A stretch of 64,000 nucleotides of DNA from Gammaproteobacteria bacterium (GTDB taxonomy: Bacteria > Pseudomonadota > Gammaproteobacteria > Burkholderiales > Gallionellaceae): positions 157,832-221,831 of the forward strand of contig JAHIZO010000008.1 in assembly GCA_018814405.1 (NCBI GenBank), read 5' to 3'. Of the stretch, positions 1-64,000 are shown one piece after another (position 1 is the stretch's first letter; each line of letters starts with the position of its first letter). Both the position numbers and the translations under genes were made by a program. The notes beneath the pieces are model-generated. The model saw only the letters and a program-made list of their open reading frames with translations, was not told where the DNA came from and ran no database searches.

Positions 1-1628
1 ACGCCAAGGACCAATACGGTGACAACTGCGAAGTGTGCGGCGCGGCCTACGCCCCGACTGATCTGATCGAGCCGTTCTCCGCCGTATCCGGTGCCAAGCC
101 GGAACTGCGCAATTCCGACCACTACTTCTTCAAACTCTCTTCCAATAGCTGTCAGGAATTCCTGCGCCAATGGACGCGCGGCGGGTCGCTGCAGCAAGAA
201 GCGGCCAACAAGATGCAGGAATGGCTGGGCGCGGACGGCGAGAACAAACTCACCGACTGGGACATCTCGCGCGACGCGCCTTACTTCGGTTTCGAGATCC
301 CCGATGCACCGGGCAAGTATTTCTACGTGTGGCTGGATGCACCCGTGGGCTACATGGGCAGCTTCAAGCAGCTGTGCGACAAGAAAGGCCTGAACTTCGA
401 CGAGTACTGGAAGCAAGGTTCAGAGACCGAGCTGTATCACTTCATCGGCAAGGACATCCTCTATTTCCATGCGCTGTTCTGGCCCGCCATGTTGCAGCAC
501 GCCGGTTTCCGCACACCGACCAAGTTGTTCGCGCACGGTTTCCTCACTGTGAACGGTGAGAAGATGAGCAAATCGCGCGGCACCTTCATCACCGCGCGCA
601 GCTATGTGGATCACATCAAGAATACCGAATACCTGCGCTACTACTACGCCGCCAAACTGAACGGCACGATGGAAGACATCGACCTCAACCTCGAAGATTT
701 CGTGGCCAAGGTGAACAGCGACCTGATCGGCAAGTACATCAACATCGCCAGTCGCTGCGCGGGCTTCATCAGCAAGAAGTTCGACGGCAAGTTGGGCAGT
801 TGCGATGCCGAAGCCAGTGCGGAATTCAAGACCGCTTACAACAGCAACGAGATCGCCCGCTGCTTTGAAGAGCGCGACTATGCGCGTGCCCTGCGCGAGA
901 TCATGCGTCTGGCCGACATGGCGAACCAGTACATCGCCGAAAAAGCACCGTGGGCGATGGCGAAGCAGGAAGGCAAAGAAGCCGAGCTGCACGTTGTTTG
1001 CTCGACCGCACTGACGCTATTCCGCGACCTGACGCTGTACCTGAAGCCGGTGTTGCCGGAACTCGCCAAGCAAGTGGAAAGTTTCCTCAACATCGAACCG
1101 CTGACATGGAGCGGTGCATGGCAGCCGCTGCCTGCCGGTCACACCATCAACACCTATCAACATCTGGCCACCCGCCTCGATCCCGAGCTGATCAAAGCGA
1201 TGGTCGCCGCTAACCAGGAAAGTCTGAAGAACATGAGCGAATCACATTCCGAGCAACGCCACGCCGAACACCAACAGAAGACGATAGACCCGATTGCCGA
1301 GACCATCAGCATCGACGACTTCGTTAAGATCGATCTGCGCGTGGCACGCATCGTGGATGCACAGCATGTGGAAGGTGCCGACAAGCTCATTCAACTCACG
1401 CTGGACATCGGCGAAGAGAAGACGCGCAACGTGTTCGCCGGCATCAAGTCCGCCTACGATCCCGAAAAACTGAAAGGCCGCATGACCGTGATGGTCGCGA
1501 ACCTCGCACCGCGTAAGATGAAGTTCGGCCTGAGCGAAGGCATGGTGCTGGCTGCATCCGGCAGCGAGCCGGGCCTGTACATCCTGTCACCGGATGACGG
1601 CGCACAACCCGGCATGCGTATCAAATAA
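1..1628 (+). CDS. metG: Methionyl-tRNA synthetase, 3' part
   Basis: Charges tRNA-Met with methionine in the cytoplasm. The reading frame is open from position 3, so the N-terminus (Rossmann HIGH half) lies outside the window. The visible part starts in the zinc-knuckle insertion (NCEVCG). It carries the class I KMSKS loop as [11 protein letters not shown], then the anticodon-binding helical domain, and ends in the EMAPII/Trbp111-like tRNA-binding domain (from about [17 protein letters not shown] to the end), which dimeric bacterial MetRS enzymes have. The stop is followed after 23 bp by the next gene on the same strand. Confidence 0.97.
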
Positions 1629-1651
1629 TCACAACCCAAGGAGCCGAACAG

Positions 1652-3043
1652 ATGGACTACGACATCCTCATCATCGGCTCCGGCCCTGCAGGTCAACATG
1701 CTGCCTGGCAGGCGGCACGCATGGGCAAGCGTGCGGCGATCATCGAGCGTAAACCGAAGATCGGCGGCGCAGGCTTGCAGACTGGAACCATCCCCAGCAA
1801 GGCGATGCGCGAAGTGGCGTATCTGATGTCGCGTTCCGGCGGCATGCGCTCCCCACTCACACCGGACAGTCGCGGCCGTCACGGCCTGCTGGCCGATGCG
1901 GTGCGCCGCAAGGAAGGCGTGATCGCGCAACAGGAATCGGTCATCCTGCAACGCCTGCTGAAACATGGCGTAGCACTGATCCCCGGCGAAGCATCCTTCA
2001 TCGACGATCACACGCTACAAGTCACCGACGCATCGGGCAACACACGCAAACTCTCGGCGCAGGTCATCCTGCTCGCCGCCGGTTCGCGCCCGCGCCGCCC
2101 GGCAAACATCCCCTTCGACAAGAAGACAGTGCTGGACTCCACCTCCATCCTCAACCTGCGCCATCTGCCAGACAGCATGCTGGTGGTCGGCGGTGGTGTG
2201 ATCGCGTGTGAATTCGTGTCCATCTTCGCTTCGCTCGGTGTGCAGGTATCTGTGGTGGATAGCCACAAACAACTGCTCACCTATCTGAGCGAAGACGTGG
2301 TGGGCGTGCTGGCCGACAGCTTCCTCGGCATGGGCGTGAACTTCTACATGGAAGAACGCGTGGCCGAGATCACCCGCGAAGACCACGGCGTGCTGACACG
2401 ACTGGCGAGCGGTAGAGAATTCCACACCGACGCGGTGTTGTTCGCGCAGGGCCGAGAACCGAACACCGCCGGCATGAAAGTGGAACAGGCAGGCATCTCA
2501 CTGGATGAAGGCTGGGTCACGGTGAACGCACAGTTCCAGACCAGCGTGCCGCACATCTACGCCGTGGGCGATCTGATCGGTCGCCCCGCCCTCGCCTCCA
2601 CCGGCATGGAACAGGGACGCAGTGCGGTGATGCATGCCTTCGGCGGCAGCGGGCAACAGTTCGCCGAGAACCTGCCGATGGCGGTGTACACCATCCCCGA
2701 GATCTCCTACGTGGGCAAGACCGAGAAAGAAGTGCAGCAGGAGAACGTCCCTTACGTGGTCGGTCGCGCCTATTTCAAAGACAGCGCACGCGGCCAAATC
2801 AACGGTGATGCACACGGCGTGCTGAAACTGGTGGTGGATGCGCGCACAGAGAAATTGCTGGGTGTGCACATCGTGGGCGAACAAGCGAGCGAGCTGGTAC
2901 ACATCGGCCAATTGGTGATGAACCTGAACGGCACCGTGCGCGACCTGATCAGCAACGTATTCAACTACCCAACGCTGGCAGAATGCTACAAACTGGCGGC
3001 ACTGGATTGCACGCATCAGATGGAGCGTCTAGCCGCAAGTTAA
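1652..3043 (+). CDS. sthA: SthA-like soluble pyridine nucleotide transhydrogenase (class I disulfide-reductase fold flavoprotein)
   Basis: A 463-aa FAD flavoprotein matching SthA/UdhA over its full length. It has an N-terminal FAD motif (IIGSGPAGQHAAWQAARMGK), a GTIPSKAMRE segment, a second nucleotide-binding site (VVGGGVIACEFVSIFASLG), AVGDLIG, and the C-terminal interface domain ending in NYPTLAECYKLAAL. SthA proteins interconvert NADH and NADPH in the cytoplasm. The region that holds the redox CxxxxC in lipoamide dehydrogenases, and one residual Cys in E. coli SthA, reads GGAGLQTGTIPSK here, with no cysteine at all. That fits a transhydrogenase rather than a disulfide reductase. A good ribosome site (AAGGAGCC) precedes the ATG. 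Another class I flavoprotein is the alternative. Confidence 0.85.
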   Translation: MDYDILIIGSGPAGQHAAWQAARMGKRAAIIERKPKIGGAGLQTGTIPSKAMREVAYLMSRSGGMRSPLTPDSRGRHGLLADAVRRKEGVIAQQESVILQRLLKHGVALIPGEASFIDDHTLQVTDASGNTRKLSAQVILLAAGSRPRRPANIPFDKKTVLDSTSILNLRHLPDSMLVVGGGVIACEFVSIFASLGVQVSVVDSHKQLLTYLSEDVVGVLADSFLGMGVNFYMEERVAEITREDHGVLTRLASGREFHTDAVLFAQGREPNTAGMKVEQAGISLDEGWVTVNAQFQTSVPHIYAVGDLIGRPALASTGMEQGRSAVMHAFGGSGQQFAENLPMAVYTIPEISYVGKTEKEVQQENVPYVVGRAYFKDSARGQINGDAHGVLKLVVDARTEKLLGVHIVGEQASELVHIGQLVMNLNGTVRDLISNVFNYPTLAECYKLAALDCTHQMERLAAS

Positions 3044-3096
3044 GTCGTTCGTCGTTCAGCATTTCAGTTCTGTCGTTTCAATCTTGAAAGGCGTAT

Positions 3097-4002
3097 ATGA
3101 ATAAATTGCTCGGCTTGCTCACCCTCTTCCCCGCCCTCGCATTCGCGGCGCCTTTCAACATTGAGAACATCGCGCCCGGCGTGTATGTGCATCGCGGCGA
3201 ACACAAAGACCTCTCCGGCCACTACGGTGGCGACATCTGCAACACCAGCTTCATCATCGGCAGCAAAGGCGTGGCGGTGATCGACACGGGCGGTTCACCC
3301 GCCGTGGGCGCCCAGCTGCGCAAAGAGATCCGCAAGGTCACCCAGTTGCCCATCCTCTATGTCATCACCACCCACGTCCACCCCGACCATGCTTTGGGTA
3401 GCGCCGCCTTCAAACAAGACAAACCGGTGTTCGTCGGCCACGGCAAGCTGGCGCATGAGATGGCGCTGCGCACAGAAGTCTATCTGCGCAACCAGACCGA
3501 ATGGGTCGGCAAGGACGCCGCAGGCAGCGAACTCATCCCGCCCGATCTGGCAGTGGACAGCACACATGACCTAGACCTCGGTGACCGCACCCTGCACCTC
3601 ACCGCCCACCCCGTCGCGCACAGCCCCTCCGACCTCAGTGTGCAGGACAGCGCCACCGCCATCCTGTGGACCGGCGACCTGCTCTCCATCGAACGCACCC
3701 CCTCGGTGGACGGCAATCTGGCCGCATGGCTGGAAGTCATCGAGACCCTGCGCAACGTGAACGCACCGCACATCGTGCCCGGCCACGGCCCGGTCACCGC
3801 GAACGGCGGCAAAGCACTGGACGACGAGAAGCGTTATCTCGCTGCGCTGTTAGGCGACGTGCGCGCCGCCATCGAACGCGGCGACAGCATGGAAGCGACC
3901 ATAGAGACCGCCGCGCAATCTGAAAAGGACAAATGGCTGCTGTTCGACATCACCAACCGGCGCAATATTGCGCGGGTGTTTCCGATGTTGGAGTGGGAGT
4001 GA
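3097..4002 (+). CDS. Periplasmic MBL-fold metallohydrolase, SoxH-like (quinoprotein relay type)
   Basis: A 301-aa protein with a cleavable signal peptide (MNKLLGLLTLFPALAFA, cut near AFA-APF). It has a metallo-beta-lactamase fold: zinc motif THVHPDHALG at about residues 91-100, later metal ligands HPVAHSPSD and WTGD, and a C-terminal PGHGPV. This arrangement is that of SoxH-type or quinoprotein relay system zinc metallohydrolases, which occur near sox or PQQ-alcohol dehydrogenase genes. The sox operon lies 1.5 kb away on the opposite strand, so a role in periplasmic sulfur metabolism is plausible but inferred. Its stop overlaps the start of the next gene (TGATG). Confidence 0.8.
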   Translation: MNKLLGLLTLFPALAFAAPFNIENIAPGVYVHRGEHKDLSGHYGGDICNTSFIIGSKGVAVIDTGGSPAVGAQLRKEIRKVTQLPILYVITTHVHPDHALGSAAFKQDKPVFVGHGKLAHEMALRTEVYLRNQTEWVGKDAAGSELIPPDLAVDSTHDLDLGDRTLHLTAHPVAHSPSDLSVQDSATAILWTGDLLSIERTPSVDGNLAAWLEVIETLRNVNAPHIVPGHGPVTANGGKALDDEKRYLAALLGDVRAAIERGDSMEATIETAAQSEKDKWLLFDITNRRNIARVFPMLEWE

Positions 4003-4316
4003 TGGCTAACAACTGGAATATTCCAGCTTGGCTAGAAGCGGAAATCAGAAGAAGAGATACGGAATGTGTTTACTGCGGTATGGAATTTACGCCTGCCAAA
4101 GTATCCAAAAGGTCCGCATCGAGTTGGGAACACATCGTTAACGATGAAACAATAATTAATCGAGAAAATATCGCTCTTTGTTGTTGTGGGTGCAATTCAA
4201 GCAAGGGGCAAAAGCACCTCTCAGTATGGCTAGAATCCAAGTATTGCAAGGAGCGCGGAATCACGCCAGATTCAGTTGCTCCAATAATCAAACATGCAAT
4301 CTCGAAGGGGCAGTAA
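4002..4316 (+). CDS. Small HNH endonuclease-like protein
   Basis: A 104-aa protein with the HNH/zinc-finger layout: CVYCG near residue 23, a catalytic-type WEHIVND, then N(IALCC)CGCNSSKG, where the second Cys pair and the conserved Asn-Lys sit. I chose the ATG at 4002, which overlaps the stop of the metallohydrolase gene by one base; an in-frame ATG at 3933 lies inside that gene. Base composition is clearly more AT-rich than both neighbours, which suggests later acquisition. HNH proteins range from restriction nucleases to anti-phage effectors and homing-type nickases. The sequence does not say which applies, and no partner gene is visible. Confidence 0.7.
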   Translation: MANNWNIPAWLEAEIRRRDTECVYCGMEFTPAKVSKRSASSWEHIVNDETIINRENIALCCCGCNSSKGQKHLSVWLESKYCKERGITPDSVAPIIKHAISKGQ

Positions 4317-4349
4317 CTGCACACCTACACTACAGGAAGTCTCGTAGTT

Positions 4350-4400
4350 ATAGGCTGGGTTACGCTGCGCTCTTGTACCTTTTAGGGTGAACCCGCCCTA
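4350..4400. repeat. Short imperfect inverted repeat (GGCTGGGTT / AACCCGCCC)
   Basis: The intergenic stretch between the HNH gene and the convergent DUF302 gene holds an imperfect inverted repeat, TAGGCTGGGTT with AACCCGCCCTA, separated by about 29 bases. It could be a degraded REP-like element or a weak bidirectional terminator. No poly-T tract is present. Confidence 0.3.
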
Positions 4401-4410
4401 CCCAGACTAA

Positions 4411-4905
4411 TTACAAATCCCCCGTACTCGCTGCCACCATCATATCCTTCATAGCGGCCATCACTTTCTCGGCGCTCTTGCGCGTATCTTCCGGCATGGT
4501 TCCGATCATCTTCAGGTCCATCATCATGGAGATGACCCAACGCTTGCCGGTCTTGTCTTCGATGATGGCGATACGGCAGGGCATGAAGGCGATCATCATG
4601 TGGTCGGCGGCGAGCATCTTGTTGGCGGTGAGGCCGTCGCAGAAGTTGAATATCTCCATGCGTTTGGCGGGCTTGCCGGTGAGGGCTTCGATCTCTTTAT
4701 AGAGTTTGTTCACGCCGACGAATTTGAGGTTGTGCTGGTTGGCGCGCAGCTTGAGTGATTCCACGGCGTCGTCGAAGCCGATGTCGTCCTGCACTTGGAT
4801 GCTGGCGATCTGTAGCTGGACGTCGGTGTAGCTGAGTTCGTCTGCGGCGGCGAATTGCGTGACGGCCAACAACAGGGCGGCGAGGAGTGTTTGCAGTGTT
4901 TTCAT
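4411..4905 (-). CDS. DUF302 family periplasmic protein
   Basis: A 164-aa protein with a signal peptide (MKTLQTLLAALLLAVTQFAAA) and a DUF302-type domain. The motif FNFCDGLTANKMLAADHMMIAFMPCRIAIIED matches the conserved core of that family. The start was set at 4905 because GGAAGC sits directly upstream; the longer frame adds 15 unconvincing residues. It is the last gene of the sox transcription unit. DUF302 proteins recur beside sulfur-oxidation genes, but their biochemical role is unknown. Confidence 0.75.
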   Translation of the reverse strand: MKTLQTLLAALLLAVTQFAAADELSYTDVQLQIASIQVQDDIGFDDAVESLKLRANQHNLKFVGVNKLYKEIEALTGKPAKRMEIFNFCDGLTANKMLAADHMMIAFMPCRIAIIEDKTGKRWVISMMMDLKMIGTMPEDTRKSAEKVMAAMKDMMVAASTGDL

Positions 4906-4949
4906 TTTGCTTCCTTTCGTTACGTGTGGCGCTTTGCGATGGCTGTGCA

Positions 4950-5426
4950 CTACGCCAGCAGCTTTTTACCCATAGTCAGAAACAACTCCGCTTTGCCTTC
5001 ATCGATGGAGAGCCTGATCAGCTTGTGACAACGTTCCAACGTCTGCGTCAAAGCTTCTTGAGTATCTTCCGTGTCTTGCAGGCGCTGCACTACGTTCTTG
5101 CCGTGTTCTCCCAGTAATTGCTGCGCGAGGTCGATGAGGCCGGCGCGCCCCCTGGCAAAGGTATCAGCTTGATGTGCTACTGCTTGCGCACCGGTGGCGA
5201 TCGTTTTGCCCGCCGGTTCGATATAGCCGTTCTCCACCAACCACTGTAGATGTTCGTTGAAATCGGGCAGCGCGGCGTAGCGGTTCTGCAACTCACCCCA
5301 CTGTGTCTTGCCATCGACCATGATGAGTATCGCCCGCAATTTTTGCGGCACCGCGTCGCTGCGCTGCGCCAACTCTGCTGCCCCCTTGTCGGTTTTGACT
5401 AAAACCGCTGCACTATCCATAACCAC
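4950..5426 (-). CDS. Hypothetical protein, sox-operon associated
   Basis: A 158-aa soluble, signal-less protein that I do not recognise. The N-terminal half (KLRAILIMVDGKTQWGELQNRYAAL...HLQWLVENGYIEP) resembles a winged-helix or DprA-C-like fold. The C-terminal half is helical and rich in Gln, Glu and Lys. The GTG at 5426 directly follows the upstream stop and has GAAGAG 9 bases before it; an ATG at 5420 is the alternative start. Location in the sox unit points to a cytoplasmic accessory or regulatory role. Confidence 0.6.
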   Translation of the reverse strand: MVMDSAAVLVKTDKGAAELAQRSDAVPQKLRAILIMVDGKTQWGELQNRYAALPDFNEHLQWLVENGYIEPAGKTIATGAQAVAHQADTFARGRAGLIDLAQQLLGEHGKNVVQRLQDTEDTQEALTQTLERCHKLIRLSIDEGKAELFLTMGKKLLA

Positions 5427-5723
5427 TTATACAAGCTCTTCGATAACGCGGAAGATCAGCCGCACGGTGATCAGCACATAGATCGCGCCGAACAAGAAGA
5501 TCAGGGCCACGATCATATTGATGATGTTCGGTGGCAGATGCGTGAAGAAAGGAGTGACGAAATAGCCTGCCGTGAACAGTGTGACCAGCATGGTCAAAAA
5601 CCCCCATTGCTTGCCCACGACGCCGCCGGGTATCTTGCTGCGCAGCGAGAACACTAGATACATACAGATCAGCATGACGCCGATCGCCGCGATATTTATG
5701 CCCAAGATAACTTGTGATTCCAT
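5427..5723 (-). CDS. Small integral membrane protein, sox-operon associated
   Basis: A 98-aa protein with three predicted membrane helices: near residues 4-26 (VILGINIAAIGVMLICMYLVF), 40-60 (WGFLTMLVTLFTAGYFVTPFF) and 68-92 (NIINMIVALIFLFGAIYVLITVRLIF). A GGGGAG ribosome site fixes the ATG at 5723, not the ATG 24 bases further upstream. It lies between soxB and two other uncharacterised genes, with the downstream gene starting at its stop. No known family is recognised. Confidence 0.65.
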   Translation of the reverse strand: MESQVILGINIAAIGVMLICMYLVFSLRSKIPGGVVGKQWGFLTMLVTLFTAGYFVTPFFTHLPPNIINMIVALIFLFGAIYVLITVRLIFRVIEELV

Positions 5724-5780
5724 TTTCTTCTCCCCTTTCAGTTTCACTTCATCGTTTTAGATTCAGTCTGCCGAACTCCT

Positions 5781-7502
5781 TCAGACTATCCCCGGATTAC
5801 CCCCTACTCCCTTCAACTTCGGCACGTTTGGTGCCGTTACCTTAACCACTTTCTCGTTGCGCAAGTGACGTGCGACCAAGTCCCAGACCGGTTCGCCACC
5901 TTTGTCTCGTGCGGCTTCCGAGACCGGTGCCCAGCCTGCGACTTTGTAGGTTTTGCTGGCTTCCAGCGGCTTGCCTGCCAGTCGCATGTCCTGAATGCGT
6001 TTTCCCATGGCAGCGCCCGGTTCGCAGGTGTATTCCAGCCCGCCCACACGCACCATGTCGCCGCCCTGCTGGTAGTAGGGGTCGGGATTGAACAGGTTGT
6101 CGCCCACGTCTTCGAGGATGGTCTTGATCTGCGCGCCGGTCATCTCGGTGAGCGTGGTGAACGGGTAGGTGATCGCCGTTTGGTTGAGCACGTCTTCCAT
6201 GGTGATATCTGCCCCGGGCAACAAGGATGTGCCCCAACGGAAGCCGGGGGAGAAGGCGATGGGTGCATCTTTCTCTTTCATCAATGCGTCGAGGATGACT
6301 TGGTCGAAGCTGCCGTTGAAGTTGCCACGACGATAGAGCAGGCCGTCGGTGGTGGCGAGCTTCTCGTCCAGCTTTGCGGCGTAGGGCGCGCGATGTTTTT
6401 GTATCAGTGCGGCCATGTCTTTATCCGCTGCAAGCAGATTGGAGAACACCGGCAGCAGTTTGTAATGGAAACCTTTTACCTTGCCGCCCTTCACGTCGAA
6501 ATCGAGCACGCCGAGGAACTTGCCGTTGGAACCGGCATTGGTCACCAGCGTGACGCCGCCCGCGTTCTTCACCGGGATGGGTGCGGGAATGCCGTCGTGC
6601 GTGTGACCACCGAGGATGGCGTCGAGACCGGTCACGCGCGAGGCGAGTTTGAGATCGACGTCCATGCCGTTGTGCGACAGCAGCACGGCGACCTGTGCGC
6701 CTTTGCCGCGCGCTTCGTTGATGATCTCTTGCAGGTTGTCTTCCTGAATACCGTATGACCAATCCGGCACGAAGTAGCGCGGGTTGGCGATGGTGCTGTA
6801 GGGGAAGGCCTGACCGATGATGGCGACGGGTACGCCGTTCATCTCTTTGATGACGTAGGGTTTGAACACGGGGTCGCCGAAGTCGGTGGTCTTGACGTTG
6901 TGCGCGACGATATCCATCTTGCCCTGTAATTGTTCTTCGATCTCTTTCACGCGGTCTGCGCCGTAGGTGCATTCCCAGTGCATGGTCATCACGTCCACGC
7001 CGAGTTGCAGGCAGGCATCGACCATGTCTTGTCCGTTGGTCCACAAGGCTTGGCCCGTACCCTGCCAGGTGTCGCCACCATCCAGCAACAATGCGCCGGG
7101 ACGCGAGGCGCGCACTTGTTTGACCAGGGTCGCCAGATGCGCAAAGCCACCCACTTTGCCGTAGTGACGCGCGGCTTCGACGTAGTCCAGGCTGGTGTAG
7201 GCGTGTGCCTGTTGTGTGCCGGGTTTGACGCCGAAGTGTTTGAGCAGCGCATTGCCGACCAGATGCGGCGGTTGCCCGCTCATCGCGCCGATGCCGAGGT
7301 TGATCTCGGGCTCGCGGAAGAACACGGGATTGAGTTGTGCGTGGCTGTCGGTGATGTGCAGCAGGCTGACATTGCCTTTGCGCGGCAGGTCGTACATGCG
7401 CGCTGCATCACTGGCGGCGTAGGATTCATTACTGTTCAGTACGAAGCCGCCCGCCGAGGCGATAGCCAATATCTGAAGGAATTCGCGTCGATTCATGCCC
7501 AT
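5781..7502 (-). CDS. soxB: Thiosulfohydrolase SoxB
   Basis: The periplasmic dimanganese enzyme that hydrolytically removes sulfate from SoxY-bound S-sulfonate. A 573-aa protein with a Tat signal (MNRREFLQILAIASAGGF). 5'-nucleotidase-family metal motifs follow: HITDSHAQLNP, DGGDTWQGT, LLSHNGMDVD and GGHTHDG. A C-terminal 5'-nucleotidase domain ends the protein. The start at 7502 was chosen because AAAGGAAA lies 6 bases upstream and the Tat signal then sits at the N-terminus. It follows soxX closely in the operon. Confidence 0.97.
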   Translation of the reverse strand: MGMNRREFLQILAIASAGGFVLNSNESYAASDAARMYDLPRKGNVSLLHITDSHAQLNPVFFREPEINLGIGAMSGQPPHLVGNALLKHFGVKPGTQQAHAYTSLDYVEAARHYGKVGGFAHLATLVKQVRASRPGALLLDGGDTWQGTGQALWTNGQDMVDACLQLGVDVMTMHWECTYGADRVKEIEEQLQGKMDIVAHNVKTTDFGDPVFKPYVIKEMNGVPVAIIGQAFPYSTIANPRYFVPDWSYGIQEDNLQEIINEARGKGAQVAVLLSHNGMDVDLKLASRVTGLDAILGGHTHDGIPAPIPVKNAGGVTLVTNAGSNGKFLGVLDFDVKGGKVKGFHYKLLPVFSNLLAADKDMAALIQKHRAPYAAKLDEKLATTDGLLYRRGNFNGSFDQVILDALMKEKDAPIAFSPGFRWGTSLLPGADITMEDVLNQTAITYPFTTLTEMTGAQIKTILEDVGDNLFNPDPYYQQGGDMVRVGGLEYTCEPGAAMGKRIQDMRLAGKPLEASKTYKVAGWAPVSEAARDKGGEPVWDLVARHLRNEKVVKVTAPNVPKLKGVGGNPGIV

Positions 7503-7583
7503 CTGATTTCCTTTGTAGAAAGCAGGCTGATTAAGTGTGCAAGATTCCATCCCCCTCGAACGGGGGGGATGGATCATTACGCG

Positions 7584-8210
7584 TTACTTGTTGACGGGCG
7601 ATTCCGGATCGAGCAGCAGTGCCACCAGGTCCTTCATCTGATCTTCTGTCAGGATGCCCATGTGACCGAAGCGCGGCATGTTGGCACATGCGTTGCCAGC
7701 CTTGGCGTTGTAGATGCGGGCATAGGCGTAACGCTGGATGTCCTCACCGTAGCCACGCTCCTTGCCGAAGTGCAGCAGGCTGGGGCCGATGGTGCCGTAG
7801 GCGATCTCGGTTGAAGACAGCTGGTGACAGTTGTAGCAGTTGCCACCGCGCGGGTCTTCGGCCTTGTCTTTCCAGGTCATACCTTTGCCGCTCTGCGCCA
7901 GTTTCTCGCCGGCTTTCCAGTCGCCCATGAACTTACCGTCCGCCGGCCACTTGATGGCTTCGGCTTCTTTGGCTTCCAGTTTGGCTTTGAGTTTCTTGGG
8001 CAGTTTGTCGACATACTTGCTGCATGCAGCCTGCAACTCGTCCTGGTTGACGCGGGTCGCCTTGGCGATGCCCTTGTCGCGGAAGTCGCGCTTCACGATC
8101 ATGGCGGTCTTGGCGTCCAGGTCTTTTGCAGTGTTTCCCGCCTGCGACGGTGTTGCAACCATGGCCAGTGAGAGGCTGACCGCGAATCCAATCATTGATT
8201 TTGTTTTCAT
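7584..8210 (-). CDS. soxX: Sulfur-oxidation cytochrome c SoxX
   Basis: The haem c subunit of SoxAX, which couples thiosulfate to the SoxY carrier cysteine in the periplasm. A 208-aa protein with a signal peptide ending near PSQA, one CxxCH (CYNCH, residues 125-129), the Met-ligand region MPRFGHMGILT and the SoxX C-terminus DLVALLLDPESPVNK. The ATG at 8210 is preferred over the ATG 9 bases upstream, because AGGAG touches the first ATG but is properly spaced from the second. Residues 30-110 form an N-terminal extension rich in Lys and Ala, as in the longer SoxX proteins. Confidence 0.95.
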   Translation of the reverse strand: MKTKSMIGFAVSLSLAMVATPSQAGNTAKDLDAKTAMIVKRDFRDKGIAKATRVNQDELQAACSKYVDKLPKKLKAKLEAKEAEAIKWPADGKFMGDWKAGEKLAQSGKGMTWKDKAEDPRGGNCYNCHQLSSTEIAYGTIGPSLLHFGKERGYGEDIQRYAYARIYNAKAGNACANMPRFGHMGILTEDQMKDLVALLLDPESPVNK

Positions 8211-8222
8211 GTTCGTCATCTC

Positions 8223-9044
8223 CTAGCGTTTCAGACCTGGGCCGACATATTCCGCGCCGTTCGCGCTGACAGCCAGATAGGTGGTCAATGCGATGGTGGC
8301 TTCGGATGCGAACTTCGGTTCCGGGAAGCGTTGCTGGCGGAAGCAGTCGTTCAGACGCCACTGGTAGGAACGGGTCAGACCCTGCGATACGCGGTAAGCG
8401 GGCCAGCTGGTGTAGGCAGTCTGTGCATCCTTTTTGCTGCTGCGCATGTTGGGCAGATCTTGCATGCGGATGCGCACGCCGCTGGTGGCATGACAGGTGG
8501 AGCAGGCGAAGTCATACGGGCCGGCGCGATAGTTGAAGATGCGCTTGCCGATCTCGTAGGCTTCTTTCACCTTGGGATGCTTGGTGGAGACTTTCATCTT
8601 CATGCCCTTGGATTGCCCAACCACATAGGTTGCCAGCGAGGAGATGTCGGAGTCCTTCTTGTCGGAGGCGAACGGCTTGGCGGTGATCTGCTCTTCCGGG
8701 ATGCCCTGCAAGGTGGTCATGCAGGTGAGCAGGCGCGATTCCAGATCCTGCACCATCTTCGTGTCTTTGAAGTAGCGCGGCATCTCGGCATAAGCACCTT
8801 TGACCACGCCCTTGCCCTTGCCCAGATCGCATTTCTCCAAGCTGGCTTTCTTCGGGCCACCCGGCGTCTTCCACAGTTCTTCGCCGCGCATCTCGTCGAA
8901 CTCGGCCGGATTGCCATCGCTGATCATCTCGCGATATTGCTCGATGCGCTCTGAATCGGTGACCGCCTTCTCTTCTGCCACCGCCGTCAGGCTGCTCGAC
9001 AATGCCAGCACCATCACTGCCCTGAATATCTGATTGGTGTTCAT
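8223..9044 (-). CDS. soxA: SoxA, mono-haem type
   Basis: The catalytic subunit of SoxAX: it forms the disulfide bond between thiosulfate and SoxY. A 273-aa protein with a signal peptide, a single CxxCH (CSTCH, 181-185) and the active-site Cys234 (LNDCFRQQR), whose persulfide ligates the haem in known SoxA proteins. Where di-haem SoxA has its first CxxCH there are only two separate cysteines (Cys72 and Cys108), which probably form a disulfide. This is therefore the mono-haem class. It lies directly upstream of soxX. Confidence 0.95.
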   Translation of the reverse strand: MNTNQIFRAVMVLALSSSLTAVAEEKAVTDSERIEQYREMISDGNPAEFDEMRGEELWKTPGGPKKASLEKCDLGKGKGVVKGAYAEMPRYFKDTKMVQDLESRLLTCMTTLQGIPEEQITAKPFASDKKDSDISSLATYVVGQSKGMKMKVSTKHPKVKEAYEIGKRIFNYRAGPYDFACSTCHATSGVRIRMQDLPNMRSSKKDAQTAYTSWPAYRVSQGLTRSYQWRLNDCFRQQRFPEPKFASEATIALTTYLAVSANGAEYVGPGLKR

Positions 9045-9101
9045 TTGTTCTCCCTGATATAAAAATGGCCATGCAGTCGCATAGCCAATTCATTCATCTT
9101 C

Positions 9102-9416
9102 TTATGCCGAGATCGTTACCTCGTCGCTGCGGCTATCGCCGGTGTTGTCAACCCAGCTGATCATGACCTTCTCCCCCGCGCTGCCGCCCTTGAAACTGAA
9201 CATCAGATAGGGGTTCTTGGAGATCGATTGCCCGAATTGCGCATCCAGCACGACGCGCCCCTGATATTCGGCTTTGACTTCGGTGATGAACCAAGCCGGG
9301 ATCAGGGAGCCGTCCGCGTCTTTACGCAGGCCGGTTTCCATATCGTGCTGCATCAGGATCTTAACTTCGGTCATGCCATCCTTGACGGAGGCACGTATCT
9401 TCATTGGTTTGCCCAT
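9102..9416 (-). CDS. soxZ: SoxZ, sulfur carrier partner
   Basis: A 104-aa immunoglobulin-like protein that pairs with SoxY to form the SoxYZ sulfur carrier. It has the usual SoxZ length and N-terminus (MKIRASVKDGMTEVKILMQHDMETG) and a C-terminal segment VMISWVDNTGDSRSDEVTISA. There is no signal peptide, as expected for a partner exported with SoxY. GGAAGA precedes the ATG. Confidence 0.95.
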   Translation of the reverse strand: MGKPMKIRASVKDGMTEVKILMQHDMETGLRKDADGSLIPAWFITEVKAEYQGRVVLDAQFGQSISKNPYLMFSFKGGSAGEKVMISWVDNTGDSRSDEVTISA

Positions 9417-9455
9417 TTTGTCTTCCTTGTGCGAATGAGTGAGTGTTCGCTACGG

Positions 9456-9935
9456 CTAGCCGCCGCAGCCGCCTGCCGTGACTTTGACTTCTTTCGAAGT
9501 GCGGTAGTACTTGCCGTCGGCCTTGACCAGCGCAACCACATGGGCTGTCTTGCCCATCTTTACGCGGGTGGTGACCTCTGCCGCCGTACCCTCGGGGATG
9601 TTGAATACTGCGGCCAGCACGTTGGGGTTCTTGTCCACCATGATGGCGATCTGCTCGACGTTTGGAAGAGAAGTGGAGATGCCGACCGGCACCACCGCGC
9701 CGTTCTCGGCGATCTCGGGGACCGTCAAACGGATGAGTGCCGAATTCTCTTCCGGGTTGCTTGCCCCCAGTGAGCTCAATGCCTCATCTACCGCCTTGGA
9801 TGTGAATGCCGGCTTGTTCCATTCTGCCAGCGCCTCGCTTGGACGAAGCAGGCTCGCACCGCCGAACAAGGCCAGCAAGCCTATGCCCCCGGTGGATAAT
9901 GCTTTGCGACGTCCCAGATCTATCTCTTTACTCAT
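9456..9935 (-). CDS. soxY: SoxY, sulfur carrier
   Basis: The thiosulfate-oxidation carrier: substrate is bound covalently to the Cys of its flexible C-terminal GGCGG, which is intact here (VTAGGCGG). A 159-aa protein with a Tat signal (GRRKALSTGGIGLLALFGGASLL). The ATG at 9935 is set by GGGAG eight bases upstream; the preceding in-frame TTG is unlikely. It is the first gene of soxYZAXB. Confidence 0.96.
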   Translation of the reverse strand: MSKEIDLGRRKALSTGGIGLLALFGGASLLRPSEALAEWNKPAFTSKAVDEALSSLGASNPEENSALIRLTVPEIAENGAVVPVGISTSLPNVEQIAIMVDKNPNVLAAVFNIPEGTAAEVTTRVKMGKTAHVVALVKADGKYYRTSKEVKVTAGGCGG

Positions 9936-10045
9936 CAAGATTCTCCCTTTCCCGTTTCGTTATTCCAACAAGAACTGCACATTCGCCTGCTTAGTCCACC
10001 TTCGACGAATCACCTTGCAATGAAGCGTCAAGCGCGGTGCCGAAC

Positions 10046-10073
10046 CGTATACCTGACAAGAATACAAAGTCAA
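10046..10073 (-). promoter_or_regulatory. Candidate sigma-70 promoter of the sox operon
   Basis: On the minus strand TTGACT is followed after 16 bases by TATACG, about 110 bases upstream of the soxY start. The rest of the 323-base gap between soxY and the FecR gene holds this element and the terminator at 10206-10234; I see nothing else in it. The -10 box is only a partial match. Confidence 0.45.
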
Positions 10074-10205
10074 TAACGCTGGCATAGCCCTGATGGGTGA
10101 TAAGGGAAGCTATTAAGTGTGACGCGAAGCCGGATTCACAGATATAGCGCGGGGTTGTGTTGGCAGCTTTGCAGCTTGTCGCCTGATCCTATCGCGTCCA
10201 CACAG

Positions 10206-10234
10206 CAAAAAGGCCTGCAAAATCTGCAGGCCTT
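10206..10234 (-). terminator. Rho-independent terminator of the Slam-FecR operon
   Basis: A perfect 10-bp stem (AAGGCCTGCA with TGCAGGCCTT, 5-base loop) followed on the minus strand by a T tract. It lies 25 bases after the stop of the FecR-domain gene. Confidence 0.85.
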
Positions 10235-10258
10235 GGGACTTTATCGCTGACCGATTAC

Positions 10259-12943
10259 TCAGCGATGGAATGCCAGGACGCCATTCACGGTGGTTGATCG
10301 ATCTTGGAAACCGTACACCACCCCCGCGCCGGTAGCGCCTATTCCAGTGAACGAACCGCCCACCCCCCCCTGAGTCGCCACACCATTGGCAGTGGCTGTA
10401 AACGTGCCGCCACCATTCCCGTCACCGAAGATAGTTTGCTGGATAGGCAAGTTAGAACCTGTCGCTACATAGTTGGTGCCTGCCACAGTCGCGTTCACTC
10501 CCACATTCACGGTCATGGCCGAGAAGTCGGCTTGCAATGTCGCACCGTTCAAAGTGCCCACGTTACCCAGGTTGTCGGTCGGGTTGGTGCCGCCCCCTAG
10601 CGAATAGGTAAACGTTCCCGAAGCCGGCAACGTCACTGGCCCGTTCATGATCGGCGCAGCCAGCCAGTGCAAGCTGCTGGTCGTGTTGCTGACCGACGCC
10701 AAAGGCGTGTTGGTCACGCGATCGGACACTCCCATATTCCCGCCTTGCCAGCGCCCCCAACTGATACCCGACACAGTGTCTTTTCCCAGGTTGGTAGTAG
10801 TAGCCGTTCCGATGGAAATGATGTTGGAGTTCTGGCTGACTGCCGTACCACCCTGAGTCGATCCTCCGTTATTGGAACCCATATCAAAGCGGGTCAGATT
10901 GCCTGCCGCGTCTTTGATCACGCGTCCTGCATTATTAAATGTCCCGTTGATATCGTAAAAAGTGTTGCCTCCGTTGGAGACGCCAAGCGGGTCGTACCTT
11001 GAGATCGCGACCAGTTGATACGGCGTAGCAAGATTTACCGTCGTCGCGGGCGATCCGTTGAAAGTATCAATCCTGAATGCAGCAGCGCCGCTGATACTTT
11101 GCGCCAAAGTGTCGTTGAAGTAGTACTGTAAAAATGCGCCGTTGATGCCGTTGCCGGTGATCTGACCGGAGATATATCCCTGCCCTGTTGTCGTTCCATC
11201 CATGACAATGTTCAAGGTGCCGCCACCGTAAGTATCAAAGTGTGAGCGGGAATTCCCGACGCCGCTATTGGATGTCAGCGGCATCGCAGTGGCAGTGGCT
11301 GTCCAGCTATGTCCGCCACCGTTCACCGCCAGATTCGCCCCCACGGATTGATTGGTGAAGTTCACCGTCAGGCTGGCTGAACCTATCGCGCCAGTCGAAC
11401 CTGCCTGTGTGACTGGCGCGGTGCCGCCATCGAATACGTAAGTCGCGGTACCGACCAATGCCTCCGGCAGATAGAAAGGATTCACGCTGGGCCCGGCGAT
11501 CCAGCTTCCGTAGCCACCAGAGAACGTCTGTGTAAAGGAAGTGGGAGGCGAGCCTGCGTACAAAGTGGTGGTGGTCAGCGCAGGCACCGCAGCATAGCGA
11601 CCGAACTTGATCCCTGTGGAAGTCACACTATTCGCGGCCCCTGGCACAGCACCAGTAGCGCCAGTCAATGTATAGGTCTCCCCCGTACTGCACGGTGCAA
11701 CGGAGCAGGTCCCCCCAAAAGTCACCGTGAAGCTGGGGTCGGCGGCAGACGGATCGATGGCCGTCGGCAAGGTTTCAAAGTTGTATGGCTGTCCAAAGGC
11801 GGAGAACGTTAAACTATCTGCGACCAACAATGACGTCACCACATAGGGATTGCTTACCGGCTTCGTCTCCAGCGTGTTCAATGTTGTGGTCGAGCCATCC
11901 TGCACAAGTGTTTGCGTAGTTGAGTTCAATGTCGCACCAGTGGTGGAGTTGACCAGCACAACAGGGACGAGCAACTGTGGAGCATCGATCACAGGTACCG
12001 GTTGCGGAGCACCAACCTGAGGGGGGCTGTTCAAGGCAGGTGCGACATCCCCCGCGACAGTCCTGATCGGGGCTGGGCCGGAGCCATCAGCCTCGGGCGC
12101 GGGCGCGGGCGCTCCAGCTGCTGCCTGCCCGTTATCTCCCTCTCCATTCTTGCGCGCTTGTGCGCCATCGTTTCCCGGTTGTTTTGCATTGCCATCCTGT
12201 GGTGTTTTTTCGCCGTCCTTTTGTCCCGAAGCTCCTTGCCCGGTTTTGCCGGCATTTTCTTCTTCATTCTCCTTGATAGTTTTACTAGGGGCTGCAGCTA
12301 CAGTGAAGATACTTGTATTGACCGGCGCCAGAACAGGCCGTGCATTCAGTCCGCTTGCAAAGCCCATTTGATTTGGCAGCACATTGACAGTGCCCAAGTT
12401 CGTCGTAAGCGTCGTTTCGCCTACGTTCACTTTGCTATACGTTCCCGGCTGCGCCTCCCCTGCGGGGCTTCCGATTGCCCCCAAAGGTGGCACAACGAAT
12501 GACTCGTGATCGGTGCCACGGATACCAATAGTGGCCGATGGTGTCTTTATTCTGTAATTGCGTTTGTTCTTGGAACCGATCAGGCCGGTCACAGCCCTGA
12601 AGCCGCCTTTGAGCAATGAAAAAATGCTGCGCTCATTGCCGTCCTGCTTGCCACTGAATACAAACTGGTCGAACTTCATCTGCGTATTCGGACGAATCGC
12701 GACAAAGCCCCCATCCAGCATCTTGATTTGAGCTGAAGACGAGATCGCGGTGGAGATGAAATCTCCCTCCGATACCCTGTCACCCTTCCTAAGGGTGCGA
12801 GTAACCCCAGAAGTCGTGACCTTCACATTCCCGTGTACGAATTGAACCTTACCGGCCACGGCAGCTTCCGCAACTTGCATCGAAAACATCAGACTGACCG
12901 ATGCGAAGGCTAGGAAATATTTAATTTGTTTGGTTATATTCAT
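10259..12943 (-). CDS. FecR-domain surface protein with TbpB-like C-terminal repeats
   Basis: An 894-aa protein with a signal peptide ending near VAEA. A FecR domain spans roughly residues 30-160 (GKVQFVHGNVKVT, GDFISTAISSSAQIKMLDGGFVAIRPNTQM, TPSATIGIRGTDHE). A low-complexity Lys/Gln/Gly/Pro-Ala linker follows. The rest is Gly/Thr/Ser/Asn-rich and contains at least two related beta-domains: one in the middle with GGTAPVTQAGSTGAIGSASL, and one at the C-terminus with GGGTNPTDNLGNVGTLNGATL, ending GGVGGSFTGIGATGAGVVYGF. The ending resembles the GxFxG hairpins of TbpB-like lipoprotein barrels. The ATG at 12943 (GAGG upstream) is preferred over a TTG six bases earlier. It follows the Slam-like gene by 34 bp, so it is probably its exported cargo. 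Function unknown. Confidence 0.7.
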   Translation of the reverse strand: MNITKQIKYFLAFASVSLMFSMQVAEAAVAGKVQFVHGNVKVTTSGVTRTLRKGDRVSEGDFISTAISSSAQIKMLDGGFVAIRPNTQMKFDQFVFSGKQDGNERSIFSLLKGGFRAVTGLIGSKNKRNYRIKTPSATIGIRGTDHESFVVPPLGAIGSPAGEAQPGTYSKVNVGETTLTTNLGTVNVLPNQMGFASGLNARPVLAPVNTSIFTVAAAPSKTIKENEEENAGKTGQGASGQKDGEKTPQDGNAKQPGNDGAQARKNGEGDNGQAAAGAPAPAPEADGSGPAPIRTVAGDVAPALNSPPQVGAPQPVPVIDAPQLLVPVVLVNSTTGATLNSTTQTLVQDGSTTTLNTLETKPVSNPYVVTSLLVADSLTFSAFGQPYNFETLPTAIDPSAADPSFTVTFGGTCSVAPCSTGETYTLTGATGAVPGAANSVTSTGIKFGRYAAVPALTTTTLYAGSPPTSFTQTFSGGYGSWIAGPSVNPFYLPEALVGTATYVFDGGTAPVTQAGSTGAIGSASLTVNFTNQSVGANLAVNGGGHSWTATATAMPLTSNSGVGNSRSHFDTYGGGTLNIVMDGTTTGQGYISGQITGNGINGAFLQYYFNDTLAQSISGAAAFRIDTFNGSPATTVNLATPYQLVAISRYDPLGVSNGGNTFYDINGTFNNAGRVIKDAAGNLTRFDMGSNNGGSTQGGTAVSQNSNIISIGTATTTNLGKDTVSGISWGRWQGGNMGVSDRVTNTPLASVSNTTSSLHWLAAPIMNGPVTLPASGTFTYSLGGGTNPTDNLGNVGTLNGATLQADFSAMTVNVGVNATVAGTNYVATGSNLPIQQTIFGDGNGGGTFTATANGVATQGGVGGSFTGIGATGAGVVYGFQDRSTTVNGVLAFHR

Positions 12944-12977
12944 GATCAACCTCGTTCAAGAATGTTGCACATGCCAA

Positions 12978-14426
12978 CTATCGAAAATCCCGACGTACCG
13001 TCATAGAAGCATCGATACGATCGAAACTGTAAATGGCTATATTGGATTTGTTGCGTGAATAGGCAATCTGCGGACGGATCGTCCACAGCTTGGTCAAATG
13101 CCAACTGGCGCCCAAAGAAAGATCGACCAGCTTATCGTCGCGCTTGATCAGGAACGCAAGGTTCTCTTTGTCGTAACGCCCGCGTTGATAGCCAACATTG
13201 GCAAACACTTCGACCGCATCACTGACTGGGGCTTGCCCCCCCAATCTCAAGCCGTAACCTGATTTACTACCATCCGCCCGGTCATTCACTGCACCTTCTT
13301 TTAATCCGTTGACGCTGGCGAATAACACACTCTGCCCATCATCAAGAATATGCAACAGCCCTGCGCCTACGACGGACAGATTGAAATCGTTCACTTGGTA
13401 CGTGGGATCCGAATATCGATTCTTCCCGTATTGACCAAAAACATTGAGTTGATTCTTGGGGTTGAAATTATGCTGCCAGCCTCCGGTGAACCCATATGCA
13501 TTTCTGTTTTTCAGATGGGCCTGTTCATAGAAGCCCCAAGTCAGGCCTAATCGAAAAACCTCATTACCTGTCGCGAAGGCAGCACCAACTCTGGCATCTA
13601 AACTGCCAAAGTCATATGAGGGCATCTTATGGTTGTTGCGCTGCCGCAGATCAACACCGCCATTGACACTCCATTGGTCAGTGAGCGTATGGCTAACTTC
13701 CCCGCCTATTGCCCCCATAAAGTAAGTGGCCGGTGTTTTCAGGCTGGTGGGATTCAATGTAAACACCAGATCACCGAAAGCAGGAATAGCGACATCCGAT
13801 TGGCTGGTGGAATTATTGACGTTCGTATCACGGCCGACCGTACCCTCAAGATAGACTGAATAGCGCGTCTTCCTAGCCTCTTCTGCCGAATCGATCGCGC
13901 CAAGATATTTCTCGATGGTGATGCGCGCAGCTTCCGGTGGCTCCTGTTTCATCACCATTTCGAGTTCAGTCTTGGCGCGCGAAAGGTCGCCCAGATGGAA
14001 ATAAGAACGTGCCATATCCAGTCGCGCACCTGCAAAATTCGGATCGACTGCCAACACACGCTCAAGGGCAAGCGTAGCTTTATCTGGATGGCCGCTATCG
14101 AGCGCCGCTATGCCCAACAAGTAATCGAATTCAGTATTGCCTGCATATTCGAAATCCTTCGCAGACAATAGTTGGAATGCCTCTTCAGCTTTTCCATTAT
14201 TCAGCAACGCTTCTGCATCACGCAGTAACTCGTCGGGCGCATCGACTTTGACGCTTGGCTCATTTGATACCTGTTTTTCGGGAGTTGCTGCGACTGAAGT
14301 TGGCTTGGCGAAAGGGGAGGAAAACGCCCTAATGACCACTCCACCAGCCGCATAAACTGACCCCTGCATTCCGACCAGCAAGGACAAAACAATAGCAATA
14401 AAACTTCGTAACGACATACGTCCCAT
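12978..14426 (-). CDS. Slam-like outer-membrane protein (TPR plus DUF560-type barrel)
   Basis: A 482-aa protein with a signal peptide (ending VYAA) and TPR-like helices at about residues 60-180 (LLGIAALDSGHPDKATLALERVLAVDPNFAGARLDMARSYFHLGD). A beta-barrel starts near YSVYLEGTVGRDTNVNNST and ends in the aromatic-terminated strand MTVRRDFR. This architecture matches surface lipoprotein assembly modulators (type XI secretion), which move beta-rich cargo across the outer membrane. The call rests on architecture and the cargo-like gene downstream; a general outer-membrane TPR/barrel protein is the alternative. AAGGAG precedes the ATG at 14426. Confidence 0.65.
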   Translation of the reverse strand: MGRMSLRSFIAIVLSLLVGMQGSVYAAGGVVIRAFSSPFAKPTSVAATPEKQVSNEPSVKVDAPDELLRDAEALLNNGKAEEAFQLLSAKDFEYAGNTEFDYLLGIAALDSGHPDKATLALERVLAVDPNFAGARLDMARSYFHLGDLSRAKTELEMVMKQEPPEAARITIEKYLGAIDSAEEARKTRYSVYLEGTVGRDTNVNNSTSQSDVAIPAFGDLVFTLNPTSLKTPATYFMGAIGGEVSHTLTDQWSVNGGVDLRQRNNHKMPSYDFGSLDARVGAAFATGNEVFRLGLTWGFYEQAHLKNRNAYGFTGGWQHNFNPKNQLNVFGQYGKNRYSDPTYQVNDFNLSVVGAGLLHILDDGQSVLFASVNGLKEGAVNDRADGSKSGYGLRLGGQAPVSDAVEVFANVGYQRGRYDKENLAFLIKRDDKLVDLSLGASWHLTKLWTIRPQIAYSRNKSNIAIYSFDRIDASMTVRRDFR

Positions 14427-14570
14427 GCTTACTCCTTACGATTATCCGGGGCGACATAGACTGGCACTGCCACCAAATTTCGCGAAGCGCCTCTCGGCGA
14501 ACGCTTGCTGTTCACTGCATTTTATTACCTGAGCCAGCCCATGTCGTCACGTTTTGGTCACGCAGACAGC

Positions 14571-14594
14571 AAAAAGCCCACCATTCAGGCGGGC
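14571..14594 (-). terminator. Terminator downstream of tRNA-Phe
   Basis: A 7-bp stem with one mismatch (GCCCACC/GGCGGGC, loop ATTCA) followed on the minus strand by TTTTT, 12 bases after the tRNA 3' end. Confidence 0.75.
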
Positions 14595-14605
14595 CTTTAC
14601 ATATT

Positions 14606-14681
14606 TGGTGGCTCGGGGCGGAATCGAACCACCGACACGCGGATTTTCAATCCGCTGCTCTACCAACTGAGCTACCGAGCC
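14606..14681 (-). tRNA. tRNA-Phe (GAA)
   Basis: A 76-nt tRNA with encoded CCA. The acceptor stem is GGCTCGG/CCGAGCC. The anticodon loop ATTGAAAAT reads GAA, and the T-loop is GTTCGATTC. All four stems can be drawn. Confidence 0.97.
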
Positions 14682-14759
14682 GTTTTTGCTTACCTTCCCG
14701 GACGGGTCGGATAAAACGAAGGCGCGCATTGTAGCCATAAGCCGCACTTCGGGCAACAC

Positions 14760-14793
14760 AAAAAACAAACCCCGCACTGGGCGGGGTTTGTTT
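14760..14793 (-). terminator. Terminator downstream of groEL
   Basis: A perfect 13-bp stem (AAACAAACCCCGC with its complement, loop ACTGG), followed on the minus strand by a T run. Because the stem also ends in TTTGTTT on the plus strand it may act in both directions. It separates groESL from tRNA-Phe. Confidence 0.8.
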
Positions 14794-14809
14794 GCTACTA
14801 CTGTGGAAC

Positions 14810-14918
14810 CGTAGCGAGCGGTTCGAGTGCAAGGCGCACGGAGCACAGAAACCGGAATGCACTCGAGTGCATGAGGATTTCGTGCACCGCGCAACGCCGC
14901 AATCGAGCCGCGCAGTAG
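14810..14918. repeat. 110-bp structured dispersed repeat, copy 1
   Basis: Lies between groEL and its terminator. It begins CGTAGCGAGCGG and ends GCGCAGTAG, exactly as a second element at 35975-36084, with the same spacing of shared blocks (GCAC/CGCA, ACCGGA/CCCGGA, TGAGGA, GCACCGC, CAAC). The centre is a perfect palindrome, TGCACTCGAGTGCA. The immediate flanks GAACC and GGTTC are also complementary. There is no ORF in it. I read it as a mobile or RNA-type repeat of unknown function. Confidence 0.7.
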
Positions 14919-14924
14919 GTTCAA

Positions 14925-16571
<1,647 letters not shown>

Positions 16572-16597
16572 TTATTTCTCCTGAATTCGTTGAATGC

Positions 16598-16888
16598 TTA
16601 GGCTTCGATGATGCCGATGATGTCGTCTTCGCGCATTTGCAGCAGCTCGACACCGTCCATCTTGAAAGCTTGACCGGAATACTTACCGAACAGCACTTTG
16701 TCGCCGACCTTGACGTTCATCGGACGCACTTTGCCGTCGTCACCGATCTTGCCGTTGCCGACAGCGATGATTTCGCCTTGGTCTGGCTTCTCGGTTGCCG
16801 CGTCAGGGATGACGATGCCGGAAGCGGTCTTGCGCTCTTCTTCCATGCGCTTGACGATGACGCGATCATGCAAAGGACGAATCTTCAT
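16598..16888 (-). CDS. groS: Co-chaperonin GroES (10 kDa)
   Basis: A 96-aa lid protein of the chaperonin. It has [29 protein letters not shown] with the mobile loop and ends [12 protein letters not shown]. First gene of groESL, directly downstream of a CIRCE operator and a heat-shock-like promoter. Confidence 0.99.
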
Positions 16889-16936
16889 GCTTATTTCTCC
16901 TAAATCAGTGAGTTAACGATTTGCGAAGGCAGCGAG

Positions 16937-16963
16937 TTAGCACTCTCCGCCAGCGACTGCTAA
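16937..16963 (-). promoter_or_regulatory. CIRCE operator (HrcA site)
   Basis: TTAGCACTC, 9 bases, GACTGCTAA. This is the CIRCE inverted repeat with one mismatch in the second arm (consensus GAGTGCTAA). It lies between the promoter and groES, where HrcA would block transcription at normal temperature. Confidence 0.9.
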
Positions 16964-16993
16964 TAATAGGGGCGACACTCTCGCAATTCAAGG
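16963..16993 (-). promoter_or_regulatory. groESL promoter, sigma-70 and sigma-32-like
   Basis: On the minus strand TTGAAT, 17 bases, TATTAT fits sigma-70. The same stretch read as CTTGAAT, 13 bases, CCCCTATTA fits the sigma-32 consensus (CTTGAA / CCCCATNT). The -10 abuts the CIRCE operator, suggesting dual HrcA and RpoH control. Confidence 0.7.
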
Positions 16994-17017
16994 GCGCATG
17001 TGAAGTTTCTTTTTGAG

Positions 17018-17914
17018 TCAGCCCAAAATGGCACGCAAGGCGGACTCCAATTCTGGGTAGGCGCAAGGCACGCCGGAGGCCTCCAGCCGCGCCGGCAGCA
17101 CGCGCTGCCCTTCCAATACAAGGGCGGCTCGCTCGCCCATGGCCAGCTTGAGCATGGCGACAGGCGCGGAGAAGGGTGCCGGGCGACGCAAGACCTTGGC
17201 CAGTATGCGGGTGAACTCAGCATTGGTGACCGGCTGTGGCGAGGTCATATTGAATGGGCCGTTAAGTTTCTCGTCGTGCAGCAAGTGCAGCAGATGCTGA
17301 ACATAGTCATCGATGTGGATCCAGCTCATCCATTGCTTGCCATCTCCCAACCGTGCGCCCAAGCCCAAACGGAAAGGCGTCAGCATACGTGCCAGCAAGC
17401 CGCCATCCCGGCTGAGTATCAAACCAGTGCGTAGCAGGCAAACACGCACCCCGTGCTTTTCAGCTTCGATGGCGGCCGCTTCCCAATCGATACAAAGCTG
17501 CGCAGGAAAATCTGCGCCCGGCTCGAAGGTTTCCGCAAGCACTTGATCGCCCCGTCCGCCGTAATAACCGATGGCAGAACCCGACAACAACACGGCAGGT
17601 TTTTGTTCAACCTGTGCGATACGTTCGACCAAGTGCTGAGTCAGCGCGATGCGACTGTTGCGCAATGCCTGCTTTCGACGTTCGGTCCAAGCCGCATCGA
17701 CGATAGGCTCACCCGCCAGATTGATGACAGCATCAAAACACATATCCGGCTGCCAATCGTCGAGAGAAGCCAGCGCCTGCACGCCAGCGCCGCATTTGCT
17801 TGCTACGGTTTCGGGGTGACGACTGAATACAGTCAGAGTATGGCCTTCGGCAAGCAAGACGGGGCACAGCGCGCGGCCGATCAATCCTGTACCACCAGTG
17901 AAGAGGATGTTCAT
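17018..17914 (-). CDS. TIGR01777 family NAD(P)-dependent epimerase-like protein (YfcH type)
   Basis: A 298-aa extended-SDR Rossmann protein with nucleotide motif FTGGTGLIGRAL at residues 4-15, INLAGEPI, the SGSAIGYYG active-site region, and the C-terminal domain (DUF1731-like) containing GERAALVLEGQRVLPARLEASGV. Its substrate is unknown for the family, which includes E. coli YfcH and the plant division-related GC1. Transcribed divergently from bioA with a 51-bp gap. Confidence 0.88.
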   Translation of the reverse strand: MNILFTGGTGLIGRALCPVLLAEGHTLTVFSRHPETVASKCGAGVQALASLDDWQPDMCFDAVINLAGEPIVDAAWTERRKQALRNSRIALTQHLVERIAQVEQKPAVLLSGSAIGYYGGRGDQVLAETFEPGADFPAQLCIDWEAAAIEAEKHGVRVCLLRTGLILSRDGGLLARMLTPFRLGLGARLGDGKQWMSWIHIDDYVQHLLHLLHDEKLNGPFNMTSPQPVTNAEFTRILAKVLRRPAPFSAPVAMLKLAMGERAALVLEGQRVLPARLEASGVPCAYPELESALRAILG

Positions 17915-17965
17915 GGCTGTCTCCTCGTATCGGTTGAGGCTCCATCTTACGTTATGATTGTCCGC

Positions 17966-19282
17966 ATGACATCCAACACCTCACTGCTGACTCGCAGCCT
18001 GTCCGCCGTTTGGCACCCATGTACCCAGATGAAGCGCCACGAGACTTTGCCGTTGGTGCCCATCGCGCGCGGCAAAGGGGTATGGCTGCATGACTTGGAA
18101 GACAGGCGCTATCTGGATGCGGTCAGCTCCTGGTGGGTGAACCTGTTCGGTCACAGCGAACCGCGCATCAATGCCGCCCTCACCGACCAACTCGGCAAGC
18201 TGGAACATGTGATGCTGGCCGGCTTCACCCACGAACCGGTAGTGCAGTTGTCGGAACGCCTGCGCGAACTGGCACCTAACGGACTTGGCCATTGCTTCTA
18301 CGGTTCGGACGGCGCTTCGGCCACCGAGATCGCGCTGAAGATGAGTGCGCACTACTGGCGTAACAACGGCCAGCCGGAGAAAACGCAGTTCGTCAGTTTG
18401 CAGAACAGTTATCACGGCGAGACGCTGGGAGCATTGTCGGTGACTGATGTGGCCTTGTTCCGCGATGCCTATGGCCCACTCATCAGACAGAACGCCACCG
18501 TCCCCAGCCCGGACTGGCGCAATGCGCAGGAAGGCGAGAGCGCAGAAGCTTTTGCGCTACGTTGCGCGCAGGCGCTCGACCAGCATCTGCAACAACATCA
18601 CCACGAGATCGCCGCGATGATCATCGAGCCCCTGATACAGGGCGCGGCAGGCATGGCGATGTATCACCCCGCCTACCTGCGTGCCGCACGGGAGCTATGC
18701 ACTCGCTATGGCGTGCATTTGATCGCGGACGAAATCGCGGTCGGCATGGGACGCACCGGCACGCTATTCGCCTGCGAGCAGGCGGATATCAGCCCAGACT
18801 TCCTGCTGTTGTCCAAAGGCATCACCGGCGGTTACCTGCCCTTGTCGATTGTGATGACGACCGATGACATCTATCAGGCCTTCTATGCTGATGAGACAGC
18901 GCGCGGTTTTCTGCATTCGCACTCTTACACCGGCAACCCGCTGGCCTGCCGTGCCGCGTTGGCGACGCTGGATATCTTCGCGCAGGACGATGTGCTCAAG
19001 GCCAATCGCAGCAAAACTGCTTTCCTGAATCTAATCGCCGAACCGCTGCGCACGCATGCGCGCGTGCGGAACTTCCGCAACACCGGCATGGTCTGGGCGT
19101 TCGAGGTTGAATCGTCGCACGCGGATTTTGCACAGCGCTGTTTCAGCCTCGGCCTTGAGCAGGAATTATTGTTACGCCCTATGGGCAACACGGTATATTT
19201 CATGCCACCTTACGTCATCACCGAAGAGGAAATGCAACTGATGGTCACACGCACGCTGGCTGTCATCAACGAACTGACATGA
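17966..19282 (+). CDS. bioA: Adenosylmethionine-8-amino-7-oxononanoate aminotransferase
   Basis: A PLP-dependent class III aminotransferase that converts KAPA to DAPA in biotin synthesis, with SAM as amino donor. A 438-aa protein with the BioA signature WHPCTQMKRHETLPLVPI, the SSWWVNLFGHSEPRI substrate loop, YGSDGASATEIALKM, and the PLP lysine in LLLSKGITGGYLPLS. The ATG at 17966 gives the family N-terminus; another ATG lies 12 bases upstream. No other bio genes are adjacent. It overlaps dacB by 4 bases (ATGA). Confidence 0.96.
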   Translation: MTSNTSLLTRSLSAVWHPCTQMKRHETLPLVPIARGKGVWLHDLEDRRYLDAVSSWWVNLFGHSEPRINAALTDQLGKLEHVMLAGFTHEPVVQLSERLRELAPNGLGHCFYGSDGASATEIALKMSAHYWRNNGQPEKTQFVSLQNSYHGETLGALSVTDVALFRDAYGPLIRQNATVPSPDWRNAQEGESAEAFALRCAQALDQHLQQHHHEIAAMIIEPLIQGAAGMAMYHPAYLRAARELCTRYGVHLIADEIAVGMGRTGTLFACEQADISPDFLLLSKGITGGYLPLSIVMTTDDIYQAFYADETARGFLHSHSYTGNPLACRAALATLDIFAQDDVLKANRSKTAFLNLIAEPLRTHARVRNFRNTGMVWAFEVESSHADFAQRCFSLGLEQELLLRPMGNTVYFMPPYVITEEEMQLMVTRTLAVINELT

Positions 19283-20730
19283 AACTGCTAGTCACACTAA
19301 TTACCGCTTTGATCGTTTCCCTCAATGTCGGGGCCGCATCGCTGCCGAATACCGTTACTCAAGAATTAAAGAAGGCAGGCATTCCCATATCTGCCGTCTC
19401 CATCGAGATTCGCGAGGTTGGACGCCACAACGTCCTGCTCAGCCTGAACGCCCAGCGCCCCATGAATCCGGCTTCCAACATGAAGCTGCTGACCACCTAT
19501 GTCGGGCTCGACCTGCTCGGCCCGGCCTATACGTGGAAGACCGAGGCTTATATCGATGGCGAACTGAAAGACGGTGCGCTGGAAGGCGACCTGATCCTGA
19601 AAGGCTATGGCGACCCGAAATTCACCATCGAGCGATTCTGGCTGTGGCTCTCCGATCTGCGTGCGCGCGGATTGCGCGATATCAAGGGAGACTTGGTGCT
19701 AGACCGTAGCTATTACGACTTGCCACACCACGACCCCGCAGAGTTCGACAACGACCCACTGCGCGCCTACAACGTCGGACCGGATGCATTGCTGCTGAAC
19801 TTCAACACGCTGCGCCTGCGCTATCTGCCGAATGGCCAGAATCTGAAGGTTGTGAGTCAGCCGCCCATCTCCGGCTTCACACTGGAGAATCAGCTCGAAC
19901 CTGCCAACGGCAAGTTCAATTGTCGCAACTGGGATGATCGTTTCTCGGTACAGCCCGGCGGCGACAGCGTCGTGCTGCAGGGCGACTATCCCATCGAGTG
20001 TGGCGAACGCGAACAGAGCCTGTCCATCATGCCGCACACCCGCTATGTGGAAGCGGTGTTCCGCGCCATCTGGCAGGAGCTGGGTGGCACTCTGAACGGC
20101 GTACAGCGTGAAGCAGCAGTCACGCCTAGTGCGCAATTGTTCTCCACCCACCGTTCCGAACCGTTGAGCTCAGTCATTCGCGATATCAACAAGTACAGCA
20201 ACAATGTCATGGCGCGCCAGTTGTTCCTGACACTGGGCGAGACATTGCCGCTGGAGAACGAACCCGGTGACATGCCGGCCGTATTCTCCGGCAGCGAGAC
20301 CAGCCGTCGCATGAGCATCGAACGCAGCATCTTCGCCATGCAGAACTGGTTGACCCGCGAAGGCATGGAGTTCAAAGAATTGGTACTGGAAAACGGCGCC
20401 GGCCTGTCTCGTATCGAGCGCATCAGCGCTGCACATTTGGCACAGTTGCTAGAACATGCCGCCGCCAATCCATTAAGTGCCGAGCTGCAATCTTCACTAC
20501 CCATCCTTGGCGTCGATGGTTCTATTCAAGACCGTCTCAGCGGCACCTCTGTCGCCAGCCACGCCCATCTCAAGACCGGCACCCTGGAAGGTGTCAAAGC
20601 ACTCTCCGGCTACGTTCACTCGATGCGCAACAAAGATTGGGTGGTGGTGTTCATGATCAACCATCCGAATGCTAAATATGGGCAGGATGCGCAGGATGCG
20701 CTGATCGAGTGGCTCGCAACGCGCCACTGA
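19279..20730 (+). CDS. dacB: D-alanyl-D-alanine carboxypeptidase/endopeptidase (PBP4, DacB)
   Basis: A periplasmic serine peptidase that trims and opens peptidoglycan cross-links. A 483-aa protein with signal peptide (to about VGAA), the SxxK motif at Ser66-Lys69 (ASNMK), SNN near residue 300 (KYSNNVMARQ) and KTG near 430 (HLKTGTLEG). The domain inserted between SxxK and SxN is typical of class C PBPs. Translationally coupled to bioA. Confidence 0.95.
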   Translation: MKLLVTLITALIVSLNVGAASLPNTVTQELKKAGIPISAVSIEIREVGRHNVLLSLNAQRPMNPASNMKLLTTYVGLDLLGPAYTWKTEAYIDGELKDGALEGDLILKGYGDPKFTIERFWLWLSDLRARGLRDIKGDLVLDRSYYDLPHHDPAEFDNDPLRAYNVGPDALLLNFNTLRLRYLPNGQNLKVVSQPPISGFTLENQLEPANGKFNCRNWDDRFSVQPGGDSVVLQGDYPIECGEREQSLSIMPHTRYVEAVFRAIWQELGGTLNGVQREAAVTPSAQLFSTHRSEPLSSVIRDINKYSNNVMARQLFLTLGETLPLENEPGDMPAVFSGSETSRRMSIERSIFAMQNWLTREGMEFKELVLENGAGLSRIERISAAHLAQLLEHAAANPLSAELQSSLPILGVDGSIQDRLSGTSVASHAHLKTGTLEGVKALSGYVHSMRNKDWVVVFMINHPNAKYGQDAQDALIEWLATRH

Positions 20731-20759
20731 ATCAAATCGAGCAAATACTTCACGACACA

Positions 20760-20795
20760 AAAAATATATAGGCCTTTTTGAAAAATATATAGGCC
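20760..20795. repeat. 21-bp-spaced direct repeat upstream of an outer-membrane gene
   Basis: AAAAATATATAGGCC occurs twice exactly (20760-20774 and 20781-20795), two helical turns apart, about 90 bases before the start of the porin-like gene. Spacing on one DNA face suggests a regulator site or a curved upstream promoter element. Confidence 0.6.
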
Positions 20796-20883
20796 ATCGT
20801 ATTGGTTTACAAAACCACAATTGCAACGTGACAATATGCCCGCGAAATATTGTTCGCGAAACTTAACTGTAGAAGGAAATAAC

Positions 20884-21423
20884 GTGAAGAAAAACATCCT
20901 AGCTCTGGCCATTTTGGCTTCATTCGCCACTCCTGCAATGGCAGATAACGCTGGCACGTACTACGTTGCTGGCGATTACGGCACAACGTCATGGACCAAT
21001 AATAGCCTTTTTGCCACACCAGGCAACCTGACGATTGCAGGCGGCTACAATTTCACCTCTCAGCTGTCTGCTGAAGTGGGTTACACCATGTTTGGTGATT
21101 CGACGCTCACAATCGGTGCGAATAGCGCCACCGTAAAAACCTCTTCATTCTATGCTGCAGCGGTCGGCACCTTTCCGATCACCGATCAATTCAGCATATT
21201 CGGCAAACTGGGTATCACCAGCAACAAGCTTGATGTATCGAGCAACTACGGGTATAGCGCAAGCGCCTCCAATTCGGGAATGATGTATGGCGTAGGCGCG
21301 TCCTATAGCCTGTCTGAGCAAACCAGCTTGCGCGCTCAATACATCAGCTTCGGTGACTATGAAAGCGCAACATCCCCCTTGAAGGCCAGCATCGCCAGTT
21401 TCGGTATGGCATACACGTTCTAA
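20884..21423 (+). CDS. Small outer-membrane beta-barrel protein
   Basis: A 179-aa protein with signal peptide (VKKNILALAILASFATPAMA) followed by eight-strand-barrel-like alternation (YYVAGDYGTTSW, LSAEVGYTMFG, YGVGASYSLSEQTSLRAQYISFGDY) and a C-terminal Phe (FGMAYTF), as in OmpA/OmpW/opacity-type barrels. The GTG at 20884 was chosen: GAAGGAAAT lies upstream and the signal peptide begins there. A strong terminator follows, so it is monocistronic. Confidence 0.8.
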   Translation: MKKNILALAILASFATPAMADNAGTYYVAGDYGTTSWTNNSLFATPGNLTIAGGYNFTSQLSAEVGYTMFGDSTLTIGANSATVKTSSFYAAAVGTFPITDQFSIFGKLGITSNKLDVSSNYGYSASASNSGMMYGVGASYSLSEQTSLRAQYISFGDYESATSPLKASIASFGMAYTF

Positions 21424-21440
21424 ATTTGCGTTTCATAGAA

Positions 21441-21465
21441 AAGCCGGGTTAGCCCGGCTTTTTTT
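21441..21465 (+). terminator. Rho-independent terminator
   Basis: An 8-bp perfect stem (AAGCCGGG/CCCGGCTT, loop TTAG) followed by a T run, 18 bases after the stop of the barrel gene. Confidence 0.9.
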
Positions 21466-21518
21466 ACAGCATGCAAGATTCCGCGGCCAATGAAAATTAC
21501 CCCCAGATACCAAAAACC

Positions 21519-22316
21519 ATGAAGAGAATTTCAGCTCCACATATCACCGTCGTGATACTGGCTGTTGCAACAACCTGCCACGCGGAGCCGCTGCCAACAA
21601 AAACAGATAAGCAGATTGGTCTCTCGCTCTCCTCATACCGGTATCAGGAGCCAGGCCTGATGTCTCTGAGTGGAATCAAGACCGGACTAAATCTACGCAT
21701 AACCAAAGCCTATCCCGCACGCCACACTTTCTTGCGCGGAGAATTACGTTATGCCGGCGGCACTGTGGATTACACCAGCAATGGCACGGGCAGCAGCAGC
21801 GGAGAACCGGACTGGTATATCGAAGGACGCGCACTGGTAGGCAATGATTGGCTGCTTAAATCCGCAACTCTCTCTAGCTATGTCGGGCTTGGCTACCGCT
21901 TCCTGATGAACGATGGCCGCGGCATCACCAGCACCGGCGCTGGCGGGTATCGACGCCAGAGCACCTACATCTACCTTCCTGCCGGTTTCATCTATCGCAC
22001 TGCTTTAAGTAGAGGAAACGAAATGACCGGCTTGATCGAATACGATCATCTTCTGTCAGGGAATCAGTTCACAAAGCTCTCGGACACCGGCCTTGGCTAC
22101 AGTGATATCGACAGCAAGCAGTCGGATGGCTATGGCGTGAAGTTACGACTGTCCTATGTGACCCCGCTCTGGTCGGCCGGCCCTTACCTGCATTACTGGA
22201 ACATCGCGGATTCAGCCATCAACCCCATCTACCGGAATGGCGTGTTGACTGGTTATGGATTAGAGCCACACAACACAACAACAGAAGTCGGCATAGAGTT
22301 CAGCCGGCCATTCTGA
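21519..22316 (+). CDS. Outer-membrane beta-barrel protein, unassigned
   Basis: A 265-aa protein with signal peptide (MKRISAPHITVVILAVATTCHA), alternating aromatic/polar strands (RHTFLRGELRYAGGTVDY, SSYVGLGYRFLMND, YGVKLRLSYVTPLWSAGPYLHYW) and a terminal Phe (IEFSRPF) typical of barrels inserted by BamA. The start was moved to ATG 21519 so the signal peptide is N-terminal. The ribosome site is weak. I do not recognise a family. Confidence 0.7.
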   Translation: MKRISAPHITVVILAVATTCHAEPLPTKTDKQIGLSLSSYRYQEPGLMSLSGIKTGLNLRITKAYPARHTFLRGELRYAGGTVDYTSNGTGSSSGEPDWYIEGRALVGNDWLLKSATLSSYVGLGYRFLMNDGRGITSTGAGGYRRQSTYIYLPAGFIYRTALSRGNEMTGLIEYDHLLSGNQFTKLSDTGLGYSDIDSKQSDGYGVKLRLSYVTPLWSAGPYLHYWNIADSAINPIYRNGVLTGYGLEPHNTTTEVGIEFSRPF

Positions 22317-22320
22317 GCGA

Positions 22321-23784
22321 TCACAAACCCAGATCACCCCACATCGCATCGACCTTCGCTTTCACCGCGTCATCCATCACGATAGGCGTACCCCATTCGC
22401 GTTGCGTCTCACCGGGGAACTTGTTGGTGGCATCCAGCCCCATCTTGCCGCCCAAGCCCGAAACAGGCGAAGCGAAATCGAGATAGTCGATAGGCGTATT
22501 CTCCACCAGCAAAGTATCTCGCACCGGATCCATGCGCGTGGTGATCGCCCACATGACTTCTTTCCAGTCGCGCACATCGATATCGTCGTCCACCACGATG
22601 ATGAATTTGGTGTACATGAACTGGCGCAGAAAACTCCAGATGCCGAACATCACGCGCTTGGCATGCCCGGCATACTGTTTTTTGATGCTCACCACCGCCA
22701 TGCGGTAGCTGCAGCCTTCCGGCGGCAGGTAGAAATCCTCTATCTCGGGGAATTGTTTTTGCAGCAGCGGCACGAACACTTCGTTCAGTGCCACACCCAA
22801 CATGGCCGGCTCGTCGGGCGGCTTGCCGGTGTAGGTGGAGTGATAGATCGGGTCGCGACGCATGGTGATGCGCTCGACGGTGAACACGGGAAACTTGTCC
22901 TGCTCGTTGTAGTAACCGGTGTGGTCGCCGTACGGCCCTTCCAGCGCGATCTCGTCCGGATGAATCACGCCTTCTAGCACGATCTCGGCGGAAGCGGGTA
23001 CTTGCAGATCATTGCCGATGCACTTCACCAGCTCCGTCTTGCTGCCGCGCAGCAATCCGGCGAACTGATATTCGGACAACGAGTCCGGCACAGGCGTCAC
23101 CGCACCGAGGATGGTCGCGGGGTCGGCACCGATCACAACGGAAACTGGATACGGCTGCCCCGGATTCTTTTGGCAATGGTCGCGGAAATCCAGTGCGCCG
23201 CCGCGATGGGTTAGCCAGCGCATGATCACCTTGTTCTGCCCCAGCACCTGCTGGCGATAGATACCGAGATTCTGTCGCGTCTTGTTCGGCCCGCGCGTCA
23301 CCACCAAGCCCCAGGTGATCAGCGGCGCGACATCACCCGGCCAGCAATGTTGGATCGGCAATTTTGACAGATCAACGTCTGCACCTTCCCATACCACTTC
23401 CTGACACGGTGCAGACGACAGCACCTTGGGTGACATGGTCATCACTTGTTTGAGGATCGGCCATTTATCCCAAGCGTCTTTCAGACCTTTGGGCGGCTCG
23501 GGTTCTTTAAGGTAAGCGAGCAACTTACCTACTTCGCGCAAGGCACCGATGTCTTCCTCGCCCATACCCAGCGCCACGCGACGCGGGGTGCCGAACAGAT
23601 TGGCCAGCACCGGCATGTTGTGGCCGGTCACGTTCTCGAACAGCAGCGCCGGTCCCTGTGCGCGCAACACGCGGTCGCAGATCTCGGTCATCTCCAGATG
23701 TGTGGAGACCGGTGCAGTGACGCGTTTGAGTTCGCCGATGCTTTCCAGTTGTGCGATGAAATCGCGCAGGTCTTTATATTCCAT
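22321..23784 (-). CDS. ubiD: 4-hydroxy-3-polyprenylbenzoate decarboxylase UbiD
   Basis: A prenylated-FMN-dependent decarboxylase of ubiquinone synthesis. A 487-aa protein, full family length, starting [22 protein letters not shown]. It contains the UbiD core ([19 protein letters not shown] for cofactor binding, [49 protein letters not shown]). The ATG overlaps the stop of the upstream acyltransferase (TGATG), so the two are coupled. Confidence 0.97.
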
Positions 23785-24656
23785 CAGTAGAACCTTTCCT
23801 CGCCCTCGGGGCGCGTCTTGAACCGCTTGTGCAACCAGAAATACTGCTCCGGCATCTCCAGCACGCGTTGCTCGATGAACTCGTTCATGCGGCGCGTATC
23901 GGCGATGTCGTCGCCACTTGGAAAGCCCTCCCATGCCGGATAGAAGGTCAAAATATACCCGCCGCCCCCCGGCAATACGCGCGTGATGCTGGGTACCACC
24001 TTGGCACCAGTCATCTGCGCGATGCGCGACAACGAGGTCATGGTCGCTGCGGGTACGCCGAAGAAAGGAATGAATGCACCGTCCTTTACGCCTTGATCCT
24101 GATCAGGCGGATAAATGAAAGGCATATTACTGCGCATGCCTTTCAAAATGGGGCGCAAGCCTTGTTGTCGCGAATATAAGTGTTGATTGCGGAAGCGTGC
24201 GCGCTTCTGCAACAGCAACTCGGTCAGATACTGACTCTTCTGGTTGGCATACATGCATACTGTATCCACCTGCTGCGCCACCCACTGCCCGCCCGCATCC
24301 ATGCCCACGAAATGCGGTGTGAGCAAAATCATCGGCTCACCCTTCACGGCTTCAAAATGTTCTACACCGTCCACACGGATCAGCGAATTGATGCGTGCAG
24401 GACTCGACCACCACAAGATGCAACGTTCCACCAGCCCCCGGAAGAACATCTTGAAGTGGGCACGCAGCAGTTGTTTGCGCGCCATCTCGCTCATTTCCGG
24501 AAAACACAATTTAAGATTGATATCGCCCACCCTGCGCCGCTCTCCGGCCAACAGATAGATCATCGTGCCCAGTGCATTGCCGATGGCAACGATCAAGCGG
24601 AAAGGTAGAAAATGAATCAACCACAGGATGAATACGCCCAGCCTTGCCAACATCAA
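23784..24656 (-). CDS. LpxL/HtrB-family lysophospholipid (lipid A) acyltransferase, first in pair
   Basis: A 290-aa membrane-associated acyltransferase with an N-terminal hydrophobic helix, the catalytic HxxxxD as HFVGMD (in [13 protein letters not shown]) and the C-terminal block [17 protein letters not shown]. The family adds secondary acyl chains to Kdo2-lipid IVA at the inner membrane. It overlaps the second acyltransferase by 4 bases and ubiD by 1. Confidence 0.88.
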
Positions 24657-25516
24657 TGCTCCCCTGCCGTCGGTGGTGGATTCGCACCACGCGGCACTTT
24701 GTAACGGTTATAGCTCCACAGGTATTGTTCGGGATGCTGGCGGATCAGCGTTTCCAGCGCGGCATTCAGCTGCACTGGTACAGAGCTATCTGACTCGAAT
24801 TCAATGGGAGAGAAATGCAGCGCATAGCCTTCACCGCGAGGTAGCCGCTCCCCCAGACACATCACCACCGCCGCACCGCTGGCTTCAACCAGCCGCCCCA
24901 ACAAAGTCATGGTGTAAGCCGGCCGCCCGAAGAAAGGGGCCCATTCGCCCTCGCCGTTACCCGGTGCTTGGTCGGGCAATACGCCGATGACCTCTCCTCG
25001 CTTGAGCGCCTTGAGTAACAGCCGCACCCCGCCCAGATCGGTCGACGCCAGCTTCATGTGCCCGCGTTCGCGCCCCTGGTGCATCAGCTTGTCAAGTGAA
25101 GGGTAGCGCGGCGGACGATACATGCAGGTCATTGGAAACTTTTCAGAGACATAGAGTCCGACTACTTCGAAGCAGCCTATATGCGGCGTCAGCATAATCA
25201 CGCCTCTACCTTCTGCTCGGGCGTTTTCAAAATGCTCCCAGCCATGGCATGCCACCACACTATCGACCACCTGCCGCAGAGGGCGACGCCAAACCCAAGG
25301 CAACTCCAGCACGCCCCTGCCGGCCTCTCTGATATTGGCACGTAACAACGCCTCGTACTCAGACTCGGTGTGGGTCACACCAGAAAGTTGCAGGTTTTCC
25401 CGCAATCTAGCGGCATAGCGTCTGGATGACCAATAGATCAGCCAACCAAACACCCCTCCCAACCGATATAGCATTGGCAGTGACAAACGTGAAAGGATTC
25501 CAAACAGCAAGGTCAT
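24653..25516 (-). CDS. LpxL/HtrB-family acyltransferase, second paralogue
   Basis: A 287-aa paralogue of the gene it precedes, with N-terminal hydrophobic segment and the active site HxxxxE (HIGCFE) instead of HxxxxD. The C-terminus is EQYLWSYNRYKVPRG. Two different late acyltransferases are usual for hexa-acylated lipid A. It is the first gene of the acyltransferase-acyltransferase-ubiD unit and lies divergent from metK. Confidence 0.88.
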   Translation of the reverse strand: MTLLFGILSRLSLPMLYRLGGVFGWLIYWSSRRYAARLRENLQLSGVTHTESEYEALLRANIREAGRGVLELPWVWRRPLRQVVDSVVACHGWEHFENARAEGRGVIMLTPHIGCFEVVGLYVSEKFPMTCMYRPPRYPSLDKLMHQGRERGHMKLASTDLGGVRLLLKALKRGEVIGVLPDQAPGNGEGEWAPFFGRPAYTMTLLGRLVEASGAAVVMCLGERLPRGEGYALHFSPIEFESDSSVPVQLNAALETLIRQHPEQYLWSYNRYKVPRGANPPPTAGEH

Positions 25517-25533
25517 TCAAGAAAACCCATAAA

Positions 25534-25559
25534 TTGACGGGGAAAGGATTTGATATACT
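25534..25559 (+). promoter_or_regulatory. Possible metK promoter
   Basis: TTGACG at 25534-25539 and TATACT at 25554-25559 lie 40 bases before the metK start, but the 14-base spacer is short for sigma-70. A weaker -35 may be the real one. Confidence 0.35.
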
Positions 25560-25598
25560 GCGCGCCCATTTAACTATTGAAGAAGTGATCGGAGAGCC

Positions 25599-26762
<1,164 letters not shown>

Positions 26763-26778
26763 TTCGCATCATCCATCC

Positions 26779-26860
26779 CGCCGAGGGGCGCTGCAGCAGT
26801 CACCGCATGGTGAACCTGTCAGGCTCGGCGAGGAAGGCTCAACATGTAGCAACGGCGCCC
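26779..26860 (+). ncRNA. SAH riboswitch
   Basis: The leader of ahcY contains the conserved SAH-riboswitch core: CGAGGGGCGCTGCAGC, GTCAGGCTCGG and AACGGCGCCC, in that order and spacing. This class binds S-adenosylhomocysteine and raises expression of the hydrolase. A hairpin CATTCATT/AATGAATG (26860-26884) abutting the GGAG ribosome site is a likely expression platform. Confidence 0.93.
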
Positions 26861-26893
26861 ATTCATTAACTCACTAAATGAATGGAGTGCTTT

Positions 26894-28315
<1,422 letters not shown>

Positions 28316-28339
28316 TTAGCGTGTTGCAGGTATGATGGC

Positions 28340-28366
28340 GAGGGGCGAACATCAGGTTCGCCCCTC
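28340..28366 (+). terminator. Hairpin after ahcY
   Basis: A perfect 11-bp GC-rich stem (GAGGGGCGAAC with its complement, loop ATCAG) 24 bases after the ahcY stop. The T tract behind it is poor (TTAACTT), so it may only attenuate transcription into the next genes. Confidence 0.55.
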
Positions 28367-28386
28367 TTAACTTGTAATATGAAAAT

Positions 28387-28776
28387 ATGTTGCTACGACT
28401 GTTACTGCTCTGGAGCTTGAATTCGTTGGCATTGATCGCCGTGGCGAGCTTCGTGCCCGGCATCCATGTGGACGGTTTCTTGGCCGCCTTCGTGGCTGCA
28501 TTGGTGCTCGGCTTGGTGAACACAATGATCAGACCTATCTTTCTGGTGCTGACATTACCGGTCACCATACTTTCGTTGGGACTGTTCATTCTGGTCATCA
28601 ACGGCCTGATGTTCTGGTTCGCGGGCTCCATCCTGCGCGGTTTCGTCGTCGACAGTTTCGGACACGCCGTGCTGGGTGCCGTGCTGTTCAGTATATTTTC
28701 ATGGGCGCTGTCCGCAGCTGCCGCACAACTATTGGTGAGGAAACATGGGAAATCCGACAACCCCGATCAGCTTTGA
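28387..28776 (+). CDS. Phage-holin family IV-type (YvlD-like) membrane protein
   Basis: A 129-aa protein with four predicted membrane helices (LLLLWSLNSLALIAVASFV; FLAAFVAALVLGLVNTMI; LVLTLPVTILSLGLFILVINGLMFWF; AVLGAVLFSIFSWALSAAAAQLLV). It carries the conserved NTMIRPIFLVLTLPVTILSLGLF block of the 4-TMS holin/YvlD family, whose chromosomal members have no proven lytic role. It overlaps metF by 32 bases. Confidence 0.8.
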   Translation: MLLRLLLLWSLNSLALIAVASFVPGIHVDGFLAAFVAALVLGLVNTMIRPIFLVLTLPVTILSLGLFILVINGLMFWFAGSILRGFVVDSFGHAVLGAVLFSIFSWALSAAAAQLLVRKHGKSDNPDQL

Positions 28777-29587
28777 ATTCTTTCCGCCGCAAACACCGGA
28801 AGGTGCCGCCAAACTGACTGCTGCCCGTCAAAAACTGGCAGCGTTCAGCCCCGAGTTTTTCTCCGTCACTTTCGGCGCGGGCGGCTCCACACAAGACCGC
28901 ACGCTGGACATCATCAAACAGATCCATGCCGAAGGGCACAGTGCAGCCCCGCACCTGTCCTGCGTGGGCAGCACGCGCGATAACATCCGCGGCTTGCTGA
29001 ATACCTATAAAGACATGGGCATCAAGCGCATCGTCGCATTGCGCGGCGACCTGCCGTCCGGCATGGCCAGCATCGGTGAATTCCAGTACGCCAACGAACT
29101 GGTGAGCTTCATCCGGGCGCAGACCGGCGAGCACTTCCACATCGAAGTGGCCGCCTATCCCGAGTTCCATCCGCAGGCCAAGTCGGCGCGTGATGACATG
29201 CTCAACTACAAACGCAAGATCAACGCGGGCGCGAATTCGGCCATCACCCAATATTTCTACAATGCCGACGCCTACTTCCGTTTCGTCGATGAGACACGCA
29301 AGCTGGGTGTCGAAGCGCCCATCGTGCCCGGCATCATGCCCATCGTGCGTTACTCGCAACTGGCACGCTTCTCCGAGATGTGCGGTGCAGAGATCCCGCG
29401 CTGGATGCGCAAGACCATGGAAGGCTACGGTGACGATGTAGAGTCGGTGCAGAACTTCGGACTCGAAATCGTGACTAAGCTGTGCGAAAAACTTATCGCA
29501 GGCGGTGTACCCGCGCTGCATTTCTACACATTGAATCAGGCCAAGGCCTCTATCGATATCCTGCAAAATCTGGGCTATCGCGCGTAA
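28745..29587 (+). CDS. metF: 5,10-methylenetetrahydrofolate reductase
   Basis: An FAD-dependent reductase supplying 5-methyl-THF for homocysteine remethylation. A 280-aa protein with FEFFPPQT, FGAGGSTQDRT, RGDLP, QYFYNADAYFRFVD, VPGIMPI and the C-terminal HFYTLN. GAGGAAAC precedes the ATG at 28745, inside the end of the holin-like gene. With metK and ahcY it completes the methyl cycle. Confidence 0.98.
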   Translation: MGNPTTPISFEFFPPQTPEGAAKLTAARQKLAAFSPEFFSVTFGAGGSTQDRTLDIIKQIHAEGHSAAPHLSCVGSTRDNIRGLLNTYKDMGIKRIVALRGDLPSGMASIGEFQYANELVSFIRAQTGEHFHIEVAAYPEFHPQAKSARDDMLNYKRKINAGANSAITQYFYNADAYFRFVDETRKLGVEAPIVPGIMPIVRYSQLARFSEMCGAEIPRWMRKTMEGYGDDVESVQNFGLEIVTKLCEKLIAGGVPALHFYTLNQAKASIDILQNLGYRA

Positions 29588-29606
29588 CCGAAAGCAAGTT
29601 GAAACC

Positions 29607-30944
29607 ATGAATAGACCCGAACTCCTGTTGCCCGCCGCCTCGCTGGAAAAGATGCGCACCGCCTACGCCTACGGGGCGGATGCGGTGTACGCCGGCCAGC
29701 CGCGTTACTCACTGCGCGTGCGCAACAACGAGTTCATGATGGAACAACTTTCGCAGGGCATCGAGGAAGCACACGCACTGGGCAAGCAGTTCTACGTTGC
29801 CAGCAATCTGATGCCGCACAACGCCAAGCTGAAGACCTACATGGCGGATATGGAGCCCATCATCAAGATGCAGCCGGATGCGCTGATCATGGCCGATCCC
29901 GGCCTGATCGCCATGGTGCGCGAAAAATGGCCGGAGCAGGTCGTCCACCTTTCCGTGCAAGCCAACACCGTCAACTACGCGGCGGTGAAGTTCTGGAAAT
30001 CCATCGGCCTGTCACGCGTCATCTTGTCACGCGAACTGTCCTTGGATGAGATCGAAGAGATCCGTCAAGAATGTCCCGATATGGAGCTGGAAGTGTTCGT
30101 ACACGGCGCACTGTGCATCGCCTACTCCGGCCGCTGCCTGCTGTCCGGCTACTTCAACCACCGTGATGCCAACCAGGGCACATGCACCAACTCCTGTCGC
30201 TGGGACTACAAGGTGGAGAACGCCGCCGAAGACGGCACGGGGCACATCCAGAAGATCGACTTCGATTTCGACAAAGCACTGGGCGAAAGCGCGCTGTCCG
30301 ATTGCGGCTCCCAACCGCGCCATCCGCTGGCGGACCGCGTGTATATGATCTCGCGGCCGGATCATCCGGAAGAACTGATGCCGGTACTGGAAGACGAGCA
30401 CGGCACTTACATCATGAACTCCAAAGACCTGCGAGCGGTCGAGCACGTCGAGAAACTGGTGAAGATCGGCATCGACTCATTGAAAGTGGAAGGCCGCACC
30501 AAGTCCATCTACTACGTGGCGCGCACCGCGCAGGTGTATCGCCAGGCTATCGACGATGCGATGAAGAACCGTCCGTTCGATCTGAAACTGCTGGGCGCGT
30601 TGGACGCACTGGCCAGCCGCGGCTATACCGACGGCTTCTACGAGCGCCACCACACGCACGAGCAACAGAACTACATGCGCGGCCACTCCGAGAGCTTCCG
30701 CCAGCAATATGTCGGCGATATCGTGGCCTGCGCGGACGGCATGGCCGAGATCGCCGTGAAGAACAAGTTCTCCGTCGGAGACAAACTGGAGATCATCCAT
30801 CCTTCCGGCAACAGCATCGTAGAACTGAGCGAGATGAAGAGCCTCAAAGGGGAAACACTCTCCGTCGCACCTGGCAGCGGTCATCATGTACGCATCCCGA
30901 TGCAGGGCGACCTATCCAACGGCATGATCGCGCGCTTTATTTGA
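29607..30944 (+). CDS. trhP: U32 family peptidase-like tRNA hydroxylation protein TrhP (YegQ)
   Basis: A 445-aa protein of the U32 family. It starts PELLLPAASLEKMRTAYAYGADAVYAG and has the U32 signature ELEVFVHGALCIAYSGRCLLSGYFNHRDANQGTCTNSCRWDY with clustered cysteines, then a C-terminal beta-barrel domain (VGDKLEIIHP). E. coli TrhP supports prephenate-dependent 5-hydroxyuridine formation at tRNA position 34. It follows metF by 19 bases. Confidence 0.93.
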   Translation: MNRPELLLPAASLEKMRTAYAYGADAVYAGQPRYSLRVRNNEFMMEQLSQGIEEAHALGKQFYVASNLMPHNAKLKTYMADMEPIIKMQPDALIMADPGLIAMVREKWPEQVVHLSVQANTVNYAAVKFWKSIGLSRVILSRELSLDEIEEIRQECPDMELEVFVHGALCIAYSGRCLLSGYFNHRDANQGTCTNSCRWDYKVENAAEDGTGHIQKIDFDFDKALGESALSDCGSQPRHPLADRVYMISRPDHPEELMPVLEDEHGTYIMNSKDLRAVEHVEKLVKIGIDSLKVEGRTKSIYYVARTAQVYRQAIDDAMKNRPFDLKLLGALDALASRGYTDGFYERHHTHEQQNYMRGHSESFRQQYVGDIVACADGMAEIAVKNKFSVGDKLEIIHPSGNSIVELSEMKSLKGETLSVAPGSGHHVRIPMQGDLSNGMIARFI

Positions 30945-31012
30945 TCCCCACTCGAACTACGCGTGATTTTGCCTGTCCACGACATCGCCCCTAACAACCA
31001 ATCTGGAGAAGC

Positions 31013-31564
31013 ATGATGAACTGGCATAACACCCCCTTCCGCTATGGTTCACTTTCCATCGGCCTGCACTGGCTGATGTTGCTGCTGTTCGTCGCCGTTT
31101 ACGGCAGCATCGAACTGCGTGAGCTGTTCGAGAAAGGCAGCGACCCGCGCGAGATGCTGAAGAGCTGGCACTTCATGCTGGGTATTACGGTATTCATTCT
31201 GGTGTGGCTGCGCATCGCCGCACGCTTGGGTGGCCCCGCACCGGCCGTCGTCCCCGAACCCGAGAAGATCCAGCAACTCGCCGCCAAACTGTTGCATCTG
31301 GCGCTGTATGTGCTGATGATCGCCATGCCGATCAGCGGCTATCTGTTGCTCAGTGCCGCCGGCAAACCCATCCCCTTCTTCGGACTGGAACTGCCCGCAT
31401 TGATCGACACCAACAAGGAACTGGCCAAGCAGATCAAGGAAGTACATGAATTCGTCGGCAGCGCCGGTTACTTCCTGATCGGCGCGCATTTCGTGGCTGC
31501 GCTCTATCACCATTTCATCGTGCGCGACAACACCCTGACGCGCATGCTGCCGGAAAAGAAATGA
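31013..31564 (+). CDS. Cytochrome b561
   Basis: A 183-aa di-haem b membrane protein of the YceJ/CybB type, with four helices and His ligands in IGLHWLMLLLF, SWHFMLGI, LLHLALYVL and IGAHFVAALYHHFIVRDNTL. The family takes electrons between quinone and superoxide or periplasmic partners. GGAGAAGC sets the ATG at 31013. Confidence 0.9.
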   Translation: MMNWHNTPFRYGSLSIGLHWLMLLLFVAVYGSIELRELFEKGSDPREMLKSWHFMLGITVFILVWLRIAARLGGPAPAVVPEPEKIQQLAAKLLHLALYVLMIAMPISGYLLLSAAGKPIPFFGLELPALIDTNKELAKQIKEVHEFVGSAGYFLIGAHFVAALYHHFIVRDNTLTRMLPEKK

Positions 31565-31573
31565 ATCCGCTGC

Positions 31574-33199
31574 ATGAGCCTGCGTGACCAGATAGCAGAA
31601 AGATTGACCGCGCTCTACCGGCGCACAGGCTTCAATCCGAGCGCGACGAAGTTCATCCTGATCTTCGCCGCGCTCAACGGTCTGCTGTATCACCTGCCGC
31701 TGTATTCCTTCGCCGTAAAAGACCTCGCCCCGCTCACTTTGCCGAGCGCGCTCACGCTGCTGACTCTGTTCGTACTGGTCATGCTGCTCACGGTGCTGGT
31801 GATGTTCCTGTTCGCGCTGGTGTCGCAACGTCTGCTCAAGCCGCTGGCGATGCTGATCGTATTCAGCAACTCCTTCGCACTGTATTTCATCCAGACCTAT
31901 CAGGTGATCCTGGACAAGGCGATGATGGGCAACGTGTTCAACACCAACACCGGTGAGGCAAGCAGCTATCTCAGCTTCTCCTTCCTGTGGCATGTACTGC
32001 TGTTCGGCGTATTGCCCGCCTGGCTGATCTCGCGCATCGTCATCAAACACGTATCGCGCCTGCGCACCCTCGCCGCCCTGCTGCTCTCGTTCATCATCGG
32101 CATCGGCTGGCTGTACGGCAACGCACAGAGCTGGCTGTGGATAGACAAACATGGAAGGCAGCTGGGCGGCATGATCCTGCCTTGGTCGTATGTACTCAAC
32201 GCGGCACGCTACCAGTCCGAGAAAGCGATGCAGTCGCGCGAACTGGAACCATTGCCGGATGTGCAGATCAGCCGCTCTGGCAAGACTGTGGTGGTACTGG
32301 TGATCGGCGAATCGGCACGCGCGGCTAACTTCTCCTTGTACGGTTATGGGCGCGACACCAACCCCATGCTGCAACAAGCAGGTGTCACCGCCATCCGCAA
32401 CGCGCAGGCCTGTTCCACCTACACCACTGCCTCGCTGCAATGCATGTTGTCGCATGTCGACACCGGCAACAAACTGTTCCACAACTACGAGGCACTACCC
32501 AGCTATCTGCAACGCAGCGGCATTAACACCATCTGGCTCACGCGCAACTGGGGCGAGCCGCCGCTGAAGGTAAACACCTATCTGCGTGATACCGACATCC
32601 GCAGCACGTGCACGGGACTGCACTGTGATTACGACGAAGTGTTGCTCACAGGACTGTCAAAACGCATCGCCGATGCATCCAGCGACAAAGTGTTCGTGGT
32701 GCTGCATCAATCGGGCAGCCACGGTCCCGACTACTACAACCACTATCCGGCGGACGGCGAGAAGTTCAGCCCGGTGTGTCGTTCGGTGCAGTTGCAGGAT
32801 TGTTCCCCCGAGACCGTCACCAACGCTTATGACAACACCATCCTCTACACCGACAAATTCCTGTCTGAGACGATAGATATTCTGCGGGCCATTCCGAAGA
32901 CACAGACGATGATGATGTACATCTCCGACCACGGCGAATCACTGGGAGAGTATGGCTTATACTTGCACGGCACACCGTATTCGCTGGCACCGGACGTGCA
33001 GAAGACCATCCCCTACATCGTGTGGATGTCAGACGCATTCAAACAGCACAAGACCTTGGCGGCTGATGCCGCGCTGGCACATGCCAAGCATGCGCAGCAG
33101 ACCGTGTTCCACAGCATCATGGGCGCGTTCAATCTGCGCAGCGACATCTACGACCCCAAGCTGGACATCTTCCAAGATGCAGCCAACAAGAAACGATAA
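31574..33199 (+). CDS. eptA: Lipid A phosphoethanolamine transferase (EptA-like)
   Basis: A 541-aa inner-membrane enzyme with five N-terminal helices and a periplasmic sulfatase-fold domain. It shows VVLVIGESARAANFSLYGYGRDTNPML, the Thr nucleophile region CSTYTTASLQCMLS, and the metal motif SDHGESLGEYGLYLHGTPYSLAP. It transfers phosphoethanolamine to lipid A, lowering negative charge and polymyxin affinity. The adjacent PAP2 phosphatase suggests a shared lipid A remodelling function. Confidence 0.92.
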   Translation: MSLRDQIAERLTALYRRTGFNPSATKFILIFAALNGLLYHLPLYSFAVKDLAPLTLPSALTLLTLFVLVMLLTVLVMFLFALVSQRLLKPLAMLIVFSNSFALYFIQTYQVILDKAMMGNVFNTNTGEASSYLSFSFLWHVLLFGVLPAWLISRIVIKHVSRLRTLAALLLSFIIGIGWLYGNAQSWLWIDKHGRQLGGMILPWSYVLNAARYQSEKAMQSRELEPLPDVQISRSGKTVVVLVIGESARAANFSLYGYGRDTNPMLQQAGVTAIRNAQACSTYTTASLQCMLSHVDTGNKLFHNYEALPSYLQRSGINTIWLTRNWGEPPLKVNTYLRDTDIRSTCTGLHCDYDEVLLTGLSKRIADASSDKVFVVLHQSGSHGPDYYNHYPADGEKFSPVCRSVQLQDCSPETVTNAYDNTILYTDKFLSETIDILRAIPKTQTMMMYISDHGESLGEYGLYLHGTPYSLAPDVQKTIPYIVWMSDAFKQHKTLAADAALAHAKHAQQTVFHSIMGAFNLRSDIYDPKLDIFQDAANKKR

Positions 33200-33208
33200 G
33201 GGAAACGT

Positions 33209-33805
33209 TTGAGCACCTGGCGCGACAATCTGCCGAAGCAACGACCGATGGGTTTCATCGCCGCCTGTGCGCTCAGTCTGCTGGTGTGCGTGTTCTATCC
33301 CTCCGACCTCGCCAGCTATCGCGAAACACTGAATAGCGAAAGACCGTTCTGGGTCGAGCCGACCGAGACCAAGCTGCGTTTCGTCAACACCATCGCGCAG
33401 GTCGCCATGCCACTGCTAATGCGTGACAAAGAAGGCATGGTGCAGCTGCTCACGCTCGCCGTCGCCACCACCATAGGCACGCAAGGTTTGAAACGCATCG
33501 TGGACACTGTACACGTCGGCGGCACCCGCCTCGGCGAACGCCCCTACGCGCCCGACAGCCGCCACAACATGCCCTCCGGACATTCGTCCATGTCATCCTG
33601 CGCTGTGTACTTCGTGGCACGCCGCTATGGCTGGCGTCACCTGCTCTACCTCGTGCCCATCCTGCTGCTCACCATGGGTGCGCGCCTCATGCTGGATGCC
33701 CACACACTGTCCGCCGTGCTCGCCGGATGCCTGATCGGCCTCATCTGCGCGGCATGGTTCACCTCTCCGTACCGCAAGAAGAAACCAGAAGAGACACCGA
33801 CATGA
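33209..33805 (+). CDS. PAP2-family membrane phosphatase
   Basis: A 198-aa membrane protein with the PAP2 motifs: LKRIVDTVHVGGTRLGERP (KxxxxxxRP type, with an insertion), PSGHSS, and ARLMLDAHTLSAVLAG (RxxxxxHxxxD). The start is the TTG at 33209, with AAGGGAAAC upstream. Next to eptA, a lipid A or undecaprenyl-phosphate phosphatase (LpxE/LpxT-like) is likely. Overlaps the next gene by ATGA. Confidence 0.82.
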   Translation: MSTWRDNLPKQRPMGFIAACALSLLVCVFYPSDLASYRETLNSERPFWVEPTETKLRFVNTIAQVAMPLLMRDKEGMVQLLTLAVATTIGTQGLKRIVDTVHVGGTRLGERPYAPDSRHNMPSGHSSMSSCAVYFVARRYGWRHLLYLVPILLLTMGARLMLDAHTLSAVLAGCLIGLICAAWFTSPYRKKKPEETPT

Positions 33806-34257
33806 TCCTCTCCGCCCTCTCCCAGTCCGAACGTTACGAAAGACTTCATCCTTTGTTCGCCCGAGCGTTCGCACATATGCGCAGCACAGATTTCTTCAGT
33901 CTTGCACCGGGACGCTATCCCATCATCGGTGACGATCTGATCGCCATCGTCGAACAAGTGCCGGCAAAGACAAAAGAGATGGCGAAGTTGGAAGCGCATC
34001 GAAAGTTCATCGACATCCAACTGGTGTTGGAAGGGGATGAGACGATGGGATGGAAGCCGTTAGCGGATTGTCTGAATCCGGTGAGCGAGCACAGCGAAGA
34101 GAAGGACATCCGTTTCTTCCACGACGCACCGGCTTCCTACGTGCCAGTGCCGCCGGATCACTTTTGCATCTTCTTCCCAGAGGATGCGCATGCGCCGCTG
34201 ATCGGCAGCGGCACAGTACGCAAAGTGATATTTAAAGTGGCGGTGAAGCCCGCCTGA
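33802..34257 (+). CDS. YhcH/YjgK/YiaL family protein
   Basis: A 151-aa cupin-like protein of the DUF386 family, with HRKFIDIQLVLEGDETMGW, a conserved beta-barrel with metal-binding His/Glu, and FCIFFPEDAHAPLIG. Family members are linked to sugar or biofilm metabolism (E. coli TabA controls biofilm dispersal). The start at 33802 overlaps the PAP2 stop. Confidence 0.85.
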   Translation: MILSALSQSERYERLHPLFARAFAHMRSTDFFSLAPGRYPIIGDDLIAIVEQVPAKTKEMAKLEAHRKFIDIQLVLEGDETMGWKPLADCLNPVSEHSEEKDIRFFHDAPASYVPVPPDHFCIFFPEDAHAPLIGSGTVRKVIFKVAVKPA

Positions 34258-34275
34258 CCTTCGAACCATTCATGT

Positions 34276-34315
34276 TTCGATACACCTTGCTGCGCAAGGC
34301 ACTCAGCACGAACGG
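34276..34315. repeat. REP-like element, short form
   Basis: TTCGATACACC, an internal hairpin CCTTGCTGCGCAAGG, then ACTCAGCACGAACGG. It resembles the left arm of the longer hairpin at 59784-59857 (TCGATACG, GCTGCGC, ACGAACGG). It lies between two convergent genes. Confidence 0.5.
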
Positions 34316-34318
34316 AGT

Positions 34319-35167
34319 CTATTCATCAAACGCCACGTCGCCTTCCGCGACGTGATCACCGATCTTGATCCCCTTGAAGTCGAACAGGCTGCCATCGAGC
34401 AAGTGCGAAGGTCGCACGTTCTGCATGGCGGTGAAGATGGTCTGCGAACGACCCGGATACTGACGCTCCCAGTCCTGCAGCATCTGCTTGATGTTCTGCC
34501 GCTGCAGGTTCTCCTGCGAGCCGCACAGATTACACGGGATGATGGGGAATTCCATACCGCGCGCATAGCGGGCGATGTCTTTCTCGGCACAATAGGCCAG
34601 CGGACGGATCACTACGTGGTCGCCCTTGTCGGTCACCAGCTTGGGCGGCATCGCCTTCAGCTTGCCGCCGAAGAACATGTTCAGGAACAGCGTCTCGATC
34701 ATGTCGTCGCGGTGATGGCCCAGCGCGATCTTGTTCGCGCCCAACTCACCCGCTACCTTGTAGATGATGCCGCGACGCAAACGCGAACACAGCGAGCAGG
34801 TGGTCTTACCCTCGGGGATCTTCTCTTTGACGATGGAGTAGGTGTCCTGCGCCTCGATGTGGAAATCGACGCCGAGGTGCTTCAGGTAATTGGGCAGCAC
34901 ATCTTCCGGGAAGCCCGGCTGCTTCTGGTCGAGATTCATCGCGATCAGTTTGAAATCGATGGGCGCTCGCTTCTGCAAGGTGCGCAGAATATCGAGCAGC
35001 GTGTAGGAATCCTTGCCGCCGGACAGGCACACCATCACCACGTCGCCGTCCTCGATCATGTTGAAGTCGCCGATGGCCTTACCCACTGAACTTTCCAGTC
35101 GCCCCTTGAGTCGATTGAAGTTTGTGGAGTTGTGTTCGAAATGTATGGGTTGGGTGATGTCGTTCAT
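34319..35167 (-). CDS. ttcA: tRNA 2-thiocytidine(32) synthetase TtcA
   Basis: An ATP- and Fe-S-dependent sulfur transferase for C32 of tRNAs. A 282-aa protein with the PP-loop [10 protein letters not shown], the two CxxC pairs CSLC and CNLC flanking the Fe-S site, and [10 protein letters not shown]. The start [12 protein letters not shown] at 35167 fits the family length; the frame is open further upstream but without family similarity. Confidence 0.96.
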
Positions 35168-35174
35168 TATTTTC

Positions 35175-35915
35175 TCAAAGGCTGATACTGCGACCACCAT
35201 CAACGGAGATGACTTGGCCGGTGATGTAAGGCGCATCCGCGATCAGGAATTGCACTGTCTTGGCGATGTCTTCCGGACTGCCTTCGCGCTTGAGTAAGGT
35301 GTGCGCGACGATTTTGCGGCGCTTCTCTTCGTCGTTCCACTCATCGCCTTCCGGCCACACGATCACGCCCGGTGCGACGGCATTCACTCGCACCTGCGGT
35401 GCCAATTCCTGCGCCAGTCCTTTAGTCAAAGCCACTAATCCTGCCTTAGCGGCGCTGTAAAGAAGATGGCCCTGCATCGGACGTTCAGCATGGATGTCCA
35501 CGATATTCACGATACAGCCATGCTGGCGACGCAATTCATCCGCCGCCGCTTGCGCCAAAAACAACGGCGCCTGCAGATTGGTACCGATCAGATCGTTCCA
35601 TTGCGAAGCATCGATCTCGGCCAATGGTGTGGCATAGAAACTGGAAGCATTGTTGACCAGTGCATCCATATGTCCGAAATTCTGTACCACCTCGTCCACC
35701 ATGCGCGGCAGATTGGCAGACTCCAGCAGATCGGCCTGCACACAGATGGCGGAGTGCTCGCGCAGGTCGTTCAACTCGCCGCGTAGCGCGAAAGCCTCGT
35801 AGGCCGAGCTGCGGAAATGGATGGCGACATTCGCGCCTGCCGCATGCAAACGACGCACGATGGCCGCGCCAACACGCTTCGCACCGCCTGTGACCAATAT
35901 TGTTTTGCCCTGCAT
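35175..35915 (-). CDS. SDR oxidoreductase, pteridine reductase type
   Basis: A 246-aa short-chain dehydrogenase with NADPH motif [15 protein letters not shown], the [11 protein letters not shown] region, catalytic YSAAK (Tyr-x-x-x-Lys) and the C-terminal [12 protein letters not shown]. The TGGAKRVG and NNASSF variants are those of FolM or pteridine reductases, which reduce dihydrobiopterin or dihydromonapterin. It lies 7 bases upstream of ttcA. Confidence 0.85.
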
Positions 35916-35974
35916 CGGAAACCCCACTAAACTTTGACACATCACCAACACAGCCGACCGAAGCGAGCAGAGAT

Positions 35975-36084
35975 CGTAGCGAGCGGCTTCATGGCGGGGG
36001 CGGACGGCGCGCAGCACCCGGAGCATACAAAAGTATGTGAGGAGTGCGAGCACCGCCCAACCTCGTCATGGAGTCGCGCAGTAG
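35975..36084. repeat. 110-bp structured dispersed repeat, copy 2
   Basis: Second copy of the element at 14810-14918, one base longer. It has the same ends (CGTAGCGAGCGG ... GCGCAGTAG) and the same block order. The central palindrome has different bases (CATACAAAAGTATG) yet still pairs. The outer flanks CAGAGAT and ATATCTG are again mutually complementary. It lies 32 bases upstream of the MidA-like gene, within a 200-base gap that holds nothing else I can identify. Confidence 0.7.
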
Positions 36085-36115
36085 ATATCTGACGCTTCGG
36101 GGATTATACCCGAGC

Positions 36116-37270
36116 ATGCAAGTTAACCTTCCACCTCCCAGCACCGATGCCCTCGCCCACAGCGCCCGCTTGTGCGAGATGATCCGCAATGACATCCAGA
36201 GTCAGGGCGGCTGGATACCCTTCTCGCGCTTCATGGAATTGGCGCTGTATGCGCCGGGGCTGGGCTATTACACGGCAGGCGCACGCAAGTTCGGCGAATC
36301 GGGCGACTTCGTCACCGCCCCCGAGATCTCCACGCTGTTCGGCCGCACATTGGCACGCCAGTTGCGGGACGTGATGCAGGCCAGCACACCGCATATCCTC
36401 GAACTGGGCGCGGGCAGCGGCAAGCTCGCGCTGGACATCCTGCGCGAGCTGGAACGGCTCGATTCATTGCCTGACACCTATTCCATTCTAGAAGTCAGCG
36501 CCGACTTGCGCGAACGCCAGCAAGCTTTATTGAAAGAACACTTGCCCCATCTTTTTGAACGTATCCAATGGCTGGATGCACTGCCCGATACGATCAGCGG
36601 TGCCGTGTTCGGCAATGAAGTGCTTGATGCGCTGCCGGTGCATCTGGTTTTCTGGAACGAAGGCCGCATCATGGAACGCGGCGTCGCCACCGAAGACAAT
36701 CGCTTCGTCTGGTCTGACTGCGAACCACACAACGAAGTCCTGCACGACATCGCCAAAGGCATCGCCGTACCGGATGACTACCTGAGTGAAGTGTCGCTCA
36801 CTGCACGCGGATTGGTTTCCAGTCTGGCCGAACGCCTCACACGCGGCGTGCTGCTGTTCATAGACTACGGATTTGGCGCACGCGAGTATTACCACCCGCA
36901 ACGCCATCGCGGCACACTGATGTGCCATTACCGCCATCATTCGCACGATGACCCGTTCTACCTGCCCGGCCTGCAGGACATCACCTCGCATGTCGACTTC
37001 ACCGCCGCCGCCGAAGCCGCCATCGACTACGGTGCACACCTGCTCGGCTACACCACGCAAGCCCACTTCCTGCTCAACAACGGGCTCCCCGACCTACTCG
37101 GCGAAGTCTCGGCCGATAACGTGCGCGAATATCTCCCACTTGCCAAGCAGGTACAAAAACTCACCAGCCCGGCAGAGATGGGCGAGCTGTTCAAAGTATT
37201 GGTGATGGGCAAAGGCATCGACGCACCGTTGCAGAACTTCATGTCTGGTGACCGTTCACGCATGCTCTAA
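36116..37270 (+). CDS. Class I SAM-dependent methyltransferase, MidA/NDUFAF7 family
   Basis: A 384-aa protein with the family N-terminus (GGWIPFSRFMELALYAPGLGYYTAGARKFGESGDFVTAPEISTLFG), the SAM site ILELGAGSGKLALDIL, and FGNEVLDALPVH. Mitochondrial NDUFAF7 dimethylates an arginine of the complex I 49-kDa (NuoD) subunit. The bacterial role is less clear. A NuoD-like gene with the corresponding HRG motif lies 3 kb away, an association noted as inference. The start at 36116 is the only one giving the family N-terminus. Confidence 0.88.
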   Translation: MQVNLPPPSTDALAHSARLCEMIRNDIQSQGGWIPFSRFMELALYAPGLGYYTAGARKFGESGDFVTAPEISTLFGRTLARQLRDVMQASTPHILELGAGSGKLALDILRELERLDSLPDTYSILEVSADLRERQQALLKEHLPHLFERIQWLDALPDTISGAVFGNEVLDALPVHLVFWNEGRIMERGVATEDNRFVWSDCEPHNEVLHDIAKGIAVPDDYLSEVSLTARGLVSSLAERLTRGVLLFIDYGFGAREYYHPQRHRGTLMCHYRHHSHDDPFYLPGLQDITSHVDFTAAAEAAIDYGAHLLGYTTQAHFLLNNGLPDLLGEVSADNVREYLPLAKQVQKLTSPAEMGELFKVLVMGKGIDAPLQNFMSGDRSRML

Positions 37271-37275
37271 GTGGC

Positions 37276-37779
37276 ATGAAACGCCTGAACAGCTTTCCGC
37301 CCGTCGCCGATCGCAATGCACGCACCCTCATCCTCGGCAGCATGCCCGGCCAGCGTTCACTCGACGCGCAACAGTACTACGCCCATCCCCACAACGCCTT
37401 CTGGAAACTCATGGGCGAGCTGGTCGGTGCGCATCCACACCTGCCCTACGAACAAAGACTGGAAGTGCTGAAGCAGGCCGGTATTGCGCTGTGGGACGTG
37501 CTGCAATCCTGCACACGAGAAGGCAGCCTGGACAGCGACATCCAGCATGAACAAGCCAACGACTTCGCCGTATTCTTTGCCGACCATCCGCACATCACGC
37601 ACGTGTATTTCAACGGCGCAAAGGCAGAACAGAGTTTCAGGAAGTTCGTATTGAAGAAACAGGAATTGCCGGAACTGACATTACACCGCCTGCCATCAAC
37701 CAGCCCGGCACATGCAGGGAAGCGTTATGAGGAAAAACTGCTTGAGTGGCGCAACATCACGAGACATAACTCAGTTTGA
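37276..37779 (+). CDS. DNA-deoxyinosine glycosylase (UDG superfamily)
   Basis: A 167-aa glycosylase with the motif LILGSMPGQRSLDAQQYYAHPHNAFW typical of family 6 (hypoxanthine-specific) enzymes, and the C-terminal LPSTSPAHAG. It removes deaminated adenine (hypoxanthine) from DNA. It starts 5 bases after the methyltransferase stop. Confidence 0.9.
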   Translation: MKRLNSFPPVADRNARTLILGSMPGQRSLDAQQYYAHPHNAFWKLMGELVGAHPHLPYEQRLEVLKQAGIALWDVLQSCTREGSLDSDIQHEQANDFAVFFADHPHITHVYFNGAKAEQSFRKFVLKKQELPELTLHRLPSTSPAHAGKRYEEKLLEWRNITRHNSV

Positions 37780-37789
37780 TCAGCTCGTA

Positions 37790-38305
37790 CTAAACGCCAC
37801 CTCCTCGATGGATCGTGGCGTAATAGATTTTCTCCAACTCCAATTTGTGCTTAGTTTCTTCACTTGCCAGATATTGGAATAATTCGCGGATTGGGCCCGC
37901 TGGCGCTGTCTCTGCCAGTTCGCCATAGTGTTGCATGGCGGCATGTTCGCGCCCCATAGCGTATTGCAGAACAGCCTGATCGTCCGGCTGTTCTCCCAGA
38001 TTCGGCAGATGCAAACAATCTGAGAACTTGCTGTCACTGGCGGTGCGCTCGATTTCAATTTTCACTTGGTCGGCGATATCTGTGCGCTGAGCCAGGCTGG
38101 CAAACAAATCAAAATGGGCCTGTTCTTCATCTGCCAGTTCTTCGACCAGATAGCGGATCTGTTTGCTGACTTTGGGGATCAAATCCCTATAGAAATTTCG
38201 CGCGCTTTCTTCAAATCCTGTGGCGACTTCCAATATTTCCTGCACCGTTGTTTTGCTGCGTAAGCGCTCCATGCCATGCGCCATACCTTCATCGAATTGC
38301 GTCAT
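37790..38305 (-). CDS. Ferritin-like diiron protein coupled to the Mbx-like operon
   Basis: A 171-aa four-helix protein with two ExxH-type half-sites: Glu33 with E61-QA-H64 (ADEEQAHFDLF), and REHAAMQHY with SEETKHKLELE near the C-terminus. This is the rubrerythrin/ferritin-like diiron arrangement without a rubredoxin domain. Its ATG overlaps the stop of the NuoI-GltD fusion gene (ATGA), so it is translated with the complex. Possible roles are oxygen or peroxide protection of the Fe-S clusters or iron supply; neither is proven. Confidence 0.8.
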   Translation of the reverse strand: MTQFDEGMAHGMERLRSKTTVQEILEVATGFEESARNFYRDLIPKVSKQIRYLVEELADEEQAHFDLFASLAQRTDIADQVKIEIERTASDSKFSDCLHLPNLGEQPDDQAVLQYAMGREHAAMQHYGELAETAPAGPIRELFQYLASEETKHKLELEKIYYATIHRGGGV

Positions 38306-40101
38306 TTTGGCTGCTCCGTTTCTGCAATCATTTCATGAATGCTCTGCGCAACACGATGGCCGTCTGCCACAGCGCTCACCACGTCTGGGCCGCGCACCAT
38401 GTCGCCCGAGGCCCACAACCAAGGTTCACTCGTGCGGCCTCCTGCATCCACCTGCAAGCGACCGCGATTCCAAGTCAACTTCTCAGTAAGTGTGTCACCC
38501 AATATGCTGACATCGGTCATCTGACCGATCGCTTCAATCACCATCGAGCCTGCATGCATTTGCTCATCAGTCTCATCGTAACTTGGTGCGAAGCGTCCTT
38601 GTTCGTCGAAGATGGCTTTAACATGCCAAGTCTTAAGTCCCGTGACCTGGCCATTTTCAATAACCACCTGCCGCGGGCCGCGCGAATCGAGAATGACAAC
38701 GCCCTCCTCTCCCGCTTCTTTGACCTCATCGGGGTCGGCGAGGAAGTGCGCCAGATCTTCCAGTGCAGTCAACGTGACCTGCACCCGGCCAAATTCTTTC
38801 TTCTGCAAACGGGCAATCGTACGCGCGATATCCATCGCCACGTTGCCGCCACCGATCACGACCGCCTGACGCGGCGGGCCGAAATCTTCGAAGGCGGTCG
38901 CTTGGCGCAACAGGTCAACCGCCTTGCGGACGTTCTCATGCTCACTACCCGGGATGCGTGTCGCGCGTCCCAACTGCAGGCCCAGCGCCAAGAGCACGGC
39001 ATCGTAGCTGTTGTGTAATTCATCGAGCAAGATGTCTTTGCCGATGCGTACATTGCACCGAATATCCACACCCACCGAACGAATCACATCGATATCCTGA
39101 TCGATGCGTGCATAGGGCAGACGGTATTCCGGGATACCCCAGCGCGTCATGCCGCCTGGTTTGTCAAACGCTTCGTAAACAGTGACACTGTGACCAAGTT
39201 TAGCCAGATCAAAGGCGGCGGTGAGTCCGGCCGGGCCCGCGCCGATGATGGCGACTTTCTTTCCAGTGGCAGGTCTAGGACCGCCTACGATGTCGCGGCA
39301 TTGCTCGAAAGTCACTTGATCCATGATGTGACGCTTGAGCCAACGTATCGCGATAGGGTCGCCGTCGTGACGGGCTGCGCAGGTGGTTTCGCATTTGTGC
39401 GTGCAAACGCTTCCGCAGATGCCTGAGAACGGGTTGGTTTCGTACAGGAGTTTTAAGCCGCGCTCATAGTCTCCATCACGCACTGCTGCGATGTAATCGG
39501 GCACCGACATGTGCGCGGGGCAAGTGGCGACGCACAATCCACAGGAGACGCAACGATCCGCTTCAAGGCGCGCTTGCTCAATGGTGTAGCCGTTGACGAT
39601 CTCAGCAAACGATTCGATGCGTGTCTCCGGCTCCATCTCTCCCATGGGCAAACGAACCTTTGCCATCAGCTGATGCTCTTCGGGACGATGGTAGCCAAGC
39701 TCGGCGTTGTCCCAATGCTTCTTGTCTACGCCCGGCGTGAAGCGGAAGGCATCAGGATCACTTTCTACCCAAGTATATGCATTCGACATGGTGAGCGATT
39801 TGGTCATGCAGACGTCCACACATAACGCACACCAACAACAACGTCCGTAATCGATGCGCGGACGCAGACCTGAATCACCTTGTTTGGTCTCGATGCCGTC
39901 GACGGGGAGCATGTCGATGGCTCCGTTCTGGCAGATGGTCTCGCAGGTGCCGCAACCGATGCACTTGTCCATATCGTTCTGATGAAAGCCACGATAACGC
40001 GGGGCACCGGGCCTGTCATTCAACGGGTCGATGATCGTCACCGGATCGCGGAACAGGTTCTTCCACGCGGCAAAGGGGGAGAGAAGGTCTCGTACGCTCA
40101 T
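38302..40101 (-). CDS. Fusion of NuoI/MbxN-like ferredoxin and GltD-type NAD(P)H oxidoreductase
   Basis: A 599-aa protein. Residues 40-125 carry two CxxCxxCxxxC clusters (Cys47-57 and Cys88-98, the latter in GRCCWCALCVDVCMTKSLTMS) as in NuoI/MbhN. Residues 180-245 carry two more cysteine quartets (Cys184-194, Cys229-241) of the GltD N-terminal domain. Then come an FAD motif (IIGAGPAGLTAA, near 286-296) and an NAD(P) motif (VVIGGGNVAMDIA, near 414-426). Four [4Fe-4S] clusters, FAD and a nucleotide site are thus predicted in one chain. It should connect NAD(P)H to the NuoBCD-like arm. It follows the NuoD-like gene by 2 bases. Confidence 0.9.
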   Translation of the reverse strand: MSVRDLLSPFAAWKNLFRDPVTIIDPLNDRPGAPRYRGFHQNDMDKCIGCGTCETICQNGAIDMLPVDGIETKQGDSGLRPRIDYGRCCWCALCVDVCMTKSLTMSNAYTWVESDPDAFRFTPGVDKKHWDNAELGYHRPEEHQLMAKVRLPMGEMEPETRIESFAEIVNGYTIEQARLEADRCVSCGLCVATCPAHMSVPDYIAAVRDGDYERGLKLLYETNPFSGICGSVCTHKCETTCAARHDGDPIAIRWLKRHIMDQVTFEQCRDIVGGPRPATGKKVAIIGAGPAGLTAAFDLAKLGHSVTVYEAFDKPGGMTRWGIPEYRLPYARIDQDIDVIRSVGVDIRCNVRIGKDILLDELHNSYDAVLLALGLQLGRATRIPGSEHENVRKAVDLLRQATAFEDFGPPRQAVVIGGGNVAMDIARTIARLQKKEFGRVQVTLTALEDLAHFLADPDEVKEAGEEGVVILDSRGPRQVVIENGQVTGLKTWHVKAIFDEQGRFAPSYDETDEQMHAGSMVIEAIGQMTDVSILGDTLTEKLTWNRGRLQVDAGGRTSEPWLWASGDMVRGPDVVSAVADGHRVAQSIHEMIAETEQPK

Positions 40102-40103
40102 CG

Positions 40104-41294
40104 TTATCTCTCGATCTCAGGAGGATAGGTATGCAAGGACACCATGAGCGATGCGACGTCTGAAATATTGAGATTGACGATCATGCGCTCCAACAGTGAC
40201 ACCGCATGGGTATAGGAAGGGCCGCGAACATTGACGCGGCGCGGATAGCCACTGCCATCTGTCACCAAGTAATAGCCGTATTCGCCACGCGAACATTCGC
40301 CGCGAATATAGGTTTCACCGCGCGGTATCTTCCAGTGCAACACGTTAGGTACTGTCGCCATCAGCGGCCCGGTGCGCGGCATCTTGGCCAGTATCTGGCG
40401 CACCAGATCGACAGAGACGAGCACGTCGCGACGGCGCACATCTGCGCGGGTGAATATGTCGGAGTCCTGCCCCAGCACAGGTTCGAAATCGAGCTGTGAA
40501 TAGATCAGGTATGGCTGATCTTTGCGCACATCTTTGGCCACACCGGCAGCGCGCGCGTTCGGCCCGGTGATACCGTATGAATCGACCAGTGCGGGATCGA
40601 TGTAGCCCACGCCGACAGTGCGCTTTTTAAATACCGCGTTGCAGAACATCACGTCATACACATCTTTAAGGGTGCTTTCGACCTCACGCAGGGTTTCTTC
40701 CATGCGTTTGTCGAAACCTTCCGGCAAGCCATCGCGCACACCGCCGGGCATGATGAACATGTGATAGATACGCGCGCCGGTGAGTTCTTCAAAGCGGTCT
40801 AGCATCAGGTCGCGAGCATAGGTGGTCCATTGCCCGATCACGCCCAAACCCAGTGCACCGGCCTGCCCACCCAGATACATCATGTAGCTGTTGATCCGCC
40901 CCATTTCCAAAATGAGCGCGCGTATCCAATCCGCGCGCTCGGGGGATTTGATGCCCGCGAGTTCTTCGACTGCGGCTGCATAGCAATACTCGTTGAAGTC
41001 CGGCTCGGGCACACAGATCCGGCACACGATCGGGAAGCACTGGATGAATGTGCGGCGCTCCATGAGCTTCTCAAAACCACGGTGGAGATAACCGACGTGC
41101 GTCTTGCCTTCCACGACTTCGTCACCGCAAACGGTCAACTCAACAGACATATTGCCCGTGATGCCGGGATGATTCGGCCCCTGCCACAGCTTGAGATATT
41201 TTCCCGAGGCGATATCGATATCCAGCGTGCCATCCGCTTTTTTGGCCGGATATTGGCTACGGTCTGGCGTGAAGAAAGGTGCGTTCTGTGTCAT
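40104..41294 (-). CDS. NuoD/MbxL-like subunit (hydrogenase large-subunit family without NiFe site)
   Basis: A 396-aa protein related to complex I NuoD and group 4 hydrogenase large subunits (HVGYLHRGFEKLMERRTF, MGRINSYMMYLGG, MPGGVRDGLPEG, GPNARAAGVAKDVRKDQPY, RGECSRGEYGYYLVTDGSGYPRRVNVRGPSYTH). The NiFe ligands are absent. The N-terminal motif is CRICVPEPDF, where one cysteine of RxCxxC is lost, and the C-terminus reads SLHTYPPEIER instead of DPCxxC. It is therefore an electron-transfer subunit, not a hydrogenase. Confidence 0.9.
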   Translation of the reverse strand: MTQNAPFFTPDRSQYPAKKADGTLDIDIASGKYLKLWQGPNHPGITGNMSVELTVCGDEVVEGKTHVGYLHRGFEKLMERRTFIQCFPIVCRICVPEPDFNEYCYAAAVEELAGIKSPERADWIRALILEMGRINSYMMYLGGQAGALGLGVIGQWTTYARDLMLDRFEELTGARIYHMFIMPGGVRDGLPEGFDKRMEETLREVESTLKDVYDVMFCNAVFKKRTVGVGYIDPALVDSYGITGPNARAAGVAKDVRKDQPYLIYSQLDFEPVLGQDSDIFTRADVRRRDVLVSVDLVRQILAKMPRTGPLMATVPNVLHWKIPRGETYIRGECSRGEYGYYLVTDGSGYPRRVNVRGPSYTHAVSLLERMIVNLNISDVASLMVSLHTYPPEIER

Positions 41295-41295
41295 G

Positions 41296-41826
41296 TCAGT
41301 TCCCGCCTGAATTCAGTTTCTGCTTCATGTGCGCAGCGGGATCGTGCGTCACCCTACCGGGGCGCTCGCTATAGTTCTCTTGCGCATACTTCAAGGTGTC
41401 AAAATCGCGGCGATAGGGCGGGATGTCATTCCATCCTTCCAGAATGAACTCTTCATGCAGGCGCGGACTACCCGGGAAATCAATGCCGAACATTTCGCGC
41501 AATTCGCGCTGATAGGTCGCGGCTGTCGGCCACACATCATGGATGCTTTGCATAGTCGCGCCATCACGCGCCAGCATGACCCGCACGCCCAGATCTTTTC
41601 CGGCGGTGCGATTGGAAAGCAAATAGGTGAGTTGGAACTGCCCCGCTTCCAACCAGTCCACCGCGGTCAACAAAACCAGATGCGTAAAGCCTTCACGGTC
41701 GCGCAAATGAACGAGCACAGCGCGCAGATGCTCCTGCGGGACAGTGACGAAACCCAGATTAGAGCGCTGCTCGGTTAAGTCACCGACCGGGAACAGGCTT
41801 TTAAGTTTTGTGTGAAGTTCGCGCAT
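41296..41826 (-). CDS. NuoC/MbxK-like subunit (30-kDa family)
   Basis: A 176-aa protein with the NuoC signature ATYQRELREMFGIDFPGSPRL and the preceding HVWPTAATYQ segment. It is a structural subunit of the hydrophilic arm holding the NuoD-like subunit. Lies 9 bases after the NuoB-like gene and 1 base before the NuoD-like gene. Confidence 0.92.
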   Translation of the reverse strand: MRELHTKLKSLFPVGDLTEQRSNLGFVTVPQEHLRAVLVHLRDREGFTHLVLLTAVDWLEAGQFQLTYLLSNRTAGKDLGVRVMLARDGATMQSIHDVWPTAATYQRELREMFGIDFPGSPRLHEEFILEGWNDIPPYRRDFDTLKYAQENYSERPGRVTHDPAAHMKQKLNSGGN

Positions 41827-41835
41827 TATTAAGCT

Positions 41836-42477
41836 TTACCAGTTGTAGTCGGGCATATCCCAATCGTGGATCACCCGCTTTTGGTTTGCCTTGTACCACT
41901 CGAAATTTTCGGCATACAAGTTGGCACCTTCGGCTTTGCCGGCACGAATGAGTTTTTTCATATCCTGAAATCCGGCCAGCAATGCTTCGGGTCTGGGCAT
42001 GCAGCCCGCGATGTATAGATCGACCGGCAGGTAATCGTCCAGACGCTTAATGGTGTTGTACGAATCCCAATACATACCGCCATTGATCGTGCAGGAGCCG
42101 AGGCCGATCACGTACTTGGGATTTTGCATCTGTTCATACGAGCGAATAGCGCGCTTGAGCGTTTTGGTGGACAGGTAACCCGAGATCACAAACAGATTCG
42201 CCTGACGTGGTGTGGGCCGCCACTGCACGCCGAATCGGTAAGCGTCAAAACGCGGCGTCATCAACGGGCGCATCTCTATCGCGCCGCAACCTGTGCCAAA
42301 ACCAAGGATCCAGATCGACTCCGAGCGCGCCCAGTTGAACAGGTCTTCCACGACTTTTATGTACGCGGCCGGCATCACCGTGGGCGCTGCTTCGCAGTAG
42401 TAATCCTTCAGCGGCTCGACTTCGAATTCGACCCCGTCCGGCCCTTTGACAACCCGTATTTTAAGTTCATCTTTCAT
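41836..42477 (-). CDS. NuoB/MbxJ-like Fe-S subunit with altered N2 ligands
   Basis: A 213-aa protein aligned with NuoB (NWARSESIWILGFGTGCGAIEM, RFGVQWRPTPRQANLFVISGYLSTKTL, IGLGSCTINGGMYW, PVDLYIAGCMPRPEA). The third and fourth N2 ligands are present, in LGSC and AGC. Complex I has a tandem Cys-Cys (SCCYVEM in E. coli) where this protein has GCGAIEM, so one of the four ligands is missing. Group 4 hydrogenases have CxxC there, which also does not fit. The cluster must be ligated differently or be of another type. Confidence 0.92.
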   Translation of the reverse strand: MKDELKIRVVKGPDGVEFEVEPLKDYYCEAAPTVMPAAYIKVVEDLFNWARSESIWILGFGTGCGAIEMRPLMTPRFDAYRFGVQWRPTPRQANLFVISGYLSTKTLKRAIRSYEQMQNPKYVIGLGSCTINGGMYWDSYNTIKRLDDYLPVDLYIAGCMPRPEALLAGFQDMKKLIRAGKAEGANLYAENFEWYKANQKRVIHDWDMPDYNW

Positions 42478-42483
42478 GTCATC

Positions 42484-43389
42484 TCACACCAATATGATCG
42501 ATAAAATACCCAGCGGAACGGCCCATATCAGGAACCAGCGAATTGACTGCTCTACACGGAAGCGCGGAAACACAACGCCCACAAAAGCCGACCACAGATA
42601 GATCAAGAACACTTTGAAGAAGAAGGTCGGCCAATCGCTCGCACCGCCAAAGAACAGATTCATGTAGATCACGATCTTGGCGATCGGGAAGATGGCCCGA
42701 TTAGTCTGCATTAGCGCAAGATAGGCTGAGTGGTATTCGGTCGGAGGACCGATCGGTATCTCTTGCGGCGCTATGACCACGTCGAAAGGTGGGCGCATCA
42801 TAGAACCTAGGAATCCAAGCATCGCAGCCGCCACGGCAAGTGGATTGGTGAACAAGGTCCATTGCAGAAATCCACCTTGTTGCGCGGCGACGATCTCAGT
42901 CACCGATAATGTCTGATATTGCAATGCCACGGCAAACACCGCGAGCGCAAAAGGAAGTTCGGCGGTTGAGACTTGCGCCAGCCCGCGTGACACGCCGATG
43001 GCGGCATGCGGATGGCCGCTCTCACCCGCCCCCAGCGCCATGCCCAAAGTGCCGAAGAAGATAAAATACAGCGCCAAGATCAAGTCGCCCGCGAATGACA
43101 GGTTCGAGAACATGTAAGAACCATAGATAGTCGGCACGAACAATAACAAGCCAACGCCGCCCGACAAGCGAAACACGGGGCCAAGATAGAACATCGCACC
43201 ATGCGTGATCGACGAACGCAGGCCATAGTTCTTGATCATATCTACGTAGTTCTGCCAGATCGGAATGCCGTAACGGCGTCCTGCCCGCGCCCCCATCTTT
43301 TGAATCAGCGCGTTCAGAAAAAAACCGTAGTTGACGACGATGAACAGCGTCAGAAGTGAGTAGGGGATCTTCATCCAGTCAAAAGGCAT
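42484..43389 (-). CDS. NuoH/MbxM-like membrane subunit
   Basis: A 301-aa protein with about eight membrane helices. It keeps the NuoH/HycD/MbhM family hallmarks: QKMGARAGRRYGIPIWQNYVDMIKNYG after the first helix, FFGTLGMALGAGESGHPHAAIGVSRGLAQVSTAELPFALAVFAVA, and MMRPPFDVVIAPQEIPIGPPTEYHS. It forms the junction between the hydrophilic arm and the antiporter module and, in complex I, part of the quinone cavity. Confidence 0.93.
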   Translation of the reverse strand: MPFDWMKIPYSLLTLFIVVNYGFFLNALIQKMGARAGRRYGIPIWQNYVDMIKNYGLRSSITHGAMFYLGPVFRLSGGVGLLLFVPTIYGSYMFSNLSFAGDLILALYFIFFGTLGMALGAGESGHPHAAIGVSRGLAQVSTAELPFALAVFAVALQYQTLSVTEIVAAQQGGFLQWTLFTNPLAVAAAMLGFLGSMMRPPFDVVIAPQEIPIGPPTEYHSAYLALMQTNRAIFPIAKIVIYMNLFFGGASDWPTFFFKVFLIYLWSAFVGVVFPRFRVEQSIRWFLIWAVPLGILSIILV

Positions 43390-43390
43390 T

Positions 43391-46300
43391 CTAGGCTCCC
43401 ATCCGCATTAAATAGGCAATCACCACAAAGGAGAGCAAGTGGAATGCATAACTTTGTCCGTTACCGTTGTAGAGACGCCGAGATATATCGGCTGCGGTGT
43501 GCAGGGTGTTCGTCACACCGTCCCAAAAACGCGTCGCGAAAGGCTGCACGAGGAACCCCAGCGCCTTGCGGTAAGGCGCAAAGAAATTCCATGCGAAGTG
43601 GGTCGTTTCCGGACGATAGGGTCGCTCGGCGGCATACACGATATTGAACTGTTTGACTTTTTGCGCCTTCCTGTTAACGAACAGCAACCACGCGAACAGC
43701 GTGCCGAAAATGACGGCGATGATGATCATGATGGCGACGGGATTCCAGTAGCCGTAGGCGCTGCTGATCTCGGTGCCTGTCCACTGCAAACCACCGCCAG
43801 GGAATATCTGATTCAGATAGGTATCAACGCGTCGCAATGCAACGCCAGGTGCCACGGCAAAGGCCAGCAACAGGGCGACATAGATCATTTGCGGCAGGAT
43901 GAACCAGAAAGGCGCTTCTTTTATCTTGCGATACTCATCTTTCAATTGGCCCAAGAAAATGGTGTGAATGAGTCTGAAGAGATAGAGGAAGGCGATCGGC
44001 CCGGCCAAGAAGATGATGACCATCGGCAGGCGATATTCGGATGAGATGATGGCATTGTAGAAGATCCAGCGCCCACCAAAACCTGATAACGGCGGCACGC
44101 CCGATACGGCGATGATGCCGATCAGCGTCGCAATAAAGGACAGCGGCATCAGCGTGATCAAACCGCCCATGCGATACATGTCACGCGTGCCGGTGCGCTT
44201 TGCTACGCCGCCTGCCGAGAGGAAGAGCATCGACTTATAGATGTAGTGATTGATGACGAACATCAGCGCCATCAACCAACCCAGATGATTCATCAAGGCC
44301 AGCCCAAACAGCGCGTAGCCCATTTGCCCTATGGATGAATAAGCCAGCAAACGCTTGGCATCCTCCTGGAAGATCGCCATCAAGTTACCCAGCAATGCGG
44401 ACAGCGCGCCTATCCACAACATCACATAGGTAAGTTCAACGCCATATAGCTGCTGCTTACCCATCGTCATCAGCAATACGATCAAGCCGAACAGCCCGGC
44501 CTTAAGCAAGATGCCAGACACCATGGGCGAGACATCTGTCTCGGCCTCGCTGTGCGCGCCCGGCAGCCAGATATGCAAACCGATGGCGGCTGTTTTGGTC
44601 ATAAAGCCGATTGCCAGCAAAAGGAATACCCACGGTGCCAAGGGCTGGGTCAACTGCGCCAGTGCGTCGATGTTGAATAGGGGCGCGCCCTGCGCTGCCA
44701 GCGCGAATCCGGCCAGGATCAGGAATGCGCCGCCTAGCGAGAAAATGATGTAAGAAAGCGCATGCGGCTCTGAGTGTTTGCCGCGCAATATCAAGAAATA
44801 CGAACCGATCGTTAACAGCTCCCACGCGGCAAAAAAGCCAAAGGTGTCTGTGGCGCGGATCAGCAAGATAAGTCCGGCGAACATCAGCATCGTGGCCGGG
44901 TAGAAGCCGATGCGCCTTCCTTTTGAATCATAGCTAGCCAACAAAATAACAGCGCCACCGATGAGGAAGATGATGGCGAAGATCATCCGCAGCGGATCGT
45001 AATCGGAGAATGTCAGATAAAAGAACAGACTCAAGCCAACGATCGCTATCGAGTTCTTGACCCATGCCGGCAACCAGTCGAGCAACAGAAAGGTGAGCGC
45101 GAATACGACGGGAATGGCGAGTAATAAATTGTCGTGGCCGAAATACTGGTTAGACAACTCACCCCACACAAAACCCAATGCCCAGCCACTGGCGAGCGCC
45201 ACAAAAATGGCACTGATTTGAAACGGCGAACAGCGCACAGATTGGGCGGGCACTTCGCGTTTGATGATGTATCCGAACCAACGGAACAGATATCCGGCCT
45301 CTATCAGCAAGCCGAGCAGGATCAGACCGATCAGTGCGATGCGCCCCTCTCCCGCCAAGATGCGTACCATTTCCCACTTTGCATAAAAACCGGGGAAAGG
45401 CGGCAAGCCACTGAGCATGGCGATAAAAGTAACGAAGGCAAAAACGAGTATCGGGCGGCTACGCAATGCAGCCCAATCGGGCAGTTCGCGCCCGGCGACC
45501 AAGCCCGATATCCAGTTGAGTCCCGCCTTGGCAATGGCGTGTGACAGTAACAGTCCCCCGGCGATGTACAGCACGTTATCGCCCAGTATGTCGCGCTGTC
45601 CCAGCACTGCCAGGATAAGTCCGGTTTGCGCTATAGAGGAATAGCCGAGCAAGCGCCGGTCATTCGTCTGCGGCAATGCAAACAAGTTAGCCGCAAGAAA
45701 AGTGATGACACCGATGCCCGTTGCCATAGGCAGCCATTCCGCGCCGCCAATGAGCAATAGTTTGTCGACGGCATAAATAACGGCACTGCTGGTCGCGGCA
45801 GAAAATATGGCTGCAAAGCCCGGGTGTGCAGATTCATAAATGTCGAGCCCCCAACCATTCGCGGGGAAAGGTTTCAGTTCGGCAACAACGGCGATGAAGA
45901 GGAAAAAGAATGCAATCGCCCCACCGGCTTTGAGTCCCAGCGAAGCCGTGGCCATGCCATCGATATTCAATGTCCCGGTAGCGTGGTAGGCGAAGATGAT
46001 GCCGATCAGGAAAAACACCGACAGCATTTGCGAAACGATCAAGTACTTAAAACCCGCTGCCAATGCACGTGCGTCTTCGGAGAGTAGCATGAGCCCGGCG
46101 GTGGAAATAATGGCCAGTTCAAAGAATACGAACAGATTAAACAGGTCGCGCGTGAGGATGATGCCTGTCAGCGCCATCACTGCAACCAGCAGTACGGCCA
46201 TCGCGCGTTGACCCAGCGCGCACAACACGTCCTTCATATAGAGTGCGGAGAGCAGGCCCGTCAAACTCGCGAGCAATGTCAGTACCGCTTCGGGCAAGCC

Positions 46301-46528
46301 CATGCGGAAATTGATCGAGAACGGCGGCGAAGTGCCGCCCGTTAAGAAGTCGACCGGCGCGGCACGCTCCATCACAAACGCCCACACCCACCCCGCCGAT
46401 ATCCATGTCATCACTGACAGTGCAAACAGCGTGATCACATAGGCAGTGCCGCGCTTTTCTGACTTAAGCAGCCCCAGCAGAAAAGCAGCGCCCAGTGCGG
46501 CAACGATGATGTAGATCGCGTTCACCAT
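43391..46528 (-). CDS. Tandem MrpD/NuoL-type antiporter fusion (MbxH-MbxH' like)
   Basis: A 1045-aa membrane protein containing two complete antiporter units. Unit 1 (about 1-430) has Glu137 (FVFFELAI), Lys219 (AELKPFPANGWGL), RRLLGYSSIAQTG (291-303) and Lys334 (SHAIAKAGL). Unit 2 (about 505-900) has Glu570 (FFAAWELL), Lys645 (FMTKTAAIGLHIWLPGAHSEAETDVSP), KRLLAYSSIGQMG (725-737) and Lys765 (NHYIYKSMLF). The spacing between equivalent residues is 426-433. A C-terminal extension with further helices and an amphipathic tail follows. Unit 1 has lost the WLPxAH motif (GWGLDIYESAHP), whereas unit 2 keeps it. Overlaps the MrpC gene by 7 bases. Confidence 0.95.
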   Translation of the reverse strand: MVNAIYIIVAALGAAFLLGLLKSEKRGTAYVITLFALSVMTWISAGWVWAFVMERAAPVDFLTGGTSPPFSINFRMGLPEAVLTLLASLTGLLSALYMKDVLCALGQRAMAVLLVAVMALTGIILTRDLFNLFVFFELAIISTAGLMLLSEDARALAAGFKYLIVSQMLSVFFLIGIIFAYHATGTLNIDGMATASLGLKAGGAIAFFFLFIAVVAELKPFPANGWGLDIYESAHPGFAAIFSAATSSAVIYAVDKLLLIGGAEWLPMATGIGVITFLAANLFALPQTNDRRLLGYSSIAQTGLILAVLGQRDILGDNVLYIAGGLLLSHAIAKAGLNWISGLVAGRELPDWAALRSRPILVFAFVTFIAMLSGLPPFPGFYAKWEMVRILAGEGRIALIGLILLGLLIEAGYLFRWFGYIIKREVPAQSVRCSPFQISAIFVALASGWALGFVWGELSNQYFGHDNLLLAIPVVFALTFLLLDWLPAWVKNSIAIVGLSLFFYLTFSDYDPLRMIFAIIFLIGGAVILLASYDSKGRRIGFYPATMLMFAGLILLIRATDTFGFFAAWELLTIGSYFLILRGKHSEPHALSYIIFSLGGAFLILAGFALAAQGAPLFNIDALAQLTQPLAPWVFLLLAIGFMTKTAAIGLHIWLPGAHSEAETDVSPMVSGILLKAGLFGLIVLLMTMGKQQLYGVELTYVMLWIGALSALLGNLMAIFQEDAKRLLAYSSIGQMGYALFGLALMNHLGWLMALMFVINHYIYKSMLFLSAGGVAKRTGTRDMYRMGGLITLMPLSFIATLIGIIAVSGVPPLSGFGGRWIFYNAIISSEYRLPMVIIFLAGPIAFLYLFRLIHTIFLGQLKDEYRKIKEAPFWFILPQMIYVALLLAFAVAPGVALRRVDTYLNQIFPGGGLQWTGTEISSAYGYWNPVAIMIIIAVIFGTLFAWLLFVNRKAQKVKQFNIVYAAERPYRPETTHFAWNFFAPYRKALGFLVQPFATRFWDGVTNTLHTAADISRRLYNGNGQSYAFHLLSFVVIAYLMRMGA

Positions 46529-46878
46529 TTAAGCTCCGCGAACTTCGAAATATCGAGCGTGCCTTTGCGTTCATAAAGCTTATAGGCAAAAACAAGCATC
46601 AGCGCGGCCACCCCCACGCCGATCACAATGGCGGTCAGCACGAGTACTTGCGGGACCGGATCGATGACACGAGTGAGCGCATCTGCCGCTGAGACGGTCG
46701 CATCCAAAATCGGCGCGGTGCGGCCATGCATATAGCCGATAGCAATGATCACAACATTGATGCCGCTATTGGCGATCGTGAAAGCCACGATCATGCGCAG
46801 CAGATTACGATTTGTAAGCGCGCCATAGAAACCGATGAGGATCAGCAGGAAACCCGTGGCCAAAGCAATATATGTCAC
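46522..46878 (-). CDS. MrpC/NuoK-like subunit
   Basis: A 118-aa protein with three membrane helices (YIALATGFLLILIGFYGAL; MIVAFTIANSGINVVIIAIGYM; QVLVLTAIVIGVGVAALMLVFAYKLYERKGTLD). These are the MnhC/NuoK/MbhG features, including DPVPQVLVLTAIVIG. It overlaps the gene upstream by 4 and the downstream fusion by 7 bases. Confidence 0.95.
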   Translation of the reverse strand: MTYIALATGFLLILIGFYGALTNRNLLRMIVAFTIANSGINVVIIAIGYMHGRTAPILDATVSAADALTRVIDPVPQVLVLTAIVIGVGVAALMLVFAYKLYERKGTLDISKFAELKW

Positions 46879-47576
46879 TGCAGGTCCTCCATTTCAGAGA
46901 GGTTGGCCAGCATGGATGAGAACTCGGCACCGACCTTGAGGCCGATGAGTGAATAGATCAACGGGATGGCACCCGCAGAAATGAGGTCGCCAAAATCGCC
47001 CAGCGGCAAGATGCGATTGTCGAGAAAGCTGCCGGCCAACACGATGCCGAGCACCCCCAGTGAGACATAAACAAAGCCCGACAACGATTCAACAAGAGAG
47101 ATCAGCGCATGACTAAAGTGCTTGAGTGGATCAGACAGCAATAGCAACAGCATGCCTGACGCGATGATCGCACCGCCCTGAAAACCGCCGCCCGGCGTTA
47201 GGTGTCCATTCACAAAAACATAGACGCCCAAAAGCATGATGATCGGCGCAAGATAGCTTTTACCCGTAGTTAGCAATTCACCAACCGGCACGAGCTTGCG
47301 AAGCGTTGTATTCTGTTTGTTCCCTAGCGACAAAACCAAGCCGATGATGCTTGAAGCGAGGAACAACACAGTGACCTCACCCAATGTATCCAAGCCACGA
47401 TAAGTCACCAGAATAGCGGTGACGATATTGGCCGACCCGGTTTCGCTGGCGGTGTTTTCTGCGTAGTAGCGGGCGGTGAGATTCAAACTCGCATCCGGCT
47501 CATAAGACATCATCAACGCAACGAAGATAGCCCCGATGCCTACGAGCAGCGATAAGGCAAGGAAACGCTTAATCAT
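46875..47576 (-). CDS. MrpB-like subunit with MbhE-type N-terminal domain
   Basis: A 233-aa membrane protein. The first 85 residues correspond to MbhE/the end of MrpA (MIKRFLALSLLVGIG, then NIVTAILVTYRGLDTLGEVTVLFLASSIIGLVL). The rest is the MnhB domain (LLTTGKSYLAPIIMLLGVYVFVNGHLTPGGGFQGGAIIASGMLLLLL). The ATG at 47576 has GAGG seven bases upstream and overlaps the previous stop by 8 bases; longer starts at 47591 and 47606 are possible. MrpB and MbhE are separate genes in Pyrococcus. Confidence 0.9.
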   Translation of the reverse strand: MIKRFLALSLLVGIGAIFVALMMSYEPDASLNLTARYYAENTASETGSANIVTAILVTYRGLDTLGEVTVLFLASSIIGLVLSLGNKQNTTLRKLVPVGELLTTGKSYLAPIIMLLGVYVFVNGHLTPGGGFQGGAIIASGMLLLLLSDPLKHFSHALISLVESLSGFVYVSLGVLGIVLAGSFLDNRILPLGDFGDLISAGAIPLIYSLIGLKVGAEFSSMLANLSEMEDLQ

Positions 47577-47853
47577 GATTCGCCTCTTCATATTCACGCT
47601 CTCCATTCCGCATCCGTGCCAGAACGAAAAAGAACAGGAAAGTGGTCAGGCCGCCGCCAATCGCCGCTTCAGTCATCGCCACATCGGGTGCGGCCAAGAT
47701 CAGGAATAGCACCGAGGCCAGCAGACTGACCAGACCGGCAGCCAGAATGGCGATGGACATGCTTTTGTCGCCCTTGACCTGAATCGAAACGATCGCAGCA
47801 ACAAGGATCGCGATGCACAGCACAACAGTCATAGCGGTCAGTAATGTGCTCAT
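47569..47853 (-). CDS. MbhD-like/MrpA C-terminal (DUF4040) subunit
   Basis: A 94-aa protein with three helices and the DUF4040 motif LILAAPDVAMTEAAIGGGLTTFLFFFVLARM, equivalent to MbhD or the detached end of MrpA, which helps form the ion path. Overlaps MrpG by 4 bases. Confidence 0.92.
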   Translation of the reverse strand: MSTLLTAMTVVLCIAILVAAIVSIQVKGDKSMSIAILAAGLVSLLASVLFLILAAPDVAMTEAAIGGGLTTFLFFFVLARMRNGEREYEEANHD

Positions 47854-48191
47854 GAGCGTTCTCCGGTATCTTCAGCCAGATGATCGACCATCGTGAGCTG
47901 TGACTTTTCGAGGCCCATGCGGTGCGCTGCGCGAGCCAACACCTGCGAGGAGATCGGGTTGGTGAGCAGAACGAACAAACCGATCAGCAGTAATTTCAAA
48001 CTCCAGTCGGGCTGAAGACACGCAGCGCCCGCCAACGTCAGCAGCGTGCCCAGCGTGGTCGTTTTGGTTCCGGCTTGAATGCGGTTAAAAAGATCTGGCA
48101 TACGCACAAGTCCCAAACCACCCAGTAACAAGAAAGCGGCGCCGGCAACGAACAACAAACCGCCCACAATAGAGAGTGCAGTGTCCGTCAT
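47850..48191 (-). CDS. mrpG: MrpG-like antiporter subunit
   Basis: A 113-aa protein with three helices and the MnhG/PhaG pattern GGLLFVAGAAFLLLGGLGLVRMPDLFNRIQAGTKTTTLGTLLTLAGA. Overlaps MrpF by 4 bases (ATGA). Confidence 0.95.
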   Translation of the reverse strand: MTDTALSIVGGLLFVAGAAFLLLGGLGLVRMPDLFNRIQAGTKTTTLGTLLTLAGAACLQPDWSLKLLLIGLFVLLTNPISSQVLARAAHRMGLEKSQLTMVDHLAEDTGERS

Positions 48192-48448
48192 AGTCCACGC
48201 TCCAAATAACGCGCCACCACGATCACGCCCAGGAAAGACAGCAACGCATAAACCAAGGCAACATCAAGATAGATACCGCGTCCCTCGGCCAAGGCGATCA
48301 ATACGATGCCGGTGATGGCAATAATAGTCAGCACATCGTAGGCCACCACACGATCAGCAGCCGACGGGCCTTTGAAGAATCTATAAAGTGCCAGCAAGAA
48401 AGCAAGGCTCGTGAGTGTCGCAGCGACATAAACCAGAAGATCAGCCAT
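48188..48448 (-). CDS. mrpF: MrpF-like antiporter subunit
   Basis: An 86-aa protein with three helices and the MnhF motif FFKGPSAADRVVAYDVLTIIAITGIVLIALAEGRGIYLDVALVYALLSFLGVIVVARYLERG. Overlaps MrpE by 8 bases. Confidence 0.95.
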   Translation of the reverse strand: MADLLVYVAATLTSLAFLLALYRFFKGPSAADRVVAYDVLTIIAITGIVLIALAEGRGIYLDVALVYALLSFLGVIVVARYLERGL

Positions 48449-48947
48449 ACATCACCTCAAGATAGTGCTCGAAACCGGAGACGATGTTGGCTGTTGCTAT
48501 ATCAGTATCTGTTGAACTCACCGTGACGCAGTGGATGTAAAGCCACTCACCCGTCATTTCAACTGTCAGCGTGCCCGGGGTAAGCGTGATCGAGTTGGCC
48601 AACAACATGCGCCCCATACGGCTTTTTAGTTTGGTGCGGACTTTGACGATACCTGGTGACAGCGGCAACCCAGGCGTGAGCACAATGCGCGCCAAACCAA
48701 AGTTAGACTTAACCAGTTCCTTGAAAAAGAAAACGACATACAACAAAGAATAGCCGATGGCCTTGGGTGTTGGCTGTAAGTCAGAAAAAGCGGAGAGGCC
48801 ACCATTGAATAGCGCAGCGATGACAAAGGAAGCGATCAGGCCTACAACCACCACATCGATCGCTAGAGAACCATTGAGCCAAAACCAAAAAATGGCAAGC
48901 GTCAAAAACAGTTGAAAGAAACTTGAAACTCGTTGCACTTGATGCAC
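48441..48947 (-). CDS. mrpE: MrpE-like antiporter subunit
   Basis: A 168-aa protein, first gene of the complex operon. Its N-terminal hydrophobic helices (LFLTLAIFWFWLNGSLAIDVVVVGLIASFVIAALF) and the soluble end with SRMGRMLLANSITLTPGTLTVEMTGEWLYIHCV match MnhE. The GTG at 48947 has AGG six bases upstream; a second GTG lies 9 bases downstream. Confidence 0.92.
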   Translation of the reverse strand: MHQVQRVSSFFQLFLTLAIFWFWLNGSLAIDVVVVGLIASFVIAALFNGGLSAFSDLQPTPKAIGYSLLYVVFFFKELVKSNFGLARIVLTPGLPLSPGIVKVRTKLKSRMGRMLLANSITLTPGTLTVEMTGEWLYIHCVTVSSTDTDIATANIVSGFEHYLEVMYG

Positions 48948-49200
48948 CTAATACCTAAATTCGTCTACCTATTGTCTTTTGAATCTAGCTGAGAATCTCA
49001 ACTTAACAAAAGTTTAATTTTGCTTAATCACCTTGTTTATGAGAATACTCTTATATAGCTGACATAGCTATGTAAATGATTCTGAATACAGCGCAATCCC
49101 ATGCCTTCATGTCAGGTAAGCATCGTCGAATATTGAGGGGAAATCTTTTTCGGATTATGCCAAAGGCTTTATATAGACGAGAACCGCCTACTAGATTCGA
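48948..49200 (-). promoter_or_regulatory. AT-rich control region of the Mbx-like operon
   Basis: A 253-base gene-free stretch, far more AT-rich than the surroundings, between cca and mrpE (both minus). It contains a perfect 6-5-6 inverted repeat ATAGCT-GACAT-AGCTAT at 49055-49071 and ATGAGAATACTCTTAT at about 49038-49053, possible operator sites. The operon promoter must lie here, but I cannot place a convincing -35/-10 pair. Confidence 0.45.
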
Positions 49201-50442
49201 TCACTTCTTATTACTATTCACCACTTCTTCCACCGCCACGATCCGCGCCTCGCGTACTTTGTCAGCGATGAGGTTCTTATCGGGACAAGCACGCGCGATA
49301 TCGCCTGCGTTCACCGCTTGTGCTGCTTTGGCACACGCCAACATATAGGGCGCTTGCGGGTAATCGTCGTTCTCGTGTCCGGTGCGGCCGTGTGCATCGG
49401 ATATGCAAGCTTCGAGGATGAGCTCGAAGCGCTCGGGTTTTCGCCACAGGTCGCAACGGTCGAACAGTTTGACGATGGTATCCGGGCGCAAAGATTTCGC
49501 CCGGTGGATATGGCTGTGGAACTGTGCGACCAGCAGTGCCAGATCGCGACAGTCACTGGGAACGCGTAAGCGTGTGCAGACGTCTTTCACCAGATCGATG
49601 CTGCGTTGTTCGTGACCGAGATGTCTGGGCAATGTCTCTTCGGGCGTGGTGGCTTTGCCGAGGTCGTGACCCAATGCGGAGAAGCGCACTTCAAGTGAAC
49701 GTTCGAGTTTGGCGGTGTCGTCCAGCACCATCATCACATGCACGCCGCAGTCGATCTCGGGATGGTAGTGCACGGGTTGCGGCACACCGAACAGCGCGTC
49801 CACTTCCGGCAATATCTTTTGCAGCGCACCGCATTCACGCAGCGCGATAAAGAAACGCGAGGGATGTCTTTCCATCAGCGCGCGCGACAGTTCCTGCCAC
49901 ACGCGCTCTGCCACCAGCGCATCTACTTCGCCGTTCGCCACCATGTCACGCATCAGTTCCAATGTCTCCGGCGCGATGGTAAAACCGAAACGTGTAGCGA
50001 AGCGTGCACCGCGCAGGATGCGTACCGGGTCTTCGGCGAAGGCATCGCTGACGTGGCGCAACACGCCCGCTTTCAGGTCGGCTTGTCCGTTATGCGGATC
50101 GATGAGCGTGCCATCTTCATCTTCCGCGATGGCGTTGACGGTGAAGTCACGCCGCAATAGGTCCTGCTCCAGCGTGACATCGGGTGAAGCGAAGATGTTG
50201 AAACCTTTGTAGCCCGCAGCCGTTTTACGCTCGGTGCGCGCCAGCGCATATTCTTCGTGGGTATCGGGATGCAGAAACACAGGAAAATCGCTGCCGACCG
50301 GTTTAAAGCCGCGCGCCTCCATCTCTTCAGGTGCGCTGCCGACCACGACCCAGTCGCGATCCTTTACCGGCAAGCCAAGCAAGCGGTCGCGCACGGCACC
50401 GCCGACACAATAGACCTTCAAACCATCACATCGCTGAGGCAT
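49201..50442 (-). CDS. cca: Multifunctional CCA-adding tRNA nucleotidyltransferase
   Basis: Adds and repairs the 3' CCA of tRNAs. A 413-aa protein with the class II nucleotidyltransferase head (VYCVGGAVRDRLLGLPVKDRDWVVVG), [27 protein letters not shown], and an HD phosphohydrolase domain (EIDCGVHVMM, FSALGHDLGK) as in E. coli-type enzymes. The ATG at 50442 overlaps slt by 17 bases. Alignment with the family start (MKIYLVGG) favours the in-frame TTG at 50421. Confidence 0.95.
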   Translation of the reverse strand: MPQRCDGLKVYCVGGAVRDRLLGLPVKDRDWVVVGSAPEEMEARGFKPVGSDFPVFLHPDTHEEYALARTERKTAAGYKGFNIFASPDVTLEQDLLRRDFTVNAIAEDEDGTLIDPHNGQADLKAGVLRHVSDAFAEDPVRILRGARFATRFGFTIAPETLELMRDMVANGEVDALVAERVWQELSRALMERHPSRFFIALRECGALQKILPEVDALFGVPQPVHYHPEIDCGVHVMMVLDDTAKLERSLEVRFSALGHDLGKATTPEETLPRHLGHEQRSIDLVKDVCTRLRVPSDCRDLALLVAQFHSHIHRAKSLRPDTIVKLFDRCDLWRKPERFELILEACISDAHGRTGHENDDYPQAPYMLACAKAAQAVNAGDIARACPDKNLIADKVREARIVAVEEVVNSNKK

Positions 50443-52354
50443 GCACCGGTGCCTGTTTGGTTTTATTGGTGGCGACCACGCCCAGCCGCTGCTTCAGCGA
50501 CTCGGAGGGGTGACCGAACAGCTTGGCGTAATAGATGGTGTTGCTCATCACCTTCTTCACATAATCCCGCGTCTCATCAAATGGGATGGTCTCGGCGTAT
50601 ATCGCACCTTCCAGCGGCACTTCGCCACGCCAGCGATTGGCGCGCGTCGGCCCCGCGTTGTAGGCGGCAGATGCCAACACAGGATTGTCATCGAAGCGGC
50701 TGTAGACGCTCTTCATGTAATAAGTGCCGAGGCGCAGGTTCACATCCAATTGGTGGATGAGACCTTTGCGATAGCCCTTCAGGCCGATACGGTGTGCAGC
50801 CCAGCGCGCGGTGGCGGGCATGATCTGCATCAGTCCGGCCGCCCCCACTTCAGATTTCGCATGCGTGACAAAACGACTCTCCTGACGCATCAGGCCGTAC
50901 ACCCATGCTTCTTCCACGCCATGTTCGTCAATGGGTGCCTGCAATGCTTCGCGGTACGGGGACGGGTAACGCAGATTGAAATCGTGTAATTCGACGGTGC
51001 GGTTTGCGGCGTTGATGGAACGGTCATACATCTCGTGACGGCGCGCGACTTCCGCTGCCACCAGTAACTCTCGGTCATCCAGCCCGCGCATCGCCCAATC
51101 CCACTCCTTCGCGGCTTCGGTGCGCAGTCCCATCTTGTACAACAGCACAGTGCGCTGTATCTCGGGGCGGGCTTGCACGGCTTGCACTTCCTGTTCATCA
51201 GGCACGAACTTGGCGGTCACGATGCCTGCCGCCGGCGCTGCCCCCAACTCTTCTGCTGCCATTTGTCCGTAGAAGCGATACTCACGACTCAATGGCGCAA
51301 GGATCACCTCGGCATCGCGTCGATGTCCCAGTTCGATCAAGGCCCGCGCCTTCCAGTAGCGCCAGCTGCGTTCGTTCTGCTGTTCCACCGACATGGAAGA
51401 GATGCCTTCCCATACGGCATGCCAATTCTGCTCTCGCAAGGCAGCGCGCACACGCCAAGCCTGTTGTTGTGTATTCAGATGTGTCTCTCCGGCAGCGGCA
51501 TACCATTCCAGCGCACGGGATTCATGCTGGCGGGCCGCTTCGTAGCCCAACCAGGAATAGAAATACTTTTGTTCTTCTGGCGGGAAATGCTTGCCGAGTC
51601 GATCCCATTGCACGGAAGCAGGCTTAACCGCCTGACGTGCCAAGCGCTGCAGCGCGAACATCGCCACCTTGCGCTGGCCGATACTGGCATTGTCCAGCTT
51701 CACTCGTCCCAGATAGCGCTGCGGATTGCGGCGTGCCTCATCCAACTCTGCCAGCGGCAATCGTTCGGCCTTGGGCAAGTAACGCACCAGCTTCTTCGCC
51801 TCTGCGACTTCATTCTCTTCCAGCAGTACGCGGATGCGTTGCGCAACATCCTGCTCGGTGATGACACCGCGCTCGATCGCAATATCGAATATGGCATCGC
51901 AACTGACAGCATCCGCCTCGCCCTCGAACCACAACTTGCGTGCTGCACGCAGTGCCAGCGCCTCATTCTGGCTGCGCTGCCAACTCAGCGCATGGCAGGT
52001 CAATTCTGCATCGGCATTGATGAGATAGGGATATTCGGAGGCGAACTCGTCCCAGCGTTTTTGCTTCGCCATCTCTTTCAGCCATTCGCCACGGAACTGG
52101 TCGATCACCGGCGTATCTTCCTCGCGCGCCAGATATGCGTGAATGGTAGTCGTGTCTTTATCGTCCCAATGCATACGCAGGCGGTAATAAGTCGCGTAGG
52201 GCTCCAGCGGTGTGTCCTGCAAACGCTTCGCCGCCTCCAGCAACGGCGCCTCTTTCTTCGCGTTGAAAGCCGCGCGCACAGCCATAAGATCCCCGCCCTG
52301 GTCGGCATGGGAAGTCAGCGGTAGCAGCAACAACAATAAGGGGAGATAGCGCAT
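50426..52354 (-). CDS. slt: Soluble lytic murein transglycosylase (Slt70 type)
   Basis: A periplasmic enzyme cleaving glycan strands to 1,6-anhydromuropeptides. A 642-aa protein with signal peptide (MRYLPLLLLLLPLTSHA), a long alpha-helical superhelix, and a C-terminal SLT domain with the catalytic Glu in GLMRQESRFVTHAKSEVGAAGLMQIMPATAR, then YNAGPTRANRW. The start at 52354 places the signal peptide correctly. Confidence 0.95.
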   Translation of the reverse strand: MRYLPLLLLLLPLTSHADQGGDLMAVRAAFNAKKEAPLLEAAKRLQDTPLEPYATYYRLRMHWDDKDTTTIHAYLAREEDTPVIDQFRGEWLKEMAKQKRWDEFASEYPYLINADAELTCHALSWQRSQNEALALRAARKLWFEGEADAVSCDAIFDIAIERGVITEQDVAQRIRVLLEENEVAEAKKLVRYLPKAERLPLAELDEARRNPQRYLGRVKLDNASIGQRKVAMFALQRLARQAVKPASVQWDRLGKHFPPEEQKYFYSWLGYEAARQHESRALEWYAAAGETHLNTQQQAWRVRAALREQNWHAVWEGISSMSVEQQNERSWRYWKARALIELGHRRDAEVILAPLSREYRFYGQMAAEELGAAPAAGIVTAKFVPDEQEVQAVQARPEIQRTVLLYKMGLRTEAAKEWDWAMRGLDDRELLVAAEVARRHEMYDRSINAANRTVELHDFNLRYPSPYREALQAPIDEHGVEEAWVYGLMRQESRFVTHAKSEVGAAGLMQIMPATARWAAHRIGLKGYRKGLIHQLDVNLRLGTYYMKSVYSRFDDNPVLASAAYNAGPTRANRWRGEVPLEGAIYAETIPFDETRDYVKKVMSNTIYYAKLFGHPSESLKQRLGVVATNKTKQAPVHASAM

Positions 52355-52445
52355 GAAAAATATCGTATTCGAATGCGGCAAAGCATAGCACAGCGAAGAC
52401 TTTCGCTCCTTCGAGTCACAGCCAAAAAACCGCTTTTAAAAGTAC

Positions 52446-52471
52446 GAACGCCCCCGCAAAGGGGGGCGTTC
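52446..52471 (-). terminator. Hairpin terminator after the 71-aa gene
   Basis: A 10-bp perfect stem (GAACGCCCCC with its complement, loop GCAAAG) 22 bases after the stop. The minus-strand tail is only moderately T-rich. Confidence 0.6.
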
Positions 52472-52492
52472 ACTGCCATGCCAGCAGCCGGT

Positions 52493-52708
52493 TCAGCGTT
52501 GATTCACATACATCTTGTGCAGGAAGGCTTCGATGTCGGCCTCTGCCAGCGAAGGTGGGAAGGCGGCATGTGCCGGAGCGATGTGCGCGACCTCGGTCTG
52601 TGCCAGTTGCGGGTTCCAGCCTGCGTACATCACCTCGTCCCCATAGGACTCGACGACCTCTTCCACGCGCTCGATCTCGTAGCTGCTCATATTCATCACG
52701 ATAGTCAT
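52493..52708 (-). CDS. Small conserved-looking hypothetical protein
   Basis: A 71-aa acidic protein (MTIVMNMSSYEIERVEEVVESYGDEVMYAGWNPQLA...) with no membrane segment or cysteine. An ideal AAGGAGGTGTGAA ribosome site and a terminator behind it argue that it is real and well translated. It follows gnd in the pentose-phosphate operon, separated by 83 bases. No function can be assigned. Confidence 0.7.
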   Translation of the reverse strand: MTIVMNMSSYEIERVEEVVESYGDEVMYAGWNPQLAQTEVAHIAPAHAAFPPSLAEADIEAFLHKMYVNQR

Positions 52709-52791
52709 TTCACACCTCCTTCACTGCGGAGCGACATCGCGCCCCTGTGAACAATGTATCGGCAACTTCCGCAAAAAGCTGAGTCCCTAAT

Positions 52792-53805
52792 TCACTTGGC
52801 TTTTTCCTGATGCCCGCCGAACTCATAACGCAATGCAGACAATAACTTATCGCCATAGTCCGCCTCGCCACGCGACGAGAATCGATTGAACAGCGCGGCA
52901 GTCAGCACCGGCGCTGGCGTGCCGGATTCGATCGCCGCGATACTGGTCCAACGCCCTTCACCCGAATCCGAAACGCGACCGCTGAACTTATCCAGATCGG
53001 CATCGCCTTGCAGTGCATGCGCGGTCAGATCCAGCAGCCAGGAGCCGACCACACTGCCACGCCGCCACAATTCGGCCACCTCGGCCACATCGATGTCGTA
53101 ACGGAACGCTTCCGGTTCGCGTAGCGGTGTAGTTTCGGCATCCACCTGATGCGAAGCACCGCCGACATTGGCATGCCGCAACAGATTGAAGCCCTCTGCA
53201 TAGGCAGCCATCATGCCGTACTCAATGCCGTTATGGACCATCTTCACGAAGTGGCCCGCCCCTTCCGGACCGCAGTGCAGCCAGCCGTTCTCAGCCGTCG
53301 AAGGCTGTCCGCTGCGTCCATCGGTACGCGGTGCGGATTCAACACCGGGTGCGAGGTCGGCGAATATCGGCTGCAGATGCGCCACGGTATCTTTCTGTCC
53401 GCCCACCATCAGGCAATATCCGCGCTCCAGCCCCCAAGTACCGCCGCTGACACCCACATCTGCATAGCGGAGGCCGTTCGCCGACAAGCGCTTCGCACGG
53501 GCGATATCGTCTTTGTAATACGAGTTACCACCGTCGATGATGATGTCGCCGGGGCTCAACAACAGGGCGACCTCTTCGATGCTGGCATCCACCACGGCAG
53601 CCGGCAACATCAGCCAGACGGCACGCGGCGCGCTCAGTTTGGAGATCATCTCCTGCACGCTCGCGGCAGGTGTCATGCCCTCTTTTGCCAAGGCCTGCAC
53701 GGTCTCGCTGCTGCGGTCATAGACCACGCAGTCGTGTCCAGCCTTCTGCAAGCGACGCACCATGTTCGCGCCCATCCGTCCCAGTCCGATCATTCCTATT
53801 TGCAT
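52792..53805 (-). CDS. gnd: 6-phosphogluconate dehydrogenase (decarboxylating), short type
   Basis: Oxidises 6-phosphogluconate to ribulose 5-phosphate. A 337-aa protein of the short GntZ/YqeC-type class, with N-terminal dinucleotide motif IGLGRMGANMVRRL, DGGNSYYKDD, VGVSGGTWGLERGYCLMVGG, the catalytic GAGHFVKMVHNGIEYGMM, and a shortened helical C-terminal domain. Last enzyme of zwf-pgl-gnd. Confidence 0.95.
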   Translation of the reverse strand: MQIGMIGLGRMGANMVRRLQKAGHDCVVYDRSSETVQALAKEGMTPAASVQEMISKLSAPRAVWLMLPAAVVDASIEEVALLLSPGDIIIDGGNSYYKDDIARAKRLSANGLRYADVGVSGGTWGLERGYCLMVGGQKDTVAHLQPIFADLAPGVESAPRTDGRSGQPSTAENGWLHCGPEGAGHFVKMVHNGIEYGMMAAYAEGFNLLRHANVGGASHQVDAETTPLREPEAFRYDIDVAEVAELWRRGSVVGSWLLDLTAHALQGDADLDKFSGRVSDSGEGRWTSIAAIESGTPAPVLTAALFNRFSSRGEADYGDKLLSALRYEFGGHQEKAK

Positions 53806-53817
53806 CTTCTTCTCCTA

Positions 53818-54525
53818 TTAAATTCTGTTCGGTAAAGCTGCTTCATCCATAAACCATTCAGCATCCAGCACCTGCCCGGCTGGCAACTGCTCTCCCTGCG
53901 CGATACTTTGCAGCGCTGCACGCTTGCCACTGCCCGCCACCAAGAACAGCTTGTGGCGCGCGGCATTCAATGCCGCCATGCCGAGGCTGACGCGCTGCGG
54001 TGGCGGCTTGGGTGCATCATCCACGGCCACGGCAAGGGCCGGGTCATCCAATGCCGGATCATTCGGGAACAGGCTGGCGGTATGCCCGTCTTCGCCCATG
54101 CCCAGCAACACGATGTCCAGCGCACCGGCCTGCGCCAGTTCTTGTGCGTAGCGCAATGCTGCCTCCACTGCACCCAGTTCGACCGGCATCGGATGCACCT
54201 GCCCCGCAGGAACCGGAACATGCTGCAGCAAGGTGCGCATCGCCATGTCATCGTTGCGTTGCGCATCCCCTGCCGGCAAACAACGCTCGTCTCCGAAATA
54301 GATGTGGACATGCGCCCAAGGCAGCGACAGTCCGCGCAACTTCTCATAACACTGTTGCGGTGTACCGCCACCTGCCAAGGCGATGCGGCACACGCCCTGT
54401 TGTGCAACGCATGCTTGCACCAGTTCTGCGATGCGATGTGCCACGGCATCCGCCAGCGCCCCCGCATCGGCATACACATTCACCTGCTTCGCGCCGGGCA
54501 ATGCAAACTGGCCGCGTGACGTCAT
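53818..54525 (-). CDS. pgl: 6-phosphogluconolactonase
   Basis: Hydrolyses 6-phosphogluconolactone. A 235-aa DevB-type protein with ALAGGGTPQQCYEKL, HIYFGDERCLPAGDAQRNDDMA and DIVLLGMGEDGHTASLFPN. Starts at 54525, one base after the zwf stop. Confidence 0.95.
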   Translation of the reverse strand: MTSRGQFALPGAKQVNVYADAGALADAVAHRIAELVQACVAQQGVCRIALAGGGTPQQCYEKLRGLSLPWAHVHIYFGDERCLPAGDAQRNDDMAMRTLLQHVPVPAGQVHPMPVELGAVEAALRYAQELAQAGALDIVLLGMGEDGHTASLFPNDPALDDPALAVAVDDAPKPPPQRVSLGMAALNAARHKLFLVAGSGKRAALQSIAQGEQLPAGQVLDAEWFMDEAALPNRI

Positions 54526-54526
54526 A

Positions 54527-56032
54527 TCAATACGCTTCTGTCTTGGCACCATCCAGATTCAGGGAGTGCCGCCAGAACTGATCCTCACGATCGAACAAAC
54601 GATAAGTACCGCGCGGCCCCCAACTTCCGGCAGGATAGGTGTTGATCAGATCGCGCTCCATCGCCCACACCTTCAAGATGGGATCGACCACGCGCCAAGC
54701 CGCTTCCACCTCGTCGATACGCAGGAACAGTGAGTGATCTCCGTTCATGACATCCAGCAGCAGCCCTTCATAAGCATCGAAATCCTCCTCGCCATGCTTG
54801 CGATAGGTCGCATCCAAGCTGATGGCACGTGTCTGCACATCCAGTCCCGGCACCTTCACCTGCAATTCCATCTTCAGGCAATCATCGGGCTGTATGCCGA
54901 GCATGATCCAGTTCGGCGGCGGCGGCCCCTGGCGGGTGTGGCGCAGCAAGTCCTTGGGTGGTGCTTTGAAGCGGATGCAGATGGCGGAACTGTTCTCCGG
55001 CATGCGTTTGCCGGTGCGCAGATAGAACGGCACACCCGCCCAGCGCCAGTTATCGACGAACAACTTCATCGCGGCATAGGTCTCCGTGACGCTGTCCTGC
55101 GCGACATTCTTTTCTTCCAGATAGCCGGGCACGGATTTCCCCTCAATCGTGCCGCTGGCATATTGGCCACGGAAGGCATGCGCATGCACGGCGTTCTGTG
55201 TGATGGGTCGGATGGATTTCAACACTTTCACTTTCTCGTCGCGCAGATGCTCGGCGGCCATACTCACGGGCGGCTCCATCGCCACCAAAGCCATCAATTG
55301 CAATAGATGGCTCTGGATCATGTCGCGCAATGCGCCCGCACCTTCGTAATAATCGGCGCGGTTCTCGACCCCCATGGTTTCGGAATGGGTGATCTGCACA
55401 TGGTCGATGTAGTGGTTGTTCCACAACGGTTCGAGCAACAGATTGGCAAAGCGGAACACCATGATGTTCTGCACCGTTCCTTTGCCCAGATAGTGGTCGA
55501 TACGGTAGATCTGCGGCTCGTCCAGATGGCGATAAAGACTGGCTTGCAGCGTCTGCGCAGAAAGCAAGTCGTAGCCGAACGGTTTCTCGATCACCACCCG
55601 ACGCCATCCATTCTGCTGCTTCAACAGACCGGCCTCGCCCAGCTTGGCAACGATGCCCGGATAGTCAGCAGGGCGCACCGCCATATAGAACACCGCGTTG
55701 GGCGGGAATGTCGGATCCTCGTTCAGCAGCACGCCGAGACGGTCGTATGCGGCATCATCCCCGATAGGCACCGCGAAATAGTGCAAGCGTGCACAGAATC
55801 GCTCCAACGCTATCTCGTCGATCTTGCTGCCGTGTTTTTCGCGCAGGATGTCGCGCACCACCGTCAACCAGGCATCGCGCTCATATTGGCCGATATCACA
55901 GCCCAGGATCACCAGATGGTCCGGCAATCGCTGCAATGTTTCCAGATGATAAAGCGCGGGGATCAATTTCTTGCGGCTCAGGTTTCCACCCGCCCCAAAA
56001 AAGATCAGCGTACACGGATCCATCTTCTTCAT
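54527..56032 (-). CDS. zwf: Glucose-6-phosphate 1-dehydrogenase
   Basis: The first enzyme of the oxidative pentose phosphate path; makes NADPH. A 501-aa protein with FFGAGGNLSRKKLIPALYHL, VIEKPFGYDL, the active site RIDHYLGKGTVQNIMVFRFAN and PFYLRTGKRMPE. GGGAGAGATAA precedes the ATG. Confidence 0.97.
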   Translation of the reverse strand: MKKMDPCTLIFFGAGGNLSRKKLIPALYHLETLQRLPDHLVILGCDIGQYERDAWLTVVRDILREKHGSKIDEIALERFCARLHYFAVPIGDDAAYDRLGVLLNEDPTFPPNAVFYMAVRPADYPGIVAKLGEAGLLKQQNGWRRVVIEKPFGYDLLSAQTLQASLYRHLDEPQIYRIDHYLGKGTVQNIMVFRFANLLLEPLWNNHYIDHVQITHSETMGVENRADYYEGAGALRDMIQSHLLQLMALVAMEPPVSMAAEHLRDEKVKVLKSIRPITQNAVHAHAFRGQYASGTIEGKSVPGYLEEKNVAQDSVTETYAAMKLFVDNWRWAGVPFYLRTGKRMPENSSAICIRFKAPPKDLLRHTRQGPPPPNWIMLGIQPDDCLKMELQVKVPGLDVQTRAISLDATYRKHGEEDFDAYEGLLLDVMNGDHSLFLRIDEVEAAWRVVDPILKVWAMERDLINTYPAGSWGPRGTYRLFDREDQFWRHSLNLDGAKTEAY

Positions 56033-56103
56033 TTATCTCTCCCCTATTCGAACCATCAATAGCACCAACGCCCCCAGTCTGGCACAGATTGCCGATGCCG
56101 TCC

Positions 56104-57435
56104 TCAATCCGCGAGCCGCGCCCTGACCAAGCCGATGTGGGTGCGCAATTCATAAAGATGACTGGAAAAGGCGACCGGCAAGCGCAAGTGATTGACTTTG
56201 TTTTCGATACCATCCAGCTCACGGCGGAAGCGTGCAAGATCGACCGGTGGTTTCGCGGTACGCAATTGCAGCTCCAGGAAACGTAGCTCACCGTACAGTT
56301 TGTGCACGCGCGACTTGATCAGCCAATTGTAGAGAGCGGGCGCGGCCCTGCTCAGCGGGATGGCCAAGGCCAGCAACGGCAGCAGGATGATCAGCACGCG
56401 GCTGACGAAGGTAGCCGCCCAATATGGCAAGTAACGGTCGAGGAAGGGCGGGCCGGATTTATAGAAATACTCGGCCTGACTGCTCAGCTCGAAATCGGAA
56501 TCCTTGTCCGCCGGGAAGTCATGCTCTTGTTGCAACATGCCCGCATTGCCGTGCACCCGCGTCAGCACCTTGAGCAACAGATAGGTCAGCGCCGGATGCA
56601 GCGTATCGCGCGCCACCAAAGTGACAGTGGGCGCTAACAGATGCGCGCGCCGCGGCGGGATATTGGCCTTCAGACTCAGCGCACTTTCCGGCAACACCAA
56701 GTGATGCAGGAAGCTGTACTGGCGCGCGATGGCTTCAGAGTCGTCCAGATCCACCAGCGACACGCCGGGCATGGTCGCCACCTCGGCGACCAGCGGCGAA
56801 TTCGGCACACCGGTCAGGAAGATCACATCCACGATGTCATGCCGCAACGCTTCCATGGAATCGTCCAGGCCGATCTCGTACAGCGTCGCGTTCTGATCAG
56901 TCACCCCGGCAGCTTCCAGCAACACTTTCGTGATCAGACGGGTGCTGCTGTCCGGCCGCCCCACGCCGACACGCAACCCCTTGAGCTGCGAAAGATGTTC
57001 GATCTTCTGCTTGCCCTTGTGGAATATCCACAGCGGTTCGTAGTACAGACTACCCAAGGATTCCAATCCCACGGTGGATTGCCCGCCCGCCATGCCGCCC
57101 GGCACGAAAGCCAGATCGACACCGGAATCTTCCTTGCGTAATTCCTCCAGACTCTGCATCGGCCCTTCTGTCTCGCGTATCTCCAGCGTGATGCCGTCCT
57201 GCTGCAGCAACACCCCATACAAAGCGGCATAAGCCTGATAGTTACCGTCTTCCTTGCTGATGGATATCACCATCTTCTTCGGCGGCGCGGGATCGATCAG
57301 CCAATAGCCCAGTCCGGCGATCACCAGCAGCGCCACCAGATACGGCAATGCAGCCTTGAACGCTTCCATAGGCAACGAGACGTGCAATTCCTCGCGCGCC
57401 TCTTCGGTATTCATCTCACGATTTTCTTCAGACAT
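56104..57435 (-). CDS. Membrane-anchored TAXI-family TRAP substrate-binding-like protein
   Basis: A 443-aa protein with an N-terminal membrane anchor (about 28-48, ALPYLVALLVIAGLGYWLI), a TAXI-type periplasmic binding domain at about 50-320 (ISISKEDGNYQAYAALYGVLL, GVDLAFVPGGMAGGQ, LSQLKGLRVGVGRPDSSTR), a second helix near 350-375 and a cytoplasmic helical tail. The start at 57435 (GGAAGG upstream) fits. No TRAP permease genes are near, so a sensor or stand-alone role is possible. Confidence 0.85.
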   Translation of the reverse strand: MSEENREMNTEEAREELHVSLPMEAFKAALPYLVALLVIAGLGYWLIDPAPPKKMVISISKEDGNYQAYAALYGVLLQQDGITLEIRETEGPMQSLEELRKEDSGVDLAFVPGGMAGGQSTVGLESLGSLYYEPLWIFHKGKQKIEHLSQLKGLRVGVGRPDSSTRLITKVLLEAAGVTDQNATLYEIGLDDSMEALRHDIVDVIFLTGVPNSPLVAEVATMPGVSLVDLDDSEAIARQYSFLHHLVLPESALSLKANIPPRRAHLLAPTVTLVARDTLHPALTYLLLKVLTRVHGNAGMLQQEHDFPADKDSDFELSSQAEYFYKSGPPFLDRYLPYWAATFVSRVLIILLPLLALAIPLSRAAPALYNWLIKSRVHKLYGELRFLELQLRTAKPPVDLARFRRELDGIENKVNHLRLPVAFSSHLYELRTHIGLVRARLAD

Positions 57436-57518
57436 GATGCGACCTTCCATTGCTGCGGCAGCGCTGCCGCGGATGGTGCGCATCATAGCCGTTCGCCAGA
57501 CTTTCGTGGCGCGTCGGC

Positions 57519-57893
57519 TTACAGGGCGGGGATCAGCGTCGCTTCGCTGCTGATGTGATCGGCATTACCCCAGGCGGTGACCATCTCCACGAACCAGCGC
57601 GCATCGCGCGGGTGCGGACAGAAGATGTCGTACTCGGCAAAGAAACTGCCGTCGCTGTTGAAGGTGATCGTGCCGCAACGGTCTTTGCGTGCGTTGCGCC
57701 ATACACCTTCATAGCCCGGCTGCTGATTGGCCGGATCGACCACGCGGGTGAACTGCGCCGCTGCGAGGTCAATATAAGGAGCTGCACCGGTCGCGGTGAA
57801 ACGCTCGGCCTCCAACTGCAAGGCGATGACGATACGTTTAGCCACCGCCTCCAGCGCGGCAGGCAAGATGCGAGATTCAATCGACTCAATCAT
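57519..57893 (-). CDS. Hypothetical protein upstream of the TAXI gene
   Basis: A 124-aa soluble protein I do not recognise. It has an N-terminal helix (MIESIESRILPAALEAVAKRIVIALQLEAERF) and a mixed C-terminal half (GYEGVWRNARKDRCGTITFNSDGSFFAEYDIFCPHPRDARWFVEMVTAWG) that looks compactly folded. A strong GAGGAGG ribosome site supports translation. It lies between the nif accessory cluster and the TAXI gene. Confidence 0.65.
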   Translation of the reverse strand: MIESIESRILPAALEAVAKRIVIALQLEAERFTATGAAPYIDLAAAQFTRVVDPANQQPGYEGVWRNARKDRCGTITFNSDGSFFAEYDIFCPHPRDARWFVEMVTAWGNADHISSEATLIPAL

Positions 57894-57907
57894 GCCGCCT
57901 CCTCCAC

Positions 57908-58027
57908 GTCATTCCCGCGAAAGCGGGAATCCAGCAGATAAATAGCCCGCATTGCGGACAAAACCCATTCGTCCCGCTGCGCGGGGCCGCTTGTTACGGA
58001 CTGGATTCCCGCTTTCGCGGGAATGAC
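57908..58027. repeat. MITE-like repeat with 27-bp terminal inverted repeats, copy 1
   Basis: A 120-bp element whose two 27-bp ends (starting GTCATTCCCGCGAAAGCGGG) are perfect inverted repeats and each a small hairpin. It lies between the [2Fe-2S] ferredoxin gene and the next gene. Such TCATTCCCGC repeats are widespread in proteobacterial genomes. The middle differs from copy 2, so it may be a scaffold of two hairpins rather than a simple transposable unit. Confidence 0.8.
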
Positions 58028-58041
58028 GAAAGAACCAAGAA

Positions 58042-58365
58042 TCACCAGATGTCAGCCGGTGCCTGCAGACGTTCCACCACTTTGCCGCCCAGCAGATGCT
58101 CGTCGAATATCGCGCTCACATCTTCCTTGCTGACATTGCAGTACATCACGCCTTCCGGATACACCAGCACGTTCGGCCCCATGCCGCACGGACCTATACA
58201 ACCGGTCGGTGTCACCACCACTTCAGCGAAACACTGGCGCTGTTGCCATTGCTGCATGAACTCGTCCACTACGGCAGCACAACCCTTTGCACCACATGAT
58301 CCGCGCGGGTGACCGGCAGGACGATTTTGCGAACACACGAATACGTGTCTGGCTGGCTTTGGCAT
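58042..58365 (-). CDS. Thioredoxin-like [2Fe-2S] ferredoxin
   Basis: A 107-aa protein with the pattern FVCSQNRPAGHPRGSCGAKG, then TPTGCIGPCGMGPNVLVYPEGVMYCNV: four cysteines placed as in thioredoxin-fold [2Fe-2S] ferredoxins (NuoE-related, Shethna-type). The ATG at 58365 is set by AGGAG. The fdxB stop lies in the same segment, so the genes are coupled. It is a likely electron carrier for nitrogenase or its cofactor assembly. Confidence 0.85.
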   Translation of the reverse strand: MPKPARHVFVCSQNRPAGHPRGSCGAKGCAAVVDEFMQQWQQRQCFAEVVVTPTGCIGPCGMGPNVLVYPEGVMYCNVSKEDVSAIFDEHLLGGKVVERLQAPADIW

Positions 58366-58367
58366 TT

Positions 58368-58664
58368 TTAAGCTCCTACTGGCATCGCTTGATGCGTGTG
58401 ACATTGCTTGGGACAAACACGTGCGCAAGATCCGCAGCCGATGCAGTCCAGCGCATTCGCGATAGACATCACCATCATGTTGTCTTCGTCCTCGTCGTAG
58501 TTCTCGTCATCCTCGTCGCGTTCCAGCAACTCGAACACACTGCGCGGGCAGACCTTGAAGCAACGGCCGCAGCCGATGCAGTTGGCCGGATTCAGTTCGG
58601 TGACGAAAGTCGGTTCGTAAGGGGTGCCGCCCCGGGTGACGCCAGTGATGTTTGACATGGTCAT
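58368..58664 (-). CDS. fdxB: Nif-specific ferredoxin III
   Basis: A 98-aa ferredoxin with two [4Fe-4S] sites: CIGCGRCFKVC at about residues 29-39 and CIGCGSCARVC near 74-84, separated by an acidic stretch (ERDEDDENYDEDEDN) typical of the FdxB family encoded in nif clusters. The ATG at 58664 overlaps the upstream stop (ATGA); an in-frame ATG at 58658 is the alternative. Confidence 0.92.
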   Translation of the reverse strand: MTMSNITGVTRGGTPYEPTFVTELNPANCIGCGRCFKVCPRSVFELLERDEDDENYDEDEDNMMVMSIANALDCIGCGSCARVCPKQCHTHQAMPVGA

Positions 58665-58873
58665 GCTTCCTTCTGTGCTTCGGATAATCTTGCGCTCGCC
58701 TCGGCCCATGCCTGGCAAGCATCGTAAGTGGATTGCGCGATGCCCGGCAGCTCCTTGTAGCCCGCCGGCAACTTGTCCTCGACCAGATCGTGCAACTGCC
58801 CCGCCCACTCGGTAGAGATGCGCTTCAGTTTTTTCACTTCTTTGTCGAGTGCCTTCAGTTCGTCTTCCGTCAT
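58661..58873 (-). CDS. CCE_0567-family (DUF683) metalloprotein
   Basis: A 70-aa helical protein (MTEDELKALDKEVKKLKRISTEWAGQLHDLVEDKLPAGYKELPGIAQSTYDACQAWAEA) matching the small nif-associated family that includes CCE_0567, in which a metal is bound at the helix hairpin. AGGAGGTGAAG precedes the ATG. The precise function is unknown. Confidence 0.88.
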   Translation of the reverse strand: MTEDELKALDKEVKKLKRISTEWAGQLHDLVEDKLPAGYKELPGIAQSTYDACQAWAEASARLSEAQKEA

Positions 58874-58883
58874 CTTCACCTCC

Positions 58884-59345
58884 TCAGAGTCCCGCCACAT
58901 CCGGGTGCTTACCAATGATCTCCAGTGCAACGGAGAGCAGCTTGTCGCCCTCGTCCTTCATCTTGGACAGGCTCTCGTAGCCGTAGCGGTGCACGTCACG
59001 CAATGTCTTGTCCATCACCACCAGCTTGCCAACCGTGATCACGCCACGGCCGAAACCTTCGTGGGTGATGTTGATCATTGGCACAGCCATCTGGCCGCAT
59101 TCCTTTTCGATCAGCGAAGCGATAGCGTTGTAGAAACACTTGATGCGCGACAGCAGGATCTCGTCCGGATCGCCGATGATCGGGATCTCGCGTTTCTGTT
59201 CCTTGGTCAGAACATATGGTGCCAACACGCGCTCGGCAGGCCAGCCGTCATACGTGCCGTAGCTGTCGACGGCGCGCATCTGCTTGACCATCTCCATAAT
59301 GAAATCGGTGGACAACAACGGATCTGCTGCGACTGTTTGATTCAT
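58884..59345 (-). CDS. NifX-associated nitrogen fixation protein (DUF269)
   Basis: A 153-aa protein with the DUF269 core (FIMEMVKQMRAVDSYGTYDGWPAERVLAPYVLTKEQKREIPIIGDPD) found next to nifX in diazotrophs. It is thought to act in FeMo-cofactor maturation, with the exact step unknown. The ATG at 59345 has AGGAG upstream and overlaps the preceding RseC-like gene by 4 bases. Confidence 0.93.
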   Translation of the reverse strand: MNQTVAADPLLSTDFIMEMVKQMRAVDSYGTYDGWPAERVLAPYVLTKEQKREIPIIGDPDEILLSRIKCFYNAIASLIEKECGQMAVPMINITHEGFGRGVITVGKLVVMDKTLRDVHRYGYESLSKMKDEGDKLLSVALEIIGKHPDVAGL

Positions 59346-59770
59346 GGTGTTTCTCCTTTGGTTGAACTTGTTTCTACGACTACACGCGGCGCCCAGTTGG
59401 ACACACGCGCCAAAACGAAACCACTTGCTGCACCGACGGTAGCGCCCAGCACCGCACCGACATCGCCCCACCCTGCCGAGGTCGCGATACCCGCACCCGT
59501 CACCGCCGCTACACAAGGCAACAGATAAGCCAGCAGACCGGCTTTGATCAGATCACCCTCGCTCAGCGACAAGTGCAACTCATCACCCGCGCGTACATTC
59601 GCATCGCACTGCACAGAGATGGTCTTGCGACGCGACGAGAAATATTTACCCAGTCCTGAAACGCCGCATGACTCGCGCGAAGCGCAGCCGCCGCAACCGG
59701 ACTTCTCGGTCGGCTCCACCTGAGCCAGCCGATCCGTGATCGCGATCACGCGCACCGGTGCGCTGATCAT
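59342..59770 (-). CDS. RseC/SoxR-reducing-system family membrane protein
   Basis: A 142-aa protein with an N-terminal four-cysteine motif (CGGCASRESCG, with one more Cys upstream of the helices), a SH3-like beta segment, and two membrane helices (IKAGLLAYLLPCVAAVTGAGIA; VGAVLGATVGAASGFVLARV). RseC proteins work with Rnf-type electron transfer to reduce SoxR. Here it sits inside a nif operon between nifX and the DUF269 gene, which suggests a redox role for nitrogenase supply. Confidence 0.85.
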   Translation of the reverse strand: MISAPVRVIAITDRLAQVEPTEKSGCGGCASRESCGVSGLGKYFSSRRKTISVQCDANVRAGDELHLSLSEGDLIKAGLLAYLLPCVAAVTGAGIATSAGWGDVGAVLGATVGAASGFVLARVSNWAPRVVVETSSTKGETP

Positions 59771-59783
59771 TCTCTGCCTCCCT

Positions 59784-59857
59784 CGATACGGCGCTGCGCG
59801 CCTACTCGGGACGAACGGAAAATAGAATGCCGTTCGCACTGAGTAGCGGGCGTATCG
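59784..59857. repeat. REP-like long hairpin between nifX and the RseC-like gene
   Basis: A 74-base imperfect inverted repeat: CGATACG ... TACTCGGGACGAACGG on the left, and CCGTTCGCACTGAGTA ... CGTATCG on the right. It is the same family as the partial element at 34276-34315. As RNA it would form a stable stem that could protect upstream nifENX message from 3' decay. Confidence 0.7.
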
Positions 59858-59888
59858 AAGTGCAGCCCATCTATGAAAGAGCGGTGCT

Positions 59889-60299
59889 TCATTCCTGCCA
59901 CTCCTCGTCGTCTGCGAAACTCGAACCGGACTGCTTCTTCAGATGTTTCGCCAGCCACACCGGCGGTTCTTCCACCATGTTCTTCTGCAGGCCGTTCAAT
60001 AATTCTTCGATGGCCGAACCTTCATCCACGCGCATCGGCTGGATGCCGCCCGCCAACAATTGCTGGATGGCCGAAGCGCCCGCCGCGTTGCAATACACCG
60101 CCGCGCAATCGCCCAGCAGTTCCACCTTGGCGGCCAGCTTGCCTTCGTGTCCGTCCATCGCCGTCTCGATGAACTCGGCCACCTCGATCAACTTCGCGTC
60201 GTCCTCGCTCACCTCATAGATGGCGAAAGATTCCGCCGCACCGAAATGCTGATTCACCGCCTTGCGGTCGCTGGTGGCGAATGCGATCTTCACTGTCAT
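59889..60299 (-). CDS. nifX: Nitrogen fixation protein NifX
   Basis: Binds NifB-co and the VK cluster and passes FeMo-co precursors to NifEN. A 136-aa protein with the NifX/NafY fold (MTVKIAFATSDRKAVNQHFGAAESFAIYEV, LLGDCAAVYCNAAGASAIQQLLAGGIQPM). The start at 60299 is set by AGGAGG. Directly downstream of nifN. Confidence 0.95.
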   Translation of the reverse strand: MTVKIAFATSDRKAVNQHFGAAESFAIYEVSEDDAKLIEVAEFIETAMDGHEGKLAAKVELLGDCAAVYCNAAGASAIQQLLAGGIQPMRVDEGSAIEELLNGLQKNMVEEPPVWLAKHLKKQSGSSFADDEEWQE

Positions 60300-60309
60300 G
60301 TCAGCCTCC

Positions 60310-61701
60310 TTAGTGTGTTTGACCAGACGCAGGTGTCGCACGACTCTCTCCTGTCCGCTGTGCATAGATGGAGACAAAAGGTTCAGGCTCGATATGTCCG
60401 TGCTCCACCAGTAAGTTCGCCAGATCGAACAGCGCCTGGCGCGTGCCGCGATAACCCACCCACAGGCGCTGATAACCGCCCAGCAAGTCGTATTGCGGAA
60501 AGCCTGCACGCAGCAGCGGCACACCGAGACGGCGTGATGTCTCCACCGCATGCGAATTGCTGATCACCAGTTGTGCGCCTTTGCGCTTGGCCATGTTCTC
60601 AAGGTCTTCCAGATCGCCGATGGCCACCTGCTCCGCCAGCACACTTTCCAGAATGTGTGCGCGTGCCGGTGCAACGGCCGCCACCACTTCACAGCCCATC
60701 TCCGTCACCAGACGCGAGAAGCCGTAAAGCAGATCGGCATCCGCCGCGATGGCGACGCGTGCGAAGCCCAGCATGAAGTGCACATCCACCATCGCGTCCT
60801 GCAACTGCGCGCGCTGGCGTTCGATCTTCTCCGGCACAGGCTTGCCGCTGATGTCGGACAGCGCCAAAACAAAACTATCCACCGCCTCCAAACCCATCAG
60901 GCAATCGAAGCGATAGTCCGGAACGCCGGTCTGCGCTTTGAGCACGTCCGCCGCATCGAACAAAGAATTACCCAGCACCAAGGTCGCGATGGATTCGCCC
61001 ATGGTGGAGATATCAGAGACCGGTGTGCCCCCCACCGTGAGCGGGGAACTTTCCATCTCGGTCAGATGGCCGTCGAGTGAATCGCCAAGGTCAGGCAACA
61101 CCAGCGGACGCAGACCGAATGCCTCGATCAATTCCTTGATGTGTTCGATGTCGCCCGGGGTGAGGAAAGAACCGGCCAGCACGTTGACCTGCTTCTTGCG
61201 CTTGCCCACGTTGTCCGTCTTCTCCGGCAACATCACTTCCAATGTCGCTTTCACCGCCAGCGCATAACCGCTTTCCAAACAACCGGTGAAGTCCGGCGTG
61301 TTCACCGGCACTACGGGGATGTGCGCGTACTCGGGATGCTTGGCGTAGAAAGTCTTCACCAAACGTTTGATGTCTGTGCCCTGTGTTTCGGAAAGGCCGG
61401 TGGTCGGCAGTCCGATCAAAGCAGGCTTGCTCTTCTCGCACACCGCACGCAAACCTTCGATCACGTTCTCGTCCGCATTCATCACGGTGGACACCTGATC
61501 CATCGCGGTGGTCTGCAAAGGGATCGGCTCGCGGAAGTGGCGCACGAAGAACACCTTGCCGAACGCGGTGCAACCCTGCGAACCGTGCAGCATCGGGATG
61601 GCTTTGTTGATGCCCAGGAAAGCGAGCGACGCACCGACCGGCTGGCTGGCCTTGAGCGGATTCACCGCGAGTGCTTTGTTGCGTTTCAGTATCTCGGCCA
61701 T
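60310..61701 (-). CDS. nifN: FeMo-cofactor scaffold subunit NifN
   Basis: The beta subunit of the NifEN scaffold on which FeMo-co is completed. A 463-aa protein with [69 protein letters not shown], typical of NifN. The ATG at 61701 follows AAGGAG; an ATG five codons upstream is less likely. Confidence 0.97.
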
Positions 61702-61715
61702 GTCACGCTCCTTCA

Positions 61716-61845
61716 ACCGTCATTCCCGCGCAGGCGGGAATCCAGCAAGAACCAACAGCCCGCGCAGCGGACAACCCAAAGCTTTCGCCCCGCATGCGCG
61801 GGAAATATTCAACTACTGGATTCCCGCTTTCGCGGGAATGACGGT
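61716..61845. repeat. MITE-like repeat with ~27-bp terminal inverted repeats, copy 2
   Basis: A 130-bp element in the nifE-nifN intergenic gap. Its ends match copy 1 at 57908-58027 (GTCATTCCCGCG ... CGCGGGAATGAC); the left arm differs by two bases (CAGG for AAAG). An internal CCCCGCATGCGCGGG palindrome is present. It lies within the operon without interrupting a gene. Confidence 0.8.
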
Positions 61846-61869
61846 TTAAATGTCGAGCCACGTTCATCA

Positions 61870-63273
61870 TCACGCCCCCAACTCCACACCCGGCACTGCC
61901 TTCGCCCACGGTGCAGGTTTGCGTACGCCCGGCCATACCGGGCTCTGGATGGTCAGCGCGAGCTGGCGGGCAAGTTCGATCATGCCGCTGTAGCCCTCGT
62001 AACCGAATTCGCGTTCCTGATTGATATCGAGGAATGGGATGCGCGCTTTCAACGCGGTGTACATGTTGCGACCACCCGCGATGAGGATGTCGGCTTGATA
62101 TTCCTTCACCACGCCGAGCAAAGCCTTAGGGCTACCGTCGGTGATCATCTTGGTCTTGTCACCCATGATCTCGCGGATGCGCGCTTTGTCTTCCTCGGTG
62201 GATTTGTTGGTGCCGGTGGCGACCACGTCCATGCCCAAATCTTGCAGTGCAGAAACGATGGACCACGACTTCACACCGCCGGTATAGAGCAACACACGCT
62301 TGCCGCGCAGCTTCTCGCGCCACGGGTCGAGTGCCGCGTTGATCTTGGCTTCCTCGCGCGCGATCATCGCTTCGGTGCGCTCGGTCAGCGAAGGGTCGTT
62401 CAGCAGCTTGGCGAAATCGCGGAAGGCATTCGAGGTATCGGTCACGCCGTAGAAGCTGCCTTCGAAGAACGGCACTTTGTGATCGGTCTGCAGTTTGCGT
62501 GCGATGTTGAGCAAAGCTTTCGCGCACACCACCATGCTGGCTTCGGCGCGGTGCATGGTCTGCACTTCATGGAAGCGCGCATCGCCGGACAAAGTACACA
62601 GGATGCGCAGACCCAGTTCGTCGAACAACGGTGCCACGTTCCAGAACTCACCCGCGATGTTGTATTCGCCGATCAGGTTCACGTCGTGCACGGTGATGCC
62701 GGGACGTTGCAATTCGTCAGGCACCGGCAAAGGTTCGCCCGTACCCACCACATATTTGAACATCGCCTCACCCGCGATGCGGTTGCCCAGATTCTTCGTG
62801 CCGTAGAAACCGGCACAGTCCACCGGCACCACCGGCACGCCGGTCTTCTCGGCTGCGGCTTTGCACACCGCGCTGATGTCGTCACCGGTCAGCGCAGGCA
62901 CGCAAGTGTTGTAGACGAAGACGGCTTTCGGGGCGTAACTATCGACAGCCTGCTTGATGGAATGGAACAAACGCTTCTCACCGCGCCCCATGATCACATC
63001 TTGTTCAGTCAGATCGGTCGTCATACCGATGCGATACAAAGTCGGCCCGGAAGAACGCGTACCGCGGTTGTCCCAAGAACTCCCCGCACAAGCGATAGGC
63101 CCGTGCACGATATGTGCAACGTCAGCGATAGGCAGCAAAGCGATCTGCGCCCCGTCGAACGAGCAGCCGCCCGCAGTCGCCCCAGGCTTGGGTCGCGCAC
63201 AACCGGATTTCTCCTTCTTGTTATGCGTACAGGCCGGTTCGTTCAGCAGTTCGGCGATGTCCTTGGCTTGCAT
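61870..63273 (-). CDS. nifE: FeMo-cofactor scaffold subunit NifE
   Basis: The alpha subunit of the NifEN scaffold. A 467-aa protein with [59 protein letters not shown], and [21 protein letters not shown]. It is the first gene of nifENX and has a sigma-54 promoter directly upstream. Confidence 0.97.
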
Positions 63274-63307
63274 GGCAGTAGGCTCACGAGTATTGACGCC
63301 CTCCTAC

Positions 63308-63326
63308 TCGCAGGAAACATGCCAAC
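63308..63326 (-). promoter_or_regulatory. Sigma-54 promoter of nifENX
   Basis: The minus strand reads TTGGCATGTTTCCTGCGA. The invariant GG and GC are 10 bases apart as required for the -24/-12 class. It starts transcription about 25 bases before nifE. The -12 half is CTGC rather than TTGC. Confidence 0.8.
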
Positions 63327-63368
63327 CGACACAGGGTTGATTTATTGGGGATTTATGGAATAGAAAAT

Positions 63369-63384
63369 TGTAGGAAAGCAGACA
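63369..63384. promoter_or_regulatory. NifA upstream activator site 1
   Basis: An exact TGT-N10-ACA palindrome, about 45 bases upstream of the -24 element. It is closer than usual for NifA sites. Confidence 0.7.
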
Positions 63385-63444
63385 ACGCGAACTGACGGGC
63401 GACAAAACGGGCGGGGTTAATGGCTATTATGGGGAGACAAGCAT

Positions 63445-63460
63445 TGTGGAACCGACAACA
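63445..63460. promoter_or_regulatory. NifA upstream activator site 2
   Basis: A second exact TGT-N10-ACA, about 120 bases upstream of the -24 element, at the typical NifA distance. It begins only 7 bases after the stop of the broken membrane-protein gene. Confidence 0.7.
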
Positions 63461-63466
63461 TTGAGT

Positions 63467-63867
63467 TTATTTACTTGCCTCTAAACCATCGCAAAGTGGT
63501 TTGGCTTTCTTGAAATACATTCTATTAGCTAGATTCACTTGTCTCTGACGTACGCTCATCCAATATGAAACAACGAGAGCAGCGATACCCAATATGTAAC
63601 TAAACACGATTAATGCCAGCTGCGTATTGTTTAAATCTGCTAGCGGCGTATCAATATCAACTTCCGAATCAAACTCAACAAAGAATATAAAACATTCAAG
63701 CATTATGAAAGTGATTCCAATTACCCCATTTTGAATCATTAGGCGAGCAACTTTGATGTTTGCAATTATTAAGCGAGTTGAGTCACTTGCGATTCGCTCA
63801 GCAAACTCATTATCTTTCTGAATTTTCAGATTACGCCATGCTCTAAGTTGTTTCGGTGCATCACTAG
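63467..63867 (-). pseudogene. Membrane-protein gene truncated at its 5' end by an IS
   Basis: From an ATG at 63739 a 90-aa protein with two membrane helices can be read (GITFIMLECFIFFVEF; LALIVFSYILGIAALVVSYWM). The same frame stays open and protein-like upstream (TSDAPKQLRAWRNLKIQKDNEFAERIASDS...) until it meets the IS end near 63867, with no start codon in between. I conclude the original 5' end was lost to the insertion. The gene is AT-rich compared with its neighbours. Family unknown. Confidence 0.6.
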
Positions 63868-64000
63868 TGTCCCAACGTTAATCGAACAGAAACAACTGGT
63901 TGGTTGAATCTGGTGAGTTTGTATCCAGTGGCGTACGCGCCAACAGCTGATTTAGAGCCATTCTCTCGAACATAGTGAGGCTCAAGATTTGTAGCATTTC
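63868..64000 (-). mobile_element. IS4-type insertion sequence, one end only
   Basis: The minus frame from the window edge to a stop at 63878-63880 encodes the last 40 residues of a protein: EMLQILSLTMFERMALNQLL, then ARTPLDTNSP and the end NQLFLFD. This resembles the C-terminus of IS4-family transposases. The stop lies 10 bases from the presumed IS end (TGTCCCAACGTTAATC). CTAG at 63864-63867 may be the target site. The rest of the element is outside the window. Confidence 0.65.

Follow-up and report, generated by a model that had tools for sequence, protein, structure and literature searches.

The window, a stretch of 64,000 nucleotides, raises the question of what is accomplished by a cassette in which an Mrp-type antiporter module is encoded together with proteins resembling NuoH, NuoB, NuoC and NuoD, a NuoI-GltD fusion and a diiron protein.

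Organization and conservation of the cassette

The cassette comprises 13 open frames on the minus strand, running from 48947 to 37790 exactly as the original prediction had placed them (Table 1). Its genes had been described as mostly overlapping by 1-8 bases, which is roughly right: seven of the 12 junctions overlap, by 4 to 8 bases except for one of 38 bases with the start chosen, and five are gaps of 1 to 9 bases. The Pfam domains are MNHE, MrpF, PhaG, MbhD, MbhE+MnhB, Oxidored_q2 and two Proton_antipo_M stretches within a single protein, followed by NADHdh, Oxidored_q6, Complex1_30kDa, Complex1_49kDa, Fer4+Fer4_20+Pyr_redox_2 and Rubrerythrin. By open frames and Pfam, the NuoE/F/G NADH module of complex I is absent from all 13 genes; the cassette also has no separate ferredoxin gene.

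Of the 20 named loci, 14 have the complete 13-gene order and six are cut by contig ends; the order recurs in 11 of 15 further loci from the class sample (in one of which, L044, the last gene reaches the contig end). With this recurrence, the cassette is not a chance arrangement. The order is widespread, where the original prediction had allowed for its absence elsewhere, and the 13-gene operon is real. Within the class sample, L057 has all 13 genes with mrpG and mbhD exchanged in order, L051 gives no mbhD match, and L056 (2 genes) and L058 (8 genes) are both cut by contig ends; no diiron match was found in L058 within its remaining 1.4 kb. The loci are referred to here as types A, B and C, labels coined in this analysis; type C consists of L057 and L058, and L056 was placed in type B from two genes. 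Celeribacter and Aliiruegeria, represented by cultured strains, are among the carriers; the loci of Celeribacter neptunius and C. persicus (L016, L019) belong to type A. A conserved wider neighborhood was rejected, as no family has more than three members among 88 aligned flanking ORFs from 22 loci (108 were listed; the 20 left out were mostly short, and some ORFs may not be genes).

Table 1. Features of the cassette and the nearby nif genes, with positions in the window.
Feature	Position	Strand	Evidence or remark
MrpE-like subunit, 168 aa, first cassette gene	48441..48947	-	PF01899, E 2.9e-36
MrpF-like subunit, 86 aa	48188..48448	-	PF04066, E 6.3e-18
MrpG-like subunit, 113 aa	47850..48191	-	PF03334, E 7.5e-25
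MbhD-like subunit, 94 aa	47569..47853	-	PF13244, E 2.9e-13
MbhE-MrpB fusion, 243 aa	46875..47606	-	PF20501 + PF04039
MrpC-like subunit, 118 aa	46522..46878	-	PF00420, E 2.4e-22
Fused MrpD-type pump pair, 1045 aa	43391..46528	-	PDB 6u8y_X, 6u8y_H
NuoH/MbsM-like membrane anchor, 301 aa	42484..43389	-	PDB 6u8y_M 133 bits, next best 49
NuoB/MbsJ-like subunit, putative three-cysteine proximal cluster	41836..42477	-	PDB 6u8y_J 224 bits, next best 133
NuoC/MbsK-like subunit, 176 aa	41296..41826	-	PF00329, E 6.1e-27
NuoD/MbsL-like subunit	40104..41294	-	PDB 6u8y_L 305 bits, next best 216
NuoI-GltD fusion, 599 aa: NuoI-type cluster domain, Fer4_20, FAD/NAD domain	38302..40101	-	Pfam + residue comparison
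Rubrerythrin-like diiron protein, 171 aa	37790..38305	-	PF02915
nifE, nifN, nifX-like gene	59889-63273		about 11 kb from the cassette

Kinship and residues of the core subunits

The best PDB match for the NuoB-, NuoD- and NuoH-like proteins and for the MrpD-type pair is the P. furiosus MBS/MBX complex (PDB 6u8y). In a tree of NuoD-like proteins, types A, B and C join MBS with support of 100/99.7 (21 rows on one side), in a sampling that comprises one archaeal MBS as reference, no Ehr reference, and several reference rows that are long-branched and flagged by the program. Complex I, including a copy from the same genome, and MBH/HycE stand outside this clade. Phylogeny had been put forward with the original prediction as a check, and it groups the NuoD-like protein with MBS rather than with NDH-1 or the NiFe hydrogenases.

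In the alignment, the NuoD-like protein has T46, V95, Y390 and a single kept cysteine, C94, which leaves one of the four NiFe cysteines. Neither of the quinone-binding residues His38 and Tyr87 has an equivalent in the window protein or in any of the 34 aligned relatives. An ordinary NDH-1 was thus rejected on the basis of both the tree and the missing His/Tyr pair, and an active [NiFe] hydrogenase was rejected in view of the separation from MBH/HycE and the incomplete metal site. Domains, alignment and tree together agree with the predicted Mbx-type complex with two MrpD-type subunits, a GltD flavoprotein and no complete NiFe site.

The NuoB-like protein possesses C64, C129 and C159, which are conserved in 33 of 33 rows and would hold the proximal cluster, and MbsJ C25 is replaced by G61. 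Of the cysteines that form a pair at the proximal cluster of complex I, one is missing here. Type A proteins do not have the two remnant cysteines of MBS, C25 and C385, which are reported in the MBS work to be dispensable in that complex (PMC7684303).

The fused pump protein resembles MbsH in its N half and MbsH-prime in its C half: 6u8y_X matches the C half with 204 bits, and 6u8y_H gives 141 bits with its best stretch in the N half. E217, K645 and R820 align with MbsH E219, MbsH-prime K217 and MbsH-prime K399, respectively, and K384 corresponds to MbsH K393 by motif match only. All 12 rows of types A and C keep E217, K384 and K645, and at position 820 the 10 type A rows all have R and the two type C rows both have K. 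Types A and C have both pumps in one protein; the inspected type B locus (L045) has them as separate ORFs.

The NuoI-GltD fusion and module exchange

In the NuoI-GltD protein of the window, ALE, part of TALED at 445-449, stands where NADP enzymes have YRR. The same replacement (AME in one protein) occurs in all 32 type A and B rows with coverage, and YRR is retained in both type C rows and in four compared reference chains. In the account given for DsrL, where the kinetics were shown, YRR marks NADP(H) use in the GltD superfamily and its loss marks NAD(H) use (PMC7596348). Because ALE replaces the 2-prime phosphate motif of NADP-type GltD and Nfn proteins, NADH is the predicted cofactor of the window-type flavoprotein. 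For this type, the missing YRR narrows the NAD(P)H of the original prediction to predicted NADH.

By sequence identity, the NuoI part of the fusion goes with the pump core, with between-type medians taken from locus subsets (5 by 6 loci for A-B). The NAD domain has been exchanged between pump cores that are deeply diverged, through a crossover inside the NuoI-GltD gene. The AU test concerned the NAD domain only, with L055 (a long branch) and the two type C loci left out, and the grouping put to it was chosen after a quick tree had already been viewed. In the tree of the NuoI part, type A does not form one group, the odd join having a support of 84 with long branches flagged. The diiron gene has the same exchange pattern between pump cores as the NAD domain; in its product, E32, E60, E61, H64, E120, E149, E150 and H153 are invariant among 21 aligned sequences and are the putative diiron ligands. 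Among 14 control genomes, one passes the NF010590 cut-off, with T. maritima as the candidate for that genome, and the NuoI-GltD fusion may therefore be older than this group.

Association with sulfur and nitrogen genes

In the class sample, 16 operon genomes from 15 families were compared with 353 genomes without the operon, with p-values that treat genomes as independent. Both soxB (16/16 vs 134/353, p=3.4e-7) and dsrA (16/16 vs 102/353, p=5.7e-9) accompany the operon throughout. In a second sample, the 19 named-locus genomes, soxB was matched in 16, dsrA in 14 and at least one of the two in 18; with genome completeness not established, soxB matches are absent from three and dsrA matches from five, four of these being Celeribacter, and the genome of L010 matched neither. 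In the sampled bacteria, the cassette is thus nearly always accompanied by sulfur-oxidation genes. The absence of soxC, expected with stored sulfur, is not significant (soxC in 1/16 vs 13/64, p=0.28). The association with nifH, which in the source genome lies on another contig, is statistically supported as well (5/16 vs 27/353, p=0.008). The link to sulfur, on which the original prediction was silent, is nonetheless far stronger than that to N2 fixation.

Proposed function and alternatives

Together, these observations raise the possibility that the 13 products assemble into a Na+/H+-coupled NADH:sulfane-sulfur oxidoreductase of the MBS/MBX type, with sulfane sulfur as the most likely acceptor, a reading that we judge to have about an even chance of being correct. 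The FAD of the GltD part would be reduced by NADH, and electrons would pass along the clusters of Fer4_20 and NuoI until they reach the NuoB-type proximal cluster. Being held by three cysteines, this cluster would have one iron open to polysulfide or persulfide; such an open iron is reported for the proximal cluster of P. furiosus MBS (PMC7684303). The energy released would move ions (Na+/H+) via the fused MrpD-type pumps and the Mrp module, and the diiron protein would probably act as a scavenger of peroxide or O2 in the vicinity of this cluster. The most likely use would be of stored or bound zero-valent sulfur as an electron sink in anoxia by carriers that are otherwise sulfur oxidizers. 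Since some named-locus carriers have no dsrA or soxB match, stored sulfur handled by rDsr would not be required.

The same proteins might also run in reverse, with the ion gradient driving electrons from sulfide or persulfide to NAD+ and thereby supplying a sulfur oxidizer with NADH that bypasses the quinone pool. DsrL-1A of A. vinosum, an NADH-linked GltD relative from a sulfur oxidizer, is described as favoring NAD+ reduction (PMC7596348), and, as the carriers are mostly sulfur oxidizers by gene content, with soxB and dsrA in all 16 operon genomes from the class sample, this direction fits too. The Mrp-Mbx genes of the Riftia symbiont share network neighbors with the rTCA and not the CBB cycle, in a paper that leaves the direction undetermined (PMC11636981). 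RuBisCO is found in 12 of 16 operon genomes; however, it is not enriched relative to other soxB genomes (54/64, p=0.46), and autotrophy was rejected as a distinguishing trait. Celeribacter and Aliiruegeria, which are heterotrophs, also carry the cassette. Moreover, the characterized homologue, MBS, runs reductively according to its description (PMC7684303), and reverse operation is accordingly considered possible but rather unlikely. An idea new to this analysis builds on the reverse direction and on the exchange described above: an MBS-descended, ion-gradient-driven sulfide/persulfide:NAD+ oxidoreductase in proteobacterial sulfur oxidizers, in which a one-domain swap together with the diiron gene would adapt one and the same pump to either NADH or NADPH. 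This is speculative and, in our estimation, unlikely; if true, lithoautotrophs would gain NADH directly from sulfide, without the quinone pool or reverse complex I.

The functions originally proposed fare less well. An alternative complex I, that is, an NADH:quinone oxidoreductase with GltD input and an Mrp pump, would be in keeping with the overall subunit plan and with NCBIfam, where the NuoH-, B-, C- and D-like proteins match best to families with NADH-quinone oxidoreductase names. Yet the absence of the quinone His/Tyr equivalents means that it cannot stand as the main idea, and the lost proximal-cluster cysteine, the position of NuoD outside complex I and the presence of complex I-type NuoB/C/D in the same genome further argue that it is improbable. 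An ion-gradient-driven supply of ferredoxin, as low-potential reductant for nitrogenase or CO2 fixation, draws on the nearby nif genes and the nifH enrichment. However, a nifH match is lacking in 11 of the 16 operon genomes, so N2 fixation does not appear to be the main role; the unconserved neighborhood and the missing ferredoxin gene also count against this proposal, which is highly improbable. A separate possibility, new to this analysis, is that the GltD part and the diiron protein constitute an NADH peroxidase reducing peroxide or O2, which shares an operon with the pump by happenstance. The parallel exchange of NAD domain and diiron gene would be consistent with such an enzyme, as would the existence of a GltD-ferritin fusion family (NCBIfam NF009413), but the NAD domain forms a single polypeptide with a NuoI part that tracks the pump core in identity, and we regard this as very unlikely.

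Relation to known systems

With P. furiosus MBS (formerly MBX), the cassette, here read as an NADH-linked sulfane-sulfur reductase, shares its structural matches and NuoD clade, two MrpD-type pumps, the Mrp module, a putative three-cysteine proximal cluster and the absence of both a complete NiFe site and the quinone His/Tyr. In MBS, by contrast, input is described as being from ferredoxin (PMC7684303), and its NuoI-type chain N, 208 aa in length, carries no GltD part. The cassette has NuoI fused to a flavoprotein, fused pumps, C25 and C385 lost and a diiron gene following, and the NuoI-GltD fusion makes it a variant of the archaeal complex rather than a copy. Thermotoga maritima MBX, compared by description only, is likewise a bacterial 13-subunit MBS homologue with transcripts reported to rise with sulfur, yet it is ferredoxin-dependent and belongs to an anaerobic thermophile (PMC9431562). 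Respiratory complex I has homologous NuoH/B/C/D/I and antiporter-type subunits, but differs in its NuoE/F/G, its quinone His/Tyr and its separate NuoD clade. The GltD-type FAD/NAD(P) domain is shared with DsrL and NfnB/StnC, which, unlike the cassette protein, partner rDsrAB or bifurcating complexes without fusion to NuoI or a pump; DsrL-1 also lacks YRR and is reported to use NAD(H) in sulfur oxidizers (PMC7596348).

A putative Mrp-Mbx complex has already been published for a tubeworm symbiont, and the cassette is a further variant of this known type. The putative Riftia complex is also Mbx-type and from a sulfur-oxidizing vent symbiont, with sulfur reduction suggested; in contrast to the cassette, its description, the sole basis of this comparison, makes no mention of a GltD or diiron subunit, of a cofactor motif or of modules being exchanged (PMC11636981). 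Hydrogenase-like complexes somewhat similar to Mbx are reported from bacteria outside sulfidic habitats (PMC4053972). No description of the NuoI-GltD-diiron cassette was found in the open-licence PMC literature; subscription Mbx papers lay outside this search, so that absence is unproven. Schut and co-workers have reportedly published on Mbx.

To our knowledge, how lithoautotrophic sulfur oxidizers form NADH cheaply is an open question, for which the cassette provides one testable candidate enzyme, available in cultured Celeribacter and Aliiruegeria. It also represents a complex I relative whose electron-input domain has been exchanged between deeply diverged pumps by intragenic recombination, and this opens cofactor choice in the superfamily to experiment. 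The type B fusion protein has relatives named after symbionts of tubeworms other than Riftia, and, from the names of fusion-protein relatives, the cassette is probably present in tubeworm and clam symbionts.

A conserved cassette encoding an MBS-like complex

The 13 minus-strand open frames of the original prediction lie where it placed them, and its gene list, running from mrpE through the mrpD pair and the nuoH, nuoB, nuoC and nuoD genes to nuoI-gltD and a diiron protein gene, is matched by the Pfam names of all 13. Neighbouring genes overlap at seven of the 12 junctions and are 1-9 bases apart at the other five. The window's own genome (G000; 2.38 Mb, 98.7% complete) holds a second NuoB/C/D set, of the complex I type, on another contig, and the cassette therefore represents an additional complex.

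A scan of named genomes with the NuoI-GltD protein gave 21 loci, of which L025, a distant GltD-like match only, was dropped; the nearest named relatives are mostly Gallionellaceae. All 13 genes stand in the same order in 14 of the 20 named loci, and the other six end at contig ends. In an evenly drawn class sample of 369 genomes including G000, NuoI-GltD was found at E <= 1e-150 in 16, G000 counted. Eleven of the 15 other loci have the complete 13 in order (the last gene of L044 reaches the contig end), L057 carries the full set but with mrpG and mbhD in exchanged positions, no mbhD match was found in L051, and L056 and L058, both truncated by contig ends, retain the last two genes and eight genes, respectively. 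In L057 the NuoH match is also in two pieces that do not share a frame (the gene swap and the NuoH match lie at 3313-4140 and 8505-9291 of this locus), and in L009, on a Tepidiphilus-labelled contig, about 850 bases (1873-2721) separate the NuoD-like gene from NuoI-GltD. The diiron gene comes next in all 17 named loci extending beyond NuoI-GltD. It does so in 14 of the class sample's 15 loci as well; the 1.4 kb left in L058 show no match to it. Among 88 flanking ORFs scanned, any one Pfam family occurred in at most three; since the neighbourhood is not conserved, the unit is the 13-gene cassette.

The best PDB match of NuoB, NuoD and NuoH is in each case the P. furiosus sulfur-reducing complex MBS (6u8y), at 224, 305 and 133 bits against 133, 216 and 49 for the next, and the MrpD pair likewise matches 6u8y best. 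We sorted the cassettes into types A (window, named loci and L044), B (L045-L056, with L056 placed from two genes) and C (L057, L058). A NuoD tree with 28 rows, eight of them references, some flagged for long branches, places all three types with MBS (support 100/99.7) and separates them from five complex I rows (G000's own among them), MBH and HycE. As to the type nearest MBS, the joining of B with MBS has support 66/42, and neither of two alternatives was rejected (AU p 0.28 and 0.49).

Exchange of the electron-input module

In subsets of loci, the median identities of NuoH, NuoB and NuoD are 60-67% between A and C versus 32-52% between A and B. The MrpD-type pump pair is one fused protein in A and C and two ORFs in L045, the single B locus looked at in detail. 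A core tree of 29 rows separates A, B and C (support 98, 100 and 96), and the branch leading to B is about 3.5 changes per site long.

Up to about residue 240 of NuoI-GltD, A is nearer C than B (65% versus 53% at 181-240), whereas past about residue 270 it is nearer B than C (63-65% versus 20-23% at 481-570). A tree built from residues 331-595 intermixes A and B rows, and an AU test of the NAD domain only (29 rows; L055, L057 and L058 left out) rejected type B as one group (p 7.5e-7, log-likelihood lower by 104). It follows from this change of affinity and the AU rejection that the NAD domain has moved from one pump core to another across a deep divergence, with the crossover within the NuoI-GltD gene and either C or A as a possible recipient. 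The diiron gene was apparently likewise exchanged: its protein is 61% identical between A and B, 60% within A and 34% between A and C, and A and B are intermixed in its tree.

Predicted substrate and cofactor

As described in sections of PMC7684303, MBS has neither the Nqo4 residues H38 and Y87, with which complex I binds quinone, nor the key glutamate of MBH; its proximal cluster has three-cysteine ligation, the free iron reduces polysulfide, and MbsJ C25 and MbsL C85 and C385 are dispensable. Window NuoD has T46 at H38, V95 at Y87, C94 at C85 and Y390 at C385; In NuoB, C64, C129 and C159 are kept, while G61 stands at C25. All 33 NuoB rows, window counted, have the three coordinating cysteines. 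C25, C85 and C385 are all kept in type B, C25 and C385 are lost in type A, and from both type C rows C85 is missing too. Because the quinone histidine and tyrosine are missing and the cluster cysteines are kept, the predicted substrate is sulfane sulfur, not quinone or protons.

In the window, a GltD-type flavoprotein is fused to NuoI. According to parts of PMC7596348, a YRR motif holds the NADP phosphate in NfnB, and the kinetics of three model enzymes show DsrL with YRR using NADP(H) and DsrL without it NAD(H). The window protein has ALE at this position, as do all 32 type A and B rows with coverage (AME in L044; L022 and L024 are without coverage); YRR is kept in both type C rows and in the four reference chains compared. 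NADH is therefore the predicted cofactor of types A and B, and NADPH that of type C. PRK13984, an NCBI family ("putative oxidoreductase"), matches the window fusion over its full length at 860 bits, below the cut-off of 946, which 1 of 14 control genomes passed.

Association with sulfur oxidation and direction of electron flow

In the class sample, soxB is present in 16/16 operon genomes versus 134/353 others (p 3.4e-7), dsrA in 16/16 versus 102/353 (p 5.7e-9; a contig-edge fragment only in G264, an operon genome) and nifH in 5/16 versus 27/353 (p 0.008); the 16 spread over 15 families. Within a soxB subset of 80 genomes (the 16 and 64 of the 134), dsrA was found in 16/16 versus 44/64 (p 0.008); RuBisCO (12/16 versus 54/64, p 0.46) was not enriched, and soxC gave 1/16 versus 13/64 (p 0.28). 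The named-locus genomes were covered except for that of L023; of these 19, 16 have soxB and 14 have dsrA. Four Celeribacter show soxB without dsrA, two genomes show dsrA without soxB, and that of L010, possibly incomplete, matched neither. The dsrA match is in two adjoining pieces in the genomes of L007, L008 and L022, forming a single open frame in the first two and with a TGA within one piece in L022. Thiosocius, Thiodiazotropha and tubeworm symbionts are among the names borne by the best 120 of 2998 relatives of the type B fusion.

The potential of NAD is about -0.32 V and that of sulfur/sulfide about -0.27 V in the standard state, rising clearly once sulfide is at millimolar levels or below. 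This gap would make ion pumping possible in the forward direction, where electron transfer from NADH to sulfane sulfur would yield about the energy needed to move one or two ions, and a gradient-driven reaction possible in reverse. We favour the forward direction because the characterised homologue is a reductase, because RuBisCO is not enriched, and because the cassette occurs in some strains that we take to be heterotrophs. The reverse mode, in which an ion gradient would drive electrons from sulfide or persulfide to NAD+, is in our view less likely, but is supported by sulfur-oxidation genes in nearly all sampled carriers, a bias of a related DsrL to NAD+ reduction (sections of PMC7596348) and network neighbours shared by Mrp-Mbx and the rTCA cycle in the Riftia symbiont (sections of PMC11636981).

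Bacterial Mbx-type complexes are already described in parts of PMC11636981 and PMC9431562. As far as the open-licence PMC papers searched show, the fixed cassette including the diiron protein, its near-restriction in these samples to genomes with sulfur-oxidation genes, and its NADH prediction and exchanged input module are new.

Other features of the window

The SAH riboswitch lies directly 5' of an S-adenosylhomocysteine hydrolase gene and is preceded by metK.

Coordinates of the cassette and other features in the window
Feature	Position	Strand	Remark
SoxB	5781-7577	-	875.7 bits; ~30 kb from operon
metK	25599-26762		
SAH riboswitch	26777-26867	+	57 bits
S-adenosylhomocysteine hydrolase gene	26882-28315		
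Uracil-DNA-glycosylase superfamily gene	37276-37779	+	convergent with operon end, 10 bases between
13-gene cassette	48947-37790	-	
nifE, nifN, nifX-like gene	59889-63273	-	~11 kb from operon; nifH on contig C7 of G000
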